Assembly (NCBI RefSeq): GCF_900143535.1
Contig: NZ_FRFA01000011.1
Span: forward strand, 1-64,000
Source: Tateyamaria sp. Alg231-49
GTDB taxonomy: Bacteria > Pseudomonadota > Alphaproteobacteria > Rhodobacterales > Rhodobacteraceae
Length of the DNA stretch: 64,000 nt
Direction of reading: 5' to 3'
Shown here: positions 1 through 64,000 of the stretch, piece after piece
Layout: each line of letters opens with the position of its first letter
Numbering within the stretch: position 1 is the stretch's first letter
The notes under the pieces: model-generated
What the model was told of the DNA's origin: nothing
Seen by the model: only the letters and a program-made list of their open reading frames with translations
Database searches by the model: none
Translations under genes and position numbers: made by a program

Positions 1-77
1 CCATCGCTTAACCGATGCGCTTCCAGAAATTCCTTCGAAATATCAATGCCTATGCTATCATCTGTCATCATCGTCAT
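1..77 (-). mobile_element. IS110-family transposase, 5' end only (runs off left edge)
   Basis: Read leftwards from an ATG at 77, the open frame gives MTMMTDDSIGIDISKEFLEA and then HRLSDG before the window ends. An N-terminus of the form IGIDISK is the first acidic motif of the RuvC-like DEDD transposases of the IS110/IS1111 family. Only about 25 residues are visible, so whether the element is intact cannot be judged. It marks the left side of an accessory patch that also contains an IS3-type remnant and a tRNA-proximal junction. Confidence 0.7.
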
Positions 78-469
78 GTCCTATGCTTGTCATGCAAGCC
101 CATGAAAAATCCAGCTTGCGTATCCGTTCAGGCCTCATGCGAAGACGGCGGCTGACCATACTCGAAAACGGTCCCTCACGACCAAGCCCAAAGCGATCCA
201 GCCGCCACCACTGCCAGCCATAAATGGCTTGGCCGGCAGTGGCTCAATCTTTGCAGATCGATAAGGAAAGCATAAGACAAGCCCAAAGCGGTCAAGGGAA
301 AACGGCCATTTTTGGTCGATGCTATCGACGATAGAGTACCTAGCGCTACGTCGTAAAGTCGGGATTGGCACTGCATTCGGCACGCTCAAAGACGTAATGC
401 GGCACCCCAAATGGCGTGCTTTATTGTTCACGGGTCAGACGCTTTGGTATGTAAGGCAAGGAGGTTCAA
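78..469. other. Gene-free region between IS110 start and hydrolase gene
   Basis: No convincing gene is seen. Two short minus-strand open frames here lack family features and ribosome sites. The stretch contains two copies of a short motif, AAGCCCAAAGCG (184-195 and 279-290), of a kind that recurs in degenerate form at about 1921. It ends in a strong Shine-Dalgarno sequence, AAGGAGG, just before the ATG at 470. Confidence 0.5.
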
Positions 470-1585
470 ATGAGCTATTTAAAAAAACTCTGTGGCATAT
501 CTGTTGCTGGGTTTGTCAGTTTTGGCGCCAATATGGCAAGCTCTTGCACGTTTATCACACTGACAGGAGCTGATGGTACGGTAGTTGCCTCCCGGACCAT
601 GGAATGGGGTACGTTTGATCTGTCCCCAGTCATGACATTTGTTCCGGCAGGCACTGAGGCCTCAGCAATGAAAATGCCAGATGACAAAGATGGCGCAAAA
701 TGGGTCACCAAATACGACATCGCCGGCGTGACCATGCTGGGCCAGATGCTCTTTGGCGACGGCATAAACTCCGAAGGTTTGAACGTTTCGCTGCTCTATC
801 TGCCTGGGTTTGCGGAGTATCAAGAATATGATCCCGTTAAAGCTGAAATCTCGCTGGCCCCCGTCGATTTTGTTGGCTTTATGCTGAGCCAATTCGCTTC
901 GGTGGCCGAAGTTAAGCAGGCGGCAGAAAAAATTCGAGTGGTGCCTGTTGTAACGCCAGAGCTTGGCGGCCCGGCGCCAGTGCACTTCTCAGTAACCGAT
1001 AAAAGTGGCGATCAGATCATTGTTGAGTTTGTCGGCGGCGAAATGAAAATCTATGATAAGACATTAGGCGTGCTGACCAACTCACCACCGTATGACTGGC
1101 ACATCAACAATGCGCGGAATTACATCAACATGCGATCCGTCGCTTGGCCTTCGGTTAAAGTCGACGGGATTGATCTTGCGCCAATCGGGTATGGAACCGG
1201 GATGTTGGGCTTGCCCGGAGACTTCACGCCACCATCACGTTTTATCCGCGCACTGGCCTGGACTCAGACGTCTCGTCCAACCGATGGAGGAGAAGACACG
1301 GTACACGAGGCTATCCGCATCCTTGCCAACTTCCAGCTCCCGATGGAGGCGACCGACCAAAAGTTGAATCCTGCTGAATTGGAGGTTCTGAAGTACGGAG
1401 GGACGCAGTACACCGTGTCTTATGATCTCCAAAATTTGAAAGCTTATTACTATACAAGCATGAACCCCAACTTACGCAGTGTTGACTTCAAAAAGTTTGA
1501 TTTCGATGCGCTGTCGTCGCCTCTGAAGATTCCAATGCGTGATCAATCGGCCCCGTTTGCAATTGATGTAACACCAACCCCTTGA
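470..1585 (+). CDS. Secreted choloylglycine hydrolase / penicillin V acylase family Ntn-hydrolase
   Basis: The product is a linear-amide C-N hydrolase of the choloylglycine hydrolase/penicillin V acylase family, 371 residues. A signal peptide (about residues 1-25) ends at SS|C, so cleavage would expose Cys26, the N-terminal nucleophile of this family. Arg42 in RTMEW lies 16 residues after Cys26, as in characterised members. The next position (Glu45) replaces the usual Asp. The TNSPPYDWHINNARNY block carries the family's conserved Asn. Gram-negative relatives are periplasmic, and some degrade N-acyl homoserine lactones or penicillin V; bile salts are unlikely in a marine setting. AAGGAGG supports the start. 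It stands alone in an accessory patch next to insertion-sequence remnants. The family is clear; the substrate is inference. Confidence 0.85.
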   Translation: MSYLKKLCGISVAGFVSFGANMASSCTFITLTGADGTVVASRTMEWGTFDLSPVMTFVPAGTEASAMKMPDDKDGAKWVTKYDIAGVTMLGQMLFGDGINSEGLNVSLLYLPGFAEYQEYDPVKAEISLAPVDFVGFMLSQFASVAEVKQAAEKIRVVPVVTPELGGPAPVHFSVTDKSGDQIIVEFVGGEMKIYDKTLGVLTNSPPYDWHINNARNYINMRSVAWPSVKVDGIDLAPIGYGTGMLGLPGDFTPPSRFIRALAWTQTSRPTDGGEDTVHEAIRILANFQLPMEATDQKLNPAELEVLKYGGTQYTVSYDLQNLKAYYYTSMNPNLRSVDFKKFDFDALSSPLKIPMRDQSAPFAIDVTPTP

Positions 1586-1986
1586 GTGCTATCTTAGCAT
1601 CCTAATAAACTGGACCTAAGCCGTTTTGACATATGAGATACGCTTTCCAGACCAATCCCCTATGATGCAATCGAGAGGGGCTTATAATACAGGTGGCGAT
1701 TAAAGGTCGATAGCGGCTGGCTCGGTGTTTCTAATTGGGTTGGCTTTGGAAACCTATTCGTTGGGCAAGGGATAGATAAAAACGGTAACAGTCCGAATAG
1801 TGGCCCCTGCAATCAGACAGATGGAGGGTTTATCCCACTCTGTACCAGTTCATCCATAGCGCAACGAATGGCGGAAATCTCTGACTGGGCATTCGTGCAC
1901 TAGGCAGAGAACGGCTAAACTGAGCCCAAAGCGTCGAAGGCTGCTGATTGCATGGATGTCCGTTTTTCCCGGAACTGCCTATTGGC
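1586..1986. other. Gene-free region with possible degraded coding remnant
   Basis: About 400 bases separate the hydrolase from the TetR gene. No intact gene is recognised. A weak TGCTA/TAGCA hairpin follows the hydrolase stop. The central part contains the open fragment described at 1688-1903, and GAGCCCAAAGCG occurs near 1921. The region looks like decayed sequence, in keeping with the surrounding mobile-element debris. Confidence 0.4.
1688..1903 (+). pseudogene. Possible 3' remnant of a lost protein gene, unassigned
   Basis: This frame is open for about 70 codons between a TAA at 1685-1687 and a TAG at 1901-1903, but has no plausible start. The translation contains DSGWLGVSNWVGFGNLFVG and ends ISDWAFVH. 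The combination of a DSG element, a Gly/Trp-rich strand and a terminal DW helix faintly recalls the C-terminal half of trypsin-like proteases, but the spacing is not convincing. I cannot assign a family. It may be chance. Confidence 0.2.
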
Positions 1987-2583
1987 TTATGCAATGACGC
2001 TTGTAAGTAGACGTTCGGTCATCAATGTTACGTCGACCCAAGGGTAATCGGGGATAGTGTTCATACAAAGAGCGATGCCGATCATTCCCGATATGAGAGT
2101 GTCGGTCCTCACTTGAACATCAGGTTCGTTCGGAAGAACCTCTCGGATCAAATCTGAAAACATTGAGAAGTGTGCCAGGGTCTTTTCGTCGCTAATGAAC
2201 GTACTGACATCCGCCCGGTTCACGTCGTTGGACATAAAGACAAGTCGATACTGATCGGGATGATCGGTCCAATAGGCGACAAAGGTTTGTGCCGCTAACT
2301 GTAGCCGTTCAATTGGAGCAGCAGAAAACTTTAGCCGTTTTTGGATTTCATCTGACATGTCCGATAAGACGTCCGCCCAAAGGTACCGCAGAATATCCGT
2401 CTTACCCTCAAAATGTGCATAGATCGTCATCGGCGAGCATCCAACCTCCTTGGCCAGGCGGCGCATTGAAACCGCTCCGAAGCCTTCTACTCGGTAGATC
2501 TCGAGCGCGTGCTTCCCAATTTTTGCTTGGTACTCAAGAATATCGATCTCACTGCGGCGGGGTCTGCCTGCGCGTCTAGTCAT
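1987..2583 (-). CDS. TetR/AcrR-family transcriptional regulator
   Basis: The protein has an N-terminal helix-turn-helix typical of TetR repressors, including VSMRRLAKEVGCSPMTIYAH followed by FEGKTDIL, and a C-terminal ligand-binding half without assignable specificity. I chose the ATG at 2583 (MTRRAGR, 198 residues) because GGAG lies at a suitable distance. An upstream ATG at 2598 would add five residues (MECPT). It is divergent from the DUF4345 gene at 2708. Two near-identical palindromes in the shared promoter suggest that it represses itself and that neighbour. Its base composition appears lower in G+C than most of the window. Confidence 0.85.
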   Translation of the reverse strand: MTRRAGRPRRSEIDILEYQAKIGKHALEIYRVEGFGAVSMRRLAKEVGCSPMTIYAHFEGKTDILRYLWADVLSDMSDEIQKRLKFSAAPIERLQLAAQTFVAYWTDHPDQYRLVFMSNDVNRADVSTFISDEKTLAHFSMFSDLIREVLPNEPDVQVRTDTLISGMIGIALCMNTIPDYPWVDVTLMTERLLTSVIA

Positions 2584-2605
2584 GGTTGGGCACTCCATTT
2601 TAATC

Positions 2606-2619
2606 TGGAACGCGTCCCA
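2606..2619. promoter_or_regulatory. Putative TetR operator 1
   Basis: TGGAACGCGTCCCA is a near-palindrome fitting TGGNACGCGTNCCA. A second copy with one different base lies 47 bases further right (2653). Both lie in the divergent promoter between the TetR gene and the DUF4345 gene, the usual place for the regulator's own operators. Function is inferred. Confidence 0.55.
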
Positions 2620-2652
2620 AATAAGTCTTGCGCTGTCAAGTTTGTATTAATA

Positions 2653-2666
2653 TGGAACGCGTGCCA
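2653..2666. promoter_or_regulatory. Putative TetR operator 2
   Basis: TGGAACGCGTGCCA matches the operator-like site at 2606 in 13 of 14 positions and lies 42 bases before the DUF4345 start. The repeated ACGCGT core flanked by TGG/CCA half-sites suggests binding by a dimeric repressor. Confidence 0.55.
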
Positions 2667-2707
2667 AGTATTTTTCACCCTCACGGCCTGCCTTTAGGAG
2701 AAATGAA

Positions 2708-3127
2708 ATGAAGAAGATCAAATTGCTGAACGCGGTTGTCGTTATCATTGGTGCCGTCATCATGTTCCTAGGTTTGAACGTCGGCCTCGGCGGGATTAAG
2801 ACACTGGGATGGCAATCAACCCGTGATTTTGTGTCGATCACCGATGCGGCAACATTCCATACTCAAGATAGCCACATACGATTTATTGGTGGTGTCTGGT
2901 TTGGCGTCGGTGCTGCGTTCATAATCGGAGGTTTTGCAATGCGCCAGTTTCGCTCAACTTTGATCATTCTATCGGCCATGATCGCAATCGCGGGTCTGTT
3001 TCGACTAAGTAGCATGGATACCGGGGGGGTGTTTAGCGCTGCCATTGCCCCGTCCTTCGCATTCGAACTTGTTGGTTTTCCGCTACTTGCATCGTGGCTG
3101 ATAGTTTCTGACAAACGAGAAGTTTAG
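2708..3127 (+). CDS. DUF4345-family four-helix membrane protein
   Basis: The 139-residue product has about four hydrophobic segments (residues 8-28, 58-80, 84-101, 112-131). It carries the RFIGGVWFGVGAAFI segment between helices 1 and 2 that I associate with DUF4345. No catalytic residues are evident and the function is unknown. A good ribosome site (TTAGGAGA) precedes the ATG. It is divergent from the TetR gene and probably its target, so an efflux- or stress-linked role is possible but unproven. Confidence 0.7.
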   Translation: MKKIKLLNAVVVIIGAVIMFLGLNVGLGGIKTLGWQSTRDFVSITDAATFHTQDSHIRFIGGVWFGVGAAFIIGGFAMRQFRSTLIILSAMIAIAGLFRLSSMDTGGVFSAAIAPSFAFELVGFPLLASWLIVSDKREV

Positions 3128-3334
3128 CTTGTCAAGGATGAGAAGATTTTTGATGGCAGATACTTAGCCGATTGACCTGCAAGGCGGCTTTGTCCCGCAA
3201 CTGAGACGCTAGGCATTGGCGCAGTGAATGTCCGATGCTGGAAAAGCGGCCGTTGAAACTTGTCCGTCGTCAGAGTTTTTGGAACCAATGGCGACCTAAA
3301 CTAAGAGAGAGTTTGGCTCATCTGGTTGGTTTGA

Positions 3335-3787
3335 TTATGCGGCGCGTTGTCTGTGTTGCAAGCGGCGCGTTTCGAGCGTCTTTCGTTTGATCCTTTCCCG
3401 TTGCTTTAGAATGGCTTTGTCACGCCCGAAGTAGACGTCTGCGGGTGTGACGTTGTTGATGCTCTCGTGATACCGCTGATGATTGTAGTGGTCGACGAAG
3501 GCTTCGATCTGGGCCTCAAGATCACCGGGTAGGAAGTAGTTTTCGAGCAGGATGCGGTTCTTCAAGGTTTGGTGCCAGCGTTCGATCTTGCCTTGAGTTT
3601 GAGGATGATACGGCGCACCGCGCGAGTGCCTCATGCCTTTGTCTTTCAACCACTCGGCCAGATCCCCTGAGACGTAGCTTGAGCCGTTATCGCTGAGCAG
3701 ACGTGGCTTGTGGACGACATGCACCTGATCACAGCCGGAAGCCTGCAATGCGAGTTCCAGTGTATCCGTCACGTCCTCGGTTCGCAT
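3335..3787 (-). pseudogene. IS3-family transposase, C-terminal fragment
   Basis: The 150 residues match the C-terminal half of an IS3-group OrfB integrase. RLLSDNGSSYVSGDLAEWL carries the second catalytic Asp, and HPQTQGKIERWHQTLKNR carries the catalytic Glu. They are followed by the usual HYNHQRYHES and TPADVYFGR blocks. The frame meets a TGA just upstream of the ATG at 3787, and no first catalytic Asp or OrfA is present, so the element is 5'-truncated and inactive. The break point is near 3790, where an unrelated fragment on the other strand begins. Confidence 0.85.
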
Positions 3788-3797
3788 AAGCCGCTGT

Positions 3798-4028
3798 TTG
3801 GTCGTTCACGTCGACGGTCCTAGCCGTGAACAGGTTCCCAGCATTATCAGAAGCCTGAAGGCCGACTACGCTCAAGAACTGGGTGTTGATGAGCGCTTGT
3901 TTGCGATGACCTTGGATGACCACGATTGGTTGTTAAGTACGTGGCCCGATCACAGGTCCATTCGCGTTCTTTCTGAACTTCTGAGAAGTTTGATCGACAG
4001 ATCTCAAACTCTGATTGCCTCGGTCTAA
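3798..4028 (+). pseudogene. 3' gene fragment, possibly a LysR-type regulator tail
   Basis: An open frame begins at the truncation point of the IS3 fragment and ends at TAA 4026-4028. Only a TTG near its beginning could serve as a start, and no ribosome site precedes it. The translation includes VHVDGPSREQVPSIIRSLKA and then DHDWLLSTWPDHRSIRVLSE before a final helix. That order loosely resembles the C-terminus of LysR-type effector domains. I read it as the surviving 3' end of a gene cut by mobile-element rearrangement. The family is a guess. Confidence 0.3.
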
Positions 4029-4215
4029 AAGGCAGAAAGTGTGTCGACATACATCCATCTCGGACGGGGCAAACAGGGAACGTAAGGTGATACCCTGTAC
4101 CGGTTTTGTACGGACAACCGCCGTTTGGACCCCGTTTGTTCCAGTTTTTGCTCGCACCACCAAAATAAGGAGTCATGAAAAAATCTACTAACCTATTGAT
4201 TTATATGCAGTAAAT

Positions 4216-4292
4216 TGGCGGCCCCGGTAGGACTTGAACCTACAACCTGCCCCTTAGGAGGGGGCTGCTCTATCCAGTTGAGCCACGGGGCC
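4216..4292 (-). tRNA. tRNA-Arg (anticodon CCU)
   Basis: The minus strand folds into a standard cloverleaf. The acceptor stem pairs GGCCCCG with CGGGGCC, followed by discriminator G and an encoded CCA (4216-4218). The D-arm is GCTC-loop-GAGC. The anticodon stem GCCCC/GGGGC closes the loop CTCCTAA, giving anticodon CCU. The T-arm is TAGG-TTCAAGT-CCTA. It reads AGG codons. Its 3' end faces the accessory patch at 1-4215, which fits the common use of tRNA 3' ends as integration sites. Confidence 0.97.
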
Positions 4293-4421
4293 GTATGCAC
4301 TCCAATTATCGGCTTAGAACTGCGTTGTCACCCGCCGCAGGTATGCAAAACGCGCCGAGTCTCTTGAAACATCGCGGCAATTGGCGCTAACTCCAAGAAC
4401 AATAAATTCGAAGGACTGCCC

Positions 4422-5450
4422 TTGACCGATCGCGCCCCACGCCCGCTAACTTTGCGCGATGTTTCTGCAGCATCCGGCGTTTCCGAAATGACCGTCAGCC
4501 GCGTGTTGCGCAACCGCGGTGATGTGAGCGAAGCAACCCGCGCCAAAGTGCTCGAGGCCGCCAAAACGCTTGGCTATGTGCCAAATAAGATTGCAGGGTC
4601 GTTGGCTTCGCAGCAGGTCAACCTTGTCGCTGTGATCATCCCCTCACTGGGCAATATGGTCTTTCCCGAGGTGCTGACAGGCATCAATCAGGTGCTCGAA
4701 GAAACGCCTTTGCAACCCGTCTTTGGCGTCACCGACTACATGCGCGACAAAGAAGAACGCGTGCTGTATGAAATGCTGTCCTGGCGCCCGTCCGGCATCA
4801 TCATCGCGGGCCTTGAGCATTCAGATGCCACCCGCGCCATGCTGGAAAACGCAGCCATCCCCGTGGTTGAGATTATGGACACTGATGGCAATCCTGTCGA
4901 TAGCATGGTGGGTATTTCGCACCGTGCCGCAGGGCAGGACATGGCCCGTGCCATCCTGAAACAGGGTTATAGCCGGATTGGGTTCATGGGCACGTCGATG
5001 CCTCGGGATCACCGGGCGCGCAAGCGGTTCGAGGGGCTGACTGAGGTGCTGGGCAAGGCGGGCATCGAAATCGAAGCACGCGACTTTTATTCCGGAGGTT
5101 CAGCGCTGGCCAAGGGCCGCGAAATGACCAAGGCGATGCTGGACGAAAATCCTGATCTGGATTTCCTTTACTACTCCAATGACATGATCGGTGCGGGCGG
5201 GTTGCTTTACCTGATCGAACAGGGTGTCGACATACCGGGCCAGATCGGACTGGCCGGGTTCAATGGCGTTGACCTTCTTGATGGATTGCCACGCCGCCTT
5301 GCAACGATGGACGCCTGCCGCCTCGACATCGGGCGCGCGGCGGCCAACATCATTCTCGAACGGTTGGCCGGGGCAACAGAACCAAAGCATATCACCCTGA
5401 CACCGACAATTTCTTATGGTGACACCCTGCGTCGTCAACGGCGGCCTTGA
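4422..5450 (+). CDS. LacI-family transcriptional regulator (GntR/GntH-like)
   Basis: The 342-residue protein starts with a LacI-type helix-turn-helix (LTLRDVSAASGVSEMTVSRV, about residues 9-28) and the hinge helix NKIAGSLASQQ. A periplasmic-binding-protein-like ligand domain follows. It is closest in feel to the gluconate repressors of the family. The start is TTG with AAGGAC just upstream. The stop overlaps the next gene (TTGA), so the two are cotranscribed. No sugar gene lies immediately next to it, so its target cannot be told from context. Confidence 0.85.
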   Translation: MTDRAPRPLTLRDVSAASGVSEMTVSRVLRNRGDVSEATRAKVLEAAKTLGYVPNKIAGSLASQQVNLVAVIIPSLGNMVFPEVLTGINQVLEETPLQPVFGVTDYMRDKEERVLYEMLSWRPSGIIIAGLEHSDATRAMLENAAIPVVEIMDTDGNPVDSMVGISHRAAGQDMARAILKQGYSRIGFMGTSMPRDHRARKRFEGLTEVLGKAGIEIEARDFYSGGSALAKGREMTKAMLDENPDLDFLYYSNDMIGAGGLLYLIEQGVDIPGQIGLAGFNGVDLLDGLPRRLATMDACRLDIGRAAANIILERLAGATEPKHITLTPTISYGDTLRRQRRP

Positions 5451-6655
5451 CCCCCTTCACTCTGACGAACAGCGCGGCTCGCCGCGTGTTTCTGGACCGC
5501 CACGCCTTGACCGATGCTCCGCAGGGAGCGGCCCATGGTCAGGATTTGCTCAACCTGATTGAGCGACTGGGGTTTGTGCAACTCGACAGCATCAACACGG
5601 TGGCGCGTGCCCACGATCTTATCCTGTTTTCGCGAAAGGCCCGGTACCGACCAAAGGCACTAAAACTGCTTTACGAACGCGATCGGGCGCTGTTCGAACA
5701 CTGGACCCATGATGCAGCCGTCGTCCCAATTTCCTTTTATCCGTATTGGCATATGCGCCGCGAGCGGGACGCGGCCCTTCTGAGGCGGCGTTGGAAAGAT
5801 TGGCGTCGCGACGGTTTTGAGGGGCAGTTCCAATCTGTCCTCGACATGATCCGCGAACGGGGCCCAGTCTGTTCGGCGCAGGTCGGAGAGGGCGAAAAAC
5901 GCGGGTCAGGCGGGTGGTGGGACTGGCATCCTTCCAAAACGGCGCTGGAATACCTGTGGCGCAGCGGAGCGTTGACCGTCGTGAAGCGGCAGGGCTTTCA
6001 GAAATACTATGATTTGACAGAACGCGTGATTGACCGCACGACCATCGGAAACGCACCTGATACAGAAGAGACCATCGACTGGTGCTGCCGTGAGGCGTTG
6101 ACCCGGCTGGGCTTTGCCACTCATGGCGAGTTGGCGGCGTTCTGGGATCACATTTCCCCTGCTGAGGCGAAAGAGTGGTGCACCCGGGCGCTGGCAACGG
6201 GGCGGATCATCCAGATTTGTATCACCTGCGTCGATGGCACCGTCCGCCCCGCTTACGCGTGGCCAGACCTGCCTGATTGCCCAACCCAAAAATCTGACCC
6301 AACCCCACGATTGCGAGTTCTCAGCCCGTTTGACCCGGCCCTGCGCGATCGCAAACGGGCAGAGCGCCTGTTTGGCTTTGACTACCGCATCGAAATCTTT
6401 GTACCCGAGCCGAAACGCAAATACGGCTACTACGTCTTTCCACTTCTTGAAGGTGACCGGATCGTCGGACGTATCGACATGAAGGCATTTCGGGCCGAAG
6501 ACACCCTGCGCGTGCGTGCTGTTTGGCCAGAGCGTGGGGTGCGCTGGGGCAAAGGCCGCCAGCGCGCGCTTGAAACTGAACTGGATCGCGTTCTGCGTTT
6601 GGCTGGTGTGTCTAAACTCGCATTTGAAGATGCATGGTTGCGTACCCCACTTTAA
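5447..6655 (+). CDS. AlkZ-like (AZL) DNA glycosylase, AlkX/YcaQ family
   Basis: The 402-residue product belongs to the winged-helix HTH_42 family (COG3214), whose E. coli member YcaQ/AlkX unhooks interstrand DNA crosslinks. The catalytic motif QxD of the AlkX subgroup is present as Q45-L46-D47 in GFVQLDSINTVARAHDLILF. The winged-helix tandem follows, and the C-terminal barrel ends with GRIDMKA. The start is TTG overlapping the LacI stop. Its role would be repair of crosslinked or bulky N-alkylated DNA in the cytoplasm. Family confidence is high; crosslink specificity is inferred from the motif. Confidence 0.8.
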   Translation: MTPFTLTNSAARRVFLDRHALTDAPQGAAHGQDLLNLIERLGFVQLDSINTVARAHDLILFSRKARYRPKALKLLYERDRALFEHWTHDAAVVPISFYPYWHMRRERDAALLRRRWKDWRRDGFEGQFQSVLDMIRERGPVCSAQVGEGEKRGSGGWWDWHPSKTALEYLWRSGALTVVKRQGFQKYYDLTERVIDRTTIGNAPDTEETIDWCCREALTRLGFATHGELAAFWDHISPAEAKEWCTRALATGRIIQICITCVDGTVRPAYAWPDLPDCPTQKSDPTPRLRVLSPFDPALRDRKRAERLFGFDYRIEIFVPEPKRKYGYYVFPLLEGDRIVGRIDMKAFRAEDTLRVRAVWPERGVRWGKGRQRALETELDRVLRLAGVSKLAFEDAWLRTPL

Positions 6656-6693
6656 CCAATTGCGCGCAGTCCCAAAGCCGTTAGGTTCGCCAT

Positions 6694-7440
6694 ATGCAAA
6701 CCGCTTCATTCGTTCCAACAATCCGATCCGTGGGCCTGAATGGCCTGCTCGTAACATTTGGCGAACGTGCGACTGACGCGGCAAACCGCGCGGCCATCGC
6801 TTTTCGGGCCGAGGTAGACTCCATGGCTTGGCCCGAGATTGCCGAAAGCAGCAGTACGCTGGCGTCCGCATTTTTTCGTGTGGATTTGGCAGAGCATGAT
6901 TTTGAGGGCCTGAGAGACCGTTTGAACGCTGTTTTGGCTTCCAAGGACTGGACCACAACTGCGCTGCCTTCGAACCGAACACTGTGGACCATTCCAGCCG
7001 TATTTGGCGGCCCCCGCGCGCCACAATTGGCCGAGGCCGCAGAGGCCGCAGGGCTGAGCGTTGCCCAAGCCGAGGCCGCGCTGACCTCGACAAGGCTGCG
7101 CGTTCTCACCTTGGGCTTTGCGCCCGGCCAACCCTATCTTGGGACTTTGGGCGAAGAATGGAATATCCCGCGTCAGGTCGGCCTGTCCCCCAATATTCCC
7201 GCTGGTGCGCTGGTCGCCGCCGTGCGTCAGATTTGCCTCTTTACCAAGGACACACCCACCGGCTGGCGCCATGTTGGCCAATCCGCCTTTGCCTGTTTTC
7301 GCCCATCCAGCACGACACCCTTCCCCCTCGCACCCGGGGATGAGGTACAATTCACTGCAATCACCGACCAAGAGTTGGCACGCATAGAGGCGCATAATGC
7401 GGACGGTGCAGGCGGTGCATTGCGCGAGGTGCTCGAATGA
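6694..7440 (+). CDS. pxpB: 5-oxoprolinase subunit PxpB
   Basis: The 248-residue product matches the KipI/PxpB subunit of the prokaryotic ATP-dependent 5-oxoprolinase, which opens 5-oxo-L-proline to glutamate together with PxpA and PxpC. The diagnostic stretch GFAPGQPYLG (about residues 145-154), with the following PRQVGLSPNIPAGALV, is intact. It overlaps pxpC by four bases (ATGA), and pxpA follows, giving the usual B-C-A operon. The product is cytoplasmic. Confidence 0.9.
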   Translation: MQTASFVPTIRSVGLNGLLVTFGERATDAANRAAIAFRAEVDSMAWPEIAESSSTLASAFFRVDLAEHDFEGLRDRLNAVLASKDWTTTALPSNRTLWTIPAVFGGPRAPQLAEAAEAAGLSVAQAEAALTSTRLRVLTLGFAPGQPYLGTLGEEWNIPRQVGLSPNIPAGALVAAVRQICLFTKDTPTGWRHVGQSAFACFRPSSTTPFPLAPGDEVQFTAITDQELARIEAHNADGAGGALREVLE

Positions 7441-8462
7441 GGGGGCTAATCGTTCACACCGCCGGACCGGGTGTCGCAGTCCAAGATCTGGGGCGGCCAG
7501 GGTTCCTCGCGATGGGTTTGACAAATGGCGGAGCTGCCGACCTGCGCGCCGTGCACGAAGGGGCCGCACTCTTGCAGCAGGATCCCAGCCTTGCAGTGCT
7601 TGAAATGGTCGGGACCGGAGGCGCGTTTGAGGCGACCGAAGATTTGCGCATAGCCCTGACAGGCGGCGTGATGACGGCGGACGTCGACGGACGCGCCATC
7701 GCATGGAACGCAAGCCATGCCGTTCCCAAAGGAGCGCGGCTGACAATCGGACCGACACGCACCGGAACCTATGGGTATCTCCACGTCGGCGGTGGGTTTT
7801 CGACTGAGGCGAGCCTTGGCGCACGGGCCACTCACCTGTCCTGCGGTCTGGGTGCGCTGGTGGCAGCGGGTGACACACTGCCGGTCGGCCCCGACACCAG
7901 CCAAGAAGTGGGCATGACACTGGCCCCGGATGCGCGCTTCACCGGAGGCACGATTCGTGTCGTGCCCAGCATGCAAACCGAAGACTTCGACATCGCAATC
8001 CGAGACCGGTTTGCACAAACAGAGTTTCGCCGAGACCCACGGGCCAACCGGCAGGGCATCCGCATGGACAGCGACGGCGAAGGCTTTTCCAACCCCAAAG
8101 CCCTCAGCATCGTCAGCGAAGTCATTGTGCCCGGCGACATTCAGATTACCGGTGACGGCACACCTTTTGTGCTGATGGCTGAATGCCAGACCACAGGCGG
8201 GTACCCCCGCATTGGCACCGTTTTGCCCTGCGACTTGCCACGTGTGGCGCAAGCCCCGGCCGGTGCCAGCCTGCGCTTTGACTTTGTAACCCTAGAAGAG
8301 GGTGCCGCCATTCAAGCGCGCGCCAATTCTGATCTGGCCAAACTCACCGCCGCAGTGACACCTTTGGTGCGTGACCCGTCCACGATGCAGGACCTGCTCA
8401 GCTACCAGCTTATTGATGGCGCGATTTCGGCCACGCACCCCCATTTGGATGAAGGAGACTAA
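7437..8462 (+). CDS. pxpC: 5-oxoprolinase subunit PxpC (biotin-dependent carboxyltransferase-like fold)
   Basis: The 341 residues match KipA/PxpC, the partner of PxpB. The N-terminal GPGVAVQDLGRPGFLAMGLT segment is characteristic, as is the later GYPRIGTVLPCDLPRVAQ block. The length is close to the family norm (310-340). It starts inside the pxpB stop and ends five bases before pxpA. Confidence 0.9.
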   Translation: MRGLIVHTAGPGVAVQDLGRPGFLAMGLTNGGAADLRAVHEGAALLQQDPSLAVLEMVGTGGAFEATEDLRIALTGGVMTADVDGRAIAWNASHAVPKGARLTIGPTRTGTYGYLHVGGGFSTEASLGARATHLSCGLGALVAAGDTLPVGPDTSQEVGMTLAPDARFTGGTIRVVPSMQTEDFDIAIRDRFAQTEFRRDPRANRQGIRMDSDGEGFSNPKALSIVSEVIVPGDIQITGDGTPFVLMAECQTTGGYPRIGTVLPCDLPRVAQAPAGASLRFDFVTLEEGAAIQARANSDLAKLTAAVTPLVRDPSTMQDLLSYQLIDGAISATHPHLDEGD

Positions 8463-8466
8463 CCCC

Positions 8467-9234
8467 ATGCAAGTCGATCTGAACGCGGATATGGGCGAAA
8501 GCTTTGGCCCTTGGAAAATGGGCGACGATGCCGCCCTGCTTGGCACTGTGACATCGGCCAGTATTGCGTGCGGCGCCCACGCGGGCGATCCTGATGTTAT
8601 GGCGTCGACTATGCGGATCGCACTGGAAAAAGGGGTGGGGATCGGCTCGCATCCCGGTTTTGCCGACATTCAGGGCTTTGGACGTCGGCGTATCGACATG
8701 CCACTCGCCTCATTGCAAAACTCGATCCGCTGTCAAGTCGGGGCCAGCCTTGGCATGGCACGCAGTCTGGGCGCAACGGTGCGCCATATCAAACTGCACG
8801 GAGCACTCGGCAATATGACGTCCGAGGATGAGGACATGGCCCGTGGGTGCTATGAGGCGGCCCTGTCCGCCCACCCGGACGCGATCATCATGGTGCTGGC
8901 CGCCACCGCCCAAGAGCGCGCAGCGCGCAGTCTGGGAGCAGCCTTTGCCTGCGAGATTTTTGCCGACCGTGCCTATAATGCGGATGCGACGCTTGTGGAT
9001 CGACGCAAGCCCGGCGCGGTGATCCATGACGCTGAGCTTGCAGGCAAACGGATGGTCGAAATGGTGAAGGCCCAAGCCATCATCACCGAAGACGGCACCC
9101 GGATCGAAACACCAATCGACAGCATCTGCTGTCACGGTGACACCCCCGAAGCCGTAGACATCGCCGCGTCTGTGCGACGGACGCTTGAGGCCGAGGGGAT
9201 AACCGTCAAAGCATTTGACGGACGCCGAGGCTGA
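8467..9234 (+). CDS. pxpA: 5-oxoprolinase subunit PxpA (LamB/YcsF family)
   Basis: The ATG at 8467 gives a 255-residue LamB/YcsF protein beginning MQVDLNADMGESFGPWKMGD, the family's N-terminal signature. IACGAHAGDP, the KLHGALGN block and a C-terminal CCHGD motif contain the conserved His/Asp residues. The upstream in-frame extension overlaps pxpC and lacks family similarity, so it is not used. This is the third subunit of 5-oxoprolinase. Confidence 0.92.
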   Translation: MQVDLNADMGESFGPWKMGDDAALLGTVTSASIACGAHAGDPDVMASTMRIALEKGVGIGSHPGFADIQGFGRRRIDMPLASLQNSIRCQVGASLGMARSLGATVRHIKLHGALGNMTSEDEDMARGCYEAALSAHPDAIIMVLAATAQERAARSLGAAFACEIFADRAYNADATLVDRRKPGAVIHDAELAGKRMVEMVKAQAIITEDGTRIETPIDSICCHGDTPEAVDIAASVRRTLEAEGITVKAFDGRRG

Positions 9235-9356
9235 CCCCCCCCTTCGCCTGTCCAAACAAACCCTGATGCAGGCGATTGAGATACATGAACGTTGACGGCC
9301 CCGACGGCAAAGCACCGGGTGCGGCGCTCCCTTCTGACATTGGAAAGACTTGAACG

Positions 9357-10565
9357 ATGCAAACATTCCAAGGTGCAACGGTCTATCTGCCGGGCGAGAT
9401 TGCGGAAACGAACGTGACCATCGCGGATGGTCTGATCGCTGAAATCGGGGGGGCACCGCAAGGCGAGGTCATCGACGCGCGCGGGCTGATCCTTGCCCCT
9501 GCCCTGATCGACGTGCATGGCGATGCGTTTGAAAGACAAGTCATGCCGCGCCCCGGCGTTTACTTCCCCATGGAAACCGCTGTGTTGGAAACCGATAGGC
9601 AGCTGGCAGCCAACGGGATCGCAACGACCTATCACTCCATCACACTCAGCTTTGAACCGGGCCTGCGCAGCGTCGATAGAGGGCGCGAGATGATGCAAAC
9701 CATCCGTGATCTGGCCCCCCGCCTTTTGGTCGAGAACCGTATTCAGTTGCGTTGGGAAACCTTCGCCTTTGAGGCGCTTGAAACAATCGATTGGGCACTG
9801 GATGCGCCGCTGAGCCCTTCGCTTGCGTTCAATGATCACCTGTCGATGTCGATGCGCAGCTTTGATACGAAAATTCAGGATCGACAGTTCGAACACAGTC
9901 CCAACTATGCTCTCGCCGACCCGTATGACCCGCGCCTTGCAACGGTGCGGCACGAAAAACACGCGGCACGCGCGGGTCTGGCAATTGACGACTACATGGC
10001 GCTGATTGAGCGGGTGTGGGCGCGCCGTTCAGACGTACCGGGCGCAATGCAAACGCTTGCGGGCAAAGCCCGCGCCAAAGGCGTGCCAATGCTCAGCCAT
10101 GACGACACTCAGGTCGAAACGCGCCAGCATTATCGCGATATGGGCGTCACAGTGGCCGAATTCCCAATGACCATGGCGCCGATTAAAGACGCGCGGGCAA
10201 ATGGGGATACGATCATCTTCGGCGCGCCGAATGCGGTGCGCGGCGGCAGTCACATCGGATCACTTGCCGCGGGCGACATGGTCGAAGAGGGGCTGTGTGA
10301 CGTGCTGGCGTCAGATTACTACTACCCCGCTATGCTGGCGGCAGTGGATCGGTTGGACCGCGAAAAGCGCGCAGATCGATCGACGCTTTGGTCTTTGGTA
10401 TCGACAGGCCCAGCGCGCGCGATGCAGTTGGACGATCGTGGCGAGATTGCCGTGGGTCAACGCGCTGATCTGGTGCTGGTCGACTGGCCTGACGGCCGGA
10501 CTCCGGCTGTGCAAGGCACTTGGGTGGCCGGTCGCCCGGCATATCGCGCGCAGCCCGCGCACTGA
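9357..10565 (+). CDS. phnM: PhnM-like amidohydrolase (alpha-D-ribose 1-methylphosphonate 5-triphosphate diphosphatase)
   Basis: The 402-residue protein is an amidohydrolase-superfamily member of the PhnM type. DVHGDAFERQVMPRPGVYFP is the metal-binding region, SHDDTQ supplies a later His/Asp pair, and GAPNAVRGGSHIGS and ASDYYYPAML are PhnM blocks. In the C-P lyase pathway PhnM removes pyrophosphate from ribose 1-methylphosphonate 5-triphosphate. No other phn gene is in the window, so the gene is solitary here and may act in another context. A 122-base gap separates it from pxpA. Confidence 0.8.
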   Translation: MQTFQGATVYLPGEIAETNVTIADGLIAEIGGAPQGEVIDARGLILAPALIDVHGDAFERQVMPRPGVYFPMETAVLETDRQLAANGIATTYHSITLSFEPGLRSVDRGREMMQTIRDLAPRLLVENRIQLRWETFAFEALETIDWALDAPLSPSLAFNDHLSMSMRSFDTKIQDRQFEHSPNYALADPYDPRLATVRHEKHAARAGLAIDDYMALIERVWARRSDVPGAMQTLAGKARAKGVPMLSHDDTQVETRQHYRDMGVTVAEFPMTMAPIKDARANGDTIIFGAPNAVRGGSHIGSLAAGDMVEEGLCDVLASDYYYPAMLAAVDRLDREKRADRSTLWSLVSTGPARAMQLDDRGEIAVGQRADLVLVDWPDGRTPAVQGTWVAGRPAYRAQPAH

Positions 10566-10634
10566 CAACATCGTGAGTGCACGTAAGAGCGGTTTTCCTT
10601 GCCCGCCAAACGCCGGGTCGTACATACCGAGCGA

Positions 10635-11348
10635 ATGGAATTCGTCTTTGCATATCTCGCCGGGCTATTGACCCTGATCAACCCATGCGTCCTGCCGGTT
10701 CTGCCTATTGTACTGGTCAGTGCCCTGAACGCGGACCGGTATGGCCCTGTGGCATTGGCCGCGGGGATGAGCGTTTCTTTCGTGACCTTCGGGTTACTGG
10801 TCACGGCATTTGGGCCTGCAATCGGGCTGACCCAAGACACGATTGCACAGGCCGGGGCCGTCTTGATGATCCTGTTCGGGATCGTACTGGTCGTGCCGAT
10901 GTTTGCGCGGCAATTCGAAATGGCGACCGCCGGGTTTGCGTCTCAGGCCGACAGCCGGATGAACGATGTGGACGCCTCAGGGAAAAAGGGACAGTTCCTT
11001 GGCGGTTTGCTTCTTGGCGCCGTTTGGTCACCATGTATCGGTCCAACCCTCGGCGGGGCCATCGCGCTGGCGTCTCAGGGACAGAACCTCGGCTATGCCG
11101 GGTTGATTATGGTATTCTTCGCCATGGGCGTTTCCACCCTGATCATCGGTCTTGGCCTTGGCGCGCGCGAAGCAATCCGCACGCGGGCCCAATCCTTGCG
11201 CGGGATCGCGGAACGCTCCAAACCCATCCTTGGCATCACCTTCATCGCTGTTGGATTGATGCTGTTCTTCCAGATTCACCACATCATCGAAGCATGGGCG
11301 CTGGAGGTCATGCCAATCTGGTTGCAAGACCTCTCTGTCGCTCTCTAA
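10635..11348 (+). CDS. CcdA-family thiol:disulfide transmembrane electron carrier
   Basis: The product (237 residues from the ATG at 10635) has six hydrophobic segments and the two redox Cys sites of CcdA/DsbD-beta proteins, in LTLINPCVLPVLP and AVWSPCIGPTLGG. Such proteins pass electrons from cytoplasmic thioredoxin to periplasmic thiol carriers. The immediately following exported thioredoxin-like protein is its probable partner. A longer frame starting at 10599 (TTG) is possible, but its extra residues are not membrane-like. Confidence 0.85.
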   Translation: MEFVFAYLAGLLTLINPCVLPVLPIVLVSALNADRYGPVALAAGMSVSFVTFGLLVTAFGPAIGLTQDTIAQAGAVLMILFGIVLVVPMFARQFEMATAGFASQADSRMNDVDASGKKGQFLGGLLLGAVWSPCIGPTLGGAIALASQGQNLGYAGLIMVFFAMGVSTLIIGLGLGAREAIRTRAQSLRGIAERSKPILGITFIAVGLMLFFQIHHIIEAWALEVMPIWLQDLSVAL

Positions 11349-11364
11349 CTCCCGGAGACCACAT

Positions 11365-11763
11365 ATGGACCGTCGTACTTTTCTGATCTCAGCGGCAGCG
11401 GCAAGTGCTGTGCCCTTCGCCGTTCAAGCCGCTGGCTTTGTTGACTACACGCCCGGTGCAATTGACGCGGCGCTGGCCGAAGGCAAAACAGTGTTTGTCG
11501 ATTTTTCCGCCACATGGTGCAGCACCTGCAAGCGTCAGGAACGTGTGATCAACGCCCTGCGCGCCGAAAACCCGGACTATGACTCCAAGCTGACTTTCAT
11601 CAAGGTTGATTGGGATACGTACAAGAGCGCCGACGTCACGACGTCTCGCAACATCCCGCGCCGTTCGACTCTGTTGCTTTTGCGTGGAGACGACGAACTG
11701 GGCCGCGTTATCGCAGGCACTTCCAAAAGCCAGATCAAGGCGCTGATGGATATCGGCCTCTGA
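11365..11763 (+). CDS. Exported thioredoxin-fold protein
   Basis: The 132-residue protein starts with a twin-arginine-like signal (MDRRTFLISAAAASAV) ending near AQA|A. It has a thioredoxin domain with the active site W51-C52-S-T-C55. The family cis-Pro region is altered to IPRRSTLLLL. It lies 16 bases after the CcdA gene. Together they form a minimal reductive route into the periplasm, for example for cytochrome c or a metal-site cysteine. The target is unknown. Confidence 0.8.
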   Translation: MDRRTFLISAAAASAVPFAVQAAGFVDYTPGAIDAALAEGKTVFVDFSATWCSTCKRQERVINALRAENPDYDSKLTFIKVDWDTYKSADVTTSRNIPRRSTLLLLRGDDELGRVIAGTSKSQIKALMDIGL

Positions 11764-11800
11764 TACTGTCCTGATACGAGATCCAACCTGTGCGACTGGC

Positions 11801-11824
11801 CCGCAGCCTGACCCCTGACTGCGG
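11801..11824. terminator. Possible bidirectional hairpin terminator
   Basis: CCGCAG (11801-11806) can pair with CTGCGG (11819-11824) across a 12-base loop. The element lies between two convergent genes. There is no strong T-run, so the call rests on position and pairing only. Confidence 0.35.
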
Positions 11825-11830
11825 CAGTAA

Positions 11831-13804
11831 TTACACCAGGTCAGCGTCTGTCAAGATCTCCACCAGGGCCGGGCCGTCCACATCGAGCGCCTTTTGCAAC
11901 GCCGCCTCGATGGCATCTGCCGCGACGACCTTTTCCCCGTGCGCACCGCAAATCTTGGCAAAGGCGGCGAAGGATGGGTTGTGCAGGTTGGTCTCCCAAA
12001 CCGGCCATTCACCGGAGCGTTGCTCTTTGGATATCTTGCCCAGCTCTCCGTTGTGCAAGAGGACATGGGTGATATCCATCCCGTACTTAACGGCAGTGGT
12101 CAGTTCCATCGGGTATTGGCCGAACCCACCATCGCCAGAAATCGAGATCACTTTGCGCCCCTTCAACCACTCGAAATCCTGCGTCGCAGCCCAAGCACCC
12201 ATACCCGCGGGAAAGCCAAAACCAATGGACCCAAGATAGCCAGACATCAGCACGCGCTGTCCCTTCGTCTCAAAATAGCGGCCAAACGAGTAGGTGTTGT
12301 TACCCACGTCCACAGCAATAATCGCATCGCTTGGCGCCACGCGGGACAACGCGGCAAAGATCGCCGCAGAGTGGATGCCTTTGCAGCCTTCCTCGCCCAA
12401 TCGGGTCTGTTTTTCGTCCTGCCACATCTGCCAACGTTCAGCCAGTTCGCCAACCTGATCGGGGGCATCGGCCGGTCGGTTGATTTGCGGCGCAATGCCT
12501 TCGCAAAATGCACCAATCTCTGCCCAGATCGGCAAGGTAACGGGATGGAACTTGCCCAACTGCATCCGTTCGTAATCGACCTGAATAATGGTCTTGCCCC
12601 GTTCAATCCCGGTGTGGTTGGAAAATGACGTGCCAAGGGTCAGGATAAGGTCCGCTTCGTTCATGAACCAACTGGCAATGGGCGTACCTGAGCGACCAAG
12701 GACGCCCGCGGCGTTAGGGTGATCATCCGCAATCAATCCCTTGCCCTTGAACGTCGTCAGAACCGGCGCACCCAGATCAGCGGCCAGTTTCGTGATCGCC
12801 TCCATATGATCCCACGCGCCGTGTCCCACCACGAGGATCGGGCGCTCCGCCTTGTTAAGCAAAGCGAGCGCATCCGAAACATCTTCATCGCTTGGCTTCA
12901 CAACCGCACGGCCCATGCGCCCATCGGGCGCGCCGGCTGGGTTGTCAGACGGATTGGTCTGCATATCGTCTGGAAAAATCAAATGCGCTACATCCTGTTC
13001 CACGAGCGCGTTTTTCATGGCCAGCGAAACAAGTTCAGAGTGGTTCGATGTCGACAGAACCGTTTGGCTGAATTTACTGACGGCGTCGAAGGCCGACGCC
13101 AGATCAATGTCCTGAAACGCGCCGGGTCCAAATACCTGCGTTTGAACCTGACCGGTCAACGCCAGTACAGGCGCGCGGTCCACTTTTGCATCCCACAGGC
13201 CGGTCAACAGGTTGGTGGCACCCGGTCCTGCAATGGTCAGGCAGGCCGCAGGATGGCCGGTCAACTTACCATAGGCCGAGGCGGCAAAGGCGGCCGCCCC
13301 TTCGTGACGGATGCCGATATACTTCATCTCACCCGCTTCAACGCGCATCCGTATGGCATCAGCAAGACCAAGGTTGGAATGCCCCACCATTCCGAACACG
13401 TGCTTGATACCCCAGTTGACCATGCTTTCGGCCATCTGATCGCTCACCGTGCGTTCATGGGGCGGCTCGGGTTCAAGCCCGACAAAGATCTCTTCGCCTT
13501 CGATCTTTACCGGATAAATCGTCTGGCCGGTATCCTCGTGGCCCCCGGGTGGCTTACCCGTCAGCGGATCAAAATCCCAACCGTGCCACGGGCATCGGAT
13601 CCAGCATTTGCCACCCTCTCCACGCTCAATTGAGCCCTCCCCCAGGGGGCCACGCTGGTGCGGGCAATGATTGTTCATCGCAGCCCACTGACCATCGAAA
13701 TGAGACAGGCAGATTGATGTGGTGCGCGCTGTGACCGTCTTGACCCGCCCTTCGGGAAGATCGCCGGTGTGTCCGACGCTGATCCAATCCAAAGTCTCGC
13801 TCAT
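11831..13804 (-). CDS. Rieske [2Fe-2S]-thiamine diphosphate enzyme fusion
   Basis: The ATG at 13804 overlaps the upstream stop (ATGA) and follows GGAGG; it gives 657 residues. Residues about 1-112 form a Rieske domain with C47-P-H49 and C71-P-W-H74 as cluster ligands. Residues about 115-657 form a complete ThDP enzyme of the acetolactate synthase/pyruvate oxidase type. E168 (in IGIRHEGAAAFAASAYGKLT) is the activating Glu, and GDGG at 557 with N585 forms the Mg/diphosphate motif. A Rieske module on a ThDP enzyme is unusual and suggests redox chemistry on an acyl- or hydroxyalkyl-ThDP intermediate, though it might be structural. The preceding gene is also a Rieske fusion. It is last in the long operon. 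Confidence 0.85.
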   Translation of the reverse strand: MSETLDWISVGHTGDLPEGRVKTVTARTTSICLSHFDGQWAAMNNHCPHQRGPLGEGSIERGEGGKCWIRCPWHGWDFDPLTGKPPGGHEDTGQTIYPVKIEGEEIFVGLEPEPPHERTVSDQMAESMVNWGIKHVFGMVGHSNLGLADAIRMRVEAGEMKYIGIRHEGAAAFAASAYGKLTGHPAACLTIAGPGATNLLTGLWDAKVDRAPVLALTGQVQTQVFGPGAFQDIDLASAFDAVSKFSQTVLSTSNHSELVSLAMKNALVEQDVAHLIFPDDMQTNPSDNPAGAPDGRMGRAVVKPSDEDVSDALALLNKAERPILVVGHGAWDHMEAITKLAADLGAPVLTTFKGKGLIADDHPNAAGVLGRSGTPIASWFMNEADLILTLGTSFSNHTGIERGKTIIQVDYERMQLGKFHPVTLPIWAEIGAFCEGIAPQINRPADAPDQVGELAERWQMWQDEKQTRLGEEGCKGIHSAAIFAALSRVAPSDAIIAVDVGNNTYSFGRYFETKGQRVLMSGYLGSIGFGFPAGMGAWAATQDFEWLKGRKVISISGDGGFGQYPMELTTAVKYGMDITHVLLHNGELGKISKEQRSGEWPVWETNLHNPSFAAFAKICGAHGEKVVAADAIEAALQKALDVDGPALVEILTDADLV

Positions 13805-15411
13805 GACAGTCCTCCAAACGCCACGCCCGAGATATCGGACATGTCCCTTTTCCACGTGGTCAGATCGCTTGCGTTAAACTTGCCAAGGTGATCGTGGCCA
13901 CAGGCCCGCGCCATCACCTGCATCAACTCAGTGCTTGCCTCGAAGAAATTGGCCAATTGGCGGGCTGACTTTTCCACGACCAGGCGGCTCACCAGATGCG
14001 GCTTCTGACTTGCAATACCCACCGGGCAGTTGTTCGTGTGGCACGCGCGCATGGCGATGCATCCAATCGCCTGCATCGCAGAATTGGACACTGCAATCGC
14101 GTCCGCACCCATAGCCAACGCTTTGACAAAATCAGCAGGCTTGCGCAGCCCGCCGGTGATGACCAGAGACACATCGTTGCGCTCAAGCCGGTCAAGATGC
14201 GCGCGGGCCCGTGCCAACGTAGGGATCGTGGGGACCGAGATGTTGTCACGGAAAATAATGGGGGCCGCACCCGTACCACCCCCGCGCCCATCAAGGATAA
14301 TGTAATCGACGCCCACGGTGAGAGCGGCATCAATATCCTTTTCGATGTGCTGGGCACTCAGCTTGTATCCAATCGGAATACCCCCAGTGCGATCCCGCAC
14401 CTCGTCGGCAAAATCCTTGATCTGCAGCGGGTCGCTCCAGTCAGGAAACCGCGCTGGGGAAATGGCGTCTTGGCCTTCGTTCAGCCCGCGCACTTCGGCG
14501 ATCTTACCGGTGACCTTGTGGCCGGGCAAATGGCCGCCCGTGCCCGTTTTGGCCCCCTGTCCACCTTTGAAATGGAACGCCTGGGCTTTGGCCAACTTGT
14601 CCCAAGTAAAGCCAAAGCGGCCCGACGCCAGTTCGTAGAAGTACTTGGAGTTCGCCTCCTGCTCTTCGGGCAACATGCCGCCTTCGCCCGAACAGATTCC
14701 TGTCCCAGCCAGTTCGGCACCGCGGGCAAGGGCGACTTTGGCGGGTTCTGAAAGCGCGCCATAAGACATGTCAGACACGAACAAAGGGATGTCGAGGCGC
14801 ATTGGTTTTTGCGCGTTTGGGCCGATGACGACTTCAGTACCGACGGCGTCGTTGTCCAGCAGTGGAGCTTTGTGCAATTGAGCCGTGATGATTTGGATAT
14901 CGTCCCAGTCCGGAAGCGTATGGCGCGGCACGCCCATAGCATCGACGACACCGTGATGGCCTGTCTTGGACAACCCATCCCGCGCGTATTGCTGGATCAG
15001 ACCGGTATACGGTTCTTCCTCAGTTCCGTGCGATGTGTCGGCATAAAGCCCAAGATAGCTGTCGCGATTAAAGGGCTGCGGGTTAGCGTGCGCCCATGCT
15101 GAAATCTCATCCGCATCGACACAAACGTCGTCAGTTTCGATCCAACTTTTGAACTTTGGAAGGGCCTCGTCATTGGCGTATTCGCTGACACCGCTATCCA
15201 GACGGTAATCCCAGTCATGCAGTCCACAAATCAGGTTGTTCCCACGCACAAAGCCATCCGACATCAACGCGCCCCGATGCAGACACCGCCCATAAAAAAC
15301 CGAGACTTCATCATCAAACCGCACCACCACCAAATCGACTTCGCCGACGAGCGCGTAGGCCGGGCTACGGTCGTCCAGCGCAGATAGCTGCGCCACAATT
15401 TCTTTTTTCAT
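13801..15411 (-). CDS. Rieske [2Fe-2S]-glutamate synthase FMN-domain fusion
   Basis: From the ATG at 15411 the protein has 536 residues. A Rieske domain occupies about 1-105 (C43-L-H45 and C62-G-L-H65). A glutamate-synthase-type FMN barrel follows, with KGGQGAKTGTGGHLPGHKV and GGGTGAAP loops. The 3Fe-4S motif is C451-x5-C457-x4-C462, in the CHTNNCPVGIASQ block. No glutaminase domain or GltD partner is present. In glutamate synthase this domain reduces 2-iminoglutarate. Here the Rieske domain could feed electrons to FMN in place of GltD (inference). The 4-base overlap with the Rieske-ThDP gene argues for a shared function. Confidence 0.85.
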   Translation of the reverse strand: MKKEIVAQLSALDDRSPAYALVGEVDLVVVRFDDEVSVFYGRCLHRGALMSDGFVRGNNLICGLHDWDYRLDSGVSEYANDEALPKFKSWIETDDVCVDADEISAWAHANPQPFNRDSYLGLYADTSHGTEEEPYTGLIQQYARDGLSKTGHHGVVDAMGVPRHTLPDWDDIQIITAQLHKAPLLDNDAVGTEVVIGPNAQKPMRLDIPLFVSDMSYGALSEPAKVALARGAELAGTGICSGEGGMLPEEQEANSKYFYELASGRFGFTWDKLAKAQAFHFKGGQGAKTGTGGHLPGHKVTGKIAEVRGLNEGQDAISPARFPDWSDPLQIKDFADEVRDRTGGIPIGYKLSAQHIEKDIDAALTVGVDYIILDGRGGGTGAAPIIFRDNISVPTIPTLARARAHLDRLERNDVSLVITGGLRKPADFVKALAMGADAIAVSNSAMQAIGCIAMRACHTNNCPVGIASQKPHLVSRLVVEKSARQLANFFEASTELMQVMARACGHDHLGKFNASDLTTWKRDMSDISGVAFGGLS

Positions 15412-15535
15412 CAAAGGGTCCCACCTGTTCTTATGAAGTCAGGTTGGCACAGGTCATCAAACAAAGCACATCACAATTCTTTTGGCGCACAGATCGCGCG
15501 ACGAATGGCGAAGGCGGGGTCGTTTGAGCCAGACG

Positions 15536-16405
15536 TCAGGCAGGCTCAAAGATCTCACGGAAACGGTCGATACAGGCGCGGAACCCGGCCTCAAAATCGC
15601 CGTTTCCGGGGTGATACACGCTTTCGAAGGACACAACACCTGCGTAGCCGTCACTGCGCAAGGCATCCGCCATGGGTTTGAACAACGGACCCAATTGCCC
15701 GTGCCCCATCTCACGCACTTCCAACGTGGCACGGGGCGTATCGACCAGCACGTCCTTGATGTGGATATGGCCAAGCAGGCCGGCTTTCACCTCATCATAC
15801 CCGTCCGGATAGGCCAGCTCGTGACACCAGCAGTTGTTCGCGGGATCCCACAGCACCTTCAGCACGTCGGCCGCGTCCAGTTCTTCGATCAACTTGCGCG
15901 CAGTGTAGTTCGAGTTGACCATGGTCCCGTTGCCGGTTTCGACGACCAGCGTGATTTCCTCACTCCGCGCCAATTCCACCGCGGGTGCAATCAACGGAGC
16001 CACCTGATCCCAAGCGCCCTTGGCGACATTCCAGCGTTCTGCTCCATTTCGACCCCACAGGATTTGTTCCTTCTTCGGAGTCATGATGCGCACCAGCGGG
16101 CTGCCGACCACATGGGCCATGTCGATCGCTCGCTTGAGCGCGTCCATATGCTGGGTGTGCAAAGGATCGCCGGGCCGGTTCGCAGATGTGGTACCGGCAA
16201 ATATGTGCCGGGACAGGCAACTAACCGGCTTTCCCCGGTCGCGCAGAAGGCTGTTGATAGCTCTGATTTCCTCTGCGGGATGATCGCCGACTTCAGTATC
16301 GCCTACGAATTGCAGCTCGGCGTAGGTCAGCTCAAATTCGTCCATAACGTCGATGGCATGGGCCAAATCCCGGCTGATCCCGTCGGTGATAACACCCAGC
16401 TTCAT
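15536..16405 (-). CDS. Sugar phosphate isomerase/epimerase family TIM-barrel protein
   Basis: The 289 residues form an AP-endonuclease-2-like (xylose-isomerase-like) TIM barrel beginning MKLGVITDGISRDLAHAIDV. Metal ligands are likely in LVVETGNGTMVNS (Glu), WDPANNCW (Asp), HIHIKD (His/Asp) and SFESVYHP (Glu). It overlaps the upstream dehydrogenase gene by ATGA. Members isomerise or epimerise keto-sugars or inosose intermediates. The substrate here is unknown. Confidence 0.8.
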   Translation of the reverse strand: MKLGVITDGISRDLAHAIDVMDEFELTYAELQFVGDTEVGDHPAEEIRAINSLLRDRGKPVSCLSRHIFAGTTSANRPGDPLHTQHMDALKRAIDMAHVVGSPLVRIMTPKKEQILWGRNGAERWNVAKGAWDQVAPLIAPAVELARSEEITLVVETGNGTMVNSNYTARKLIEELDAADVLKVLWDPANNCWCHELAYPDGYDEVKAGLLGHIHIKDVLVDTPRATLEVREMGHGQLGPLFKPMADALRSDGYAGVVSFESVYHPGNGDFEAGFRACIDRFREIFEPA

Positions 16406-17313
16406 CGGGTCACCTTGGCGCCGTCGCGGTGCAACTCGGCGCCCACGATCTCTTCGATCACACGGGTTGCAACCCAGTTGTCTCCATCAGGGTGGCGGGT
16501 GCGTCCGGCGTGGAAAATCTGCATCGCAGCCGCCGCCGTATGGAGTGGGACGCCAAGCTCCTCGCCCAGGGCCATCGAGATTGTCAGGTCCTTATGCATG
16601 GTGTTGATGTGGCTTCCCGTCCCTTCGAACTGACGGTCGATGATCTTTTCCAGTGCATTGTTGGTGATGCCAGACCCCGCGGATGAAGTTGAAAACACGT
16701 CCAATATCACTTGCCCCGGCACACCTGCCTTAGCGGCCAGTGCGGCAGCTTCGAATGTCGCGGAAAAGATGGACCCGATCAGGGATTGCAGGCACGCTTT
16801 GACAACCTGACCCTCGCCCGGCGCCGTTCCGACGTGATGGATAGAGGCGGACACAGCCTCCATCACCGGCCGCGCATCGCCCAGAACGTTGTCTGGCGCA
16901 GCGGCCATCATAGTCAGAGTACCGCCCTGCGCTCCGGGATAGCCACCCGATACTGGGCTGTCGATCAACTTGAGGCCTGTATCTTTCAACCCTTCACCAA
17001 TGGCACGTGCCTCAGCCGGTTTGATGGTTGAAGTCAGCAAAATGGTTCCGCCGGGTGCCATGGAACTGGCCAAGCCGCCTTCGCCGAGGATAACGTCATG
17101 CGCCTCGGCCCCCTTCATCACCATGACAAAGACGTATTGGGCATTTGCCCCCACATCGGCAGTTGAGGTCGCGGCGTGGCCGCCCATCTGCGCAAAGGCA
17201 CTGTGGCGTTCCGGGATCACGTCCCGGCCCCAAGTTTCAAATCCGTTGGCGATCAGGTTCTTGGCCAGTCCACTGCCCATATCTCCCAATCCAATAACAC
17301 CCACTGACGGCAT
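16402..17313 (-). CDS. Beta-hydroxyacid dehydrogenase (3-HIBADH/LtnD-like), NAD(P)-dependent
   Basis: The 303-residue protein has the N-terminal Rossmann motif GVIGLGDMGSGLA, the substrate-binding DSPVSGGYPGAQGG loop and the catalytic Lys in QVVKACLQSL. These are the classic layout of 3-hydroxyisobutyrate/threonate dehydrogenases. AAAAGGAGCATCTG before the ATG is a good ribosome site. It probably oxidises a hydroxyacid intermediate in the operon's pathway. Confidence 0.82.
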   Translation of the reverse strand: MPSVGVIGLGDMGSGLAKNLIANGFETWGRDVIPERHSAFAQMGGHAATSTADVGANAQYVFVMVMKGAEAHDVILGEGGLASSMAPGGTILLTSTIKPAEARAIGEGLKDTGLKLIDSPVSGGYPGAQGGTLTMMAAAPDNVLGDARPVMEAVSASIHHVGTAPGEGQVVKACLQSLIGSIFSATFEAAALAAKAGVPGQVILDVFSTSSAGSGITNNALEKIIDRQFEGTGSHINTMHKDLTISMALGEELGVPLHTAAAAMQIFHAGRTRHPDGDNWVATRVIEEIVGAELHRDGAKVTR

Positions 17314-17465
17314 CAGATGCTCCTTTTCTCATCCATTTTTCCGGTGGGGTTTCACGTCATGCGCGGACGCCGGGCAGGTCCAAAAGACACCCCCTGCCCT
17401 ATCGCGGCACGCTTTGGCGCGCGCCATCAGGCTAGCACAGGATTGGCAAAAGGCGATTCAGAATT

Positions 17466-18464
17466 TCAGTGGATATCGATGGATGTACCGGTTTGCGCCG
17501 CGTGCTTGATGGCTTCGATCACTTGCACCGCGCGCAAACCGTCCGCCGCGCTGACCAGCGGTGCCGCGCGGCCTGCGATCACGTCAGAAAAATGTGAAAT
17601 CTGTGCAGACAGTGGATCACTCAAGGGCAAGGGATGGCGCGTTTGATCCATCGGCGCCCACCAGTCCGGGCCAGCTTTTTGGCTCCATACGGTAAGGTTG
17701 GGAAGGGAAAGTGATCCATGTGTTCCACCAATCAAGTAGGAGGATTGATCCGTCTTGGGGTAGGCTGGGTTTTCGCCAGCCGTCAGCTCCCAACTCCACG
17801 GGCCAAGGCTAACATCAGACAAGTTCACTGTACCGAGCGCACCGTTGGCAAATCGTAAAATGGCAACGCTGACTTCCTCGGCTTCTGCCCCTCGGACTGC
17901 GTTGCTCTCGAAGGCTTGTACACTCGCAATCGGTCCACACAGGTGCATCAGCACATCCACATCGTGGATCAAGTTAATAAACAACGGTCCTGCACCCGCG
18001 CCCTGCCGCCAGTCGGCCTCGTAATAATGGTCGGGTTTGGGCAACCAGCATTGCCCATGCACTGCCGTCAGAGCGCCCAAGACACCAGAGTCGATGATCT
18101 CTTTGGCCTTGGCCACGAGTGGGTTATGGCGGCGATGATGGCCTACAAGAATGGGCACATCACCAGCACAAGCCACCAAATCAGCACCTTCGGCAGCAGT
18201 ACCGGCCAGCGGTTTTTCGATCAGCATTGGGCAACCCGCACCGATCAGCTCCTTGGCCATCGGCGCGTGCAACGCATTTGGCACCGCCAGAATGATTCCG
18301 TCAGACACTCTCGCTAGTTCCGCCAAGTCACGCGCACGCGGCCACTCCATTTCCGACACCGAAGGATCAAGCACCGCGGACAGTGTCACATTCGGCGTTC
18401 GATCGATGGCTGCGATATGCTGCCGCCCAATCAAACCCGCCCCGGCCACCCCAATCCGCGTCAT
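17466..18464 (-). CDS. Gfo/Idh/MocA-family oxidoreductase (1 of 4)
   Basis: The ATG at 18464 overlaps the upstream stop (ATGA); a GTG three codons earlier is less likely. The Rossmann motif GVAGAGLIGRQH and the EKP motif (LIEKPLAG) define a nicotinamide-dependent sugar or cyclitol oxidoreductase. The C-terminal domain includes INLIHDVDVLMHLCG, where His/Asp would be catalytic. It is the last of four consecutive paralogues. A 152-base gap without a recognised gene follows before the LtnD-like gene. Confidence 0.82.
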   Translation of the reverse strand: MTRIGVAGAGLIGRQHIAAIDRTPNVTLSAVLDPSVSEMEWPRARDLAELARVSDGIILAVPNALHAPMAKELIGAGCPMLIEKPLAGTAAEGADLVACAGDVPILVGHHRRHNPLVAKAKEIIDSGVLGALTAVHGQCWLPKPDHYYEADWRQGAGAGPLFINLIHDVDVLMHLCGPIASVQAFESNAVRGAEAEEVSVAILRFANGALGTVNLSDVSLGPWSWELTAGENPAYPKTDQSSYLIGGTHGSLSLPNLTVWSQKAGPDWWAPMDQTRHPLPLSDPLSAQISHFSDVIAGRAAPLVSAADGLRAVQVIEAIKHAAQTGTSIDIH

Positions 18465-19504
18465 GGTTGCCACCCTTCATACATTGGATGGTCGGCGCCC
18501 AAGGGCAACGCCACAGGTATGCTACTGCGATGCGAGGCATAGATCGCCGTCACCAGCTCAATCGAACCCGCTCCGTCCTCAAGAGAGACAGCAGAGTTTG
18601 GCTCTCCACCGAGGGAGTTGGCAATTTCCGAAAGGAAGCCTGCAAATCCGGATGGACGCGAGGGGACGTTCGCAACGATAGCATCTACCTCTCTCTGCCG
18701 GTCCGGATCGCGGGCCTTAAAAGTCCACTCTCCCTCACCGGGAGTGTACGGAAGCGTGTGTGAAGTCGCTGTCAGGTGTTCGTAAACAAAGCGCAAGCGC
18801 GTTTCATCTGTCGCGCCCCCAAGGGTGATCGAACTCGTCGCGATGGCCCCACCCTCAAGATCAAAGATCAGTGCGGCAGTATCTTCCGTTTCAATCGGAT
18901 TGACGAGTGTTCCAAGCCGCGCGGTTACTTGGCGGATGGGCGCCACAAAATGGGACAACAGATCATGCGCATGGATTGCGTGCCCCAGAACTGCTCCGCC
19001 CTGTTCACCCGCCCAAGTCCCGCGCCAAGGAATGGCATAATAATCCGCCGCACGATTCCAATGCGTCTCAATTGACGCTGCGCGCGGCCGCCCCGTCATC
19101 CCGGCGGCACGCAAAGCATTCAACTGATCAAATGCTGGACCAAAGCGGTACTGAAACACAGGAAAGACCTGCTTGCCCGCCTTGCGTGCAGCGGCGCGGA
19201 TGGCATCAACCTGCGCCATTGATGTCGCCAGCGGCTTCTCGCAGATCACATGTTTTCCAGCTTCCACAGCAGCAATAGCGACCGGTGCGTGCATGTGCGG
19301 CGGCAAACATATGTCGATCACGTCAACGTCCGCCTGCAATGCAGCGTCTATATCCGCCAGACCCACAATGTCGTCACCACATAATGCTGCGCGCCGGTCT
19401 GCATCCTGATCAGCAAGGTGCGTAACCGCGAACGCGTCCAACTCCCGATATGCCGCGAGGTGCTGCGCCCCAATTCCACCACCAAGAATAGCAACGCGGA
19501 TCAT
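18461..19504 (-). CDS. Gfo/Idh/MocA-family oxidoreductase (2 of 4)
   Basis: The 347-residue protein has the GGGIGAQHLAAY dinucleotide motif and ICEKPLATS. The GHAIHAHDLLSHFVAPIRQV segment supplies the His of this family's active site. It overlaps both neighbours by four bases. It is clearly diverged from the adjacent paralogues, which argues for separate steps rather than a recent duplication. Confidence 0.82.
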   Translation of the reverse strand: MIRVAILGGGIGAQHLAAYRELDAFAVTHLADQDADRRAALCGDDIVGLADIDAALQADVDVIDICLPPHMHAPVAIAAVEAGKHVICEKPLATSMAQVDAIRAAARKAGKQVFPVFQYRFGPAFDQLNALRAAGMTGRPRAASIETHWNRAADYYAIPWRGTWAGEQGGAVLGHAIHAHDLLSHFVAPIRQVTARLGTLVNPIETEDTAALIFDLEGGAIATSSITLGGATDETRLRFVYEHLTATSHTLPYTPGEGEWTFKARDPDRQREVDAIVANVPSRPSGFAGFLSEIANSLGGEPNSAVSLEDGAGSIELVTAIYASHRSSIPVALPLGADHPMYEGWQP

Positions 19505-20508
19505 GATACACCTGCCTCTGCAAGGCGCTGCGCCTCAAGGGCCAGCTCCATGACTTTGAAGCAGTGCGTTTGGCTCATGGCCGTCTCAGTCCGGTGCGCG
19601 ATATCGTGTGCAAAGCGGTCGAAATAGGGCAACCCGGCCTCGCGCCCGTCCATGGTTTCGCAGCGCGCGCCGTTGACCAGGATCAGGCTGTCCGTACCTG
19701 CGCGGCCAGCTACATCCACGTACTTGCGCAACTCGATGTAGCCGTCAGTGCCCAGCAAGGTCAGGCGGCCATCCCCCCAATTCGGCAGGGCATCTGGGGT
19801 GTACCAGTCCACGCGAATGTAACCCGAAGCTTGGGGCGCACGAAGTGCAACCTCTCCAAAATCTTGCAGACCTGAATCGCCCGGATTGGCGTGATTGGCG
19901 ACGTGTGCCATCGTTACGTCAGCACTTTCGGAGCCAGTGAAATGAAGGAATTGGTCAATCTGATGTGACGCAATATCCGTCAGCACGCCCCCGTATCTAT
20001 CCCGCTCAAAGAACCATTCCGGGCGCGTTGCACGATTTAGACGGTGGGGGCCAAGGCCGGTTGTGTGGACCACACGCCCAATGGCTCCTTCTTGGACCAA
20101 TTGATCCGCCAACGTAACGCAAGGGACCTCAAAACGTTCAGAGAAATTGATCGACCAGATACGACCTGTTTCGGCCACCGCTGCCTTGATCTGATCCAAC
20201 TGCTCGATGGTGGTGCAACCCGGCTTGTCCGTCATGACATCATGGCCGGTCTGCATCGCGCGAATAGACAAGGCTGCGCGATCCGCAGGGATCGCAGAGA
20301 CAAGAGCAAGGTCAGCGCCAGCCGCAAGCGCATCCTCGAGGGTCGCGAACCGATGAAGCTCAGGAAAACGTTCGACATACCCCGCCAGCGGTTGCGGTGT
20401 ACCGTCAGTCCAATAGCCAAGGCAGCGACCACCAATGCGCACCATGTTTTCAGTCATGCCATAGATGTGACGGTGATCCAGCCCAAGGGCGACGAAACTA
20501 AGGGTCAT
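19501..20508 (-). CDS. Gfo/Idh/MocA-family oxidoreductase (3 of 4)
   Basis: The 335 residues fit the family, but the N-terminus (MTLSFVALGLDHRHIYGMTE) departs from the usual GxGxxG motif and EKP is replaced by DKP (VMTDKPGCT). DIASHQIDQFLHFTGS carries the catalytic His region. The altered cofactor motif suggests changed nucleotide binding or a tightly bound cofactor. It overlaps both neighbours by ATGA. Confidence 0.78.
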   Translation of the reverse strand: MTLSFVALGLDHRHIYGMTENMVRIGGRCLGYWTDGTPQPLAGYVERFPELHRFATLEDALAAGADLALVSAIPADRAALSIRAMQTGHDVMTDKPGCTTIEQLDQIKAAVAETGRIWSINFSERFEVPCVTLADQLVQEGAIGRVVHTTGLGPHRLNRATRPEWFFERDRYGGVLTDIASHQIDQFLHFTGSESADVTMAHVANHANPGDSGLQDFGEVALRAPQASGYIRVDWYTPDALPNWGDGRLTLLGTDGYIELRKYVDVAGRAGTDSLILVNGARCETMDGREAGLPYFDRFAHDIAHRTETAMSQTHCFKVMELALEAQRLAEAGVS

Positions 20509-21542
20509 GTGGGAACATCCGTAAGTGTTTGGTTGCGCGCGGCTTGTTCCATTGCATGAATGACGGCATGCACGTGCAACGCCTCGTCCATGGGGACCAA
20601 AGGGGCCGCCTCGTTGCGCACTGCCTGCGCAAAATCTTCGATCATGGACTGGTGCCAGCCATGGGAAAACGCCATCGGATCAGCGCCACCACCTGTGCCC
20701 GCACTTGTATCGGGGGTCATCAAGTCTTGTCGGCCGTCATGCCAGTCGATCCGCAGTTTATCGCCCTGTAGCAGGACCTGCGCTTTGGTCGTGGTGATCG
20801 CTATGCTTTCCGCACCTCCCGGATAGGCGGCTGTGCTGGCGCTCAACACACCCGACGCCCCTGAGGCAAAGGTCAAAAGGCCCGATGCAATGTCTTCGGC
20901 TTCCATACGGTGCAACGGGCTGGTGCGCATTTGGGCCTGCACCTGCGCGACAGACCCGACCAACCACAGAGCCAGATCAAGGCTGTGGATCGCTTGATTG
21001 ATCATCACGCCGCCCCCATCACGGTCATAGCTGCCGCGCCCGGGTTCATCGTAATAGGCCTGATCGCGCCACCAAGGAACACGGATGTCCACGTGGACAA
21101 TGTCGCCCAGATCACTTGCCAACAGTTTGGCCTTCAACGCCTGAGACGCCGCGCGCGTGCGGTGCTGAAAGCACACACCGGCCAGCACACCAAAGCGGGC
21201 ATAGGTGGCCCCGATTGCACGGGCCGCATCCAGCGTCCGCTCAATCGGTTTTTCCATGAGCGTTGGAACTCGGGCCTCCGCCAAAGCATCGGCAAAACCA
21301 GCCCGCGCGTTCGGCGGGGTAATCAGGATGGCCATATCAGGTGGGGTAGACAAAGCCTCCCCAACATCCGTGAATGCTGGGACCGCATGTCCGACAGTAT
21401 CCCCTGCCTGCGCGCAAAACGCCTTTGTGCGCACCGGGTCACGACCCAGAACACCCGCCAGACGCAACCCCGCCTGGTTGTCCCGCAACGCCAGTACATG
21501 GGTCTGGGCCACCATGCCCGCGCCAATCAGCAACACATCCAT
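20505..21542 (-). CDS. Gfo/Idh/MocA-family oxidoreductase (4 of 4)
   Basis: I use the ATG at 21542 (MDVLLIGAGMVAQTHVLALR), which has AAAGG just upstream; an ATG at 21566 would add eight polar residues. LMEKPIERT is the EKP motif and INQAIHSLDLALWLVG the active-site region. This is the first of the four paralogues to be transcribed, 35 bases after the PfkB kinase gene. Confidence 0.8.
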   Translation of the reverse strand: MDVLLIGAGMVAQTHVLALRDNQAGLRLAGVLGRDPVRTKAFCAQAGDTVGHAVPAFTDVGEALSTPPDMAILITPPNARAGFADALAEARVPTLMEKPIERTLDAARAIGATYARFGVLAGVCFQHRTRAASQALKAKLLASDLGDIVHVDIRVPWWRDQAYYDEPGRGSYDRDGGGVMINQAIHSLDLALWLVGSVAQVQAQMRTSPLHRMEAEDIASGLLTFASGASGVLSASTAAYPGGAESIAITTTKAQVLLQGDKLRIDWHDGRQDLMTPDTSAGTGGGADPMAFSHGWHQSMIEDFAQAVRNEAAPLVPMDEALHVHAVIHAMEQAARNQTLTDVPT

Positions 21543-21577
21543 TGTGACCTTTGCCCCCTTTCGCAAAGCATCCCCAC

Positions 21578-22456
21578 CTACTTTGGTAGAATGGCACCTT
21601 TGTGCCCCACAACCTGCATCGCAAGGTCATGCCCAGCTCGCAATGCGTTGGCCTGCGAGGCCCCCGTCAACGACGCCCCCAGATACCCACCGTTGAAACT
21701 GTCACCCGCCGACGTGGTGTCGACGACCGTCTCTGCCTTGGGGAAATCGTAGGTTGCCCCCGTCTGCAAGCACATCGGCCCCAACTCACCGCGCTTCAAC
21801 GCTCCGGTGCGCCCCAGATCAAGGAAACGACGTGCGATGACCTCGGGCGTTTCACCAGTGATCTCCTGTTCGTCATCAACAGACGGCAACGCGATATCAG
21901 ACAACGCCCACATCGCCTCGTTCTGAGTCCGGGCGGTTTCTGGATCCATCCAAAGACGGGCCCGGTAGTTGCTGTCATAGCAAACACGCCCTCCGGATTT
22001 GCGAAACGCCTGCAAAAACCGCATCAACGCAGACCGGGTAGAAGCGGAAAGGATCGCCATCGTGATGCCGGACAGATAAATCACGTCATACTGTGCAAGT
22101 GCCGCAAAATCAGGCCCCTGATCTGTCACAAATGTCAGCCGCGCCGCAGAGCTGTCGCGCCAGTAGGTAAAGGACCGTTCGCCAGTATCATCGGTGGTGA
22201 TGGCATAAAGACCGGGAGTGCCTTGGGGATCACGTTGGATGCCACCCGTGCCGATGTCTTCGGATGCGATAAAATCCGCAATTCGGTCTGAAAAAGCATC
22301 CGTGCCCAACCGAGTGATATAATCGATCTGCAACTCCGGCGCGCTGCGTTTGAGGTAGATGGCTGTATTCAGCGTATCACCGGCCACACCTACACCAGCA
22401 GAATCTCCCGCCATCGATAGCTCGATCATTGCCTCGCCAATTGCTGCGATTTTCAT
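21578..22456 (-). CDS. PfkB-family carbohydrate kinase (2-keto-3-deoxygluconate kinase-like)
   Basis: From the ATG at 22456 (MKIAAIGEAMIELSM) the product has 292 residues and the ribokinase-fold signature DTTSAGDSFNGGYLGA, whose Asp is the catalytic base. The sequence resembles KDG kinases. With the altronate-dehydratase-like gene in the same operon this suggests phosphorylation of a 2-keto-3-deoxy acid, followed by an aldolase encoded elsewhere. It overlaps the EamA gene by ATGA. Confidence 0.82.
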   Translation of the reverse strand: MKIAAIGEAMIELSMAGDSAGVGVAGDTLNTAIYLKRSAPELQIDYITRLGTDAFSDRIADFIASEDIGTGGIQRDPQGTPGLYAITTDDTGERSFTYWRDSSAARLTFVTDQGPDFAALAQYDVIYLSGITMAILSASTRSALMRFLQAFRKSGGRVCYDSNYRARLWMDPETARTQNEAMWALSDIALPSVDDEQEITGETPEVIARRFLDLGRTGALKRGELGPMCLQTGATYDFPKAETVVDTTSAGDSFNGGYLGASLTGASQANALRAGHDLAMQVVGHKGAILPK

Positions 22457-23346
22457 GCGGTTTCCTTTCGCCCCGTGCGCCACCACACGATAAATCCTGA
22501 ACAAACGATGATACTTGCACCCAGTATGGTCCACCCATCCGGGACGTCATTGAACACGACATAACTGGCGATGGCCAGATACAGAAGGAAGCTATAGGTG
22601 TAAGGCATCAGCGTATTGGCCGGCGCATAGGCATGTGCGCGCGAAAATATTTCATGGCCCGCCCATCCCCACAATCCAAGCCCGATCATAAGCCCCCATT
22701 GCAGAGGGGTCTCTGGCGTAACCCAGACGTTCAACGCAAATGGCAACAGCATCACGGCACCCATAGCGCCCATATAGAACTGCATGGTTTCTGCCGCGAC
22801 CACCCCGGACAATTTGCGGGTGATAATCGAGTAAAGCGCAAGCGACACCGCATTGTAGACATTGAGCAGCGCGATCCAGTGAAAGTCCGCATTAAACGGT
22901 CGGATCACAATCAAAACGCCAACAAAACCCAACATAATCGCGCCCCAGCGCCAGGGGCCGACCCGTTCACCCAACAAAGGCCAGCTTAGCGCGCAAACGA
23001 TGATCGGTGCGGAAAACATGATCGATCCCGTCACCGTCAGAGACAGATACTTGAGCGTGATAAAGTTGAACATCGTGGCTGAGGCCAGCAGAAATCCTCG
23101 AAACAGCACCAGCACAAGGTGATCTGTCTGAAAGTTCGACCAATTGGCCCCCTGCCGCAGCACCAGTGCCGTCGAGATGATGAAATGCGGCAGGTACCGC
23201 ATGAACGCCAGTTGCATCGCGGGCAGGCCAGCCACAATCAGCCATTTGACCGACGTATCTATCAGGGAGAAAAAGGCATAGGCCCCCAGCGTCATTGCGA
23301 TGCCGAGGGCCGCGCGGTCTTGCTGTGCGCGTGCCGCGATGGCCAC
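22453..23346 (-). CDS. EamA/DMT-family transporter
   Basis: About ten hydrophobic helices in two EamA repeats fill the protein, for example TLGAYAFFSLIDTSVKWLIV and the SIIVCSGFIVWWRTG end. I take the GTG at 23346, four bases after the preceding stop, with AAGGGG as ribosome site; a later ATG (MTLGAYAF) is possible. It adds a second transporter to an operon that already has a TRAP system, perhaps for export of an intermediate or side product. Confidence 0.78.
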   Translation of the reverse strand: MAIAARAQQDRAALGIAMTLGAYAFFSLIDTSVKWLIVAGLPAMQLAFMRYLPHFIISTALVLRQGANWSNFQTDHLVLVLFRGFLLASATMFNFITLKYLSLTVTGSIMFSAPIIVCALSWPLLGERVGPWRWGAIMLGFVGVLIVIRPFNADFHWIALLNVYNAVSLALYSIITRKLSGVVAAETMQFYMGAMGAVMLLPFALNVWVTPETPLQWGLMIGLGLWGWAGHEIFSRAHAYAPANTLMPYTYSFLLYLAIASYVVFNDVPDGWTILGASIIVCSGFIVWWRTGRKETA

Positions 23347-23350
23347 GGTG

Positions 23351-24238
23351 TTACCCCTTGAACCGGTCAGCGTAGAAATCGACCATCTGGCTGACCATAT
23401 CATCGGCTTGCCCGGCATCCCGCGCGGTGCTTAGTGCGGTCAGCGCACATTTGGACATGATGGATTCAACCCCGGCATCCGAAGCCATCTGCGCGTAGTA
23501 CCCCACATCTTTGGCCGCGTTCTTGATCGCAAAAGCAAGCTGGTTCGGATCACCGTCCACCGCATATCCCTTGACGAAATCCATCATGCCGGACTTGAGC
23601 GGACCAGCCGAAACAACGTCGTAAAGGTCTTGCCGCGGAACGCCCGCAACGTCCGCCATAGCAAAGGCTTCGGCCATCGCGTTGGCGACAGTCATTCCAA
23701 AGAAGTTGTTGATCAGCTTGATCGTGTGCCCAGACCCAAGTGCGCCAAGGTGAAAAACGTTCTCGCCCAGATCGTCGAGCACAGGTTTGACCTTATCAAA
23801 GGCATCCTTGTCCCCCGACCCCATGATGTTCAGCAGCCCATCCTTGGCATGCGACGGCGTGCGGCCCAGCGGCGCATCAAGGTATTGACCACCAGCGGCC
23901 GCCACCTCGTCGCCAAGCGCCTTGGTCGAGGCAGGCAAAGACGTGCCAAAGTCGATCACTATTGCACCCGGTTTCAAGCCTGCGATCACCCCATTCGCAC
24001 CGCGCATCCGCGCCTCGACATTTGCAGAGGTATCCATACACAGCATCACGATGTCAGAGGCTTCTGCCAGTTCTTTGCTTGTGCTCACCTCAGTCGCGCC
24101 GCGCGCGATTGCCTGATCCACATACGTGCGGGTGCGGTTCGCAATGACATTCATCGCGTAGCCCTGATCCTGCAAGCGTCCGACCATAGCGCCGCCCATC
24201 AGGCCAAGGCCCATAAATCCAATTGTCGGTTTGCTCAT
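23351..24238 (-). CDS. Beta-hydroxyacid dehydrogenase (3-HIBADH-like), NAD(P)-dependent
   Basis: The 295 residues contain GFMGLGLMGGAM, DAPLGRTPSHAKDG (a variant of the usual DAPVSGG loop) and the catalytic Lys in TIKLINNFFG. It is a second member of the family in this operon and only distantly like the one at 16402. It overlaps the PhyH gene upstream by ATGA. Confidence 0.82.
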   Translation of the reverse strand: MSKPTIGFMGLGLMGGAMVGRLQDQGYAMNVIANRTRTYVDQAIARGATEVSTSKELAEASDIVMLCMDTSANVEARMRGANGVIAGLKPGAIVIDFGTSLPASTKALGDEVAAAGGQYLDAPLGRTPSHAKDGLLNIMGSGDKDAFDKVKPVLDDLGENVFHLGALGSGHTIKLINNFFGMTVANAMAEAFAMADVAGVPRQDLYDVVSAGPLKSGMMDFVKGYAVDGDPNQLAFAIKNAAKDVGYYAQMASDAGVESIMSKCALTALSTARDAGQADDMVSQMVDFYADRFKG

Positions 24239-25137
24239 TTGGTCTTCTCCTTGTGCGGAATGGTGTCAAAGGCGCGTGTTTTCAGCCCCTTCTGGATTTC
24301 ATAAATCGAGATCGGCACATCCGGTTGTGGTTGCGGAATGCGGATCGGGATGTCTTTGAGGCGCGGCGTAAGAGTGGGTTCACCACAAAGCATACGCGTG
24401 TTATAGTCTTCGATGCCTGCCCATTTGGTCATGCTTCCCATAATGGGAAAAGCATCCGCCGCCATCATTTCATAGAACAGGATGCGCCGCGCGCGGTCCG
24501 ACGTGTTCAGGGCAGAACCATGGACGATGCGCCCGTGGTGAATGCTGATCGATCCGGCAGGGCCGGTCAGTTGGACCGCATCGTCGGGGTTCAGGCCGTT
24601 TTCTTGGGGAAGCATCGCACCTGCAAACACACCGTCTACATGGTGGTCAAACACTGGCCCCTTGTGGCTGCCCGGATAGACCATAAGTGGCCCGTTTTCC
24701 GGCGCCATGTCGTCAATGCAGATACCGATGGCAAGGATGTCGTCATTGGTGTGCGGATAAAACGCATAGTCCTGATGCCACTCAACCGCAGCCCCATAGC
24801 CCGCTGATTTCATGTTCAGCTTGGTTGTGTGCAGACGCAGATTTGGCCCGATCAGGTCGCGCGCCGGGGCAAGTACATGATCGGAATACATCAGATCGCG
24901 CATCACATCCGATATCGTGTGAGGCAGTTTGATCCGCCGCAGACGCGGATCGTCCGCCGTGTGACTGTCTTCAAGATCAAGGCGATCATTGCTGGCTGTC
25001 ATGGTCGCGGCTTCGGCCTCAAACCGGGCGATCTCGTCCCTGATTTTCTTCAACCAATCGCCGGGTATCTGATTTTCAACCAGCAAATACCCATGCTCTT
25101 CAAAGTGTAGTTTCTGTTCAGCGCTCAGACACTCCAT
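24235..25137 (-). CDS. Phytanoyl-CoA dioxygenase (PhyH)-family Fe(II)/2-oxoglutarate oxygenase
   Basis: The ATG at 25137 overlaps the upstream stop (TGATG) and gives 300 residues. The iron ligands are the HxD pair in EWHQDYAFYPHT and the distal His in HHGRIVHGSALN, followed by the Arg of SDRARR that binds 2-oxoglutarate. Members hydroxylate small molecules or remove alkyl groups oxidatively. With a second PhyH gene three loci upstream, the pathway probably has two oxidative steps. The substrate is unknown. Confidence 0.82.
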   Translation of the reverse strand: MECLSAEQKLHFEEHGYLLVENQIPGDWLKKIRDEIARFEAEAATMTASNDRLDLEDSHTADDPRLRRIKLPHTISDVMRDLMYSDHVLAPARDLIGPNLRLHTTKLNMKSAGYGAAVEWHQDYAFYPHTNDDILAIGICIDDMAPENGPLMVYPGSHKGPVFDHHVDGVFAGAMLPQENGLNPDDAVQLTGPAGSISIHHGRIVHGSALNTSDRARRILFYEMMAADAFPIMGSMTKWAGIEDYNTRMLCGEPTLTPRLKDIPIRIPQPQPDVPISIYEIQKGLKTRAFDTIPHKEKTK

Positions 25138-26636
25138 CACATCACCGCGCCAATCTGCCATGGGACGAATTCATAGTCCCCAAGGCCCTGTGCTTCGGAT
25201 TTACTCATTTCCCCGCTCGCGACGCGGAGGAACAGGTCGTAGATTTCGCGCCCTTTTTCCTCAAGGGAAACGCCGTCCGTCAACATGGCACCTGCGTTCA
25301 CATCCATGTCTTCGGTCATGCGGTTGTACATCGCAGAATTGGTGGCCACCTTGATGGTGGGTGCCGGTTTCGATCCAAAGGCAGACCCGCGCCCGGTGGT
25401 AAAGCACACGAGATTGCACCCTCCCGCGATCTGCCCTGTCACGCTGGCTGGGTCATAGCCGGGACTGTCCATGAAGGTGAACCCGGTTTCGCGCACGATC
25501 TCCGCGTATTTGTAGACGCCCGTCAGTGGGGTGGTGCCCCCTTTGGCCGCTGCACCCAGTGACTTTTCAAGGATAGTGGTCAACCCTCCAGCCTTGTTTC
25601 CCGGGCTGGGGTTGTTGTCCATGCTGCCCTTGTTGCGCTCTGTGTAATCTTCCCACCATTTGATCAAACCGATCAGGCGATCGCCCGTCGCACGATCCGC
25701 CGCGCGGGCGGTCAACAGGTGTTCTGCCCCGTAAATCTCGGGCGTTTCGGCCAACACGCCGGTGCCCCCTTGGGCCACCAGCAGGTCCGTCGCATAACCC
25801 AATGCCGGATTGGCAGTGATCCCAGACCACGCATCCGATCCACCGCACTGCAACGCAACTTTCAGTGCAGAGACAGGGCAAGGTGTGCGTGTCGCCTCAT
25901 TCGCGATGGGTAACATCGCCTCGACCTTCTCGATACCCTTTTCAATCGTGCGGCGCAGTCCGGCCACAGACTGGATGTTCATCGTCTGGAACGTAGGCCC
26001 TTGCTTCAACCCCCACGCCTCGAGCAACCAGTCGATCTGGTTCATCTCGCACCCAAGGCCCACCATCAGAACAGCGGCATGGTTGGGGTGGCGGGCATAG
26101 CCCCACATGACACGTTGCAACGCCTCGAACCCATCCCCTGAGTCAGCCATGCCGCAGCCAGTGCCATGCACAAAGGCAACGACGCCATCCACGTTGGGGT
26201 AAGCCGCGAGAATCTCCGGTGTGAAATGCGCGGCAATCATGCGGGCCGCAGTGGCCGAGCAGTTCACAGATGTCACAATGGCCACGTAGTTGCGCGTGCC
26301 CACCGACCCGTTTGCGCGCTGATATCCCATAAAGGTGTCTCCGCCCGAGGGCGTGGCGGGGCGTAGGTTTGTGCCAAATTCGTAATCGACATCCGTGGCG
26401 CGGAATTCGACGTTGTGTGTGTGCACGTGATCGCCTGCTGCGATGTCCTGCGCCGCGTACCCGATCACTTGCGCGTATTTGCGGATCGGAGTGCCCTTTG
26501 CCATGTCGCAAGCGGCTATCTTGTGTCCCGACGGAATCAGGGCACGCGTTTTGGCGGCTTCAATGGTAACCCCAACTTCGAGAGCGCGGGTGGCGGTTAC
26601 GACAGTGTCTGTTTCATCAAGACGAATGAAATCCAT
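25137..26636 (-). CDS. UxaA/GarD-family (altronate/galactarate) dehydratase
   Basis: The start is the ATG at 26636 (MDFIRLDETDTVVTATRALE); the upstream extension overlaps the PhyH gene and is not used. About residues 10-90 form the SAF domain (DMAKGTPIRKYAQVIGYAAQ). The C-terminal catalytic part has GTRNYVAIVTSVNCSATAAR, HGTGCGM and GGSDAWSGITANPALGYA. It dehydrates a sugar acid such as altronate or galactarate to a 2-keto-3-deoxy acid. The PfkB kinase in the same operon is a logical next step. Confidence 0.82.
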   Translation of the reverse strand: MDFIRLDETDTVVTATRALEVGVTIEAAKTRALIPSGHKIAACDMAKGTPIRKYAQVIGYAAQDIAAGDHVHTHNVEFRATDVDYEFGTNLRPATPSGGDTFMGYQRANGSVGTRNYVAIVTSVNCSATAARMIAAHFTPEILAAYPNVDGVVAFVHGTGCGMADSGDGFEALQRVMWGYARHPNHAAVLMVGLGCEMNQIDWLLEAWGLKQGPTFQTMNIQSVAGLRRTIEKGIEKVEAMLPIANEATRTPCPVSALKVALQCGGSDAWSGITANPALGYATDLLVAQGGTGVLAETPEIYGAEHLLTARAADRATGDRLIGLIKWWEDYTERNKGSMDNNPSPGNKAGGLTTILEKSLGAAAKGGTTPLTGVYKYAEIVRETGFTFMDSPGYDPASVTGQIAGGCNLVCFTTGRGSAFGSKPAPTIKVATNSAMYNRMTEDMDVNAGAMLTDGVSLEEKGREIYDLFLRVASGEMSKSEAQGLGDYEFVPWQIGAVM

Positions 26637-26644
26637 TTGTTCTC

Positions 26645-27589
26645 TCAAGCGCAATACGGGGCGTCGGACGCCCAGCGGTGGATCGGAATATGCGGGTTCA
26701 CGGCAAGACGGTCGCGCGTCGCAAACCATGCATCACGCCAGACCCGCCAATCCTTCAGTTCTGCCTTTGGTGTCACATGGCTGCGTGCAATGAAACTTGG
26801 AAAGTGTTCACGCCCCGTATTCTGGCCAGTCTTGGAAAAGCGAAGATCAAAAGACCAGCGAAAACCATCTGACATGTTCGGCAGCGACGCATGTGGCACC
26901 AAGGGATGAAACAGTACAACGCCCCCCGCTTTCACAGGCAACGGCACGGCACGGTCAACATCCAGAAACTTGGGTGCAATCGCCGTCTGCACCTGCGGGC
27001 AATGGGGCAACATACCGGCATCAACGCCGGGCATAACCTGAAGACAACCGTTGTCCAAAGTGGCATCCGTAATCGCAACCCAAACGGTGACCATGTCCGT
27101 CTGATCCGCTTCCTCCAACCCCACGGCGCGGTCCTGATGCCAGTCGGTGCGGGTGATATGCGCGCGCGTTTCCTCTGCACCCAACTGAGGGCTAGGGGGT
27201 TTGATGCGCACATGCTGGATCGGGTTGAGCGTCAGTTCAGGCCCAATCAATGCCTCCGCCAGATCAAGGATGCGTTCGTGCATAACCAAATCAAAAATGG
27301 CAGGTCCAAAATGCATGGGCGTATCCGGCGCGATCTCGCCTCCCGGCAGGCTGATGTCCATGGGCTGAAACCAATCACAGCCTGCGGCATATGACGCGCT
27401 GAGCTTGGCCCAGAAATCCATGTCACGCCCATCCGGCACGCGCCCTTCCGCTGACCATCCGTCATAAAGCGAGTCCAGAAGATCACTATATTCCGCCCTC
27501 ACACTGCCCAGCACATCACAGGGCAGCACATCATCAACGACCAGATATCCCGCCGAATAGAACTGCGTGACTTGGGCGTCGGTCAGCAT
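26645..27589 (-). CDS. Phytanoyl-CoA dioxygenase (PhyH)-family oxygenase, second copy
   Basis: The 314-residue protein has the iron-binding HxD in TDWHQDRAVG and the distal His in VLFHPLVPHASLPN, with an Arg in RWSFDLRF downstream. It is too different from the PhyH at 24235 to be a recent duplicate. GAGGAGGGGAGA before the ATG is an excellent ribosome site. It sits between the TRAP permease and the dehydratase, suggesting an early step after uptake. Confidence 0.82.
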   Translation of the reverse strand: MLTDAQVTQFYSAGYLVVDDVLPCDVLGSVRAEYSDLLDSLYDGWSAEGRVPDGRDMDFWAKLSASYAAGCDWFQPMDISLPGGEIAPDTPMHFGPAIFDLVMHERILDLAEALIGPELTLNPIQHVRIKPPSPQLGAEETRAHITRTDWHQDRAVGLEEADQTDMVTVWVAITDATLDNGCLQVMPGVDAGMLPHCPQVQTAIAPKFLDVDRAVPLPVKAGGVVLFHPLVPHASLPNMSDGFRWSFDLRFSKTGQNTGREHFPSFIARSHVTPKAELKDWRVWRDAWFATRDRLAVNPHIPIHRWASDAPYCA

Positions 27590-27601
27590 TCTCCCCCTCC
27601 T

Positions 27602-29224
27602 CTAAAGCAGGATGGATATGATCGGCGGATAGATCAGTAGCACCGAAAGCGCGATCAGCTGGATGCCAATGAATGGCAGGAAACCCTTGAAGATGTCGGT
27701 CAGCGTGATGTGCGGCGGAGCAACTGATTTCAGATAGAACGCCGCAGGGCCAAAGGGTGGCGAAAGGAAGCTCACCTGCATGTTCATACAGAACACCACC
27801 CCGAACCAGATCGCCACGTGGCGCGGGTTCAACTCTCCAAACAGACCAATCTCGTCCAAGGGCAAGCGCAGAACGATGGGCAGGAAGACGGGGATGATCA
27901 GCAGAACGATCCCGACCCAGTCCATGAATGCGCCCATGAACAGCAGGATCAGCATCATCAGCAGAATCACCAACATGGTGGGCAGTTCAGAGCCAACGAT
28001 AAAATCGGCCACATAAGTCGGCCCGCCTGCAATGGTGTAGGCCCCCGCCAGAGTGGCGGCACCAATGGTCACCCAGATAATCGTGCCGGTGGATTTCAAT
28101 GTGCGCATCAGCGAGTCCCAGACCAGTTCGGTCGAGGCTTCACCACGCAAAAGCGCAATGATAAAGACCGCTGCCGCGCCCATGCCAGCCGCTTCGGTGA
28201 TCCCGGTGATCCCACCATAAATCGACCCCATGACAACGCCGATCACAACAATGGGCGGGACAAGACCTTTGCCCATCGACCAGCCGGTCAAAGTGCGTTC
28301 CTTACCAAAGACGAAAAAGGCCAGACCAAGGCTGACAGCCACCATGATACCAAAGATGTAGATGTATTCGGATGTGCCCCAGAAGGCCGCATCACCCGTG
28401 TTCGCCGCGTTCGACCCGGAGAATTCAAAGAAACACGCTCGCAGGAACAGCGCCGTACCAAAACCAGCAACCAACACGTTGAGGAAGGCAAGGAACAGAC
28501 CCGCCTTTTCGCCGCCTTGCGGTTCGCCTTCGACCGGTTCGGGCAGCGGCGCGTCCTCTGGTTTCAGCTGTGTGCGAATGATGATGTAGATGATGATGAA
28601 CGAGGCCAGCATGAAACCGGGGATAAAGGACGCAGTGAACAGCGCCTTGATCGAGGTTTCAGTGATGAGGCCATAGATGATCAGAACGATAGACGGGGGA
28701 ATCATGGTGCCCAACGAACCGGATGCACAGATCACACCGATCGCGAGGTTCTGGTTATAGCCAAGCCTCAACATTTGCGGCAACGCGATCAAGCCGAGCA
28801 GAACAACTTCACCGCCAATGATGCCTGACATCGCGGCCATGATTACGGCCATGATCGATGTAACGATGGCGATGCCACCGCGAGTGCGGTTCAGCCAGAC
28901 ATTGAGAGATGAATACATCTCCTTTGCGATACCCGAGCGTTCGAGCAGTGCGGCCATGAAGATGAACAGCGGAATGGATATGAGGACATAGTCCGTTAAG
29001 AGCCCATATATTTTCTGAGCTAAGATATTGAGCGGCCCCGATCCGGGCCTGCCGGTCAAAATGCCATCTCCAAAGGTCCAGGGAGCCAGAAGAAGTTCGG
29101 GCTCAAACTTCATCACCAGCACCAGAACGGCCAAAACAGCCGATGCAAGACCCAGCGGCATGCCGATGGCCAGAAGCAGGATCAGGCCCAACATCAGGAC
29201 CAGAGAAATTGTACCAATATCCAT
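27602..29224 (-). CDS. dctM: TRAP transporter large permease (DctM family)
   Basis: The 540-residue membrane protein carries DctM features, including the FIFMAALLERSGIAKEMYSS loop, SGIIGGEVVLLGLIALPQML, and SGSLGTMIPPSIVLIIYG. It is longer than the roughly 430-residue core because of an insertion near residues 225-310, as in TRAP systems with long DctQ partners. It uses an ion gradient to import the ligand delivered by DctP. Confidence 0.9.
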   Translation of the reverse strand: MDIGTISLVLMLGLILLLAIGMPLGLASAVLAVLVLVMKFEPELLLAPWTFGDGILTGRPGSGPLNILAQKIYGLLTDYVLISIPLFIFMAALLERSGIAKEMYSSLNVWLNRTRGGIAIVTSIMAVIMAAMSGIIGGEVVLLGLIALPQMLRLGYNQNLAIGVICASGSLGTMIPPSIVLIIYGLITETSIKALFTASFIPGFMLASFIIIYIIIRTQLKPEDAPLPEPVEGEPQGGEKAGLFLAFLNVLVAGFGTALFLRACFFEFSGSNAANTGDAAFWGTSEYIYIFGIMVAVSLGLAFFVFGKERTLTGWSMGKGLVPPIVVIGVVMGSIYGGITGITEAAGMGAAAVFIIALLRGEASTELVWDSLMRTLKSTGTIIWVTIGAATLAGAYTIAGGPTYVADFIVGSELPTMLVILLMMLILLFMGAFMDWVGIVLLIIPVFLPIVLRLPLDEIGLFGELNPRHVAIWFGVVFCMNMQVSFLSPPFGPAAFYLKSVAPPHITLTDIFKGFLPFIGIQLIALSVLLIYPPIISILL

Positions 29225-29227
29225 GGA

Positions 29228-30118
29228 TCAGTCCTTTGCGGAAACGTGCTGACCGGTCACGTCGATGTCGCCGACACCGTCCGTTCCGACTTGGGCTTTG
29301 ATGCGGGCGATCTCGTCTTCGTCCAGATCGTCGCCACCGTAGTGGACCTCTTCCTTGTTCCAGTCAGAGATCAGATTGACGACAGCCTGAATGGCCACCA
29401 ACCCGACAATAAGCAGAACCATGGGTTTCAGCGTGGCAGGAATCGGTGGATCAAAGGCGGTGCCAAAGGTTTCCCAGCGATAGAATTTGTCGAATGCCTC
29501 GCCATAGCCGCCATAGATTAGAAAGAATGCGAAAGTGACGATTAGCACGGTGGAAATCGTGTCGAACACACGCTGGAGCCAGCGCGGCACTGCATCATAT
29601 AGCAGGACAATTCGGATATGGCTGCGCTGCTGCATCGCATAAAGGCCCGCACACAAGAACACGAACCCGGCCAGCCAGAGTGACATTTCGTTGGCCCAGA
29701 GTGTGGGCGCTTCGAACACATAGCGCAGCATCACCTCGTAAAGCATCACGGACGTCAGGCACACGATCAGCATCATGGTGATGCGGCCGATAAAGACAGC
29801 CAGTCGGTCTGCCGGCTTCCAGCTTTCGAACTCCATGCCAGCGCGGCGCACAGTGCGTACGCCGATATAGATCAAAATCGGAATGAAAATCATTGCCAGC
29901 CAATCAACGATGTCAGCAGTTCCACCGAACAAGCCACTCAAACCGGGAGTGACGTCCACACGGCCAAACAGCGCCGACAGCTTGTCGAATTCGGACGGAT
30001 CAGTCGGTGGAAAAAACGTCAGGGTGAAAGCGGGCATGTGCCACACAACCCAGCCTGCGGCAAAGATGAAGGCCATTGGCACGAGCCATTCAATCAGAGT
30101 GCCGGAACGCACCTGCAT
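29228..30118 (-). CDS. dctQ: TRAP transporter small permease (DctQ family), extended form
   Basis: From the ATG at 30118 (a GTG one codon earlier is also possible; AGGGGGA lies upstream) the protein has 296 residues. This is well above the usual 160-200. The DctQ core (YEVMLRYVFEAPTLWANEMS) lies in the middle, preceded by an extra N-terminal membrane region and followed by an acidic cytoplasmic tail (DDLDEDEIARIKAQVG). It pairs with the DctM at 27602. Confidence 0.87.
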   Translation of the reverse strand: MQVRSGTLIEWLVPMAFIFAAGWVVWHMPAFTLTFFPPTDPSEFDKLSALFGRVDVTPGLSGLFGGTADIVDWLAMIFIPILIYIGVRTVRRAGMEFESWKPADRLAVFIGRITMMLIVCLTSVMLYEVMLRYVFEAPTLWANEMSLWLAGFVFLCAGLYAMQQRSHIRIVLLYDAVPRWLQRVFDTISTVLIVTFAFFLIYGGYGEAFDKFYRWETFGTAFDPPIPATLKPMVLLIVGLVAIQAVVNLISDWNKEEVHYGGDDLDEDEIARIKAQVGTDGVGDIDVTGQHVSAKD

Positions 30119-30179
30119 CACATAATCCCCCTGTCCCGAAAATTCTTGAGCGCGTCTTATCGTGCGCCTTCAAGTGGAT

Positions 30180-30203
30180 GGGGTCCCGCCATGGCGGAAC
30201 CCC
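30180..30203. promoter_or_regulatory. Strong intercistronic hairpin between dctP and dctQ
   Basis: GGGGT(C)CCGCCA pairs with TGGCGG(A)ACCCC with a single mismatch. It lies just after the dctP stop and about 60 bases before dctQ on the minus strand, without a following T-run. Such hairpins in solute-binding-protein operons protect the upstream message or partly terminate transcription, allowing more DctP than permease. The role is inferred from position. Confidence 0.5.
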
Positions 30204-30218
30204 TGATAGCATAGTCGC

Positions 30219-31244
30219 TTACTGGGACACGAGGCCGAGTTGCGTCAGGTAACCGAGGTGCGATTCCACCAACGCTTTGGCTTCTGGCGTATCAGCAAAC
30301 TCAGGCCATGTGGCTTGGGCTGCATCGCGGAACTTCTGCAGCTCATCAGGCGCCCACTGAGACAAAGTCACACCGTCTGCACGCAGTTGAGCCGCCGCTT
30401 CAGCATTCGCTTTTTCAAACGTCAGCGCGGTGCGCAGAGCCAGTGCTTCCATAGCGACCTTCATGATCGTCTGGTGCGCTGCGGGCATCGCGTCGAACAC
30501 GGCCTTGTTGCACGCCAGGTGATCCGAAGGCATCGAGTGGAAGCCGGGGAAGTTTGCATACTTAACGATGTCATAGAGACCAAGGCCGACGTTATTGGCC
30601 AGACCAGATGCGTCCGCACCGTCGATGATGCCTGTTTCCAGAGCGGTAAAGATCTCGGTGAAGTCCATCACGATGGGCGAGGCGCCCAGCTTTTCAAAGA
30701 TTTTGGTTTCCATGCCGGGGGGCGAACGGAATTTCCAGTCTTTAAAGTCAGCAACCTTCTCGATTGGCTTGGAAGAGGCAAACGACTCTTGACCGTAAAC
30801 CCACCAGCCGATCAGCTCCATGCCGTACTTGTTGTACAGGGGTGCCGCTGCTTCACGACCGCCACCGAAATACAGCCAGCTCAGCTGTTGGTAAGGCGTT
30901 TCGTAGCCGCCCATGATGTCGCCCACAAACTGGAACGCCGAGTTTTTACCAGTTTGGTAGCCACCACCGGTCATGTCACAGTCAAGAATGCCCGTGGCTG
31001 CCGCGTCAAAAGTCTCAACCGACTTCACAACAGACGAGCTGTAGAACATTTCAACCTGGATGCCGCCGCCGGACATTGTCTGAATGTCTTCGACGTATTG
31101 AGCGGCCAGCTTACCCGACACGGTTTCTGGTGCGTAGTGTGTTTGGATGCGCAGTTTGGTTTCCTGCGCGCCAGCTGTCATTGCCGTACTTGCCGCAAGC
31201 GCAGCCACGGCGGCGACGGATGCCGCCTTCTTCATGAATGTCAT
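30219..31244 (-). CDS. dctP: TRAP transporter substrate-binding protein (DctP family)
   Basis: The 341-residue protein starts after GGGAGGATAAT and has a signal peptide ending at GAQ|E (about residue 27). R173 in KDWKFRSPPGMETKIF is at the position of the conserved Arg that binds a carboxylate in DctP proteins, so the imported compound is probably an organic or sugar acid. It is the first gene of the minus-strand operon that runs to 11831, divergent from the GntR-type regulator. Confidence 0.9.
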   Translation of the reverse strand: MTFMKKAASVAAVAALAASTAMTAGAQETKLRIQTHYAPETVSGKLAAQYVEDIQTMSGGGIQVEMFYSSSVVKSVETFDAAATGILDCDMTGGGYQTGKNSAFQFVGDIMGGYETPYQQLSWLYFGGGREAAAPLYNKYGMELIGWWVYGQESFASSKPIEKVADFKDWKFRSPPGMETKIFEKLGASPIVMDFTEIFTALETGIIDGADASGLANNVGLGLYDIVKYANFPGFHSMPSDHLACNKAVFDAMPAAHQTIMKVAMEALALRTALTFEKANAEAAAQLRADGVTLSQWAPDELQKFRDAAQATWPEFADTPEAKALVESHLGYLTQLGLVSQ

Positions 31245-31443
31245 ATTATCCTCCCAGATACATTTTTCATCGCACGCATTCGGGTCTTGGGCCCACTTTC
31301 ACGCGCTGTGTTTCCGAGGCTAAGCGGAGATTTCACGCACGACAACAGAAAACTGGAAATATTGGTTATTTTTGAGATTTTGTTGAAATTTCGAGATTTT
31401 ACGATTTACTACTCTGAACTGAAACAGCTCATGGCGGTGCCGC

Positions 31444-32079
31444 TTGCTCCAGAACACTGACATTTACGAGACCCTTAAGTACCGGCTGATGACCAACGGG
31501 TTTGCACACGGGCAAAAGCTTCGGGCCGAACACCTGCGGCAGGAATTTGGCTGTTCAGCCAGTACGATACGTGAGGTTTTGTTCCGACTTTCCACCCTTG
31601 GTCTGGTCGAATTTCGCGACCAGCGGGGCTTTCGCGTTCCTCAAAAATCCGCAAAGATTGTCAACGAACTGACCCACCTGCGTGTTCTGCTTGAGGCCGA
31701 AGGGACGGCCATGTCGATTCGGTTAGGGGGCATCGCATGGGAGGCTCAGCTGACGGCCGCCCATCACCAACTCAGCCATCTTGAGATGCGCCTGCAATCC
31801 GCCGACGACACCGCCCCTTTTGTCGATCTGTGGTTCGCCGCCGAACGGCAATTCCACGAAACGCTGATCTCGGCCTGCGGATCTGATTCCTTGCGCACCA
31901 CGCACCACCAGATCTATTGCAGGTTTCGCCAGCAACTGATGGTCGAAGATCGGCAGTTTGATTTCATCTCGAACAACATCAAGCACCACCAGCAGATCCT
32001 TGATGCGGCCCTTTCAGGAGATGAGGCTCTGACGCGGCAGAAAATCCATGACCATTTGGCGCGGCACCTCACCGGCTAG
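31444..32079 (+). CDS. GntR-family regulator with FCD (FadR C-terminal) domain
   Basis: The 211 residues comprise a winged helix (QEFGCSASTIREVLFRLSTL) and an all-helical FCD domain in which FHETLISACGS and NIKHHQQILDAALSGD supply likely metal/ligand-binding His residues. In-frame stops upstream leave only a TTG at 31444 as start, with a weak ribosome site. It is divergent from dctP and is the obvious local regulator of the catabolic operon, responding to a carboxylate intermediate (inference). Confidence 0.85.
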   Translation: MLQNTDIYETLKYRLMTNGFAHGQKLRAEHLRQEFGCSASTIREVLFRLSTLGLVEFRDQRGFRVPQKSAKIVNELTHLRVLLEAEGTAMSIRLGGIAWEAQLTAAHHQLSHLEMRLQSADDTAPFVDLWFAAERQFHETLISACGSDSLRTTHHQIYCRFRQQLMVEDRQFDFISNNIKHHQQILDAALSGDEALTRQKIHDHLARHLTG

Positions 32080-32149
32080 GCGATAGGGTTGATGGTCCAA
32101 CCACACGGCATGCACCAGCCGCGAAGCCACGCAAACTCTCAGGTGAATC

Positions 32150-32662
32150 TCAGCTTGAAACGGTATCGGCCATATCTGTGTACAGACTTCGAAGACCATC
32201 CAACGTGGGATAAGGCGCCAAAGGGGCTTTGGGCGTTGAGATCCCCGACGCCAGAACAACAGTGTTGATCAGATCAAAAATGCCGCAGACTTCGACCACC
32301 TCATAGGCAGCCTCCTCAGTCCAACCCGAGCGCAAAACAGCTTCGAAAGCCTCCGCGATACCGTCGCTGTTTCGGCGGTGCAGACAGCGCGCATATTCAA
32401 GCAATGGCTGGATTCGCGCGTTGGTCGCCTCAATCGAACCGGAAAAAACTTCGGAAAACACCGTGTGGTAAAACACACAATAAGGGGTCGTGTTAAGCTC
32501 TGAAACAAACGCTGCAATCGCCTCTCGTTCGCCGCGCGACAAAGCCCCGTCCGAACACATGATGCCATCAAGCAGGCGCAGAACCTGATCCGAATTGCGC
32601 GGGAACAGACGAAGCACATCCGAAAGACCGCTCGAGGAAGAAAGACCAGAAAAATGTGTCAT
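32150..32662 (-). CDS. AhpD-like/carboxymuconolactone decarboxylase family protein with one active-site Cys
   Basis: The 170-residue helical protein shows the AhpD spacing E47-x11-T59-x2-C62-x3-H66 in the segment SELNTTPYCVFYHT. Relative to AhpD (E-x11-C-x2-C-x3-H) the first Cys is Thr while the second and the His remain, so the disulfide cycle of AhpD cannot work as usual. It lies convergent to the GntR regulator and 49 bases downstream of the DenD-like gene. Role unknown. Confidence 0.65.
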   Translation of the reverse strand: MTHFSGLSSSSGLSDVLRLFPRNSDQVLRLLDGIMCSDGALSRGEREAIAAFVSELNTTPYCVFYHTVFSEVFSGSIEATNARIQPLLEYARCLHRRNSDGIAEAFEAVLRSGWTEEAAYEVVEVCGIFDLINTVVLASGISTPKAPLAPYPTLDGLRSLYTDMADTVSS

Positions 32663-32710
32663 ATGTGGCAGCTTCCCATCGCATTGCGCGCCGTTCTTTT
32701 CCTATTGGCT

Positions 32711-33682
32711 TTACCGCCCCGGCAAATCCTCAGCCACATACACGTCAATAATCTCGCGGAACGTCGTTTCCGCCTCAAACCCCAACGCCTTGGCCCGTTC
32801 CGGTGCAAAATTGCGCGGCCACCCATCCACAATCTTGGCGATGGCCTCGTCCGGCTGCGGCTTGATCAAGGCCACGACGTTGTTGCCGGCAACTTCGCGC
32901 AACGCCTCAATCTGTTCGGCAACAGTGCAGGACAGGCCCGGCAGGTTCAGCGCCCGGCGTCCCTCTAACCGGTCTGTGTCCAGCGTCCCGGCATGGGCCA
33001 GAAACCCGGCGGCAGAGCGGGGCGATGCATGCCAGTGGCGCACCGTATCATCGACCGGCAAGATGGCCTCCATCCCGTTCAAAGGCTCACGAATGATGCC
33101 CGAGAAAAAGGAGGAAGCGGCAAGGTTGGCCTTGCCCGGACGCACACAAATCGTCGGCAGGCGCAGGGACATCCCATCAATGAACCCCTTGCGGCTGAAA
33201 TCCTGCACCATCAACTCGCAAGACGCCTTTTGCGCGCCATAGCTGGTCTGGGGTGAGGTCAGGAATTCATCTCCGATCTTGTCCGGATAGGGACCCCCAA
33301 ACACCGCAATGGACGAGGTGAAAACGACCCGAGGCACATATTCCCCACCTGTCGCGCGATGCTGCGCACGCAACGCCTCAAGGAAATGCCACATCGGCAG
33401 CATGTTCACCTGCCAGCCGAGATCAAAATTCGTCTCTGCCTCGCCCGAAACGATGGAGGCGAGGAAATAGATTACATCGAAGCGTTCAGCCGCCAGCGCG
33501 GCTCCTTCGGCGGCCACAGACAGGTTGCCAACCCGGCGATCCTTGCCCGCGCCACCCTCAGGAAACGCCATGTCATGCAGCGTCAGAGTGACTGGCGCAC
33601 CGTCCAGCCCTTCGGCCTCCAGCTTGTGGGCCAGTTTCTGACCCACCATGCCACCACCACCGAGAATAAGTACCCGCATCAT
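32711..33682 (-). CDS. NAD-dependent epimerase/dehydratase-family dehydrogenase, DenD-like (D-erythronate dehydrogenase)
   Basis: The 323 residues are an extended short-chain dehydrogenase with the glycine-rich LILGGGGMVGQKLA motif, FTSSIAVFGG containing the catalytic Ser, and the YGAQK motif. The LPTICVRPGKANLAASSFFS block is typical of DenD enzymes, which oxidise D-erythronate at C2. It overlaps the LtnD-like gene upstream. A choice between ATGs at 33682 and 33679 cannot be made. The kinase and aldolase of the erythronate route are not in the window. Confidence 0.72.
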   Translation of the reverse strand: MMRVLILGGGGMVGQKLAHKLEAEGLDGAPVTLTLHDMAFPEGGAGKDRRVGNLSVAAEGAALAAERFDVIYFLASIVSGEAETNFDLGWQVNMLPMWHFLEALRAQHRATGGEYVPRVVFTSSIAVFGGPYPDKIGDEFLTSPQTSYGAQKASCELMVQDFSRKGFIDGMSLRLPTICVRPGKANLAASSFFSGIIREPLNGMEAILPVDDTVRHWHASPRSAAGFLAHAGTLDTDRLEGRRALNLPGLSCTVAEQIEALREVAGNNVVALIKPQPDEAIAKIVDGWPRNFAPERAKALGFEAETTFREIIDVYVAEDLPGR

Positions 33683-34557
33683 GTGTCCATCCCGTTTTGC
33701 GCTCGCAGTTCAAGGTAAAGACCCGAATGGTCCCGATCGGCCCCGCCCATGTTGTCTACGAAGTGGGCAAATCGATCCCGCACGCCTTGGGTCATCGGCA
33801 ATTTCAGATTCGCGGCCTCGGCCTCGACCAATACGTTGTTGAGGTCCTTAAGCTGGAATTTTGACAAACCACCGGGCTCAAAATTTCCGGTCGTCATCCG
33901 CTCTCCGTGCTGTTGCAAGATGGTGCTGTCAGCAAATCCACCCTTCAACGCCGCCCTCAGAGCAGCAGGGTCGGCGCCACCCTCCTGGGCCAGCAGCATC
34001 GCCTCGGCCACGGCACCAATGGTCACCGCGACGATGGTCTGATTGCACAGCTTGGACAATTGCCCGGTCCCGGATGGGCCGACGTGCACAGGGCGACCCA
34101 TCGCACTTAGGACAGGCTCTGCACGCGTCACATTCTCAGCAGCACCGCCCACCATGATAGCAAGGCTCGCAGCCTCGGCCCCTTTGGTGCCGCCCGACAC
34201 TGGCGCATCCAGATGAGCGACTCCGATCCCCGCCAAGACGTCAGCCTGTGCGCGCGCCTCACCCGGTTTGGTCGAGGACATGTCGATCCACAGGGCCCCT
34301 TCGCTCAGGGCACCCTTCACGTCGTCAATCACCGACAAAACCGTCGGCCCGTCACTCATCATCGTAATGACGACATCCGCCCCTGTGACCGCTTCGGTGG
34401 TCGTATCCACGACCCGCGCCCCAAACTGAGTCAGAGGGTCGGCTTTGGCCCGCGTCCGGTTCCACACCGTGAGGTCCATGCCCGCCTGCGCCAGATTGCG
34501 CGCCATGGGAAAGCCCATCAGCCCTGTGCCCAACAAGGCCACCTTTTGCGATCCCAT
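33679..34557 (-). CDS. Beta-hydroxyacid dehydrogenase (LtnD/3-HIBADH-like)
   Basis: The ATG at 34557 (MGSQKVALLGTGLMGFPMAR) follows GGGAGGACGAAGA; an upstream in-frame ATG is not preferred. DAPVSGGTKGAEAA and the catalytic Lys in GQLSKLCNQTIV are conserved. It is cotranscribed with the DenD-like gene and diverges from the SDR operon, so both arms probably handle related hydroxyacids. Confidence 0.8.
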   Translation of the reverse strand: MGSQKVALLGTGLMGFPMARNLAQAGMDLTVWNRTRAKADPLTQFGARVVDTTTEAVTGADVVITMMSDGPTVLSVIDDVKGALSEGALWIDMSSTKPGEARAQADVLAGIGVAHLDAPVSGGTKGAEAASLAIMVGGAAENVTRAEPVLSAMGRPVHVGPSGTGQLSKLCNQTIVAVTIGAVAEAMLLAQEGGADPAALRAALKGGFADSTILQQHGERMTTGNFEPGGLSKFQLKDLNNVLVEAEAANLKLPMTQGVRDRFAHFVDNMGGADRDHSGLYLELRAQNGMDT

Positions 34558-34672
34558 TCTTCGTCCTCCCATTTTGCCGAGACGTCTGGTCAACGCCAAC
34601 AGCTTGTCCTACGCTAACATCAAAACGCAGCATCTTCCGATGCGCAACACCTGATAAGAATGGGGGGAGTTT

Positions 34673-35416
34673 ATGGGCCGTTTAGACGGAAAGCGCGCAC
34701 TTGTGACAGCCGCAGGCCAAGGCATTGGCCGAGCGAGCGTTGTAGCAATGGCGGCCGAAGGCGCGCAGGTCTTTGCCACGGATGTGAACGCAGATCTGCT
34801 TGGAGATATGCCCGAAGGCGTCGAATCCTTTGTTTTGAATGCCTTGGACGACACCAGCGTGGCCGAGGGGGTCGCGCGCGCGAAACCCGACGTGCTGTTC
34901 AACTGCGCTGGCTTCGTCCACCACGGCACCGTTTTGGACGCCACAGATGACGAATGGGATTTCGCCTTTGACCTCAACGTCCGCTCGATGCTGCGCACCA
35001 TGCGCGCCGCATTGCCGGGCATGGTTGAACGGGGCACAGGGTCGATCATCAATATGTCCTCGGCCTGCTCATCCGTGATTGGCGCACCCAACCGTTTCAT
35101 CTACGGCACGACCAAAGCGGCCGTGATCGGTATGACCAAATCAGTCGCCGTAGACTTTGTCACCAAAGGCATCCGCTGCAACTGCATCTGCCCCGGCACC
35201 GTGGAAAGCCCAAGCTGGCATGACCGCGTCAAAGCACTTGGCGAAGAGGTCGGCAGCTATGAAGAGGCCCTAAAACAGTTCGTGTCCCGCCAGCCCATGG
35301 GCCGGGTGGCAACCGCCGACGAAATCGCCGCACTGGTGGTGTACTTGGGCAGCGACGACAGCGGTTTCACCACCGGACACCCCCACATCATCGACGGAGG
35401 CTGGTCAGGCCAATGA
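34673..35416 (+). CDS. Short-chain dehydrogenase (2-keto-3-deoxy-L-fuconate dehydrogenase-like)
   Basis: The 247-residue classical SDR has [14 protein letters not shown], a catalytic Ser region (NMSSACSSV) and YGTTK. The overall sequence is like the BDH2/LfuD group that oxidises 2-keto-3-deoxy sugar acids at C4. It leads an operon with an IlvD/EDD dehydratase and an FAH hydrolase, matching the non-phosphorylative route in which a 2,4-diketo-3-deoxy acid is made and then cleaved. The stop overlaps the next start (ATGA). Confidence 0.8.
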
Positions 35417-37212
35417 GCAAGAAAATAGGCATCGAAGACTTGCGTTCGCGCAAATGGTTCATGAACCCCGACAACCCGGAGATGACAGCGCTCTACCTCG
35501 AACGCTATCTTAACTACGGGCTGACACGGGCCGAATTGCAGTCGGGCAAACCGATCATCGGGATCGCGCAGACCGGCAGTGACCTCTCCCCTTGCAACCG
35601 CCACCACTTGGAACTGTCCAAGCGCGTGCGCGATGGCATTATCGCCGCCGGTGGTACCTGCATCGAAGTGCCCGTGCACCCTATTCAGGAAACCGGTAAG
35701 CGACCGACCGCAATGCTGGACCGCAACCTCGCCTATCTGTCTCTCGTCGAAACCCTCTTCGGCTACCCACTGGACGGCGTTGTACTGAACATCGGTTGTG
35801 ACAAAACCACACCCGCCCTGCTCATGGCCGCCGCCACCGTGAACATCCCGGCCGTCGCCCTGTCTGTCGGGCCAATGCTGAACGGCTGGTTCCGGGGCGA
35901 ACGCACCGGTTCAGGCACCATCGTGTGGAAAGCGCGCGAGATGCTGGCAGCAGGCGAGATTGACGACGACGGGTTTATGGAACTCGTCGCATCTTCGGCC
36001 CCGTCCGTTGGCTACTGCAACACTATGGGCACTGCGACTACGATGAACAGTCTTGCCGAAGCGTTAGGCATGCAATTGCCCGGCGCCGCCGCTATCCCGG
36101 CCCCCTATCGCGAACGCGGTCAGATGGCATACGAAACCGGACGGCGAATCGTCGACATGGTGTGGGAAGACATGCGGCCCTCCGACATCATGACGCGCGA
36201 GGCGTTCGAAAACACCATCGTCATCAACTCCGCGATCGGCGGGTCCACCAACGCGCCAATCCACCTCAACGGCATCGCGCGCCACCTCGGCGTCCCGCTC
36301 GACAACGACGACTGGCAAAACGTGGGCCACAAGGTTCCTCTGATCGTCAACATGCAGCCCGCAGGTGAGTATCTGGGCGAGGATTATCAACATGCGGGCG
36401 GCGTGCCTGCGGTAATCGGCGAACTGATTGCCGCAGACTTGCTGCCCCACCCGGACGCGATGACGGCCAACGGCAAAACGATGCGCGAGAACTGCGGCGA
36501 TGTGCGCAGCGAAGACACCCGCGTGATCCGCCCCGTGTCCGAGCCGATGGTGGACCATGCCGGGTTCATCAACCTCAAGGGCAACCTCTTTGACAGCGCG
36601 ATCATGAAAACATCCGTGATCTCGGATGCCTTCCGCGCGCGGTACCTGTCCAACCCGGACGATCCAGAAGCGTTCGAGGGACGTGCTATCGTCTTTGACG
36701 GACCCGAGGACTTTCACCACCGCATCGACGACCCGGCCGAAAAGATCGATGACACCTGTATTTTGTTCATGCGCGGCGCCGGACCCAAAGGCTACCCCGG
36801 CGGAGCCGAGGTCGTGAACATGCGCCCACCGGCCTACCTGCTGAAACAAGGGATCAATGCGCTCCCCTGTATCGGTGACGGGCGGCAGTCGGGCACGTCA
36901 GGCTCTCCATCCATTCTCAACGCCTCGCCTGAGGCTGCGGATGGGGGCGGTTTGGCTCTGCTGCAAACTGGCGATATGGTGCGGATCGATCTGAAAAAAT
37001 GCACCGCAGATATGCTGATCGACGCATCCGAACTCGCCACGCGTGCCGCCGCTCTGTCGGACGCGGGCGGCTATGCCAGCCCCGAAAACCAAAGCCCGTG
37101 GCAGGAAATCTTCCGCGACCGAGTCGGCCGCTTTGATGAGGGCATGACGCTGAAAGGCGCCGCCGAATACCAAGATATCTCGCGCAAACATATGCCGCGC
37201 GACAACCACTGA
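35413..37212 (+). CDS. IlvD/EDD-family sugar-acid dehydratase (L-arabinonate/D-xylonate dehydratase-like)
   Basis: The 599-residue product is an iron-sulfur dehydratase. C61 (SPCNRHH), C129 (IGCDKTTPA, with K131) and C202 ([12 protein letters not shown]) match the three cluster cysteines of the pentonate dehydratases with their usual spacing. The length also fits that subgroup rather than IlvD itself. It removes water from a sugar acid to give a 2-keto-3-deoxy acid. It overlaps the SDR gene by four bases and is followed closely by the FAH gene. Confidence 0.87.
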
Positions 37213-37222
37213 GGACACAGAC

Positions 37223-38065
37223 ATGAGACTTGTAAGATACGGTGACGTAGGGAACGAAAAGCCGGGGATGATGGACGGCGACACGCTGCGCGATCTGTCG
37301 GGCCACATCGCGGACATCTCAGGCGATACGCTGGACGATGCAACGCTCGACAAACTGCGCGCCATCGATCCCTCCACGCTGCCCGAGGTCACCGGAAACC
37401 CACGCCTCGGGGCCTGCGTTACAGGCTTCAGCAAGTTCCTGTGCATCGGACTGAACTATTCAGACCACGCCGCCGAAACCGGCGCTGCGATCCCCGAACA
37501 CCCCATCCTGTTTTTCAAGGCAAACTCTGCCATTGTTGGAGCATTCGATGATGTGGTGATGCCACGCGGGTCAACCCACACAGATTGGGAAGTCGAACTG
37601 GGCGTCGTGATCGGCAAAACAGCGAAATACGTCAGCAAGGCGGACGCGCTGGATTATGTGGCGGGCTATTGCGTCGTCAATGACGTCTCTGAACGTCATT
37701 TCCAGACCAAGCTGACCGGCCAATGGACCAAGGGCAAGTCCTGCGATACCTTTGGCCCTACGGGTCCGTATCTTGTCACGCGCGACGAAATCCCCGATCC
37801 CCAGAACCTCGCCATGGAACTTGATGTGAACGGCAAGCGGATGCAGACGGGGAATACGGCCACCATGATCTTTACCGTGGCCGAAATCATCGAACATCTC
37901 AGCGGTCTCATGACCCTGCACCCCGGTGATGTCATCACGACGGGCACCCCTCCCGGCGTCGGCATGGGGATGAAACCCCCGGTCTATCTAAACGTCGGCG
38001 ACGTGATGGAGGTGGAAATCGGAGGGCTGGGCCGCCAGCGCCAGGAAGTGAAGATGGATGCCTGA
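37223..38065 (+). CDS. Fumarylacetoacetate hydrolase-family protein (2,4-diketo-3-deoxy-acid hydrolase-like)
   Basis: The 280 residues contain the FAH signature CIGLNYSDHAAETGAAIPEH and the metal-ligand segment DWEVELGVVIGK. Later blocks are NDVSERHFQTKLTGQWTKGK and TGTPPGVGMGMKP. Members next to LfuD-type SDRs cleave 2,4-diketo-3-deoxy-L-fuconate to pyruvate and lactate. By analogy this enzyme would cleave the diketo acid made by the upstream dehydratase and SDR. It overlaps the next gene by eight bases. Confidence 0.82.
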   Translation: MRLVRYGDVGNEKPGMMDGDTLRDLSGHIADISGDTLDDATLDKLRAIDPSTLPEVTGNPRLGACVTGFSKFLCIGLNYSDHAAETGAAIPEHPILFFKANSAIVGAFDDVVMPRGSTHTDWEVELGVVIGKTAKYVSKADALDYVAGYCVVNDVSERHFQTKLTGQWTKGKSCDTFGPTGPYLVTRDEIPDPQNLAMELDVNGKRMQTGNTATMIFTVAEIIEHLSGLMTLHPGDVITTGTPPGVGMGMKPPVYLNVGDVMEVEIGGLGRQRQEVKMDA

Positions 38066-38990
38066 TCTTCTGCAAATTGGCGGCATCACAGACACCATGC
38101 GGGATCGTCTGGCCGAACACTTCACCATCCATCAACTTAGCGAACGCGCCTATCCGGCGGACGCCATCACCCACATCGCCACCAACGGCCATGATGGCGT
38201 GCCAGCGGATGTGATGGCCGCCTGCCCCAACCTTAAAATGGTCAGCTGTTATGGCGTCGGATATGACGCCATCGACACCAAGGCGGCAGCAGATCGCGGC
38301 ATCCTCGTCACGCACACACCCGACGTGTTGAACGCCGAAGTCGCAAGCACAACGATCCTGCTCATGCTCGCCAGCTTCCGCAACTTTCTCCATGACGAAG
38401 CGCACGCGCGCTCAGGTGCTTGGGAAAACGGCGGCGCACCTCTGTCGCGCAGTACTGACAACCGTCGTGTCGGAATCCTTGGCCTTGGCCGCATCGGGCA
38501 AGCCATTGCGGACAAACTCAAGGCCTTTGACGCCGACATTCACTACCATTCGCGCAGCAAAAAGGACGTACCTTACACCTACCACGCGTCCCTGACCGAC
38601 ATGGCCAAAGCCGTCGAAGTGCTCATCTGCATTACCCCCGGCGGTCCTTCGACCCACCGGATCGTGAACAGCGAAGTGATGGACGCGCTGGGGCCCGAAG
38701 GCACCCTGATCAACGTCTCGCGTGGGTCGGTCGTGGACGAACCGGCCATGGTGCAGGCTCTGCAAGACGGGCGCTTGGGATATGCGGCCCTCGATGTGTT
38801 CGAAGCAGAACCCAAGATACCAGACGCTCTCAAGACCATGCCAAACGTCGTCTTGTTGCCCCATGTTGGGTCCGCCACACACGAGACGCGGGCAGCCATG
38901 GGCGGGTTGGTCGTCGACAATCTGATCGCGCATTTGACCACCGGCAAGGTTCACACGCCCGTTCCAGAGACCGCGCATCTGAATGGCTAA
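38058..38990 (+). CDS. D-isomer-specific 2-hydroxyacid dehydrogenase
   Basis: The 310-residue enzyme has the NAD motif GILGLGRIGQAIA and the catalytic triad Arg (NVSRGSVVDE), Glu (DVFEAEPKIP) and His (LLPHVGSAT). It likely reduces or oxidises a glyoxylate- or hydroxypyruvate-like C2-C3 product of aldol or hydrolytic cleavage. It overlaps both neighbours. Confidence 0.85.
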   Translation: MPDLLQIGGITDTMRDRLAEHFTIHQLSERAYPADAITHIATNGHDGVPADVMAACPNLKMVSCYGVGYDAIDTKAAADRGILVTHTPDVLNAEVASTTILLMLASFRNFLHDEAHARSGAWENGGAPLSRSTDNRRVGILGLGRIGQAIADKLKAFDADIHYHSRSKKDVPYTYHASLTDMAKAVEVLICITPGGPSTHRIVNSEVMDALGPEGTLINVSRGSVVDEPAMVQALQDGRLGYAALDVFEAEPKIPDALKTMPNVVLLPHVGSATHETRAAMGGLVVDNLIAHLTTGKVHTPVPETAHLNG

Positions 38991-40071
38991 GATCGTTTCC
39001 GTCACCGCTCGCCTCTTTGAAATCCCATTGGATGAGGTTCTTGTGGACGCCAAACATGGCGACCACGGCCACTTCCATCTGGTCACGGCAACCGTCACGC
39101 TCAGCGACGGGCGAACGGGCACCGGGTACACCTACAACGGTGGGCGGGGCGGGCACGCCACAGTGGCAATGATTACACATGATCTTGCCCCTTTCCTGAT
39201 CGGACAGGACGCAACAGAAGTCGAAAAACTGACCGACGCAATGGACTGGCACATGCACTACGTGGGCCGGGGTGGCATCCTGTCCTTTGCCCTTTCAGCG
39301 GTCGACATCGCGCTCTGGGATACCCGCCTGAAAGGCGCGGGGCAGTCTTTGGTGAAGGCCGCAGGTGGCGCGTCCGACCGTTGCAAGGCCTATGCTGGCG
39401 GGATCGACCTGGGATTCGACATGCCAAGGCTTCTTGAGAGCATCCAGACCTATCTGGATCGCGGTCACAACGCCGTAAAGATCAAGATCGGCCAGCCCAC
39501 GCAAGAAGAAGACCTCGCCAGAATCGCAGCAGTGCGCGAATTGATTGGCCCCGACGTGACATTCATGGTCGACGCGAATTATTCAATGACCGTCGATCAG
39601 GCCATTGCGATGGCCAAGGCCTTTAAACCCTACGACATCACATGGTTCGAAGAACCAATCGTGCCCGACGCTTTTGAGGATTTTGCAACGATCCGCACCG
39701 CTACCGGGGTGCCAGTGTCCCAAGGTGAAAACCTGCACACGATGCATGAATTCGCCCGCGCCATGCCACATGTGGATTTCATCCAGCCTGACGCCTCCAA
39801 CTGCCTCGGCATCACCGGCTGGCTGCAGGTGGCAGACATGGCAAAGGACGCAGGCGTGCCAGTGTGCAGCCACGGGATGCAGGAATTGCACGTGTCGCTC
39901 GTGTCCGCGCAACCCCATGGTGGCTGGCTCGAAGTGCATAGCTTCCCAATCGACCGCTACACCAAACGCCCTCTTGTGATTGCGGATCACATGGCAGTCG
40001 CGCCGGACATGCCGGGCATAGGCGTAGACTTTGACTGGGGCCAACTGACGCCGCACGAAGTACGGCCGTAA
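38983..40071 (+). CDS. Enolase-superfamily (mandelate racemase/muconate lactonizing) sugar-acid dehydratase-like protein
   Basis: The 362 residues contain the KxK motif (NAVKIKIG), metal ligands in MVDANYS (Asp), WFEEPI (Glu) and SQGENL (Glu), and the catalytic His in CSHGMQEL. These place it in the mandelate racemase subgroup, which includes many acid-sugar dehydratases and racemases. With an IlvD/EDD dehydratase in the same operon it may act on another stereoisomer. Its start overlaps the preceding stop. It is last in the operon. Confidence 0.83.
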   Translation: MAKIVSVTARLFEIPLDEVLVDAKHGDHGHFHLVTATVTLSDGRTGTGYTYNGGRGGHATVAMITHDLAPFLIGQDATEVEKLTDAMDWHMHYVGRGGILSFALSAVDIALWDTRLKGAGQSLVKAAGGASDRCKAYAGGIDLGFDMPRLLESIQTYLDRGHNAVKIKIGQPTQEEDLARIAAVRELIGPDVTFMVDANYSMTVDQAIAMAKAFKPYDITWFEEPIVPDAFEDFATIRTATGVPVSQGENLHTMHEFARAMPHVDFIQPDASNCLGITGWLQVADMAKDAGVPVCSHGMQELHVSLVSAQPHGGWLEVHSFPIDRYTKRPLVIADHMAVAPDMPGIGVDFDWGQLTPHEVRP

Positions 40072-40079
40072 GGCAACAA

Positions 40080-40097
40080 CGCCCCTGTTACGGGGCG
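40080..40097. terminator. Hairpin terminator between convergent genes
   Basis: CGCCCC (40080-40085) pairs with GGGGCG (40092-40097) around the loop TGTTAC. It lies eight bases after the enolase-superfamily stop and eight bases from the ctpA stop on the other strand, so it can serve both transcripts. The T-run is weak. Confidence 0.6.
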
Positions 40098-40104
40098 CTA
40101 TGCT

Positions 40105-41445
40105 TTAGTTTTCAGGACCAAGAGCGTTCAGACCCTTGAGGATATCGATGGCATAGGCCAGCTGATAATCCTCTTCGCGCAGCGCTGCCGCTGCTTCGGC
40201 CTTCTCGCGATCTTCTTCGATCTGGCGGATCTCATCTTCGCTGAGCGAGTCGTTGTTGAGGCTCCCGCGCAGGTCCGCTTCGGAACGCTGGCCGACGGCA
40301 CTTGCCGGTTCGTCCTCTTCCTCGGTGGTGGGGCTGCGACGGGGTTGTTCCACCACAATGTTCGGGCTGACACCCAGCGACTGGATCGACCGACCCGACG
40401 GCGTGTAATAACGCGCCGTGGTCAGGCGCATCGCACCCTCACCGCGCAGCGGCATGACGGTCTGCACCGATCCTTTGCCAAAGCTCTTAGTGCCCACGAC
40501 GATGGCACGACGGTGATCCTGCAAGGCACCCGCCACAATCTCGGATGCCGAGGCAGAGCCGCCATTGATCAGAACGACAATCGGCTTTCCTTCCGCCAGA
40601 TCGCCGGGCGTTGCGTTGAACCGATCCCCATCCGCAGGCTCACGACCACGGGTGGATACAATCTCACCCTTTTCCAAAAACGCATCCGACACTCGAATGG
40701 CTTGGGTCAGCAAACCGCCCGGATTGTTGCGCAGGTCCAGAACAAAACCATCGACATTATCCATGCCGCCAAGGGCCTCGACCTCTTCATTCAGCTTGGA
40801 AATCAGATTAGGCGTCGTCTTGTCGTTGAACGTGGTGATCCGCAGCACGACAGTTTCGCCCTGAGAACGCGCACGCACGGCCTGCAATTCGATGGTGTCA
40901 CGGACAATCGGCACGTCGAAGGGTTCTGTCTCACCCTCCCGCACAACGGTGATGATGATTTCGGAGCCAACAGGGCCGCGCATCCGGTCCACCGCCTCAT
41001 CCAAAGTAAAGCCAAGCATCGAGTCGCCATCAACATGGGTGATGAAATCGCCAGCCTCGATCCCGGCTTCGGCTGCCGGCGTGCCATCGATAGGGGAAAC
41101 GACCTTGATAAAGCCTTCTTCCTGCGTGACCTCAATGCCAAGGCCGCCAAATTCACCGCGCGTCTGCACCTGCATGGCGGCGGCGTCATCGGGGGACAGA
41201 TAGCTGGAATGCGGATCAAGCGATGTCAGCATCCCGTCAATCGCCGCTTCGATCAGTTCGCTGGGTTCGACCTCCTCGACATACTGGCTGCGAATGCGCT
41301 CAAAAATGTCGCCAAACAGATCAAGCTGCTGATAGACGCCAGCATTTGCGCTGTTCTCTTGCGCGAGCAGCGGCCCTGCAACCTGCGTTGTGGCAATTGC
41401 CCCCGCCAAGGTACCGCCCAGCGCGGCCATAACGAATTTTTTCAT
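40105..41445 (-). CDS. ctpA: S41-family C-terminal processing peptidase CtpA
   Basis: The 446-residue protein has an N-terminal signal/anchor, a PDZ domain (about residues 90-170, GIEVTQEEGFIKVVSPIDGT) and an S41 catalytic domain. The Ser nucleophile lies in NGGSASASEIVAGAL and the Lys in GTKSFGKGSVQTVMPL. The C-terminal tail is charged and Glu-rich. It trims periplasmic proteins. The envC-ctpA neighbourhood is common in alphaproteobacteria and points to envelope/peptidoglycan turnover. Confidence 0.92.
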   Translation of the reverse strand: MKKFVMAALGGTLAGAIATTQVAGPLLAQENSANAGVYQQLDLFGDIFERIRSQYVEEVEPSELIEAAIDGMLTSLDPHSSYLSPDDAAAMQVQTRGEFGGLGIEVTQEEGFIKVVSPIDGTPAAEAGIEAGDFITHVDGDSMLGFTLDEAVDRMRGPVGSEIIITVVREGETEPFDVPIVRDTIELQAVRARSQGETVVLRITTFNDKTTPNLISKLNEEVEALGGMDNVDGFVLDLRNNPGGLLTQAIRVSDAFLEKGEIVSTRGREPADGDRFNATPGDLAEGKPIVVLINGGSASASEIVAGALQDHRRAIVVGTKSFGKGSVQTVMPLRGEGAMRLTTARYYTPSGRSIQSLGVSPNIVVEQPRRSPTTEEEDEPASAVGQRSEADLRGSLNNDSLSEDEIRQIEEDREKAEAAAALREEDYQLAYAIDILKGLNALGPEN

Positions 41446-41451
41446 TCCTTG

Positions 41452-42585
41452 TTATCCATCCTGTTCAAAGCTGAACCACGTTTGCGGGTCCAAAGGCGTA
41501 TTATCTTGTCTGACCTCTATATAGAGCGTTTCCGAGCGCTCAGCACCACCCCCTTCACCACGAGTTGACAACGCATCCCCGTCGGTTTCGGCAGGAAGCC
41601 CGCTCATGAGGCCCAAAGGAGTACCACTTGCGATGATTTGTCCCGCCTCCCCATAGCTGACGCCCATACCTGCAAGTACAAATAGTGTGCCGGGCCGAGG
41701 TTCAAGGATCGTTACCGATCCAAAGTCCAGCAAAGGGCCAACATAGCGCAATGTGGCCGCCGTCGGAGACGTGACAAGTGCACCGGGGCGCGTGGCCAAC
41801 AAAAGTCCGGGGCGCACAACTCCCGCGGCATCTGCCTCGCCCGCATGGCGCAGGATCAGGCCACGCACCGGCACAGGCAGCGCGCCAATCTGGTCCTCAA
41901 AGTCCGGCGGCGTCCACCCCGCGTCGTCGGTGGTGGTCTCAGTCAGCCCACTTGAAAACGCCTCCAGCGTTTCAGAGGATTCGATCAGAATGGCGGTGCG
42001 CACCGGGTCTTGGGTAAACCGTTGCGGCAAATCAGTACGGTTGGCCATGGCCTGGTTCAGCGCGGCCCGTGCGGATTGCACCTCACTCAGCCCCAGTTGC
42101 AACTGCGCGGCGGCTTGCTCCTGCAATCGGCGCAACCCTTCAACATCGCTTAGGTCAGTGCGCAAACTCTCGGCCCGCTGGTTCAGCGTGGGGGTAAGTT
42201 CCGCCAGCAGCATACCCGCCCGCGCTGTACCCGCAGGCCCATCCGGGTGCAGAAACGCGGTGGGCGTTTCCTCGGGCTTTATCGTCTGCAACACCGCGAG
42301 CAATTGGGAAATCTCTTCATCACGGGACTCAAGTTGGGCACGCAGCTGTGCTTCGCGGATCGCGGCACGGCGCAAACCAGACCGCATGGCCGACAGCCCC
42401 GCCTCATAGGCCTGCACCGTTTGCGTCAATGCACGCACACGATCCCGTGCACTGTCTGCGTCTTCCAGTTGGATCGACGCCGCTTCCAACAGATCACCGG
42501 CAGCACGCGCCAGATCACCCGACCTGTCCTGCGCAGACGCAGGAGGTGCCAAAAGGCACAAGGCAAGGACAGCGAGACGTCTCAT
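41452..42585 (-). CDS. envC: Murein hydrolase activator EnvC-like protein
   Basis: The 377 residues have a signal peptide (cleavage near ASA|Q), long coiled-coil segments (about 20-230) and a C-terminal LytM/M23 fold. The zinc ligands of active M23 peptidases are missing; VSYG stands where HxH would be expected. This degenerate LytM domain is the rule for EnvC-type amidase activators. Its start overlaps the gpmI stop (ATGA) and ctpA follows closely. Confidence 0.85.
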   Translation of the reverse strand: MRRLAVLALCLLAPPASAQDRSGDLARAAGDLLEAASIQLEDADSARDRVRALTQTVQAYEAGLSAMRSGLRRAAIREAQLRAQLESRDEEISQLLAVLQTIKPEETPTAFLHPDGPAGTARAGMLLAELTPTLNQRAESLRTDLSDVEGLRRLQEQAAAQLQLGLSEVQSARAALNQAMANRTDLPQRFTQDPVRTAILIESSETLEAFSSGLTETTTDDAGWTPPDFEDQIGALPVPVRGLILRHAGEADAAGVVRPGLLLATRPGALVTSPTAATLRYVGPLLDFGSVTILEPRPGTLFVLAGMGVSYGEAGQIIASGTPLGLMSGLPAETDGDALSTRGEGGGAERSETLYIEVRQDNTPLDPQTWFSFEQDG

Positions 42586-44093
42586 GCAATCAGGCTCTGT
42601 CCTGTCATTTCCAGCGGTTTTTCCAGCCCCATCAGGTGCAACAATGTCGGCGCCAGATCTGCAAGCCGCCCATCGTTCAGGGCACAGTCGGCCCCAATCA
42701 ACGCAACCGGCACCAGATTGGTGGTGTGCGCCGTGTGCGGCGCGCCGGTGTCCGGGTCAATCATGACCTCGCAATTGCCATGGTCCGCCGTCAGGATCAT
42801 CGCGCCCCCGGCCGCCTCCAACACGGGCAGCACCCGCGCAAGGCCCTGATCCACAGCAGCGCAAGCAGCCATTGCAGCCTCCAGATCACCAGTATGACCA
42901 ACCATATCCGGGTTGGCATAGTTCACGACGATCAGGTCATAGCCCGCCTCAATCGCTCCGATAAACCGGTCTGTCACTTCAACAGACGACATCTCTGGCT
43001 GCAAATCATACGTGGCCACATTCGGGGATTTCGGCATCGCCCGCTCTTCTCCATCCTCAGGCTTTTCTTCGCCTCCATTGAGGAAAAAGGTGACATGGGG
43101 GTACTTTTCCGTTTCGGCCAGCCGAAACTGGCGCAGGCCGGCGCGCGCAACCCAAGCACCCAGTGTGTTCACAATCTCAGGCTTGGGGTACACCGTTGTC
43201 ATATAGGCGCCATGCGCCTCGGAATAATCCGCCATGCCCATCAAACCCGCCCAGTCAGGTCGGCCCGATGCATCAAAGGCGTCAAACCCCGGGTCGCCCA
43301 TCGCCGCCATGATCTCGCGCGCACGGTCGGCACGGAAGTTCAGGCAAAACAGCCCGTCTCCGTCCTTGGTCCCATTGTATCCATCAATAACGGTGGCCGG
43401 GATAAATTCATCCGTCTTATCCGCGCCATAGGCCGCCTCAATCGCCGCCTTCGCGCTTGGCTTGACCGCCCCATCAGCCCGCACCATCGCGGCAAAGGCT
43501 GTCTCAACCCGATCCCACCGATTGTCCCGATCCATAGCAAAGTAACGGCCCGTGACAGTTACGATACGCGCACCTGTGGGCAGAGCAGCCTGCAACGACT
43601 CAAGATACCCAAGCGCAGATTTCGGGGGCACGTCACGCCCATCCGTAATGGCGTGAATACACACCTCAAGACCTGCATCCGTACACGCCTTGGCTGCGGC
43701 AATCATGTGACTGATATGGCCATGCACCCCGCCATCAGACATCACGCCCATCAGATGGGCGCACCCGCCTGCGGCCTTGATAGCCTCGATCCAGGCGACC
43801 AGGCGGGCATTGTCGAAAAAGCTGCCGTCCTCAATAGCCAGATCAATCTGACCCAAGTCCATCGCCACCACGCGACCCGCACCAATGTTGGTATGGCCCA
43901 CTTCGGAATTGCCCATCTGGCCACGCGGCAGACCCACATCGGGGCCATGGGTGATCAGGGTCGCGTTCGGACAGGTCGCCATAATGTGGTCATAGGTGGG
44001 CGTATCGGCCAGCGCAGGCGCGTTGCCTGTGGTCTCTGCACGCAGACCCCACCCATCAAGGATGCACAAAACGACGGGTTTGGGGACTGACAT
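42582..44093 (-). CDS. gpmI: 2,3-bisphosphoglycerate-independent phosphoglycerate mutase
   Basis: The ATG at 44093 gives a 503-residue iPGM beginning MSVPKPVVLCILDGWGLRAE. The metal-binding ILDGWG, the phosphoserine nucleophile S63 in MGNSEVGHTNIGAGRVV, and the C-terminal TADHGNCE metal site are all present. It interconverts 3- and 2-phosphoglycerate in glycolysis and gluconeogenesis. An 18-codon in-frame upstream extension has no family match. Confidence 0.95.
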   Translation of the reverse strand: MSVPKPVVLCILDGWGLRAETTGNAPALADTPTYDHIMATCPNATLITHGPDVGLPRGQMGNSEVGHTNIGAGRVVAMDLGQIDLAIEDGSFFDNARLVAWIEAIKAAGGCAHLMGVMSDGGVHGHISHMIAAAKACTDAGLEVCIHAITDGRDVPPKSALGYLESLQAALPTGARIVTVTGRYFAMDRDNRWDRVETAFAAMVRADGAVKPSAKAAIEAAYGADKTDEFIPATVIDGYNGTKDGDGLFCLNFRADRAREIMAAMGDPGFDAFDASGRPDWAGLMGMADYSEAHGAYMTTVYPKPEIVNTLGAWVARAGLRQFRLAETEKYPHVTFFLNGGEEKPEDGEERAMPKSPNVATYDLQPEMSSVEVTDRFIGAIEAGYDLIVVNYANPDMVGHTGDLEAAMAACAAVDQGLARVLPVLEAAGGAMILTADHGNCEVMIDPDTGAPHTAHTTNLVPVALIGADCALNDGRLADLAPTLLHLMGLEKPLEMTGQSLIA

Positions 44094-44214
44094 ATGCTCA
44101 AGGACCTTTGTTCGCAGGTTTGCCAGCCTTCTAGCGCGCCGGGTCACGCTTGGGAAGAACGCTTGCCCACACAGACAAGCGGTTTACTGTTTAACCAAAG
44201 CAAGGAGGCCAAAG

Positions 44215-44706
44215 ATGAGCGAACACATGCTGGTGCACCTCAACGTGGTGCGCCCGGTCGGAGCCTTCAGCGCCGCACACCCCAACGCCGTCTACTTCTT
44301 TGAACAACTGCCCAAAGTGTTCGCACTGGCCAAAGCGGATGGGGACATGTTCTGGCACAACCATGGGGCACGCGCGCCGGACGGACGGTATTTGGAAATG
44401 ACGGACCTGCTCGCCCAGAACACAAAAGACACAAAAGACAACCTGCACATCATGACGATGGCCGGATGGCGGGATCTGGCCGCAATGCAACGGTTTGCCT
44501 ATCGCGAACCCTTACATGCAGAGGGCATTCGCAAACTCAAAGGCTGGGTTGACCGGTCAGAAGGGCCGACACTGGCATTGTGGTGGGTCCCACGCGGCGC
44601 GCGGGTGGGTCTGGACGAGGCATGGGATCAACTGGCGCGACTGCGGCGGGACGGGCCATCGGATGCAGTCTTTACGCCGCGCACGGCGATTGCAGCGCCA
44701 GAGTGA
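44215..44706 (+). CDS. DUF3291-family protein
   Basis: AAGGAGG precedes the ATG at 44215, giving 163 residues. The sequence (MSEHMLVHLNVVRPVGAFSA, MTMAGWRDLAAMQRFAYREP) fits DUF3291, a dimeric alpha-beta-barrel-like family without known function. It is divergent from gpmI and followed by a hairpin. Confidence 0.78.
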   Translation: MSEHMLVHLNVVRPVGAFSAAHPNAVYFFEQLPKVFALAKADGDMFWHNHGARAPDGRYLEMTDLLAQNTKDTKDNLHIMTMAGWRDLAAMQRFAYREPLHAEGIRKLKGWVDRSEGPTLALWWVPRGARVGLDEAWDQLARLRRDGPSDAVFTPRTAIAAPE

Positions 44707-45028
44707 TCCCAGAACAGCTTTTTCATGGATGGAAAATGCGCCGTGTCGAAACACGGCGCCAAACCCCCGAACGGCTAGGATCAGGTCGCGATCTAAGCGG
44801 CTTTCAACGTCGATTGAATGTCCTCGGAAATGGAATCGCCAACCGCTCACATGCAGCTGTGGATTTGGGCCGCATATTTAGCCGCCAAACAGGAAGATCG
44901 CCGCAATAGGAACTGAAAGCGGTCTGCCCGGCAAAGGGGCAGCAACGCCGCCAACTGGTCCGAAATGAACTGGCCGGATACGGTCGCCAATTGCGGCGAT
45001 TTCTCAATGTTCGTCCTAGAGCACATGA
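44707..45028. other. Convergent intergenic region with one hairpin, otherwise no gene
   Basis: After the DUF3291 stop comes the hairpin at 44738-44759. The remaining roughly 270 bases up to the EamA stop show no gene, RNA or repeat that I can support. Fragments such as AAGCGGCTTTCAACG look like decayed extragenic sequence. Confidence 0.5.
44738..44759. terminator. Perfect nine-pair hairpin terminator
   Basis: GCGCCGTGT pairs perfectly with ACACGGCGC around a CGAA tetraloop, 31 bases after the DUF3291 stop. Read on the minus strand it is followed by ATTTTCC, so it could also stop leftward transcription from the EamA operon. Confidence 0.65.
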
Positions 45029-45928
45029 CTATGGCTGCGGTTTTTCCAGTTTTGGCTTTCGTTCAGCAGCAGCGATGGCAGCCCCCATCAACACAAGCGG
45101 CAGCGCGAACAGAAAGCTGGTGGCCAGCGGCAGCCTGAAAATCAGAATGTCCGCAAGTATGGGCCACAACAATGCGACATACTCAAACGGAGCAAGCCGG
45201 GACGCCTCGGCATGGCGAAAAGAGAGCGTCATCGCGATATGTGCAAAGCCGCCAAAAAGACCTGCGAGGACAAGCAGTGCCAGCGTATGCGCATCCGGGG
45301 GCGCCCATCCCCACGGCAATGTCAAAACCCCTCCCACCATTGAGGCGATGACGAAGTAAAAAGCGATCGCGCCGGGACTTTCCGTCCGCGTAAGACTTCG
45401 AACCATGATCAGCGCAAAGGCGGTCAGCAACGCGGTCAACAGGCCCAGACCGATCCCTAGCAACCGGCGCCCATCAAGTTCGCCTCCTCCGACATCGGGC
45501 CCAACGAGAACCAAAACCCCGCCAAGCCCAAAGGCAAGCGCCAGAGCGCGCCATTTGGTCAGGCGTTCGTGCAGGATCACAACGGCCGCCAAGGCGGTCA
45601 AAACCGGAGTGAGTTGCGCAAGCAAGATGGCCTCGGCCAAGGGCAACAAAGCAACGGACGCAAAAGAGGTGAACATGGCAGCCGCGCCAAAAAACGAGCG
45701 AACCAAATGACCAAACGGGCGCGCCGTGCGAAGCCCTGACGGAAATTCGTGCCGCACCATCAGAAAGATCACCAGCGGGATAAGCGCAAAGAACGATCTA
45801 AAGAACACAATCTGACCCAATGGCACCGCATCGCTCAGAATTTTGACGCAGATGACCATCCCGGTGAACAGAACTCCCGACAAAAGGCGCAGGCCGATAC
45901 CCAGCGTCGGGTTTTCAGGCCGCGTCAC
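45029..45928 (-). CDS. EamA/DMT-family transporter (CntI-like position)
   Basis: The GTG at 45928 overlaps the permease stop (GTGA) and gives 299 residues with ten hydrophobic helices and two EamA repeats (GVLFTGMVICVKILSDAVPL at the N-terminus; FGGFAHIAMTLSFRHAEASR near the end). It is the last gene of the metal-linked ABC operon. In opine-metallophore loci such as pseudopaline an EamA protein (CntI) exports the chelator, which makes a similar role attractive, but no chelator synthesis gene is present here. Confidence 0.8.
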   Translation of the reverse strand: MTRPENPTLGIGLRLLSGVLFTGMVICVKILSDAVPLGQIVFFRSFFALIPLVIFLMVRHEFPSGLRTARPFGHLVRSFFGAAAMFTSFASVALLPLAEAILLAQLTPVLTALAAVVILHERLTKWRALALAFGLGGVLVLVGPDVGGGELDGRRLLGIGLGLLTALLTAFALIMVRSLTRTESPGAIAFYFVIASMVGGVLTLPWGWAPPDAHTLALLVLAGLFGGFAHIAMTLSFRHAEASRLAPFEYVALLWPILADILIFRLPLATSFLFALPLVLMGAAIAAAERKPKLEKPQP

Positions 45929-46719
45929 TCTCGTGCGTCCTGTTCTGCAAGCGCATCGCGCAACGCATCTCCGGCCAGGTTGACTGCAAGCACCGCAGCG
46001 ACCACGGCAATCCCAGGCCAGATCATCTGCAACGGGGTCGAGCGCATGTGGATACGGGCATCCAGCAACATGGTGCCCCATTCGGGCATTGGCGGCTGAA
46101 CCCCAAATCCCAGAAAACCAAGCGTCGAAATTCCCAGGATCGCGCGGGCGAACATGCCCGTCCAGACCACCGTCAGCGATGGCAAAAGCGACGGCAGATA
46201 ATGCCAACGGGCAATTGCCAGCGGCGCAAGTCCCGCAAGTCGCGCCTGCACCACATACCCTCGGGTCCCGACCGACAAACCGATGCCGCGGGCCACGCAG
46301 GCATATCGCATCCACCCTGTCACAGTGAGTGCAAAGATCAGCGAGCCCGTGCTTGCCCCCAAGACACCTGCGATGACCACGGCGGCAATAAGCTCCGGAA
46401 AGGCCAGAAACGTATCTGTGACCCGCATGGCAATCCAGTCCGCCAAGACGCCGCCTTGCGCAGCAATCAGGCCGATGGCTGTCCCGATCAAAAGCCCCAA
46501 GAGAGACACCAAAAAGGCCAGCCCAAGCGACCAGCGCGCCCCGTGCAAAAGCCTTGATAGAATATCGCGACCAAGGGCATCGGTGCCCAGTATCCATTCG
46601 CCACCGGGTGGGCGCAACCTGTTGGGAATGTTGATCGCAGTCGGATCATAAGGGGCCAGCACCGGGCCAAAAACCGCGATCAACACCAACACAACTGCCA
46701 GAATGCCAACACTACGCAT
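45925..46719 (-). CDS. ABC transporter permease (OppC/DppC/CntC type)
   Basis: From the ATG at 46719 the protein has 264 residues, with the family N-terminus (GPVLAPYDPTAINI), LGTDALGRDILSRLLHGARW, and the EAA-loop region around YVVQARLAGLAPLAIARWHY. It is the second membrane subunit of the peptide/nickel-type importer and overlaps both neighbours. Confidence 0.85.
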   Translation of the reverse strand: MRSVGILAVVLVLIAVFGPVLAPYDPTAINIPNRLRPPGGEWILGTDALGRDILSRLLHGARWSLGLAFLVSLLGLLIGTAIGLIAAQGGVLADWIAMRVTDTFLAFPELIAAVVIAGVLGASTGSLIFALTVTGWMRYACVARGIGLSVGTRGYVVQARLAGLAPLAIARWHYLPSLLPSLTVVWTGMFARAILGISTLGFLGFGVQPPMPEWGTMLLDARIHMRSTPLQMIWPGIAVVAAVLAVNLAGDALRDALAEQDARE

Positions 46720-47650
46720 CGCGCACGTCCAATCTTGGGTCCAAGCTGCGATAGACCAGGTCAATCACCAAGTTGACGACCACAAAAATAACAGCCGTCA
46801 GGATCACCACGGCCTGCACCTTTGGAAAATCGCGGGCAAAGATCGCATGAACAAGAAAGCTGCCAAGACCGGGGCGGGCAAAAATCACTTCAACGACCAC
46901 CAGACCTTCCAGCAGAAAGGCAAGTTCCAACCCAAGGACGGTGATCACCGGCACAGCCGCGTGCGGCGCAACATGGTCGCGGGCGATGTCCCGAGAGGCA
47001 ACGCCCCGACGATAGAACGCGGGCAGAAACGGCTGTCCACGGGCTTCCAGAATACCGGACCTGATGATCCGCGTCATCGACGCTGCGACACCAAACCCAA
47101 GCGTCAGCGCAGGTAAAACACTGTGGGCGGTCGTTTCGGCCCCCATCGCCGGCAACCACCCAAGCTGCACAGCAAAAAGCAGGATTAGCAGCAGGCCCAG
47201 CCAGAACGCCGGAATTGCCACCCCGACCGAGGCCAAAGCAACGGCCCCTCGGTCCATCCAACTGCCCGGTTTGCGTGTGGCAATGAGGGCAAGAGGGACC
47301 GAGATGGCCAGCCCGATCCCTAGGCTGAAGATGGCAAGGGGGAAAGTGTATGACATCGCGGTCACAAGATTAGGCCAAACGTCCCGACCATTCACAGAAG
47401 ACTGGCCAAAATCGCCTTGGACAAGGGGCGCAAGCCAAGCCCAGAACGCCGTCCAAAAGCCGTCCTCAAACCCTGCCTCAGCGCGGATGAAATCCAGAAC
47501 CTCATCCGAAACGATCGTCCCATACCGCGCTTGCGCGATCGAAAGTGCAGGATCGCCCGGCGCATGCCACAACAGCGCAAAAGTCGCCAAAGCGGTCCCG
47601 GTCAAGACCACAAAGGCACGCAGGAAAAGCCCAGCAACAAGGCCTATCAT
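46712..47650 (-). CDS. ABC transporter permease (OppB/DppB/CntB type)
   Basis: The 312 residues form a DppB-type permease. The N-terminal helix is followed by the periplasmic loop, then PLAIFSLGIGLAISVPLALI and the EAA loop (ARGQPFLPAFYRRGVASRDI). It overlaps the ATPase gene upstream (ATGA) and the second permease downstream by eight bases. Confidence 0.85.
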   Translation of the reverse strand: MIGLVAGLFLRAFVVLTGTALATFALLWHAPGDPALSIAQARYGTIVSDEVLDFIRAEAGFEDGFWTAFWAWLAPLVQGDFGQSSVNGRDVWPNLVTAMSYTFPLAIFSLGIGLAISVPLALIATRKPGSWMDRGAVALASVGVAIPAFWLGLLLILLFAVQLGWLPAMGAETTAHSVLPALTLGFGVAASMTRIIRSGILEARGQPFLPAFYRRGVASRDIARDHVAPHAAVPVITVLGLELAFLLEGLVVVEVIFARPGLGSFLVHAIFARDFPKVQAVVILTAVIFVVVNLVIDLVYRSLDPRLDVRDA

Positions 47651-48372
47651 GCGACACGCTCCAAAGCGCCAAGCGCAAAAGCAGCGCCGCGCAACTTGCG
47701 CCCATACTCAGACTGCGGCGCATCAACAAAGGCCTGCGTCGCCGCGTACTCTTCGATCTTCCCAGCGCGCAGTACGGCAATCTCATCGGCATAGGCAGCA
47801 GCATAGCCAAGGTCATGGGTTACAATCAGAGCCGCAAAACCCTCTTGCCTCTGCATATCGGCAATCAGGCGGGCTGTGTGTTTCTGAGTCACTGCATCAA
47901 GGGCGGACAGGGGTTCATCAAACAGCACCAACGGAGGGGCAGCGATCAACGCACGCAGGATTCCGATCCGCTGCGCCTGCCCGATGGACACCTGATCAGG
48001 GCGGCGGTCCAGCAAATCAGGTTGTAGTTCTAGTCCTCGACACAGCCGCTCCAAGCGGTCCGAATCCATAGCCAGTTTCTGGGCCAAGACAGGTTCCATC
48101 ACAGAACGCCGCAGCGAAAGACGGGGGTTAAAAGCCGCACGTGGCTCCTGCATAACCAACGCGGGGCGGCACTTTGAAACGGGCGCAGCGTTCCAATCGA
48201 CCTGCCCTGCAGAACAACGCACCAACCCAAGGATCGCGCCTATCAAAGTGGATTTTCCGGCACCACTTTCCCCGACCACGGCAAGGGTGCGGCCGGGCGC
48301 AAGCGAAAGGGAAAGATCGCGCAACGTGACAGCAGCACCGCGCCGGACCGAAATGTTCGCTACCGTCAGCAC
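47647..48372 (-). CDS. ABC transporter ATP-binding protein (OppF/CntF type)
   Basis: The GTG at 48372 overlaps the upstream stop and gives 241 residues. Walker A is GESGAGKST, the Q-loop is MQEPRAAFNP, the signature is altered to SIGQAQR, Walker B is LVLFDEP and the switch His is in IVTHD. It is one of two ATPases of the importer. It lacks the C-terminal oligopeptide-binding extension of longer OppF proteins. Confidence 0.85.
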   Translation of the reverse strand: MLTVANISVRRGAAVTLRDLSLSLAPGRTLAVVGESGAGKSTLIGAILGLVRCSAGQVDWNAAPVSKCRPALVMQEPRAAFNPRLSLRRSVMEPVLAQKLAMDSDRLERLCRGLELQPDLLDRRPDQVSIGQAQRIGILRALIAAPPLVLFDEPLSALDAVTQKHTARLIADMQRQEGFAALIVTHDLGYAAAYADEIAVLRAGKIEEYAATQAFVDAPQSEYGRKLRGAAFALGALERVA

Positions 48373-49049
48373 GGCAATTCCAGCCAGTTGCGATGCGCAC
48401 AAAGAGCTTTCGCCGCCGGTGTGACCGGGGCTGAGAGAATCCGCGCCGTCGGCGCATCCTCGACGACCCGCCCGGCATCCATCACCATCAACCGCGACAC
48501 CCGCCGGGCGGCGAGCCCAAGATCATGCGTGATTAGCAAAAGCGCCGTTTGACGCTTCTTCAGATAGGCTTCAAGAAGATCCATTGTTCCGGCAGCAACC
48601 ACAGGGTCCAGGGCTGATGTGGGTTCGTCCATGACCAGCAATTCAGGGGTCCCGATCAACGCCATTGCGATAACAAAGCGTTGCTGCATCCCACGGCTCC
48701 AGCCCCAAGGGCGTTTTCGCAAATCACCCCCTTCGATCTGAAGCGCGTGGAAAAGAACATCGCGGCGCACCGTGTCCGGGGCATGGCCCAAGGCATGCTC
48801 TGTCTCGCGCCAATGGAATGCCATCGTGCGAAGCGGATCAAGCGCCTCATCCGGGCTTTGCGGCACATGGGCAACACGCGTCCCCCGTGCCCGCAAACCG
48901 TCAACGAGTTCATGGCCAAGAGTAGATTTTCCCGACCCCGAAGCACCCACAAGCCCGACGCGTTCCCCCGGCTTGAGGTTCACATCGGTGGGGTGAAGGA
49001 TGATGCGGCCCGAGCGCTCCGCGCAAAGGCCGTTTGCCTGGATGTTCAT
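48366..49049 (-). CDS. ABC transporter ATP-binding protein (OppD/CntD type)
   Basis: The 227-residue ATPase has Walker A GASGSGKST, Q-loop VPQSPDEALDP, signature SRGMQQR, Walker B LLVMDEP and switch LITHD. It is shorter than OppD (about 330), without the C-terminal Fe-S/oligopeptide region, as is common for metal and metallophore importers. Its start overlaps the binding-protein stop by four bases. Confidence 0.85.
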   Translation of the reverse strand: MNIQANGLCAERSGRIILHPTDVNLKPGERVGLVGASGSGKSTLGHELVDGLRARGTRVAHVPQSPDEALDPLRTMAFHWRETEHALGHAPDTVRRDVLFHALQIEGGDLRKRPWGWSRGMQQRFVIAMALIGTPELLVMDEPTSALDPVVAAGTMDLLEAYLKKRQTALLLITHDLGLAARRVSRLMVMDAGRVVEDAPTARILSAPVTPAAKALCAHRNWLELPC

Positions 49050-50569
49050 TCAACAAAGCGTGTTTCGTGTGTGATCCAGTAGGTTTCGGTCGGATGCACG
49101 CGATAGCCCGTTAAACCGGCACGCGCCACCACTGCTTGGCTGACATGAAAGACCGGAAGAAGGGGTACATCCGTCGCGATAATTTGCTGGACCTCGTCAT
49201 AGATCCTTTCACGCTCCGCTTGCGCGAATGTCGTTTGACCTTCGACAAGAAGGGCGTCCAAAGCCGGGTTCGCATAGCGGCCCGCATTCGAGCCCCCGTC
49301 GCTGGACAACAGGAACCCAAGGATCAAGCCGGGATCACCCTGCGGCAACATCACCCAAGCCTGCAAGAACATGTCTCCGTCACCCGCCAGCATCGCCTCG
49401 TTGCTGGCACCGTACTCGCCGACGCGCACCGTTGCAGTGATGCCGATCTGTTGCAGGAAGGCTTGGGTAATCTCAGCAGTCGGCGGCAAGGCCGCACGTG
49501 AGGAGTAGGTCAGGATTTCAATCTCGATCGGCGCGCCGTCCAGCGTCCAAACTCCGCCTTGCTTGACGGCGCCAGCTTCTGCCAACAGTTCCTCAGCCCG
49601 CGCAGGATCATAGGTCGACGGGATATCCGCAGCCCAGTTTTTGCCCGCAGGATAGATGGTGCCCGCGGGCACCCCACCAACGCCAGACAAAACCGCATCA
49701 ACGATACCATCACGATCCACCGCCAAGGACACCGCTTGCCTGATCAGCGGGTTCGCCAGAGGGCCCGATGCGGTGTTCATCGAGTAGAAATAAAGCCGCG
49801 CCGTCGGGGCCGTGAACCCTTGTGCGCCGGTGTCCTGAATACGCTCGAAATCGGTTTCCGGATAGTTGATGACCATGTCGACGTCACCCGCCTCAAAGGC
49901 AAGAGACGCCATAGCGGGATCCGGCGACGCGACAACGCGCACCGCGTCAAATCCGGGTTCGCCCAGACGATAGTCTGCGTTGGCCTCAACGCGATACGAC
50001 TGCTCTGGCACGGCCCCACGGAAAATATATGGACCCGTGGCATTGATCGGAAAGGCCTCCGAAGGCGCGCCAAGAATGGCAACACCAGGATCAGACAGGC
50101 TCCATTGGAATGCCGCGTTCGGGCTGTTTGTTTCAAAGATCACAGCACGATCCCCGTCAGCCGACATGCCCGCCAGATCAAGCACACCGGCGATACGCTT
50201 GTTGAAGGCCGGATCGTTCTCGTCCGAAATCGGCCCAATCGCATCAATAACGGCCTGCGCGGTCACAGCAGAGCCATCGTGAAATACAAGCCCATCGCGC
50301 AGCGTGACTCGCCAGATCGTCGGGGCCGTCTGTTGAATGCTTTCGGCCAATCGGGGGTAAAGGTTCAAATCATAGTCAATGCCCATCAAGGTTTCGGTCA
50401 CACCGGTCTGGTTGGACATCCACCCGTTATAACCAGCGCGCGGGTCAGGCACTTCGGCAGTGGGGCCGAAGGTAACGGAAATGGTGAGCGTATCGTCCTG
50501 CGCCACAGCAGGAAGGGTTGTGCCGAGCACGATCAATGCGGCAGCGGCAATGCTGGAGAATTTAGACAT
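49046..50569 (-). CDS. ABC transporter substrate-binding protein (family 5, NikA/CntA/DppA type)
   Basis: The 507-residue protein has a signal peptide (cleavage near AVAQ|D) and the family-5 fold, with AESIQQTAPTIWRVTLRDGL and the C-terminal YDEVQQIIATDVPLLPVFHV. This family binds peptides, nickel chelates, heme or metallophores. Linkage to a COG0523 GTPase and DUF1826 favours a metal complex. It starts ten bases after the DUF6525 stop. Confidence 0.85.
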   Translation of the reverse strand: MSKFSSIAAAALIVLGTTLPAVAQDDTLTISVTFGPTAEVPDPRAGYNGWMSNQTGVTETLMGIDYDLNLYPRLAESIQQTAPTIWRVTLRDGLVFHDGSAVTAQAVIDAIGPISDENDPAFNKRIAGVLDLAGMSADGDRAVIFETNSPNAAFQWSLSDPGVAILGAPSEAFPINATGPYIFRGAVPEQSYRVEANADYRLGEPGFDAVRVVASPDPAMASLAFEAGDVDMVINYPETDFERIQDTGAQGFTAPTARLYFYSMNTASGPLANPLIRQAVSLAVDRDGIVDAVLSGVGGVPAGTIYPAGKNWAADIPSTYDPARAEELLAEAGAVKQGGVWTLDGAPIEIEILTYSSRAALPPTAEITQAFLQQIGITATVRVGEYGASNEAMLAGDGDMFLQAWVMLPQGDPGLILGFLLSSDGGSNAGRYANPALDALLVEGQTTFAQAERERIYDEVQQIIATDVPLLPVFHVSQAVVARAGLTGYRVHPTETYWITHETRFVE

Positions 50570-50579
50570 TCAGGTTCCT

Positions 50580-50852
50580 TTAGAACTTTGCAGGTAGATG
50601 TTGGGAATTTGCAGAACGGTCGCGTGCCAGTGTGCGCGCCTCCGCGTTTGACAGTTTTGACAACGCTTCGTCCGGGCTCAGGCCCTTTGCACAGGCCCTG
50701 TTCCACACTCGGCGCGCAGACGCGGACGACCATGGCAGACTTGCTTGCGCCAGCCAGTTGCGCAGCGGCGCTGGCAACGCGTCATAGCTGCGCATGGGGT
50801 CTGCCGTGCGACTCTTGCGGCCAAGCGAGGTTGATCCAAGGTTTCGACTCAT
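50580..50852 (-). CDS. DUF6525-family small protein
   Basis: The 90-residue basic protein (GSTSLGRKSRTADPMRSYDA, then LPAPLRNWLAQASLPWSSAS) fits the DUF6525 family known from Rhodobacteraceae, of unknown function. It overlaps the DUF1826 stop by four bases. The constant linkage to metal-handling genes suggests an accessory role. Confidence 0.65.
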   Translation of the reverse strand: MSRNLGSTSLGRKSRTADPMRSYDALPAPLRNWLAQASLPWSSASARRVWNRACAKGLSPDEALSKLSNAEARTLARDRSANSQHLPAKF

Positions 50853-51484
50853 GCCTCTTCCTCTGGATCATTGACAGCATCCAAAACGAGCACCAAACGC
50901 GCCTCTCCCGTCCCTTCGATGGGGGGCGAACGATGCAAAAGGCCCGGCGCTGGCTGTGTCGGCGACAGCGTGCCGCGCATAAGGATTGGGGCACCCTTGG
51001 CGACAGAGAACACGCGCTTTGGGTCCTGACCGTCGGTTGAAACGCCGTATTGTGTTCCCGGACCGCGGTAGGTGCAAATAAGCCGCGCGGCAATCGCATC
51101 AATGTGGAACCTGCGGCATGCATTCGTCGTGACCACCTGAAGCCGCACTTGCACAAGGGGCGCAGAGACCAGATCTGCGAAGATTTTGGCCAGAACGCCA
51201 ATGTCACTGATCAAGTCATCGCGTTCGGCGCAATCTGGTGTCTGCGCACTCTCGCACAAGGCATGGATTGCAGATGGAACGGCCTCGGGGCGCAAAACGA
51301 TACGACCCTGCGGCAGTCGCATCGGATCAATCGCATCGATCCAAGGCTGAAACGCTGGCTTCGGCTGCCTGCGCCAGATCGCTGCCGCGCAGCCCGGCTG
51401 TAGAAACGCCCGCAAGTTTTGAGGCTTGTCTGCAACAGCCACGCCAACGGCTGCGTTCCTGATCACCGTCCGTGCAAGTGTCAT
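50849..51484 (-). CDS. DUF1826-family protein, linked to metal homeostasis
   Basis: The 211-residue product contains [20 protein letters not shown] followed by GTQYG, the DUF1826 core with a possible metal-binding His/Asp pair. The family is repeatedly found next to COG0523 GTPases in zinc-responsive loci, as here, where it overlaps the GTPase gene by four bases. Biochemical function is unknown. Confidence 0.75.
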
Positions 51485-52692
51485 GCGGCTTCCTCCTGAC
51501 GTCGCCAGACAGGAAACGGGTCCGGGTAAGTCGGCAGGTCATCTGGCCCGGTGGCTGCGGTTTCCGGAACAAGACAGGTATCAAGCTGGGCTTTCAGGGC
51601 GGGCCAATCAATGCCGGCGCCGATGAACACAATCTCTTGGCGCCGGTCGCCCCACGGTTCCTGCCAATGCTGCTGCATATAGTCCTGCGCGCCTTCGTGA
51701 TCGGGCCAGCGCTCGCGGGGGACCGAAGCCCACCATGTCCCAAGCGGCTTGACGCTCGACAGGGCACCCGCCAGCGAAAATTCGGCCACCCAACCGGGAC
51801 GTGTCGAAATCCAGAAATGGCCCTTGGCGCGGATCACACCGGCAAGATCGCCGTTCAGCACGCCAAGGATTTTTTCCGGAACGAAAGGAAGCCTCGCCCG
51901 GTAAACAAACGAAGCGACACCGTATTCCTCGGTTTCCGGGGTGTGATCGGCAAAGCCATAAAGTTCCTTTGCCCACATCGGATGCTCATGGGCCTTTTGA
52001 AAGTCGAACATGCCGGTGTCGAGGATCGCGTCTGCCGCGACATCCGAATGATCTGTCTCGATGATCTTGGCATCGGCGTTCAGGCTGCGAATGATCTTGC
52101 GCGCAGCGTCGGTGCGCTCGGATCCCGCATCCGTGACCTTGTTCAGGATGACCACATCGGCAAATTCGATCTGTTCAACAAGCAGGTTGACCAGCGTCCG
52201 ATCATCCTCTTCCCCAAGGGTTTCGCCGCGGTCGCGCAGAAAATCGTGGCTGGAATAGTCGTTAAGCAGGTTCACGGCATCAACAACCGTCACCATCGTA
52301 TCAAGCCTCGAAACGTCCGAAAGACTGTCACCAAGCTCATCCCGGAAATCAAAGGTAGCGGCGACAGGCAACGGCTCGGAAATCCCTGTGGACTCGATCA
52401 ACAGATAGTCAAACCGACCTTCGGCTGACAGGCGACGGACTTCGTCCAGCAGGTCATCGCGCAATGTGCAGCAAATGCACCCGTTCGACATCTCTACAAG
52501 CGTTTCGTTCGTTCGGCTCAGTTCGGTATCCGCCCGCACCAGGTCGGCATCGATGTTGACCTCGGACATGTCGTTGACGATGACCGCAACCCGGCGACCT
52601 TCGCGGTTGTTAAGAACTCGATTCAGAAGCGTCGTCTTTCCTGCGCCAAGAAATCCTGAAAGCACAGTGACGGGAAGTCGTTGGTCTGGCAT
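51481..52692 (-). CDS. COG0523/CobW-family metallochaperone GTPase (ZNG1/YeiR-like)
   Basis: The ATG at 52692 (GGAG just upstream) gives 403 residues. Walker A is GFLGAGKT (13-20), the metal-binding CxCC motif is C72-I-C74-C75 in [13 protein letters not shown], and NKVTD is the guanine-specificity motif. The C-terminal CobW_C domain is present. Such GTPases insert zinc or related metals into client enzymes when the metal is scarce. It is the first gene of the operon running to 45029, divergent from an Rrf2 regulator rather than the more usual Zur. Confidence 0.87.
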
Positions 52693-52723
52693 AACACGCT
52701 CCAAATCTGATCCTATAGATCAC

Positions 52724-52740
52724 GCAACTTACGCAGTTGC
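52724..52740. promoter_or_regulatory. Inverted-repeat operator 1 (putative Rrf2 site)
   Basis: GCAACT-TACGC-AGTTGC is a perfect six-base inverted repeat with a five-base spacer. It sits just upstream of a TATAGG hexamer (52712-52717, minus strand) that could be the -10 of the COG0523 operon, so a bound repressor would block that promoter. Confidence 0.6.
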
Positions 52741-52749
52741 ATTAGTAAA

Positions 52750-52766
52750 GCAACTGGAAAAGTTAC
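52750..52766. promoter_or_regulatory. Inverted-repeat operator 2 (putative Rrf2 site)
   Basis: GCAACT-GGAAA-AGTTAC repeats the architecture of the site at 52724 with one mismatched arm base, 26 bases further right and 31 bases before the Rrf2 start. The pair could control both divergent transcripts. Confidence 0.55.
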
Positions 52767-52796
52767 GTATGACGCCTGTCTGGAGAAAATTCGTAC

Positions 52797-53201
52797 ATGA
52801 AGCGTAATTCTCGTCTTTCACTTGCTCTGCACACCCTCAGTCATATGGCGGGGAGCCCGGGTCGTGTACGCACATCTTCTGACATTGCAGAGCATGCAGG
52901 CACCAACCCCGTTGTTGTACGCCGCGTCTTAGGAAAGTTGCGCGAAGCTGGGCTGCTCACCTCAGAAAAGGGGCATGCTGGCGGATGGCGTTTAGCGCGC
53001 GAACCTCAGAATATCACACTCGCCGATGTCTACCTCGCGCTGGATGAACGAATGGTCGCAACGAATGAGGCCAGCGAAACACCGGCTTGCTCAGTTGAAC
53101 ACGCGTTGCAAGAACGCGTATCCGGTGTCCTGGAGGAAATCGAAGAAAGCCTCGTTAAGAGGCTCGGCGAGACTTCGATTTCCGAGGTCAGAGGAGGCTG
53201 A
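52797..53201 (+). CDS. Rrf2-family transcriptional regulator
   Basis: The 134-residue protein has the Rrf2 winged helix (residues about 8-65, SSDIAEHAGTNPVVVRRVLG, then KGHAGGWRLAR). It lacks the three-Cys Fe-S cluster loop of IscR and NsrR; only C98 is present. It therefore resembles YwnA/CymR-like members that sense without a cluster, though C98 and nearby His residues could sense metal or oxidation. It is divergent from the COG0523 operon and faces two matching inverted repeats. Confidence 0.82.
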   Translation: MKRNSRLSLALHTLSHMAGSPGRVRTSSDIAEHAGTNPVVVRRVLGKLREAGLLTSEKGHAGGWRLAREPQNITLADVYLALDERMVATNEASETPACSVEHALQERVSGVLEEIEESLVKRLGETSISEVRGG

Positions 53202-53235
53202 TTGAAGACCTTCGGCGCGGTGGCCGGGTCTACAA

Positions 53236-56175
53236 TCACGCGCGCGTCTCTGTCGCCTCCACGGCCTCTGGCGTCAGGATGTGGCGCAACAGCGCCACAG
53301 GATGCGCGCGCAGGGTCAGCCGGGTGGACACGTAATCCTCGACCACCTGTTCGCCCATCGTCATCTCGGGCAACAGCGCCGTAGGCTCATCCACCACCTC
53401 GCCGTCAATGTCCTGTGCAAACAGGGGCAAGACCGGCCCCGGGGCCAGCGCCTTGGCCTCCCACAATGCCTCACGACGCGACAGCCCGATACTTGCAAAG
53501 GCATCCGCCTCTGCAAGTCGCACCAGAACCGGCGGGTTAAGACCCGCCTTGCGCCACACATCGCGCACCGCATGATACCCATTTCCGCGCGCCGCCGTCA
53601 GCCAACTGGCATCCTCTTCGCTCAGCCCCTTGATCTGGCGGAACCCAAGACGCAGGGCCAGCCCACCCTGCCCGTCCGGCTCCATCACATTGTCCCAATA
53701 GCTGGTGTTCACACAGATCGGGCGCACAACAACGCCATGCTCGCGCGCGTCACGCACAATCTGGGCAGGGGCGTAAAACCCCATCGGCTGGGAATTGAGC
53801 AGCGCGCAGGCAAAGATGCCCGGATGGTGGCACTTGAGCCAGCTTGAGGCATAAACCAAGAGCGCAAAGCTCGCCGCATGGCTCTCGGGAAACCCATAAG
53901 AACCAAACCCCTCGATCTGTGAAAAACAGCGCTCGGCAAAATCGTCCTCGTACCCGTTCTTGCGCATGCCACGCAGGAACAGAGCGCGGAATGTACTGAC
54001 GCTGCCATGTTTCTTGAAGGTGGCCAAAGACCGGCGCAACCGGTCCGCCTGATCTGGGGTGAAATTGGCCCCCACAATCGCGATCTGCATCGCCTGTTCC
54101 TGAAACAGGGGCACGCCCAGCGTCTTGCTCAGCACCGCGCCCAGCGCATCGGATGGAAAGGACACCGCCTCTTCTCCGTTCCGCCGCCGGATATAAGGGT
54201 GCACCATATCCCCCTGAATGGGACCGGGACGGATGATCGCGACCTCGATCACCAGATCATAGAAATTGCGCGGGCGCATACGGGGCAGGAAATTCATCTG
54301 CGCTCGGCTTTCCACTTGAAACACGCCAATGCTGTCCGCAGCACAAAGCATGTCATAGACGCGCGGATCCTCGGGGGGCAGCGTGGCAAGGGTATAGGTC
54401 TGCTGGTGGTGCATCTTGAGCAGATCAAAGGCCTTGCGGATGCAGGTCAGCATGCCAAGGGACAGCACGTCGATCTTGAGGATGCCAAGGCTGTCGATAT
54501 CGTCCTTGTCCCAGCAGATGACAGTGCGGTCCTCCATCGTGGCATTCTCGATCGGCACAAGTTCATCAAGCCGCCCTTCGGTGATGATGAACCCACCCAC
54601 ATGCTGGCTGAGGTGGCGGGGAAAGCCATTGATCTCATGCACCAGCTCAATCGTCTGGCGCAGGCGCTTGTCCCGGAAGTCGAGGCCAATTTCTGCCATC
54701 CGCTCGGCCTCGATGCCTTTTGTGGAAAAGAACCCCCAAAGCTGTGAACTCAGCGCCGAAATCGTATCCTCGCTCAGCCCCATGGCGCGGCCCACTTCGC
54801 GGATGGCGCGCTTGCCCCGGTAGTGCACCACCGTGGCACACAGGCCCGCGCGGTGACGGCCATAGCGCTCATAGATGTGTTGGATCACTTCCTCGCGCCG
54901 CTCATGTTCGAAATCGACGTCGATGTCCGGGGGCTCATCGCGGGCCTCACTGACAAAGCGTTCAAAGACCATGGTGCCCATCTCGGGGGAAACCGAGGTC
55001 ACAGCAAGGCAATAACAGACCACCGAATTGGCCGCCGACCCGCGCCCCTGACACAGGATGTTCCGGGACCGTGCAAAGTGCACGATATCGCGCACGGTCA
55101 GGAAATAGGGTTCATATTTCAGCTTGGCGATCAGGGTCAGTTCATGGCGCAGCAGCGTCTGTGCCTTTTCGGGCGCCCCTGCGGGGTAGCGCCATTTGAG
55201 GCCCTCGTAGGCGAGCCGCTCCAGCCGTTGGCCCGGCGTTTCATTGTCGGTGACCTCGGACGGGTATTCATAGCGCAACTCATCTAATGAGAACGTGAGG
55301 CTTTGGGCCAGTGCACCTGCGCGCGCCACCGCGCCCTCGTGCCCGGCAAACAGGCGGGCCATGTCAGCAGCACTGCGCAACCGCCCCTCACCATTGGCCA
55401 AGGCGTTGCGGCCCAGATGATCGACACGGGTTTTCAGACGTACGGCGGTGACCACATCCGCCAGCTTGCGCCGCGCCCCGTGGTGCATGCGCGGCGCGGC
55501 AGAGGCCAGCGTGGGCAGGCCAAGGTCGCGCGCGCGGTCCGCAAGCGCGTCAAAGCGCACCGTATCCCGCCCGTCATAGTGCGGATGCATCAGCACATGG
55601 ATGTTTCCAGCAAAGCGGCGCGTCAACCGGCGCGCCGTTTGCACCCAATCACCCGCGCCGCCCTGCACCTTCTGTGCCTGTGGCCAGAGCAGCAGGTGAA
55701 GGCCCTCCGGGAACGCCTCAAGATCAGCAAGCGCGATGTCACATTGTCCCTTTTCTGCGCGCAACCGCCCGGCGGAAATGATCCGGCATAAAGAGCGCCA
55801 TCCAGCCCGGCTTTGCGGCAGCACCGTGATGGGCGAGGCATCGCGGAACACCAGCCGTGCCGCCGGAATCAACCGGGGTATGGTGCTGATCGGTGCGCTT
55901 GGTGCCGCCGGGATGTGATCCGGCCTTGGCGGGCCGATCAGCCCGGTGATCGCGTCAAACTCCTGCCGCTCTTTCACACTGCGCGCAATCGCTTTGCTTT
56001 CGGTATGTGCCCGCACGATCCCGGCCACTGAATTGTCATCTGCAATGGCCAGTGCCTCCATCCCCAACAGAGCCGCGCGCGCCATGTATTCCTCGGGGTG
56101 GGATGCCCCGGTGAGGAAGGTGAAATTGGACGTGGCAGAAAGTTCAGTGAACATATGTGTGGCAGATTCGGGCAT
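53236..56175 (-). CDS. dnaE2: Error-prone DNA polymerase DnaE2 (ImuC), shortened at the C-terminus
   Basis: From the ATG at 56175 (or 56154, MFTELSATSNFTFLTGAS) the protein has about 979 residues. It contains the PHP domain, the polymerase core with the catalytic Asp motif PPDIDVDFEHER, and FQVESRAQMNFLPRMRPRNF. The chain stops shortly after EQVVEDYVSTRLTLRAHPVA, about where other DnaE2 proteins continue with roughly 100 residues of OB-fold. The enzyme copies damaged DNA in the SOS response with ImuA and ImuB, but neither is adjacent here. A LexA-like box precedes it. Whether the short form is active is unknown. Confidence 0.85.
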   Translation of the reverse strand: MPESATHMFTELSATSNFTFLTGASHPEEYMARAALLGMEALAIADDNSVAGIVRAHTESKAIARSVKERQEFDAITGLIGPPRPDHIPAAPSAPISTIPRLIPAARLVFRDASPITVLPQSRAGWRSLCRIISAGRLRAEKGQCDIALADLEAFPEGLHLLLWPQAQKVQGGAGDWVQTARRLTRRFAGNIHVLMHPHYDGRDTVRFDALADRARDLGLPTLASAAPRMHHGARRKLADVVTAVRLKTRVDHLGRNALANGEGRLRSAADMARLFAGHEGAVARAGALAQSLTFSLDELRYEYPSEVTDNETPGQRLERLAYEGLKWRYPAGAPEKAQTLLRHELTLIAKLKYEPYFLTVRDIVHFARSRNILCQGRGSAANSVVCYCLAVTSVSPEMGTMVFERFVSEARDEPPDIDVDFEHERREEVIQHIYERYGRHRAGLCATVVHYRGKRAIREVGRAMGLSEDTISALSSQLWGFFSTKGIEAERMAEIGLDFRDKRLRQTIELVHEINGFPRHLSQHVGGFIITEGRLDELVPIENATMEDRTVICWDKDDIDSLGILKIDVLSLGMLTCIRKAFDLLKMHHQQTYTLATLPPEDPRVYDMLCAADSIGVFQVESRAQMNFLPRMRPRNFYDLVIEVAIIRPGPIQGDMVHPYIRRRNGEEAVSFPSDALGAVLSKTLGVPLFQEQAMQIAIVGANFTPDQADRLRRSLATFKKHGSVSTFRALFLRGMRKNGYEDDFAERCFSQIEGFGSYGFPESHAASFALLVYASSWLKCHHPGIFACALLNSQPMGFYAPAQIVRDAREHGVVVRPICVNTSYWDNVMEPDGQGGLALRLGFRQIKGLSEEDASWLTAARGNGYHAVRDVWRKAGLNPPVLVRLAEADAFASIGLSRREALWEAKALAPGPVLPLFAQDIDGEVVDEPTALLPEMTMGEQVVEDYVSTRLTLRAHPVALLRHILTPEAVEATETRA

Positions 56176-56191
56176 GGCAGGGTTGCAGTAT

Positions 56192-56206
56192 ATTCTTGTT
56201 TTGTTC
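56192..56206. promoter_or_regulatory. Candidate LexA box of dnaE2
   Basis: ATTC-N7-GTTC on the plus strand (GAAC-N7-GAAT read toward dnaE2) differs by one base from GTTC-N7-GTTC, the alphaproteobacterial LexA direct repeat. It lies 17 bases from the dnaE2 ATG at 56175, where a repressor would block transcription. Confidence 0.5.
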
Positions 56207-56272
56207 TCATTTGAACTGGTGTTGTGTTTTGAAGGCTCTGCCCTCAGCGCGGAGCGCTGGAACAAAAAGTAA

Positions 56273-56287
56273 GGGGGCTCTGCCCCC
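56273..56287. repeat. GC-rich hairpin (GGGGGC-TCT-GCCCCC)
   Basis: A perfect six-base stem with a three-base loop lies in the gap between dnaE2 and the DUF1203 gene and is followed by a C-rich stretch ending in GGGATTTTTC. Elements of this look are frequent between genes in Rhodobacteraceae as I recall them. It could act as a terminator for a leftward-facing neighbour or be an extragenic repeat. Confidence 0.4.
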
Positions 56288-56402
56288 ACCCCTGCGGGCC
56301 TCCCCCGGGATTTTTCTTAATCAGAGAAGCAGGGGGTTGCGCATCATTCGGGTCGTCACGGCGCAGGGGAGCCGTATATGCACAGGCCAAAGGAGACACC
56401 TC

Positions 56403-56870
56403 ATGCCAATGTTCACCGCCTTGCCCACCGACATCGTCACAGCCTATCGCGCCGGAGGTCTGGATGCCTTTGGCAACCCGCCCGAACGCACAGTCAGCGA
56501 CGGAGAAGGCAATCCGTGTCGCCATTGCCTGTGCGATATTCCGAAAGGGGCCAAGATGCTGATACTGGCCCACAAGCCCTTTGAAGGCACCCACCCTTAT
56601 GCGGAGGTTGGGCCGATCTTTTTGTGTGCGAGTGACTGCACGCGCGGCGGCGGGCCTGCGCTGCCCGAAATCCTAACAACCTCGCCCGACTACCTGGTCA
56701 AAGGGTACAACACCGCGGACCGCATCGTTTACGGCACAGGAGCGATCAGCCCCACCCCCGACCTTGAGGATCGGATCACGGCCATATTTGCCCATCCGGA
56801 GGTCGCCTATATCCACGTCCGCTCAGCACGCAACAACTGCTATCAGGCACGGGTCGAAAGGGACGGCTAA
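56403..56870 (+). CDS. DUF1203-family protein
   Basis: The 155 residues ([20 protein letters not shown], then [15 protein letters not shown]) fit DUF1203, a family of unknown function with conserved Cys residues that may bind metal. AAAGGAGA precedes the ATG. It is followed 71 bases later by the zinc-finger gene. Confidence 0.75.
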
Positions 56871-56941
56871 GGGACTTGTCTGCCCGCAGGCCTTGGCCCA
56901 TAAACACCCCCAAAGTCGCGCCATATGCAAGGACCCCGCCC

Positions 56942-57115
56942 ATGACCATCGACGCCCCCGAGACAAAGACGGTGACCACGCGTCGTATCGCATGTGACGG
57001 CGGCGAAGGCGCGCTGGGCCATCCCCGCGTCTGGCTGCAAATCCCAGAAGACACCGGCTGGGTCGAATGCCCCTATTGCGATTGCAAATACGTGCTGGCC
57101 GAAGACGCGGACTGA
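56942..57115 (+). CDS. CHCC-type zinc-finger protein (NDUFS6-like)
   Basis: The 57-residue protein has [14 protein letters not shown] and [11 protein letters not shown], giving the C-H-C-C zinc site of the zf-CHCC family related to complex I subunit NDUFS6. Alphaproteobacteria encode it as a free-standing small protein, probably an accessory subunit of NADH dehydrogenase. It lies 124 bases before polA. Confidence 0.82.
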
Positions 57116-57239
57116 ACGTCACAGCGTAGCGCCAAATCAAAAATGCAATGCGCCGTCAGGCGCGCCATTGGATCACGTCTGGCCCCTCGCGCCGCGCCGT
57201 GGCAAAAGGGCGGCGCATAACAGGTTCGGAGCAACGCGC

Positions 57240-60035
57240 ATGGCACTTCAATTCGGCAAAGGGCATCACCTGCACCTGATTGACGGATCGGCCTTTATCT
57301 TTCGCGCCTATCACGCGCTGCCCCCTCTGACCCGAAAATCCGACGGTCTGCCGATCGGGGCGGTCAGCGGCTTTTGCAACATGCTCTTCAAATACGTCGA
57401 AGGGAACACAGGCCCCGACGCGCCGACCCACGTGGCCGTCATCTTTGACAAGGGCAGCCACACGTTCCGCAACGACATGTATGACCTTTACAAAGCCAAC
57501 CGCGAGGCCATGCCCGAAGACCTGCGGCCCCAAATCCCCCTGACCCGGACCGCGACCGAGGCGTTCAACATCGCCTGCAAGGAAAAGGAAGGGTTCGAGG
57601 CCGACGACATTATCGCCACGTTGGCCGTGCAGGCGCGTGCCGCCGGCGGGCGCTGCACCATCATTTCGTCAGACAAGGACCTGATGCAACTGGTCGGCGA
57701 CGGCGTCGAAATGCTCGACGCGATGAAGAACAAGCGCATCGACCGCGACGGTGTGTTCGAGAAATTCGGCGTCTTTCCCGAACGCGTTGTCGATGTGCAG
57801 GCGCTGGCAGGCGACAGTGTCGACAACGTGCCCGGCGCCCCCGGCATCGGGATCAAAACCGCAGCACTGTTGATCAACGAATATGGCGATCTTGATGCAC
57901 TGCTGGAACGCGCAGGCGAAATCAAACAACCCAAGCGCCGCGAAACCCTGATCGACAATGCCGACCAGATCCGGCTCTCGCGCAAGCTGGTATTGCTGGA
58001 CGAAAACACGCCGCTCGATTTCACCATCGACGATCTTGAGGTCCGCGACCCGCATCCCGACCAACTGCTACCCTTTTTGGCCGAGATGGAATTCCGCACC
58101 CTGACCAAGCGGATTGCAACCCAGCTTGGAGTTGAAGAACCCGAAATAAAGGAACCCACCGCGCCCGAGGCGGCAGATGCCCCCGACGCGCCGAGCTTTG
58201 ACGATGCCACCTACGAACAGGTCAGCGACGCGACCGCCCTCCAGACATGGATCGACCTCATTTACGAGCGTGGCTATGTCGCCGTGGACACCGAAACCAC
58301 CAGCCTGAACGAAATGACGGCCAACCTTGTCGGTATCTCGCTGGCCGTTAATCCGGGCCACGCTTGCTACATTCCTCTGACCCACAAACAGGGGGGCGAT
58401 GACCTCTTTGGGTCTGACGATCTGTCCGAGGGGCAGATGCCGCTGGAAACGGCGCTCGACATGCTCAAACCCGTTCTGGAAGACGACAGCATCCTCAAGA
58501 TCGGGCAAAACATGAAATATGATGCCAAGATCTTTGCCCAGATCGGCGTGCACGTCGCCCCCATCGATGACACCATGTTGATGAGCTATGCGATGCATGG
58601 CGGGTTGCACAATCACGGCATGGACACACTGTCAGAACGCTATCTGGGCCATACACCCATCCCGATCAAACCGCTGCTGGGGTCCGGCAAGTCCGCCAAG
58701 ACCTTCGATCAGGTGCCGGTTGAGGATGCGGTCAAATACGCCGCCGAGGATGCCGACATCACCTTGCGCCTCTGGCAACAGTTCAAACCTGGGCTGCACC
58801 GCGCGCAGGTCACCAAAGTCTACGAAACGCTCGAACGGCCGATGGTGCCCGTGCTGGCTGGCATGGAACGCTCCGGTATCAAGGTCGACCGCGATACGCT
58901 GTCACGCATGTCCAACGCCTTTGCCCAAAAGATGGCCGGGCTTGAGGACGAGATTTACGAAATGGTCGGGCGCAAATTCAACGTGGGCTCTCCCGCGCAG
59001 GTTGGTGAAATCCTGTTTGACGAGATGAGCCTTGAGGGCGGCAAAAAGGGCAAGACCGGCAAATATGCCACCGGCGCGGACGTGCTCGAAGACCTTGCCA
59101 CAGAACACGAACTGCCTGGTCTCGTGCTGGACTGGCGGCAACTTTCCAAGCTGAAATCGACCTATACAGACGCGCTGCAGGACCATATCAACCCGGACAC
59201 AGGCCGCGTGCACACGTCCTATTCAATCGCTGGGGCGTCAACAGGGCGGCTCGCCTCAACCGATCCAAACCTGCAAAACATCCCGATCCGAACCGAAGAA
59301 GGGCGGCGCATCCGCGAAGCCTTTGTGTCCGAACCGGGCAAGACCCTCGTGGCGCTGGACTATTCCCAGATCGAACTGCGCATTCTCGCCCACATCGCCA
59401 AAATTCCCGAGCTGAAACAGGCCTTTGACGACGGCATCGACATCCACGCGCTGACAGCGTCTGAAATGTTTGACGTCCCGCTCGACGAAATGACGCCGGA
59501 CGTTCGCCGACAAGCCAAGGCGATCAACTTCGGGGTGATCTATGGCATCTCTGGCTTTGGTCTGGCGCGCAACCTGCGCATCCCACGGGCCGAAGCGCAG
59601 GGGTTCATCGACCGGTACTTCGAACGCTTCCCTGGCATCCGCACCTATATGGACGACACCAAGGCGTTCGCCAAAGAACACGGCTACGTCCAGACCCTGT
59701 TTGGCCGCAAAATCCACACGCCCAACATCGGGGCCAAGGGGCCACATGCAGGCTTTGCAGCCCGCGCCGCCATCAACGCCCCGATCCAAGGGACAGCGGC
59801 AGATGTGATCCGGCGCGCGATGATCCGTATGCCAGAGGCAATCGCAAACCTGCCCGCCACGATGCTGCTGCAGGTGCATGACGAATTGCTGTTCGAAGTC
59901 GAAGACAGCGCCGTCGACGATCTGATCGGCGTGGCGCGGGGCGTGATGGAAGGGGCAAACAACCCCGTCGTGCATCTCGACGTCAAACTGACCGTGGATG
60001 CAGGACAGGGCCAAAACTGGGCCGAGGCGCACTAA
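57240..60035 (+). CDS. polA: DNA polymerase I
   Basis: The ATG at 57240 (MALQFGKGHHLHLIDGSAFI) gives 931 residues; an in-frame upstream extension is not family sequence. The 5' nuclease domain is N-terminal. The 3'-5' exonuclease keeps its acidic residues (VDTETTSLN, MKYDAKIF, YAAEDADITL). The polymerase motifs are LVALDYSQIELR, RRQAKAINFGVIYGISGFGL and LLQVHDELLFEV. All three activities should be intact. It fills gaps in repair and Okazaki fragment processing. Confidence 0.95.
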   Translation: MALQFGKGHHLHLIDGSAFIFRAYHALPPLTRKSDGLPIGAVSGFCNMLFKYVEGNTGPDAPTHVAVIFDKGSHTFRNDMYDLYKANREAMPEDLRPQIPLTRTATEAFNIACKEKEGFEADDIIATLAVQARAAGGRCTIISSDKDLMQLVGDGVEMLDAMKNKRIDRDGVFEKFGVFPERVVDVQALAGDSVDNVPGAPGIGIKTAALLINEYGDLDALLERAGEIKQPKRRETLIDNADQIRLSRKLVLLDENTPLDFTIDDLEVRDPHPDQLLPFLAEMEFRTLTKRIATQLGVEEPEIKEPTAPEAADAPDAPSFDDATYEQVSDATALQTWIDLIYERGYVAVDTETTSLNEMTANLVGISLAVNPGHACYIPLTHKQGGDDLFGSDDLSEGQMPLETALDMLKPVLEDDSILKIGQNMKYDAKIFAQIGVHVAPIDDTMLMSYAMHGGLHNHGMDTLSERYLGHTPIPIKPLLGSGKSAKTFDQVPVEDAVKYAAEDADITLRLWQQFKPGLHRAQVTKVYETLERPMVPVLAGMERSGIKVDRDTLSRMSNAFAQKMAGLEDEIYEMVGRKFNVGSPAQVGEILFDEMSLEGGKKGKTGKYATGADVLEDLATEHELPGLVLDWRQLSKLKSTYTDALQDHINPDTGRVHTSYSIAGASTGRLASTDPNLQNIPIRTEEGRRIREAFVSEPGKTLVALDYSQIELRILAHIAKIPELKQAFDDGIDIHALTASEMFDVPLDEMTPDVRRQAKAINFGVIYGISGFGLARNLRIPRAEAQGFIDRYFERFPGIRTYMDDTKAFAKEHGYVQTLFGRKIHTPNIGAKGPHAGFAARAAINAPIQGTAADVIRRAMIRMPEAIANLPATMLLQVHDELLFEVEDSAVDDLIGVARGVMEGANNPVVHLDVKLTVDAGQGQNWAEAH

Positions 60036-60248
60036 CCAAAGTCAAAGACTGAGCCAAACCCACTTTGTCGGCGGCACGCATCTCATCTGGATTTTAGCCT
60101 TTCGCACTCCAACGCAGGTTCACGTTGAGCCCAAGACTGCCATTCACAGCGCGCGACCCAAAACAACAAAATCAGAGCGTCCCGAGCCAAACCTTATCGA
60201 TTGGCAACAAACCCGCAGCCAATGGGGTACTTCAAAAAGACTCGACTT

Positions 60249-60263
60249 CTGACACCATGTCAG
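60249..60263. promoter_or_regulatory. Putative TetR operator A
   Basis: CTGACACCATGTCAG is a perfect inverted repeat (CTGACA, three-base spacer, TGTCAG). An identical copy begins exactly 20 bases later, so the two lie on the same face of the helix. Confidence 0.6.
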
Positions 60264-60268
60264 CATTA

Positions 60269-60283
60269 CTGACACCATGTCAG
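60269..60283. promoter_or_regulatory. Putative TetR operator B containing the start codon
   Basis: This second copy of CTGACACCATGTCAG contains the ATG (60277-60279) of the TetR gene, so a bound dimer would cover the translation start. Self-repression by the encoded regulator is the simple reading. Confidence 0.6.
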
Positions 60284-60945
60284 AAGAGAAACCACGCGAT
60301 TCAACCGATGCCCCAGCTTCACGTTTCTTAGAACCCAGCAAGGCGGCATTGACGAAAGCGGCGATTTTAGACACCGCTCACTCAATTTTGGAAACCCGTC
60401 CATTCAGAGATTTGACCGTAGGCACGCTCATGAAGGCGACAGGGCTTAGTCGCCCGACATTCTATCTATATTTCAATGACCTGCACAGCCTCATGGAAAC
60501 TTTGCTAGATGAAGCAAAAGGCGGGATCATCGAGGGGGCAAGAACTTGGCTGGCCTGTGAAGGCGATGCCGTGACCGAGCTTCAGAACAGTTTGCGTGCC
60601 GTTGTGGATGTCGGCTTCGAACACGGGACGATCCTCAAGGCTGTTTCAGACGCGGCAACCCGTGACGAACGCCTTGAAATCGTTTGGGAGACGTTCCTCA
60701 GCTCTTTCGACCATGTTGTGTCGGCTCGGATCGAGCACGACCAGCAAAATGGCATCACGCCCGAGTTCAATTCCTTTCATGTGGCGCGCGCCCTGAACCG
60801 AATGGATGCAGCCATTTTGATCAAGGCGTTCGGCACACCAAAAAAGGACGACAAGGATGCGGTACTATCCGCGATATTGCGGGTTTGGCTTTCAACGCTT
60901 TACCCCTTCGACGCCCGCGCGGCGATCCAACTAAGTAAGGGGTAA
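60277..60945 (+). CDS. TetR/AcrR-family transcriptional regulator
   Basis: The 222-residue protein has a typical TetR helix-turn-helix (FRDLTVGTLMKATGLSRPTF, YLYFNDLHSLMETL) after a short polar N-terminal tail. The ATG lies inside an operator-like palindrome and no good ribosome site is visible, which suggests low translation or a leaderless message. It is followed 75 bases later by the secreted DUF1254 protein, a plausible target gene. Confidence 0.85.
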   Translation: MSEEKPRDSTDAPASRFLEPSKAALTKAAILDTAHSILETRPFRDLTVGTLMKATGLSRPTFYLYFNDLHSLMETLLDEAKGGIIEGARTWLACEGDAVTELQNSLRAVVDVGFEHGTILKAVSDAATRDERLEIVWETFLSSFDHVVSARIEHDQQNGITPEFNSFHVARALNRMDAAILIKAFGTPKKDDKDAVLSAILRVWLSTLYPFDARAAIQLSKG

Positions 60946-61020
60946 GTTCAAGTTTCGAACTCTGCGAAGGCGACTCTTGTCGCTTTCAAAAACAAAAACG
61001 AACTACTGGGAGGACAGTAA

Positions 61021-62583
61021 ATGAGTTTCAAGAAACCTATGTTCCGTGTGGCTGCGGCAGCCGCATTGGCGGGGGGTCTGTTCGCCGCCCAAACGAACGC
61101 GCAAGGCGTTCAGACGATGGAGATGACAACACCAATACCGGACGGGGTCACAACACCAGACAACCTGCAAACACGCGTAGGAGAACTTAACTTCTTTGAC
61201 GGCGTTCCGGACGTAGAGTCCGCTCAGAAGATTTATAACCTGCTGGACTTTACCCATGCCTACCAAGCGGTCTTGGACGGCACCAAAATCGCGTCAATGG
61301 AAGGTCTGCGCAACGGGATTTTGGATTTTGGCCCCGCAAATACAACGGCCATTCTCTTCGAAGAACTCATGGATTCCCGGGCGCTGTTTCTGACAGCAAA
61401 TACAACCAGCGTGTATATGATGTCTTGGCTTGAAATGGGTGACGAACCCATGGTGATCGAAACGCCTCCAAATGTACTTGGGTTCCTAAACGACGCTTGG
61501 TTTCGATATGTCACTGACTTTGGCAACCTCGGCCCGGACAAGGGAGAGGGTGGCAAGTTCCTGATCCTGCCCCCCGGATACGAGGGCGATGTGCCAGAAG
61601 GGTATTACGTCGCACGCACCAACACGTATGGGAACTGGGTGCTGTGGCGCGGCTATCAAAAGGACGGAACGACCGACCTCGCGGTCAGCCAGACCAAAGA
61701 ACGTTTCCGGATCTATCCTCTTTCACAGGCTGACAACCCGCCTGAGATGAATTTCGTGAACGTTTCCGGTGAGCTGTTTAACACGATTCACCGAATGGAC
61801 GTCGAAATTTTTGAAGAGATAAACGCCGTTGTCCAGCGGGAACCCCTCATGGGCGAACGTCCGGAACTGCTTGGGCATCTTGCCGCGATTGGGATCGTCA
61901 AAGGACAAGAATTCGCGCCCGACTCGCGGATGAAACCAATTTTGGAAGCGGCGGCCGCTGCCGGTGCGGTAACCGTCAAAACGATCATCTCCAAACCGCG
62001 GGACGAACGCTTTTACTGGTACCCGGGCGAAAGCTATTGGCAGACGGCATTCCCGGGCGGAGCATACACTTTTGAAATCGAAGGGGCGACCGTTCAGGAT
62101 ATTCGCGCGGCCTTTCACTTCTATGCAACCGGTATAACCCCAGCCATGGCATTGAAGGCCGTCGGGAAAGGCTCGCAATATGCGTTCACCTACCGCGATT
62201 CCAACGGCAATCCGCTAGACGGTGGCAAAATGTATAAGATCAACGTGCCAGCCGATGTTCCAGCCGAAGATTTCTGGTCCTTCACACTGTACGATAACCA
62301 GACACGTTCAATGCTACAGACGGACGCTCAGTTCCCAGCCATAGGAAGCAACGATTCTGACGTCGTGCAGAACGACGATGGTTCTTATGACATTTACTTT
62401 GCGCCAGAAGCTCCGGAGGGCAAAGAAAGCAACTGGGTTCAAACCGTACCCGGAAAAGGGTGGAACACCATTTTCCGTCTGTATGGTCCACTTGAGTCTT
62501 GGTTCGATCAAACCTGGCGCCCCGGTGAAATCGAATTGATCACCTTCGCTTCAGATGGCGAAGCGTGTTCTTGCAACGAATAA
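61021..62583 (+). CDS. Secreted DUF1254/DUF1214 domain protein
   Basis: GGGAGGACAGTAA precedes the ATG. The 520-residue product has a signal peptide (cleavage near NAQ|G), an N-terminal DUF1254 part (YQAVLDGTKIASMEGLRNGI, RTNTYGNWVLWRGYQ) and a C-terminal DUF1214 part (NVPADVPAEDFWSFTLYDNQ, SNWVQTVPGKGWNTIFRLYG). The family is periplasmic or surface-exposed and of unknown function. The upstream TetR gene probably controls it. Confidence 0.85.
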   Translation: MSFKKPMFRVAAAAALAGGLFAAQTNAQGVQTMEMTTPIPDGVTTPDNLQTRVGELNFFDGVPDVESAQKIYNLLDFTHAYQAVLDGTKIASMEGLRNGILDFGPANTTAILFEELMDSRALFLTANTTSVYMMSWLEMGDEPMVIETPPNVLGFLNDAWFRYVTDFGNLGPDKGEGGKFLILPPGYEGDVPEGYYVARTNTYGNWVLWRGYQKDGTTDLAVSQTKERFRIYPLSQADNPPEMNFVNVSGELFNTIHRMDVEIFEEINAVVQREPLMGERPELLGHLAAIGIVKGQEFAPDSRMKPILEAAAAAGAVTVKTIISKPRDERFYWYPGESYWQTAFPGGAYTFEIEGATVQDIRAAFHFYATGITPAMALKAVGKGSQYAFTYRDSNGNPLDGGKMYKINVPADVPAEDFWSFTLYDNQTRSMLQTDAQFPAIGSNDSDVVQNDDGSYDIYFAPEAPEGKESNWVQTVPGKGWNTIFRLYGPLESWFDQTWRPGEIELITFASDGEACSCNE

Positions 62584-62606
62584 AACCGAAACAAAAATAG
62601 CAAACG

Positions 62607-62630
62607 GGGCGGGGCAAATATGCGCCGCCC
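62607..62630 (+). terminator. Hairpin terminator of the DUF1254 gene
   Basis: GGGCGGGGC (62607-62615) pairs with GCGCCGCCC (62622-62630) with one mismatch around AAATAT, 24 bases after the stop. It is followed by TTAATCATTT. Confidence 0.55.
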
Positions 62631-62793
62631 TTAATCATTTGTGAGACCGAAATATCCCGGTGCAAAGCAGCTGCTCGCCCGCGCGACGCAACCTGCGGCT
62701 TTGGTCCGCACAGCGGGATTTTGTGATGACCTAAACCAGAGCGACACGTCCAATCAGCTTGTGCCAATCGCCGCCCTTGGCCGCCTGCGCGTG

Positions 62794-63021
62794 CTACTCC
62801 TTGATCGTCAGCGCCGCGACCATGCGCCGGGCCAGAGGTGCCACGAACAGCACCACGGGAAAGGCGACCGCCCAGCTGGGCCACCAGCCCCCCATCCATG
62901 TCGCGAAAAAGCCGGGGATCAGGCCGACGGCAAGGAATGTCGAAATACCCGAGACGATGAACGACATCATCCCGCTCAGAAACAGTCCAAAGACGATATG
63001 TGCGTAGCGTGCAGGTATCAT
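62794..63021 (-). CDS. DUF2798-family small membrane protein
   Basis: The 75-residue product has two hydrophobic helices (IVFGLFLSGMMSFIVSGIST and AVAFPVVLFVAPLARRMVAA) separated by a GGWWPSW loop. This fits DUF2798, a family of two-helix inner-membrane proteins without known function. GGAGAAGGGG is a strong ribosome site before its ATG. About 240 bases to its right hold no recognised gene. Confidence 0.75.
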   Translation of the reverse strand: MIPARYAHIVFGLFLSGMMSFIVSGISTFLAVGLIPGFFATWMGGWWPSWAVAFPVVLFVAPLARRMVAALTIKE

Positions 63022-63265
63022 GCTGGCCCCTTCTCCATTCCCTGTGATGGCTGCGTCCTAGCAGCGCTGCCCAAACCTTGAAAGTGTTCTGGTGCACAAC
63101 CTCTGCGCGTCTCACCAAACCCCCGCAATTTTGGAGGTCTCATGTGCGCGTCCTCCCGTCGTTCCGTCCGGCTGGCCAGTGCATTGGGATGGTGGCGTGG
63201 AGTGGGCGATTTCTTAACAGGGTATGAATCTGCCGCTGTAAGCCATTGATTTTATTTGTGCCAAC

Positions 63266-64000
63266 TCATGTCCCAGCGTGGGACACCCGCCAGCCCAGAC
63301 CCGCCTCCGTGCGCCCCTGAGGCGTATATTCCGCGCTGACCCAGCCTTCATATCCGCCGGCATCAATGGCCGCAAAAAGGGCTGGAAAATCGATCTCCCC
63401 GGTCCCCGGGGGCGTCCGATCCGGCGCGTCTCCGATCTGAATATGCCGGATCAGCGGGCGCAGTTTTTCAAAGGTTTCAAGAGCATCCCCCGTGATCACC
63501 TGAGCATGATAGCTGTCATATTGAAGGGCCACATTCGACGCACCAACCGCCTCGATAATCTCGGCGGCAAGGTCAAAGCTGGAGAGAAAATACCCCGGCT
63601 GAGCGATCTGATTGAGCGGCTCCAAACAAAGGCAAAGACCCTCAGGCAAATCGGCGGCCGCACGCTTTAGATTGGCGATCATTGTCTCTTTCGCCGCATC
63701 GCCCTGACCCACACCGCTCATCATATGGATGAACCGCGCCCCTAAAGCCTGCGCATATCGCACGGCCCGGCGCATATCATAGTCAAACCGTGCCTCACCG
63801 CCGGGGGTCGCCGCAAAACCCCGCGCGCCGCCCGCATAATTCGGACCCGGCGCGTTCAAAAGTACCATCTCCAGCCCGTTTCGCTGAAGCGCCTTTTGCG
63901 TCTCCGGAGCAGGGGTGTCGTAAGGGAATAGGATTTCGACCGCCTCAAATCCAGCGTCCGCCGCAGCATCAAAGCGGTCGAGATAGGGCAACTCGGCCCA
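63266..64000 (-). CDS. Hydroxypyruvate isomerase-family TIM-barrel protein (5' end beyond window)
   Basis: The frame is open through the right edge (reading WAELPYLDRFDAAADAGFEA at the edge), so about 15 N-terminal residues are missing. EILFPYDTPAPE, LCLEPLNQ, LQYDSYHAQV, RHIQIGDAPDR and GWVSAEYTP supply the Glu, Asp, His and Glu metal ligands of the Hyi/OtnI family. It isomerises hydroxypyruvate and tartronate semialdehyde, or 2-oxo-tetronate in erythronate/threonate pathways. The latter would suit the DenD-like gene at 32711. Confidence 0.8.
   Translation of the reverse strand, partial: WAELPYLDRFDAAADAGFEAVEILFPYDTPAPETQKALQRNGLEMVLLNAPGPNYAGGARGFAATPGGEARFDYDMRRAVRYAQALGARFIHMMSGVGQGDAAKETMIANLKRAAADLPEGLCLCLEPLNQIAQPGYFLSSFDLAAEIIEAVGASNVALQYDSYHAQVITGDALETFEKLRPLIRHIQIGDAPDRTPPGTGEIDFPALFAAIDAGGYEGWVSAEYTPQGRTEAGLGWRVSHAGT

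Follow-up and report, generated by a model that had tools for sequence, protein, structure and literature searches.

Rieske domains on a glutamate-synthase-like protein, a ThDP enzyme and a ferric-reductase-type membrane protein, often found together, suggest an undescribed electron-transfer system

In the window analysed here, namely the whole stretch of 64,000 nucleotides from Tateyamaria sp. Alg231-49, two overlapping genes on the minus strand each join a Rieske domain to a different enzyme. We call their products GltBR (GltB-Rieske) and ThDPR (ThDP-Rieske), and the features of the pair are as follows.

13801..15411, minus strand: GltBR, 536 aa, from the ATG at 15411 to the stop ending at 13801
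15181..15396, minus strand: Rieske domain of GltBR, residues 6-77, ligands C43, H45, C62 and H65 (PF00355, E 8.8e-11)
13897..14850, minus strand: glutamate-synthase FMN barrel of GltBR, residues 188-505 (PF01645, Glu_synthase, E 8e-92)
14026-14061, minus strand: cysteines C451, C457 and C462 of GltBR, placed by alignment to solved glutamate synthases
11831..13804, minus strand: ThDPR, pyruvate-oxidase-like, 657 aa, from the ATG at 13804 to the stop ending at 11831
13550..13786, minus strand: Rieske domain of ThDPR, residues 7-85, ligands C47, H49, C71 and H74 (PF00355, E 5.3e-16)
11855..13450, minus strand: TPP_enzyme N, M and C domains of ThDPR, residues 119-650, with E168 and the ThDP loop D558-G559 (Pfam)
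13801..13804, minus strand: the 4-base overlap ATGA, made up of the ThDPR start and the GltBR stop

The original prediction, which was made from the letters of the DNA, had claimed complete Rieske ligands in both proteins, FMN and 3Fe-4S motifs in GltBR, ThDP motifs in ThDPR, a 4-base gene overlap and the lack of a glutaminase domain in GltBR, and all of these proved correct. The ligands lie exactly at the positions proposed, in the arrangement C-x-H followed by C-x-x-H in both proteins. The ligand motif is kept in all 74 extracted GltBR homologues and all 53 extracted ThDPR homologues, and the ligands are invariant in the 27 aligned homologues of the former and the 59 aligned sequences of the latter. 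Chance motif matches as the source of the Rieske calls are thus ruled out by the Pfam scores and the ligand conservation. A scan for promoters and terminators gave a signal no higher than the shuffled level.

In GltBR, C451, C457 and C462 correspond by alignment to cysteines in solved glutamate synthases, where we take their equivalents to hold the 3Fe-4S cluster, and they are invariant in the 27 aligned homologues. A Pfam search of the 536 residues found no glutaminase domain, and the protein scores 135 bits against the cut-off of 1047 of the NCBIfam GltB model, i.e. below it. The predicted structural model has a mean pLDDT of 52.5, being confident in the Rieske part only, with most of the barrel below 50. 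It had also been stated that neither core family normally carries a Rieske domain, which is so, but the close relatives of the FMN protein hold other small redox domains at that place: of 20 sister proteins fetched, 19 have twin CDGSH motifs in the N-terminal position, and one more distant relative has a rubredoxin-like domain there, below the Pfam cut-off.

As for ThDPR, its E168, presumably the catalytic Glu, and D558-G559 are invariant in the 59-sequence alignment, which includes four haloarchaea and one mycobacterial plasmid; the first G of the GDG motif is S in both haloarchaeal rows displayed. The best solved match is pyruvate dehydrogenase [cytochrome], 3eya (PoxB), at E 5e-65, and the score of 374 bits stays far below the cut-off of 742 of the best pyruvate-oxidase model. 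All 59 sequences end alike at the C-terminus, at a point that corresponds to about position 532 in the pyruvate-oxidase profile of 576 positions. The enzyme probably contains FAD.

Regarding the origin of the two Rieske domains, a profile of the GltBR domain was compared with Rieske domains of its own genome, and among those compared that of ThDPR scored lowest (6.6 bits, against 18.3 for the third fusion FRR described below and 17-30 for the others). This rules out one Rieske domain having been duplicated into both genes, and the domains were probably recruited separately. By plain BLAST with the GltBR domain, ThDPR is the weakest match and FRR gives none, so that BLAST and profile disagree on which domain is furthest from that of GltBR.

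The third fusion, FRR, is a ferric-reductase-type membrane protein (PF01794) with a C-terminal Rieske domain (PF00355), whose ligand motif was found in 37 of 38 extracted copies, the one miss being truncated where the fetched locus ends. It is encoded together with the small membrane genes c5, c3 and c14; in the window genome it lies on another contig in the order c5-FRR-c3-c14. H89, H101, H171 and H184 are invariant in FRR and could be two heme pairs, and the protein probably binds b hemes, although one pair is spaced X11 against the X12/14 quoted for heme pairs in the literature. Hydropathy gives 4 or 5 hydrophobic segments, with the full set of matches varying between copies. A fold search with c3 gave no Foldseek match at E 0.001 or better. 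OB-fold proteins appear among the VIA-align rows (best Z 7.5, rmsd 3.3, 84 aligned), a match that covers mainly residues 50-144 and is within the range of common arrangements.

We examined 394 genomes of the same family, with a threshold of E 1e-150 for ThDPR, and found GltBR in 38, ThDPR in 21 and FRR in 30. GltBR and ThDPR are together in 20 genomes (p 3e-22), GltBR and FRR in 21 (p 8e-18), and ThDPR and FRR in 18 (p 2e-20), that is, in 18 of the 21 ThDPR genomes. A close paralogue without a Rieske domain, used as control (29 genomes, two partial matches), shows no association (p 0.38-0.55). The genes are also linked: within 5 kb lie GltBR and ThDPR in 17 of 20 genomes, GltBR and FRR in 14 of 21, and ThDPR and FRR in 10 of 18. 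On the GltBR tree the link to ThDPR was gained or lost at least 10 times, which means that it does not stem from one inherited event. The prediction had proposed that the two enzymes form one redox unit and that their adjacency be checked across genomes. The tie between them stands, since 20 of 21 ThDPR genomes have GltBR and the genes are linked in 17 of these 20; what that idea missed is the third fusion, FRR, and at E 1e-150 ThDPR is absent from 18 of the 38 genomes with GltBR. Both partners are missing in 14 of the 38 at the thresholds used, and by eye no common partner was found for lone GltBR genes in the five such loci with the gene extracted. Conversely, 9 of the 30 FRR genomes are without GltBR.

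Several other neighbours were considered as partners. A functional tie of the pair to the neighbouring sugar-acid operon of the window was rejected, because the operon genes occur as a set only in eight Tateyamaria loci (L036-L043); outside these loci there are single or distant copies only (L059, L086, L105), and operon and pair are separated by other genes in several of the Tateyamaria loci. A conserved antiporter is weak as a universal partner: the alphaproteobacterial gene c4 is present in 33 of 78 loci with a K+/H+ antiporter as closest model, the mycobacterial antiporter matches a CPA2 model best, both matches fall below cut-off, and the haloarchaeal antiporter shows 30% identity over 226 residues. 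RclA as the identity of the haloarchaeal flavoprotein in L136 was ruled out, since the MerA cut-off is passed.

How the fusions work together is open to several explanations. We put the chances at roughly even that the three Rieske-tagged redox proteins form an electron-transfer set, consisting of GltBR, ThDPR and, where it is present, FRR leading into the membrane. An unlikely alternative is that the two soluble enzymes form a couple closed in itself, in which electrons from decarboxylation by ThDPR would pass from Rieske to Rieske domain and power a reductive amination, or some other FMN reduction, by GltBR, FRR being optional or unrelated. GltBR indeed accompanies ThDPR more regularly than FRR does, in 20 of 21 genomes compared with 18 of 21; the genes overlap in the window and are no more than 300 bp apart in 10 of the 20 genomes having both; and three genomes with the pair adjacent (G126, G266, G313) gave no FRR even at E 1e-5, with matches to the Rieske part only. 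Both fusions are also present on haloarchaeal plasmids, and a plasmid search for FRR (E 1e-30) found it only in Rhizobium, which implies that the haloarchaeal pairs may function without FRR. On the other hand, the co-occurrence of FRR is about as strong, and of the 17 linked genomes, 7 have FRR, by coordinates, between GltBR and ThDPR and another 2 have it next to them, which makes a closed redox loop of the pair improbable; the many GltBR genomes lacking ThDPR also speak against it.

Somewhat less probable still is a grouping by common stress response, with the Rieske domains serving as oxidant-responsive switches and not for mutual electron transfer. Some neighbours would fit it: divergent genes of ECF-type sigma and zf-HC2-type upstream in L074, L100 and L178 (Pfam-checked in L100 only), an ECF-type sigma gene alone in L107, MsrP adjoining GltBR in L062 with a similar gene in L111, hemerythrin-type and GST-type genes each in 5 of 12 CDGSH sister loci (Pfam-checked in L183), and MerA near haloarchaeal pairs (model-checked in L136). 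However, such neighbours are scattered, and electron transfer accounts better for three distinct catalytic proteins that all have complete ligands. We consider it improbable that electrons flow inward, from quinone pool or periplasm through FRR and the Rieske domains to reduce GltBR as an NAD(P)H-independent glutamate-synthase-like enzyme, for although glutamate synthase normally consumes electrons and FRR adjoins GltBR without ThDPR in the fetched flank of L078, L103 and L106, the potentials of Rieske ferredoxin and quinol are high for glutamate synthesis, and ThDPR, an oxidising enzyme type, belongs to the set.

Returning to the three-protein electron-transfer set, we start from the architectures, the intact ligands, the co-occurrence and linkage, the unlike Rieske domains of GltBR and ThDPR and the lack of a PoxB tail, and infer the following course. 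ThDPR, with its probable FAD, would perform a two-electron oxidative decarboxylation of a 2-oxo acid as its presumed substrate, and GltBR a two-electron FMN reaction of the amino-acid/2-oxo-acid type. Brought into protein-protein contact, the Rieske domains of the two enzymes might hand electrons singly to each other; where FRR is present, the presumed direction of flow would be to its Rieske domain and then, given the supposed hemes and membrane topology, into the membrane. The Rieske domain of ThDPR would substitute for the C-terminal membrane tail by which PoxB reaches quinone, and that of GltBR for the twin CDGSH clusters that the nearest relatives of this protein carry. A bolder form, which we regard as doubtful though a little likelier than the closed couple, is an NAD-independent respiratory entry, in which two soluble dehydrogenases (ThDP/FAD and FMN/[3Fe-4S]) with separately acquired Rieske domains would load a heme-bearing FRR and electrons would cross the membrane, with c3, Cys-rich and OB-fold-like, as a possible recipient, the parts having spread among bacteria and haloarchaea.

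The known examples of Rieske domains come mainly from oxygenase systems and cytochrome bc complexes. In the present case such a domain has been joined to each of three proteins that travel together: an FMN glutamate-synthase-like enzyme, a ThDP enzyme and a membrane protein of the ferric-reductase type. ThDPR itself is uncommon at the level of the phylum, with 5 of 299. The frequent presence of all three in related genomes suggests an electron-transfer system not yet described; within the parts of open-licence PMC papers that a literature search covered, neither a ThDP-Rieske fusion nor the trio was found. If electrons are exchanged among the three, this would be a modular wiring of soluble metabolic enzymes to the membrane, and the role of the CDGSH or Rieske glutamate-synthase-like proteins would become testable in a marine bacterium.

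Four known systems are comparable. Pyruvate oxidase, with PoxB, gives the best NCBIfam and PDB matches of ThDPR, extending over all three ThDP domains. ThDPR differs in its additional N-terminal Rieske domain, in lacking the C-terminal membrane tail (59 of 59 sequences) and in an invariant K590, which by alignment occupies the site of a PoxB Phe that we assume to carry electrons to FAD. The GltB large subunit has the FMN barrel and the three cysteines in common with GltBR, whereas solved GltB chains have 1472-1520 aa against 536 aa with no glutaminase domain found, and GltBR has another sequence in place of the GltB loop SPPPHHDIYSIEDL. With the FRD (ferric-reductase domain) superfamily, the kin of MsrQ and NOX, FRR shares PF01794, the invariant His and a Rieske domain, which PMC3591440 lists among the domains joined to FRD; FRR differs in being accompanied by the c5, c3 and c14 genes and in co-occurring with two soluble Rieske enzymes. 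Closest of kin to GltBR is the type 5 CISD, described in PMC3174974 and PMC5859297 as twin CDGSH plus a glutamate-synthase FMN domain. They share the FMN core, which is about 64-70% identical between them, fall in a joint clade (support 97/96) and place a small [2Fe-2S] module N-terminally, but GltBR has Rieske where CISD has twin CDGSH, and CDGSH-type genes are not associated with ThDPR or FRR in the 394-genome family sample. GltBR can be described as the Rieske-bearing variant of a protein kind already in print, the type 5 CISD of PMC3174974.

The two overlapping genes predicted to fuse a Rieske domain to different enzymes are confirmed by their ATGA overlap and by Pfam domains in both. One encodes a GltB-type FMN/[3Fe-4S] protein (GltBR) and the other a pyruvate-oxidase-like ThDP protein (ThDPR), each with the Rieske domain at the N terminus:

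15411-13801, minus strand, GltBR, 536 aa, Pfam Rieske and Glu_synthase
13804-11831, minus strand, ThDPR, 657 aa, Pfam Rieske and three TPP domains
13801-13804, minus strand, ATGA overlap of the two genes, from the sequence
15536-31244, minus strand, sugar-acid-like cluster (several labels by eye): TRAP transporter, galactarate-dehydratase-like, two PhyH-like, KDG-kinase-like and sugar-isomerase-like genes, four Gfo/Idh-type oxidoreductases, two HIBADH-type dehydrogenases
34673-40071, plus strand, second sugar-acid-like cluster (labels by eye): SDR, IlvD/Edd-type dehydratase, FAH-type, D-2-hydroxyacid dehydrogenase, mandelate-racemase-type enolase

The Rieske ligand positions in both proteins agree with the original prediction, as does the lack of a glutaminase in the FMN protein (Pfam on GltBR). 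In alignment, the three glutamate-synthase-cluster cysteines of GltBR match up with those of solved glutamate synthases. The ThDP-site residues E168 and D558-G559 of ThDPR are invariant among 59 homologues, whose GDG motif varies at its first G (S in haloarchaeal rows). The first sugar-acid-like cluster adjoins the pair and was seen there, as a set, only in Tateyamaria loci.

Concerning the origin of the fusions, the nearest relatives of the GltBR core have no Rieske domain, and 19 of the 20 fetched have two CDGSH motifs instead (Pfam zf-CDGSH confirmed in one), a type described as type 5 CISD (PMC3174974, PMC5859297). A tree of 30 cores groups the CDGSH type with the Rieske types of bacteria and haloarchaea (97/96) but does not settle the branching order among them, with outgroups on long branches. 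A more distant relative, a glutamate-synthase-like FMN protein of a Monoglobus plasmid (L148 1749-3176), has an N-terminal rubredoxin-like domain under the Pfam cut-off. A paralogue in the window's own genome carries two hydrophobic segments at its N terminus. With a GltBR Rieske profile, the domain of ThDPR scores lowest among the domains compared. It is the mutual best match of the domain in FRR, a ferric-reductase-type membrane protein, whose profile places it only slightly above a small ferredoxin-like protein. The GltBR and ThDPR domains thus do not resemble sister domains, and the two enzymes probably gained their Rieske domains in separate events.

Some scattered neighbours hint at possible stress regulation: four loci have an ECF-type sigma gene nearby, three of them together with a zf-HC2-type gene; MsrP adjoins GltBR in L062; and hemerythrin-type and GST-type genes each occur in 5 of 12 CDGSH-relative loci. 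In L183 (6269-9476) both a hemerythrin and a GST-like gene come after a CDGSH-type glutamate-synthase-like gene.

Scanning species genomes yielded 377 sites that hold a GltBR relative, and in 57 of the best 80, taken as loci, ThDPR lies within the fetched flank (<=10 kb). The Rieske ligand motif is present in 74/74 GltBR proteins extracted by the gene caller from the 78 loci >5 kb, four being lost to overlapping false ORFs. The family sample comprised 394 genomes, almost every one from a different genus, of which 64 matched the GltBR query at E 1e-90: 38 were classed as having GltBR, with the match beginning at residues 1-6 (four partial or split), and 29 as having a non-Rieske relative (two partial, N terminus unseen), three having both. 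ThDPR occurs in 21 (E 1e-150) and FRR in 30 (E 1e-60). The original prediction was to be checked by co-occurrence of the fusions, and 20 of the 21 ThDPR genomes carry GltBR (p 3e-22); GltBR and FRR share 21 genomes (p 8e-18), ThDPR and FRR 18 (p 2e-20), and these p values overstate independence because the genomes are related. The non-Rieske relative shows no co-occurrence with ThDPR or FRR in the same sample (p 0.38-0.55). On a weakly resolved tree built from 69 GltBR sequences, chosen because ThDPR was present at the locus or the locus had >6 kb on both sides, the ThDPR link needs at least 10 changes (shuffled mean 13.8, minimum 10). ThDPR was found in 5 of 299 sampled genomes of the phylum, and the two of these that fall outside the family sample (G440, G593) also carry GltBR and FRR, only a few kb away. 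As GltBR occurs without ThDPR or FRR in 14 of its 38 family genomes, and FRR without GltBR in 9 of 30, the set is modular, not obligate. One GltBR match (G184:C1:2589310-2591136) is split in two, perhaps because the copy is interrupted or frameshifted.

A plasmid search found full-length GltBR in three haloarchaea; ThDPR turned up in four haloarchaea and also in one Mycobacteroides, and the Rieske ligands are complete in both proteins. The two genes lie within 6 kb on two of these plasmids and ~17 kb apart on a third.

FRR recurs as a neighbour in 38 of the 78 loci >5 kb and has a ferric-reductase transmembrane domain and a C-terminal Rieske domain; its hydropathy plot shows four or five hydrophobic segments. 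Six histidines N-terminal of the Rieske domain are invariant in 21 aligned copies; two hemes are likely, because H171/H184 matches the H-X12-H spacing cited for heme-binding pairs and H89/H101 is one residue closer. Downstream lies c3, a family without a Pfam match, probably membrane-anchored, with one N-terminal hydrophobic segment followed by a domain in which C159, C163, H176, C179 and C183 are invariant; this C-x3-C, H, C-x3-C pattern, with an OB-fold-like model, is seen in L121 (8806-9576, minus strand) and L075 (13025-13783). Small genes c5 and c14 flank FRR-c3. Typical gene orders are c4 (antiporter-like)-GltBR-ThDPR-FRR-c3 in L057 and GltBR-c5-FRR-c3-c14-ThDPR in L049, the latter with c4 in front in L178; in the window genome c5-FRR-c3-c14 lies on contig C16, unlinked to the pair. 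Another family, c22, follows ThDPR in L113 (13615-14463, resembling DUF5996 under the Pfam cut-off), L072, L074, L100, L102 and L109, and FRR was not seen next to them.

We prefer an electron-sharing network in which the soluble ThDPR and GltBR would pass electrons between themselves and to or from FRR, a natural common partner of both provided that its Rieske domain is on the cytoplasmic side; we infer the direction, substrates, FAD, hemes and contacts. The closed GltBR-ThDPR redox unit originally proposed ranks next, because three genomes carry the pair without FRR.

PoxB is the best match of ThDPR among solved proteins, and ThDPR ends where the membrane tail of PoxB starts; with this tail absent, the Rieske domain is a plausible substitute electron outlet. 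GltBR retains the FMN and cluster features of GltB, whereas the glutaminase and the SPPPHHD loop are missing, and therefore its substrate need not be 2-oxoglutarate.
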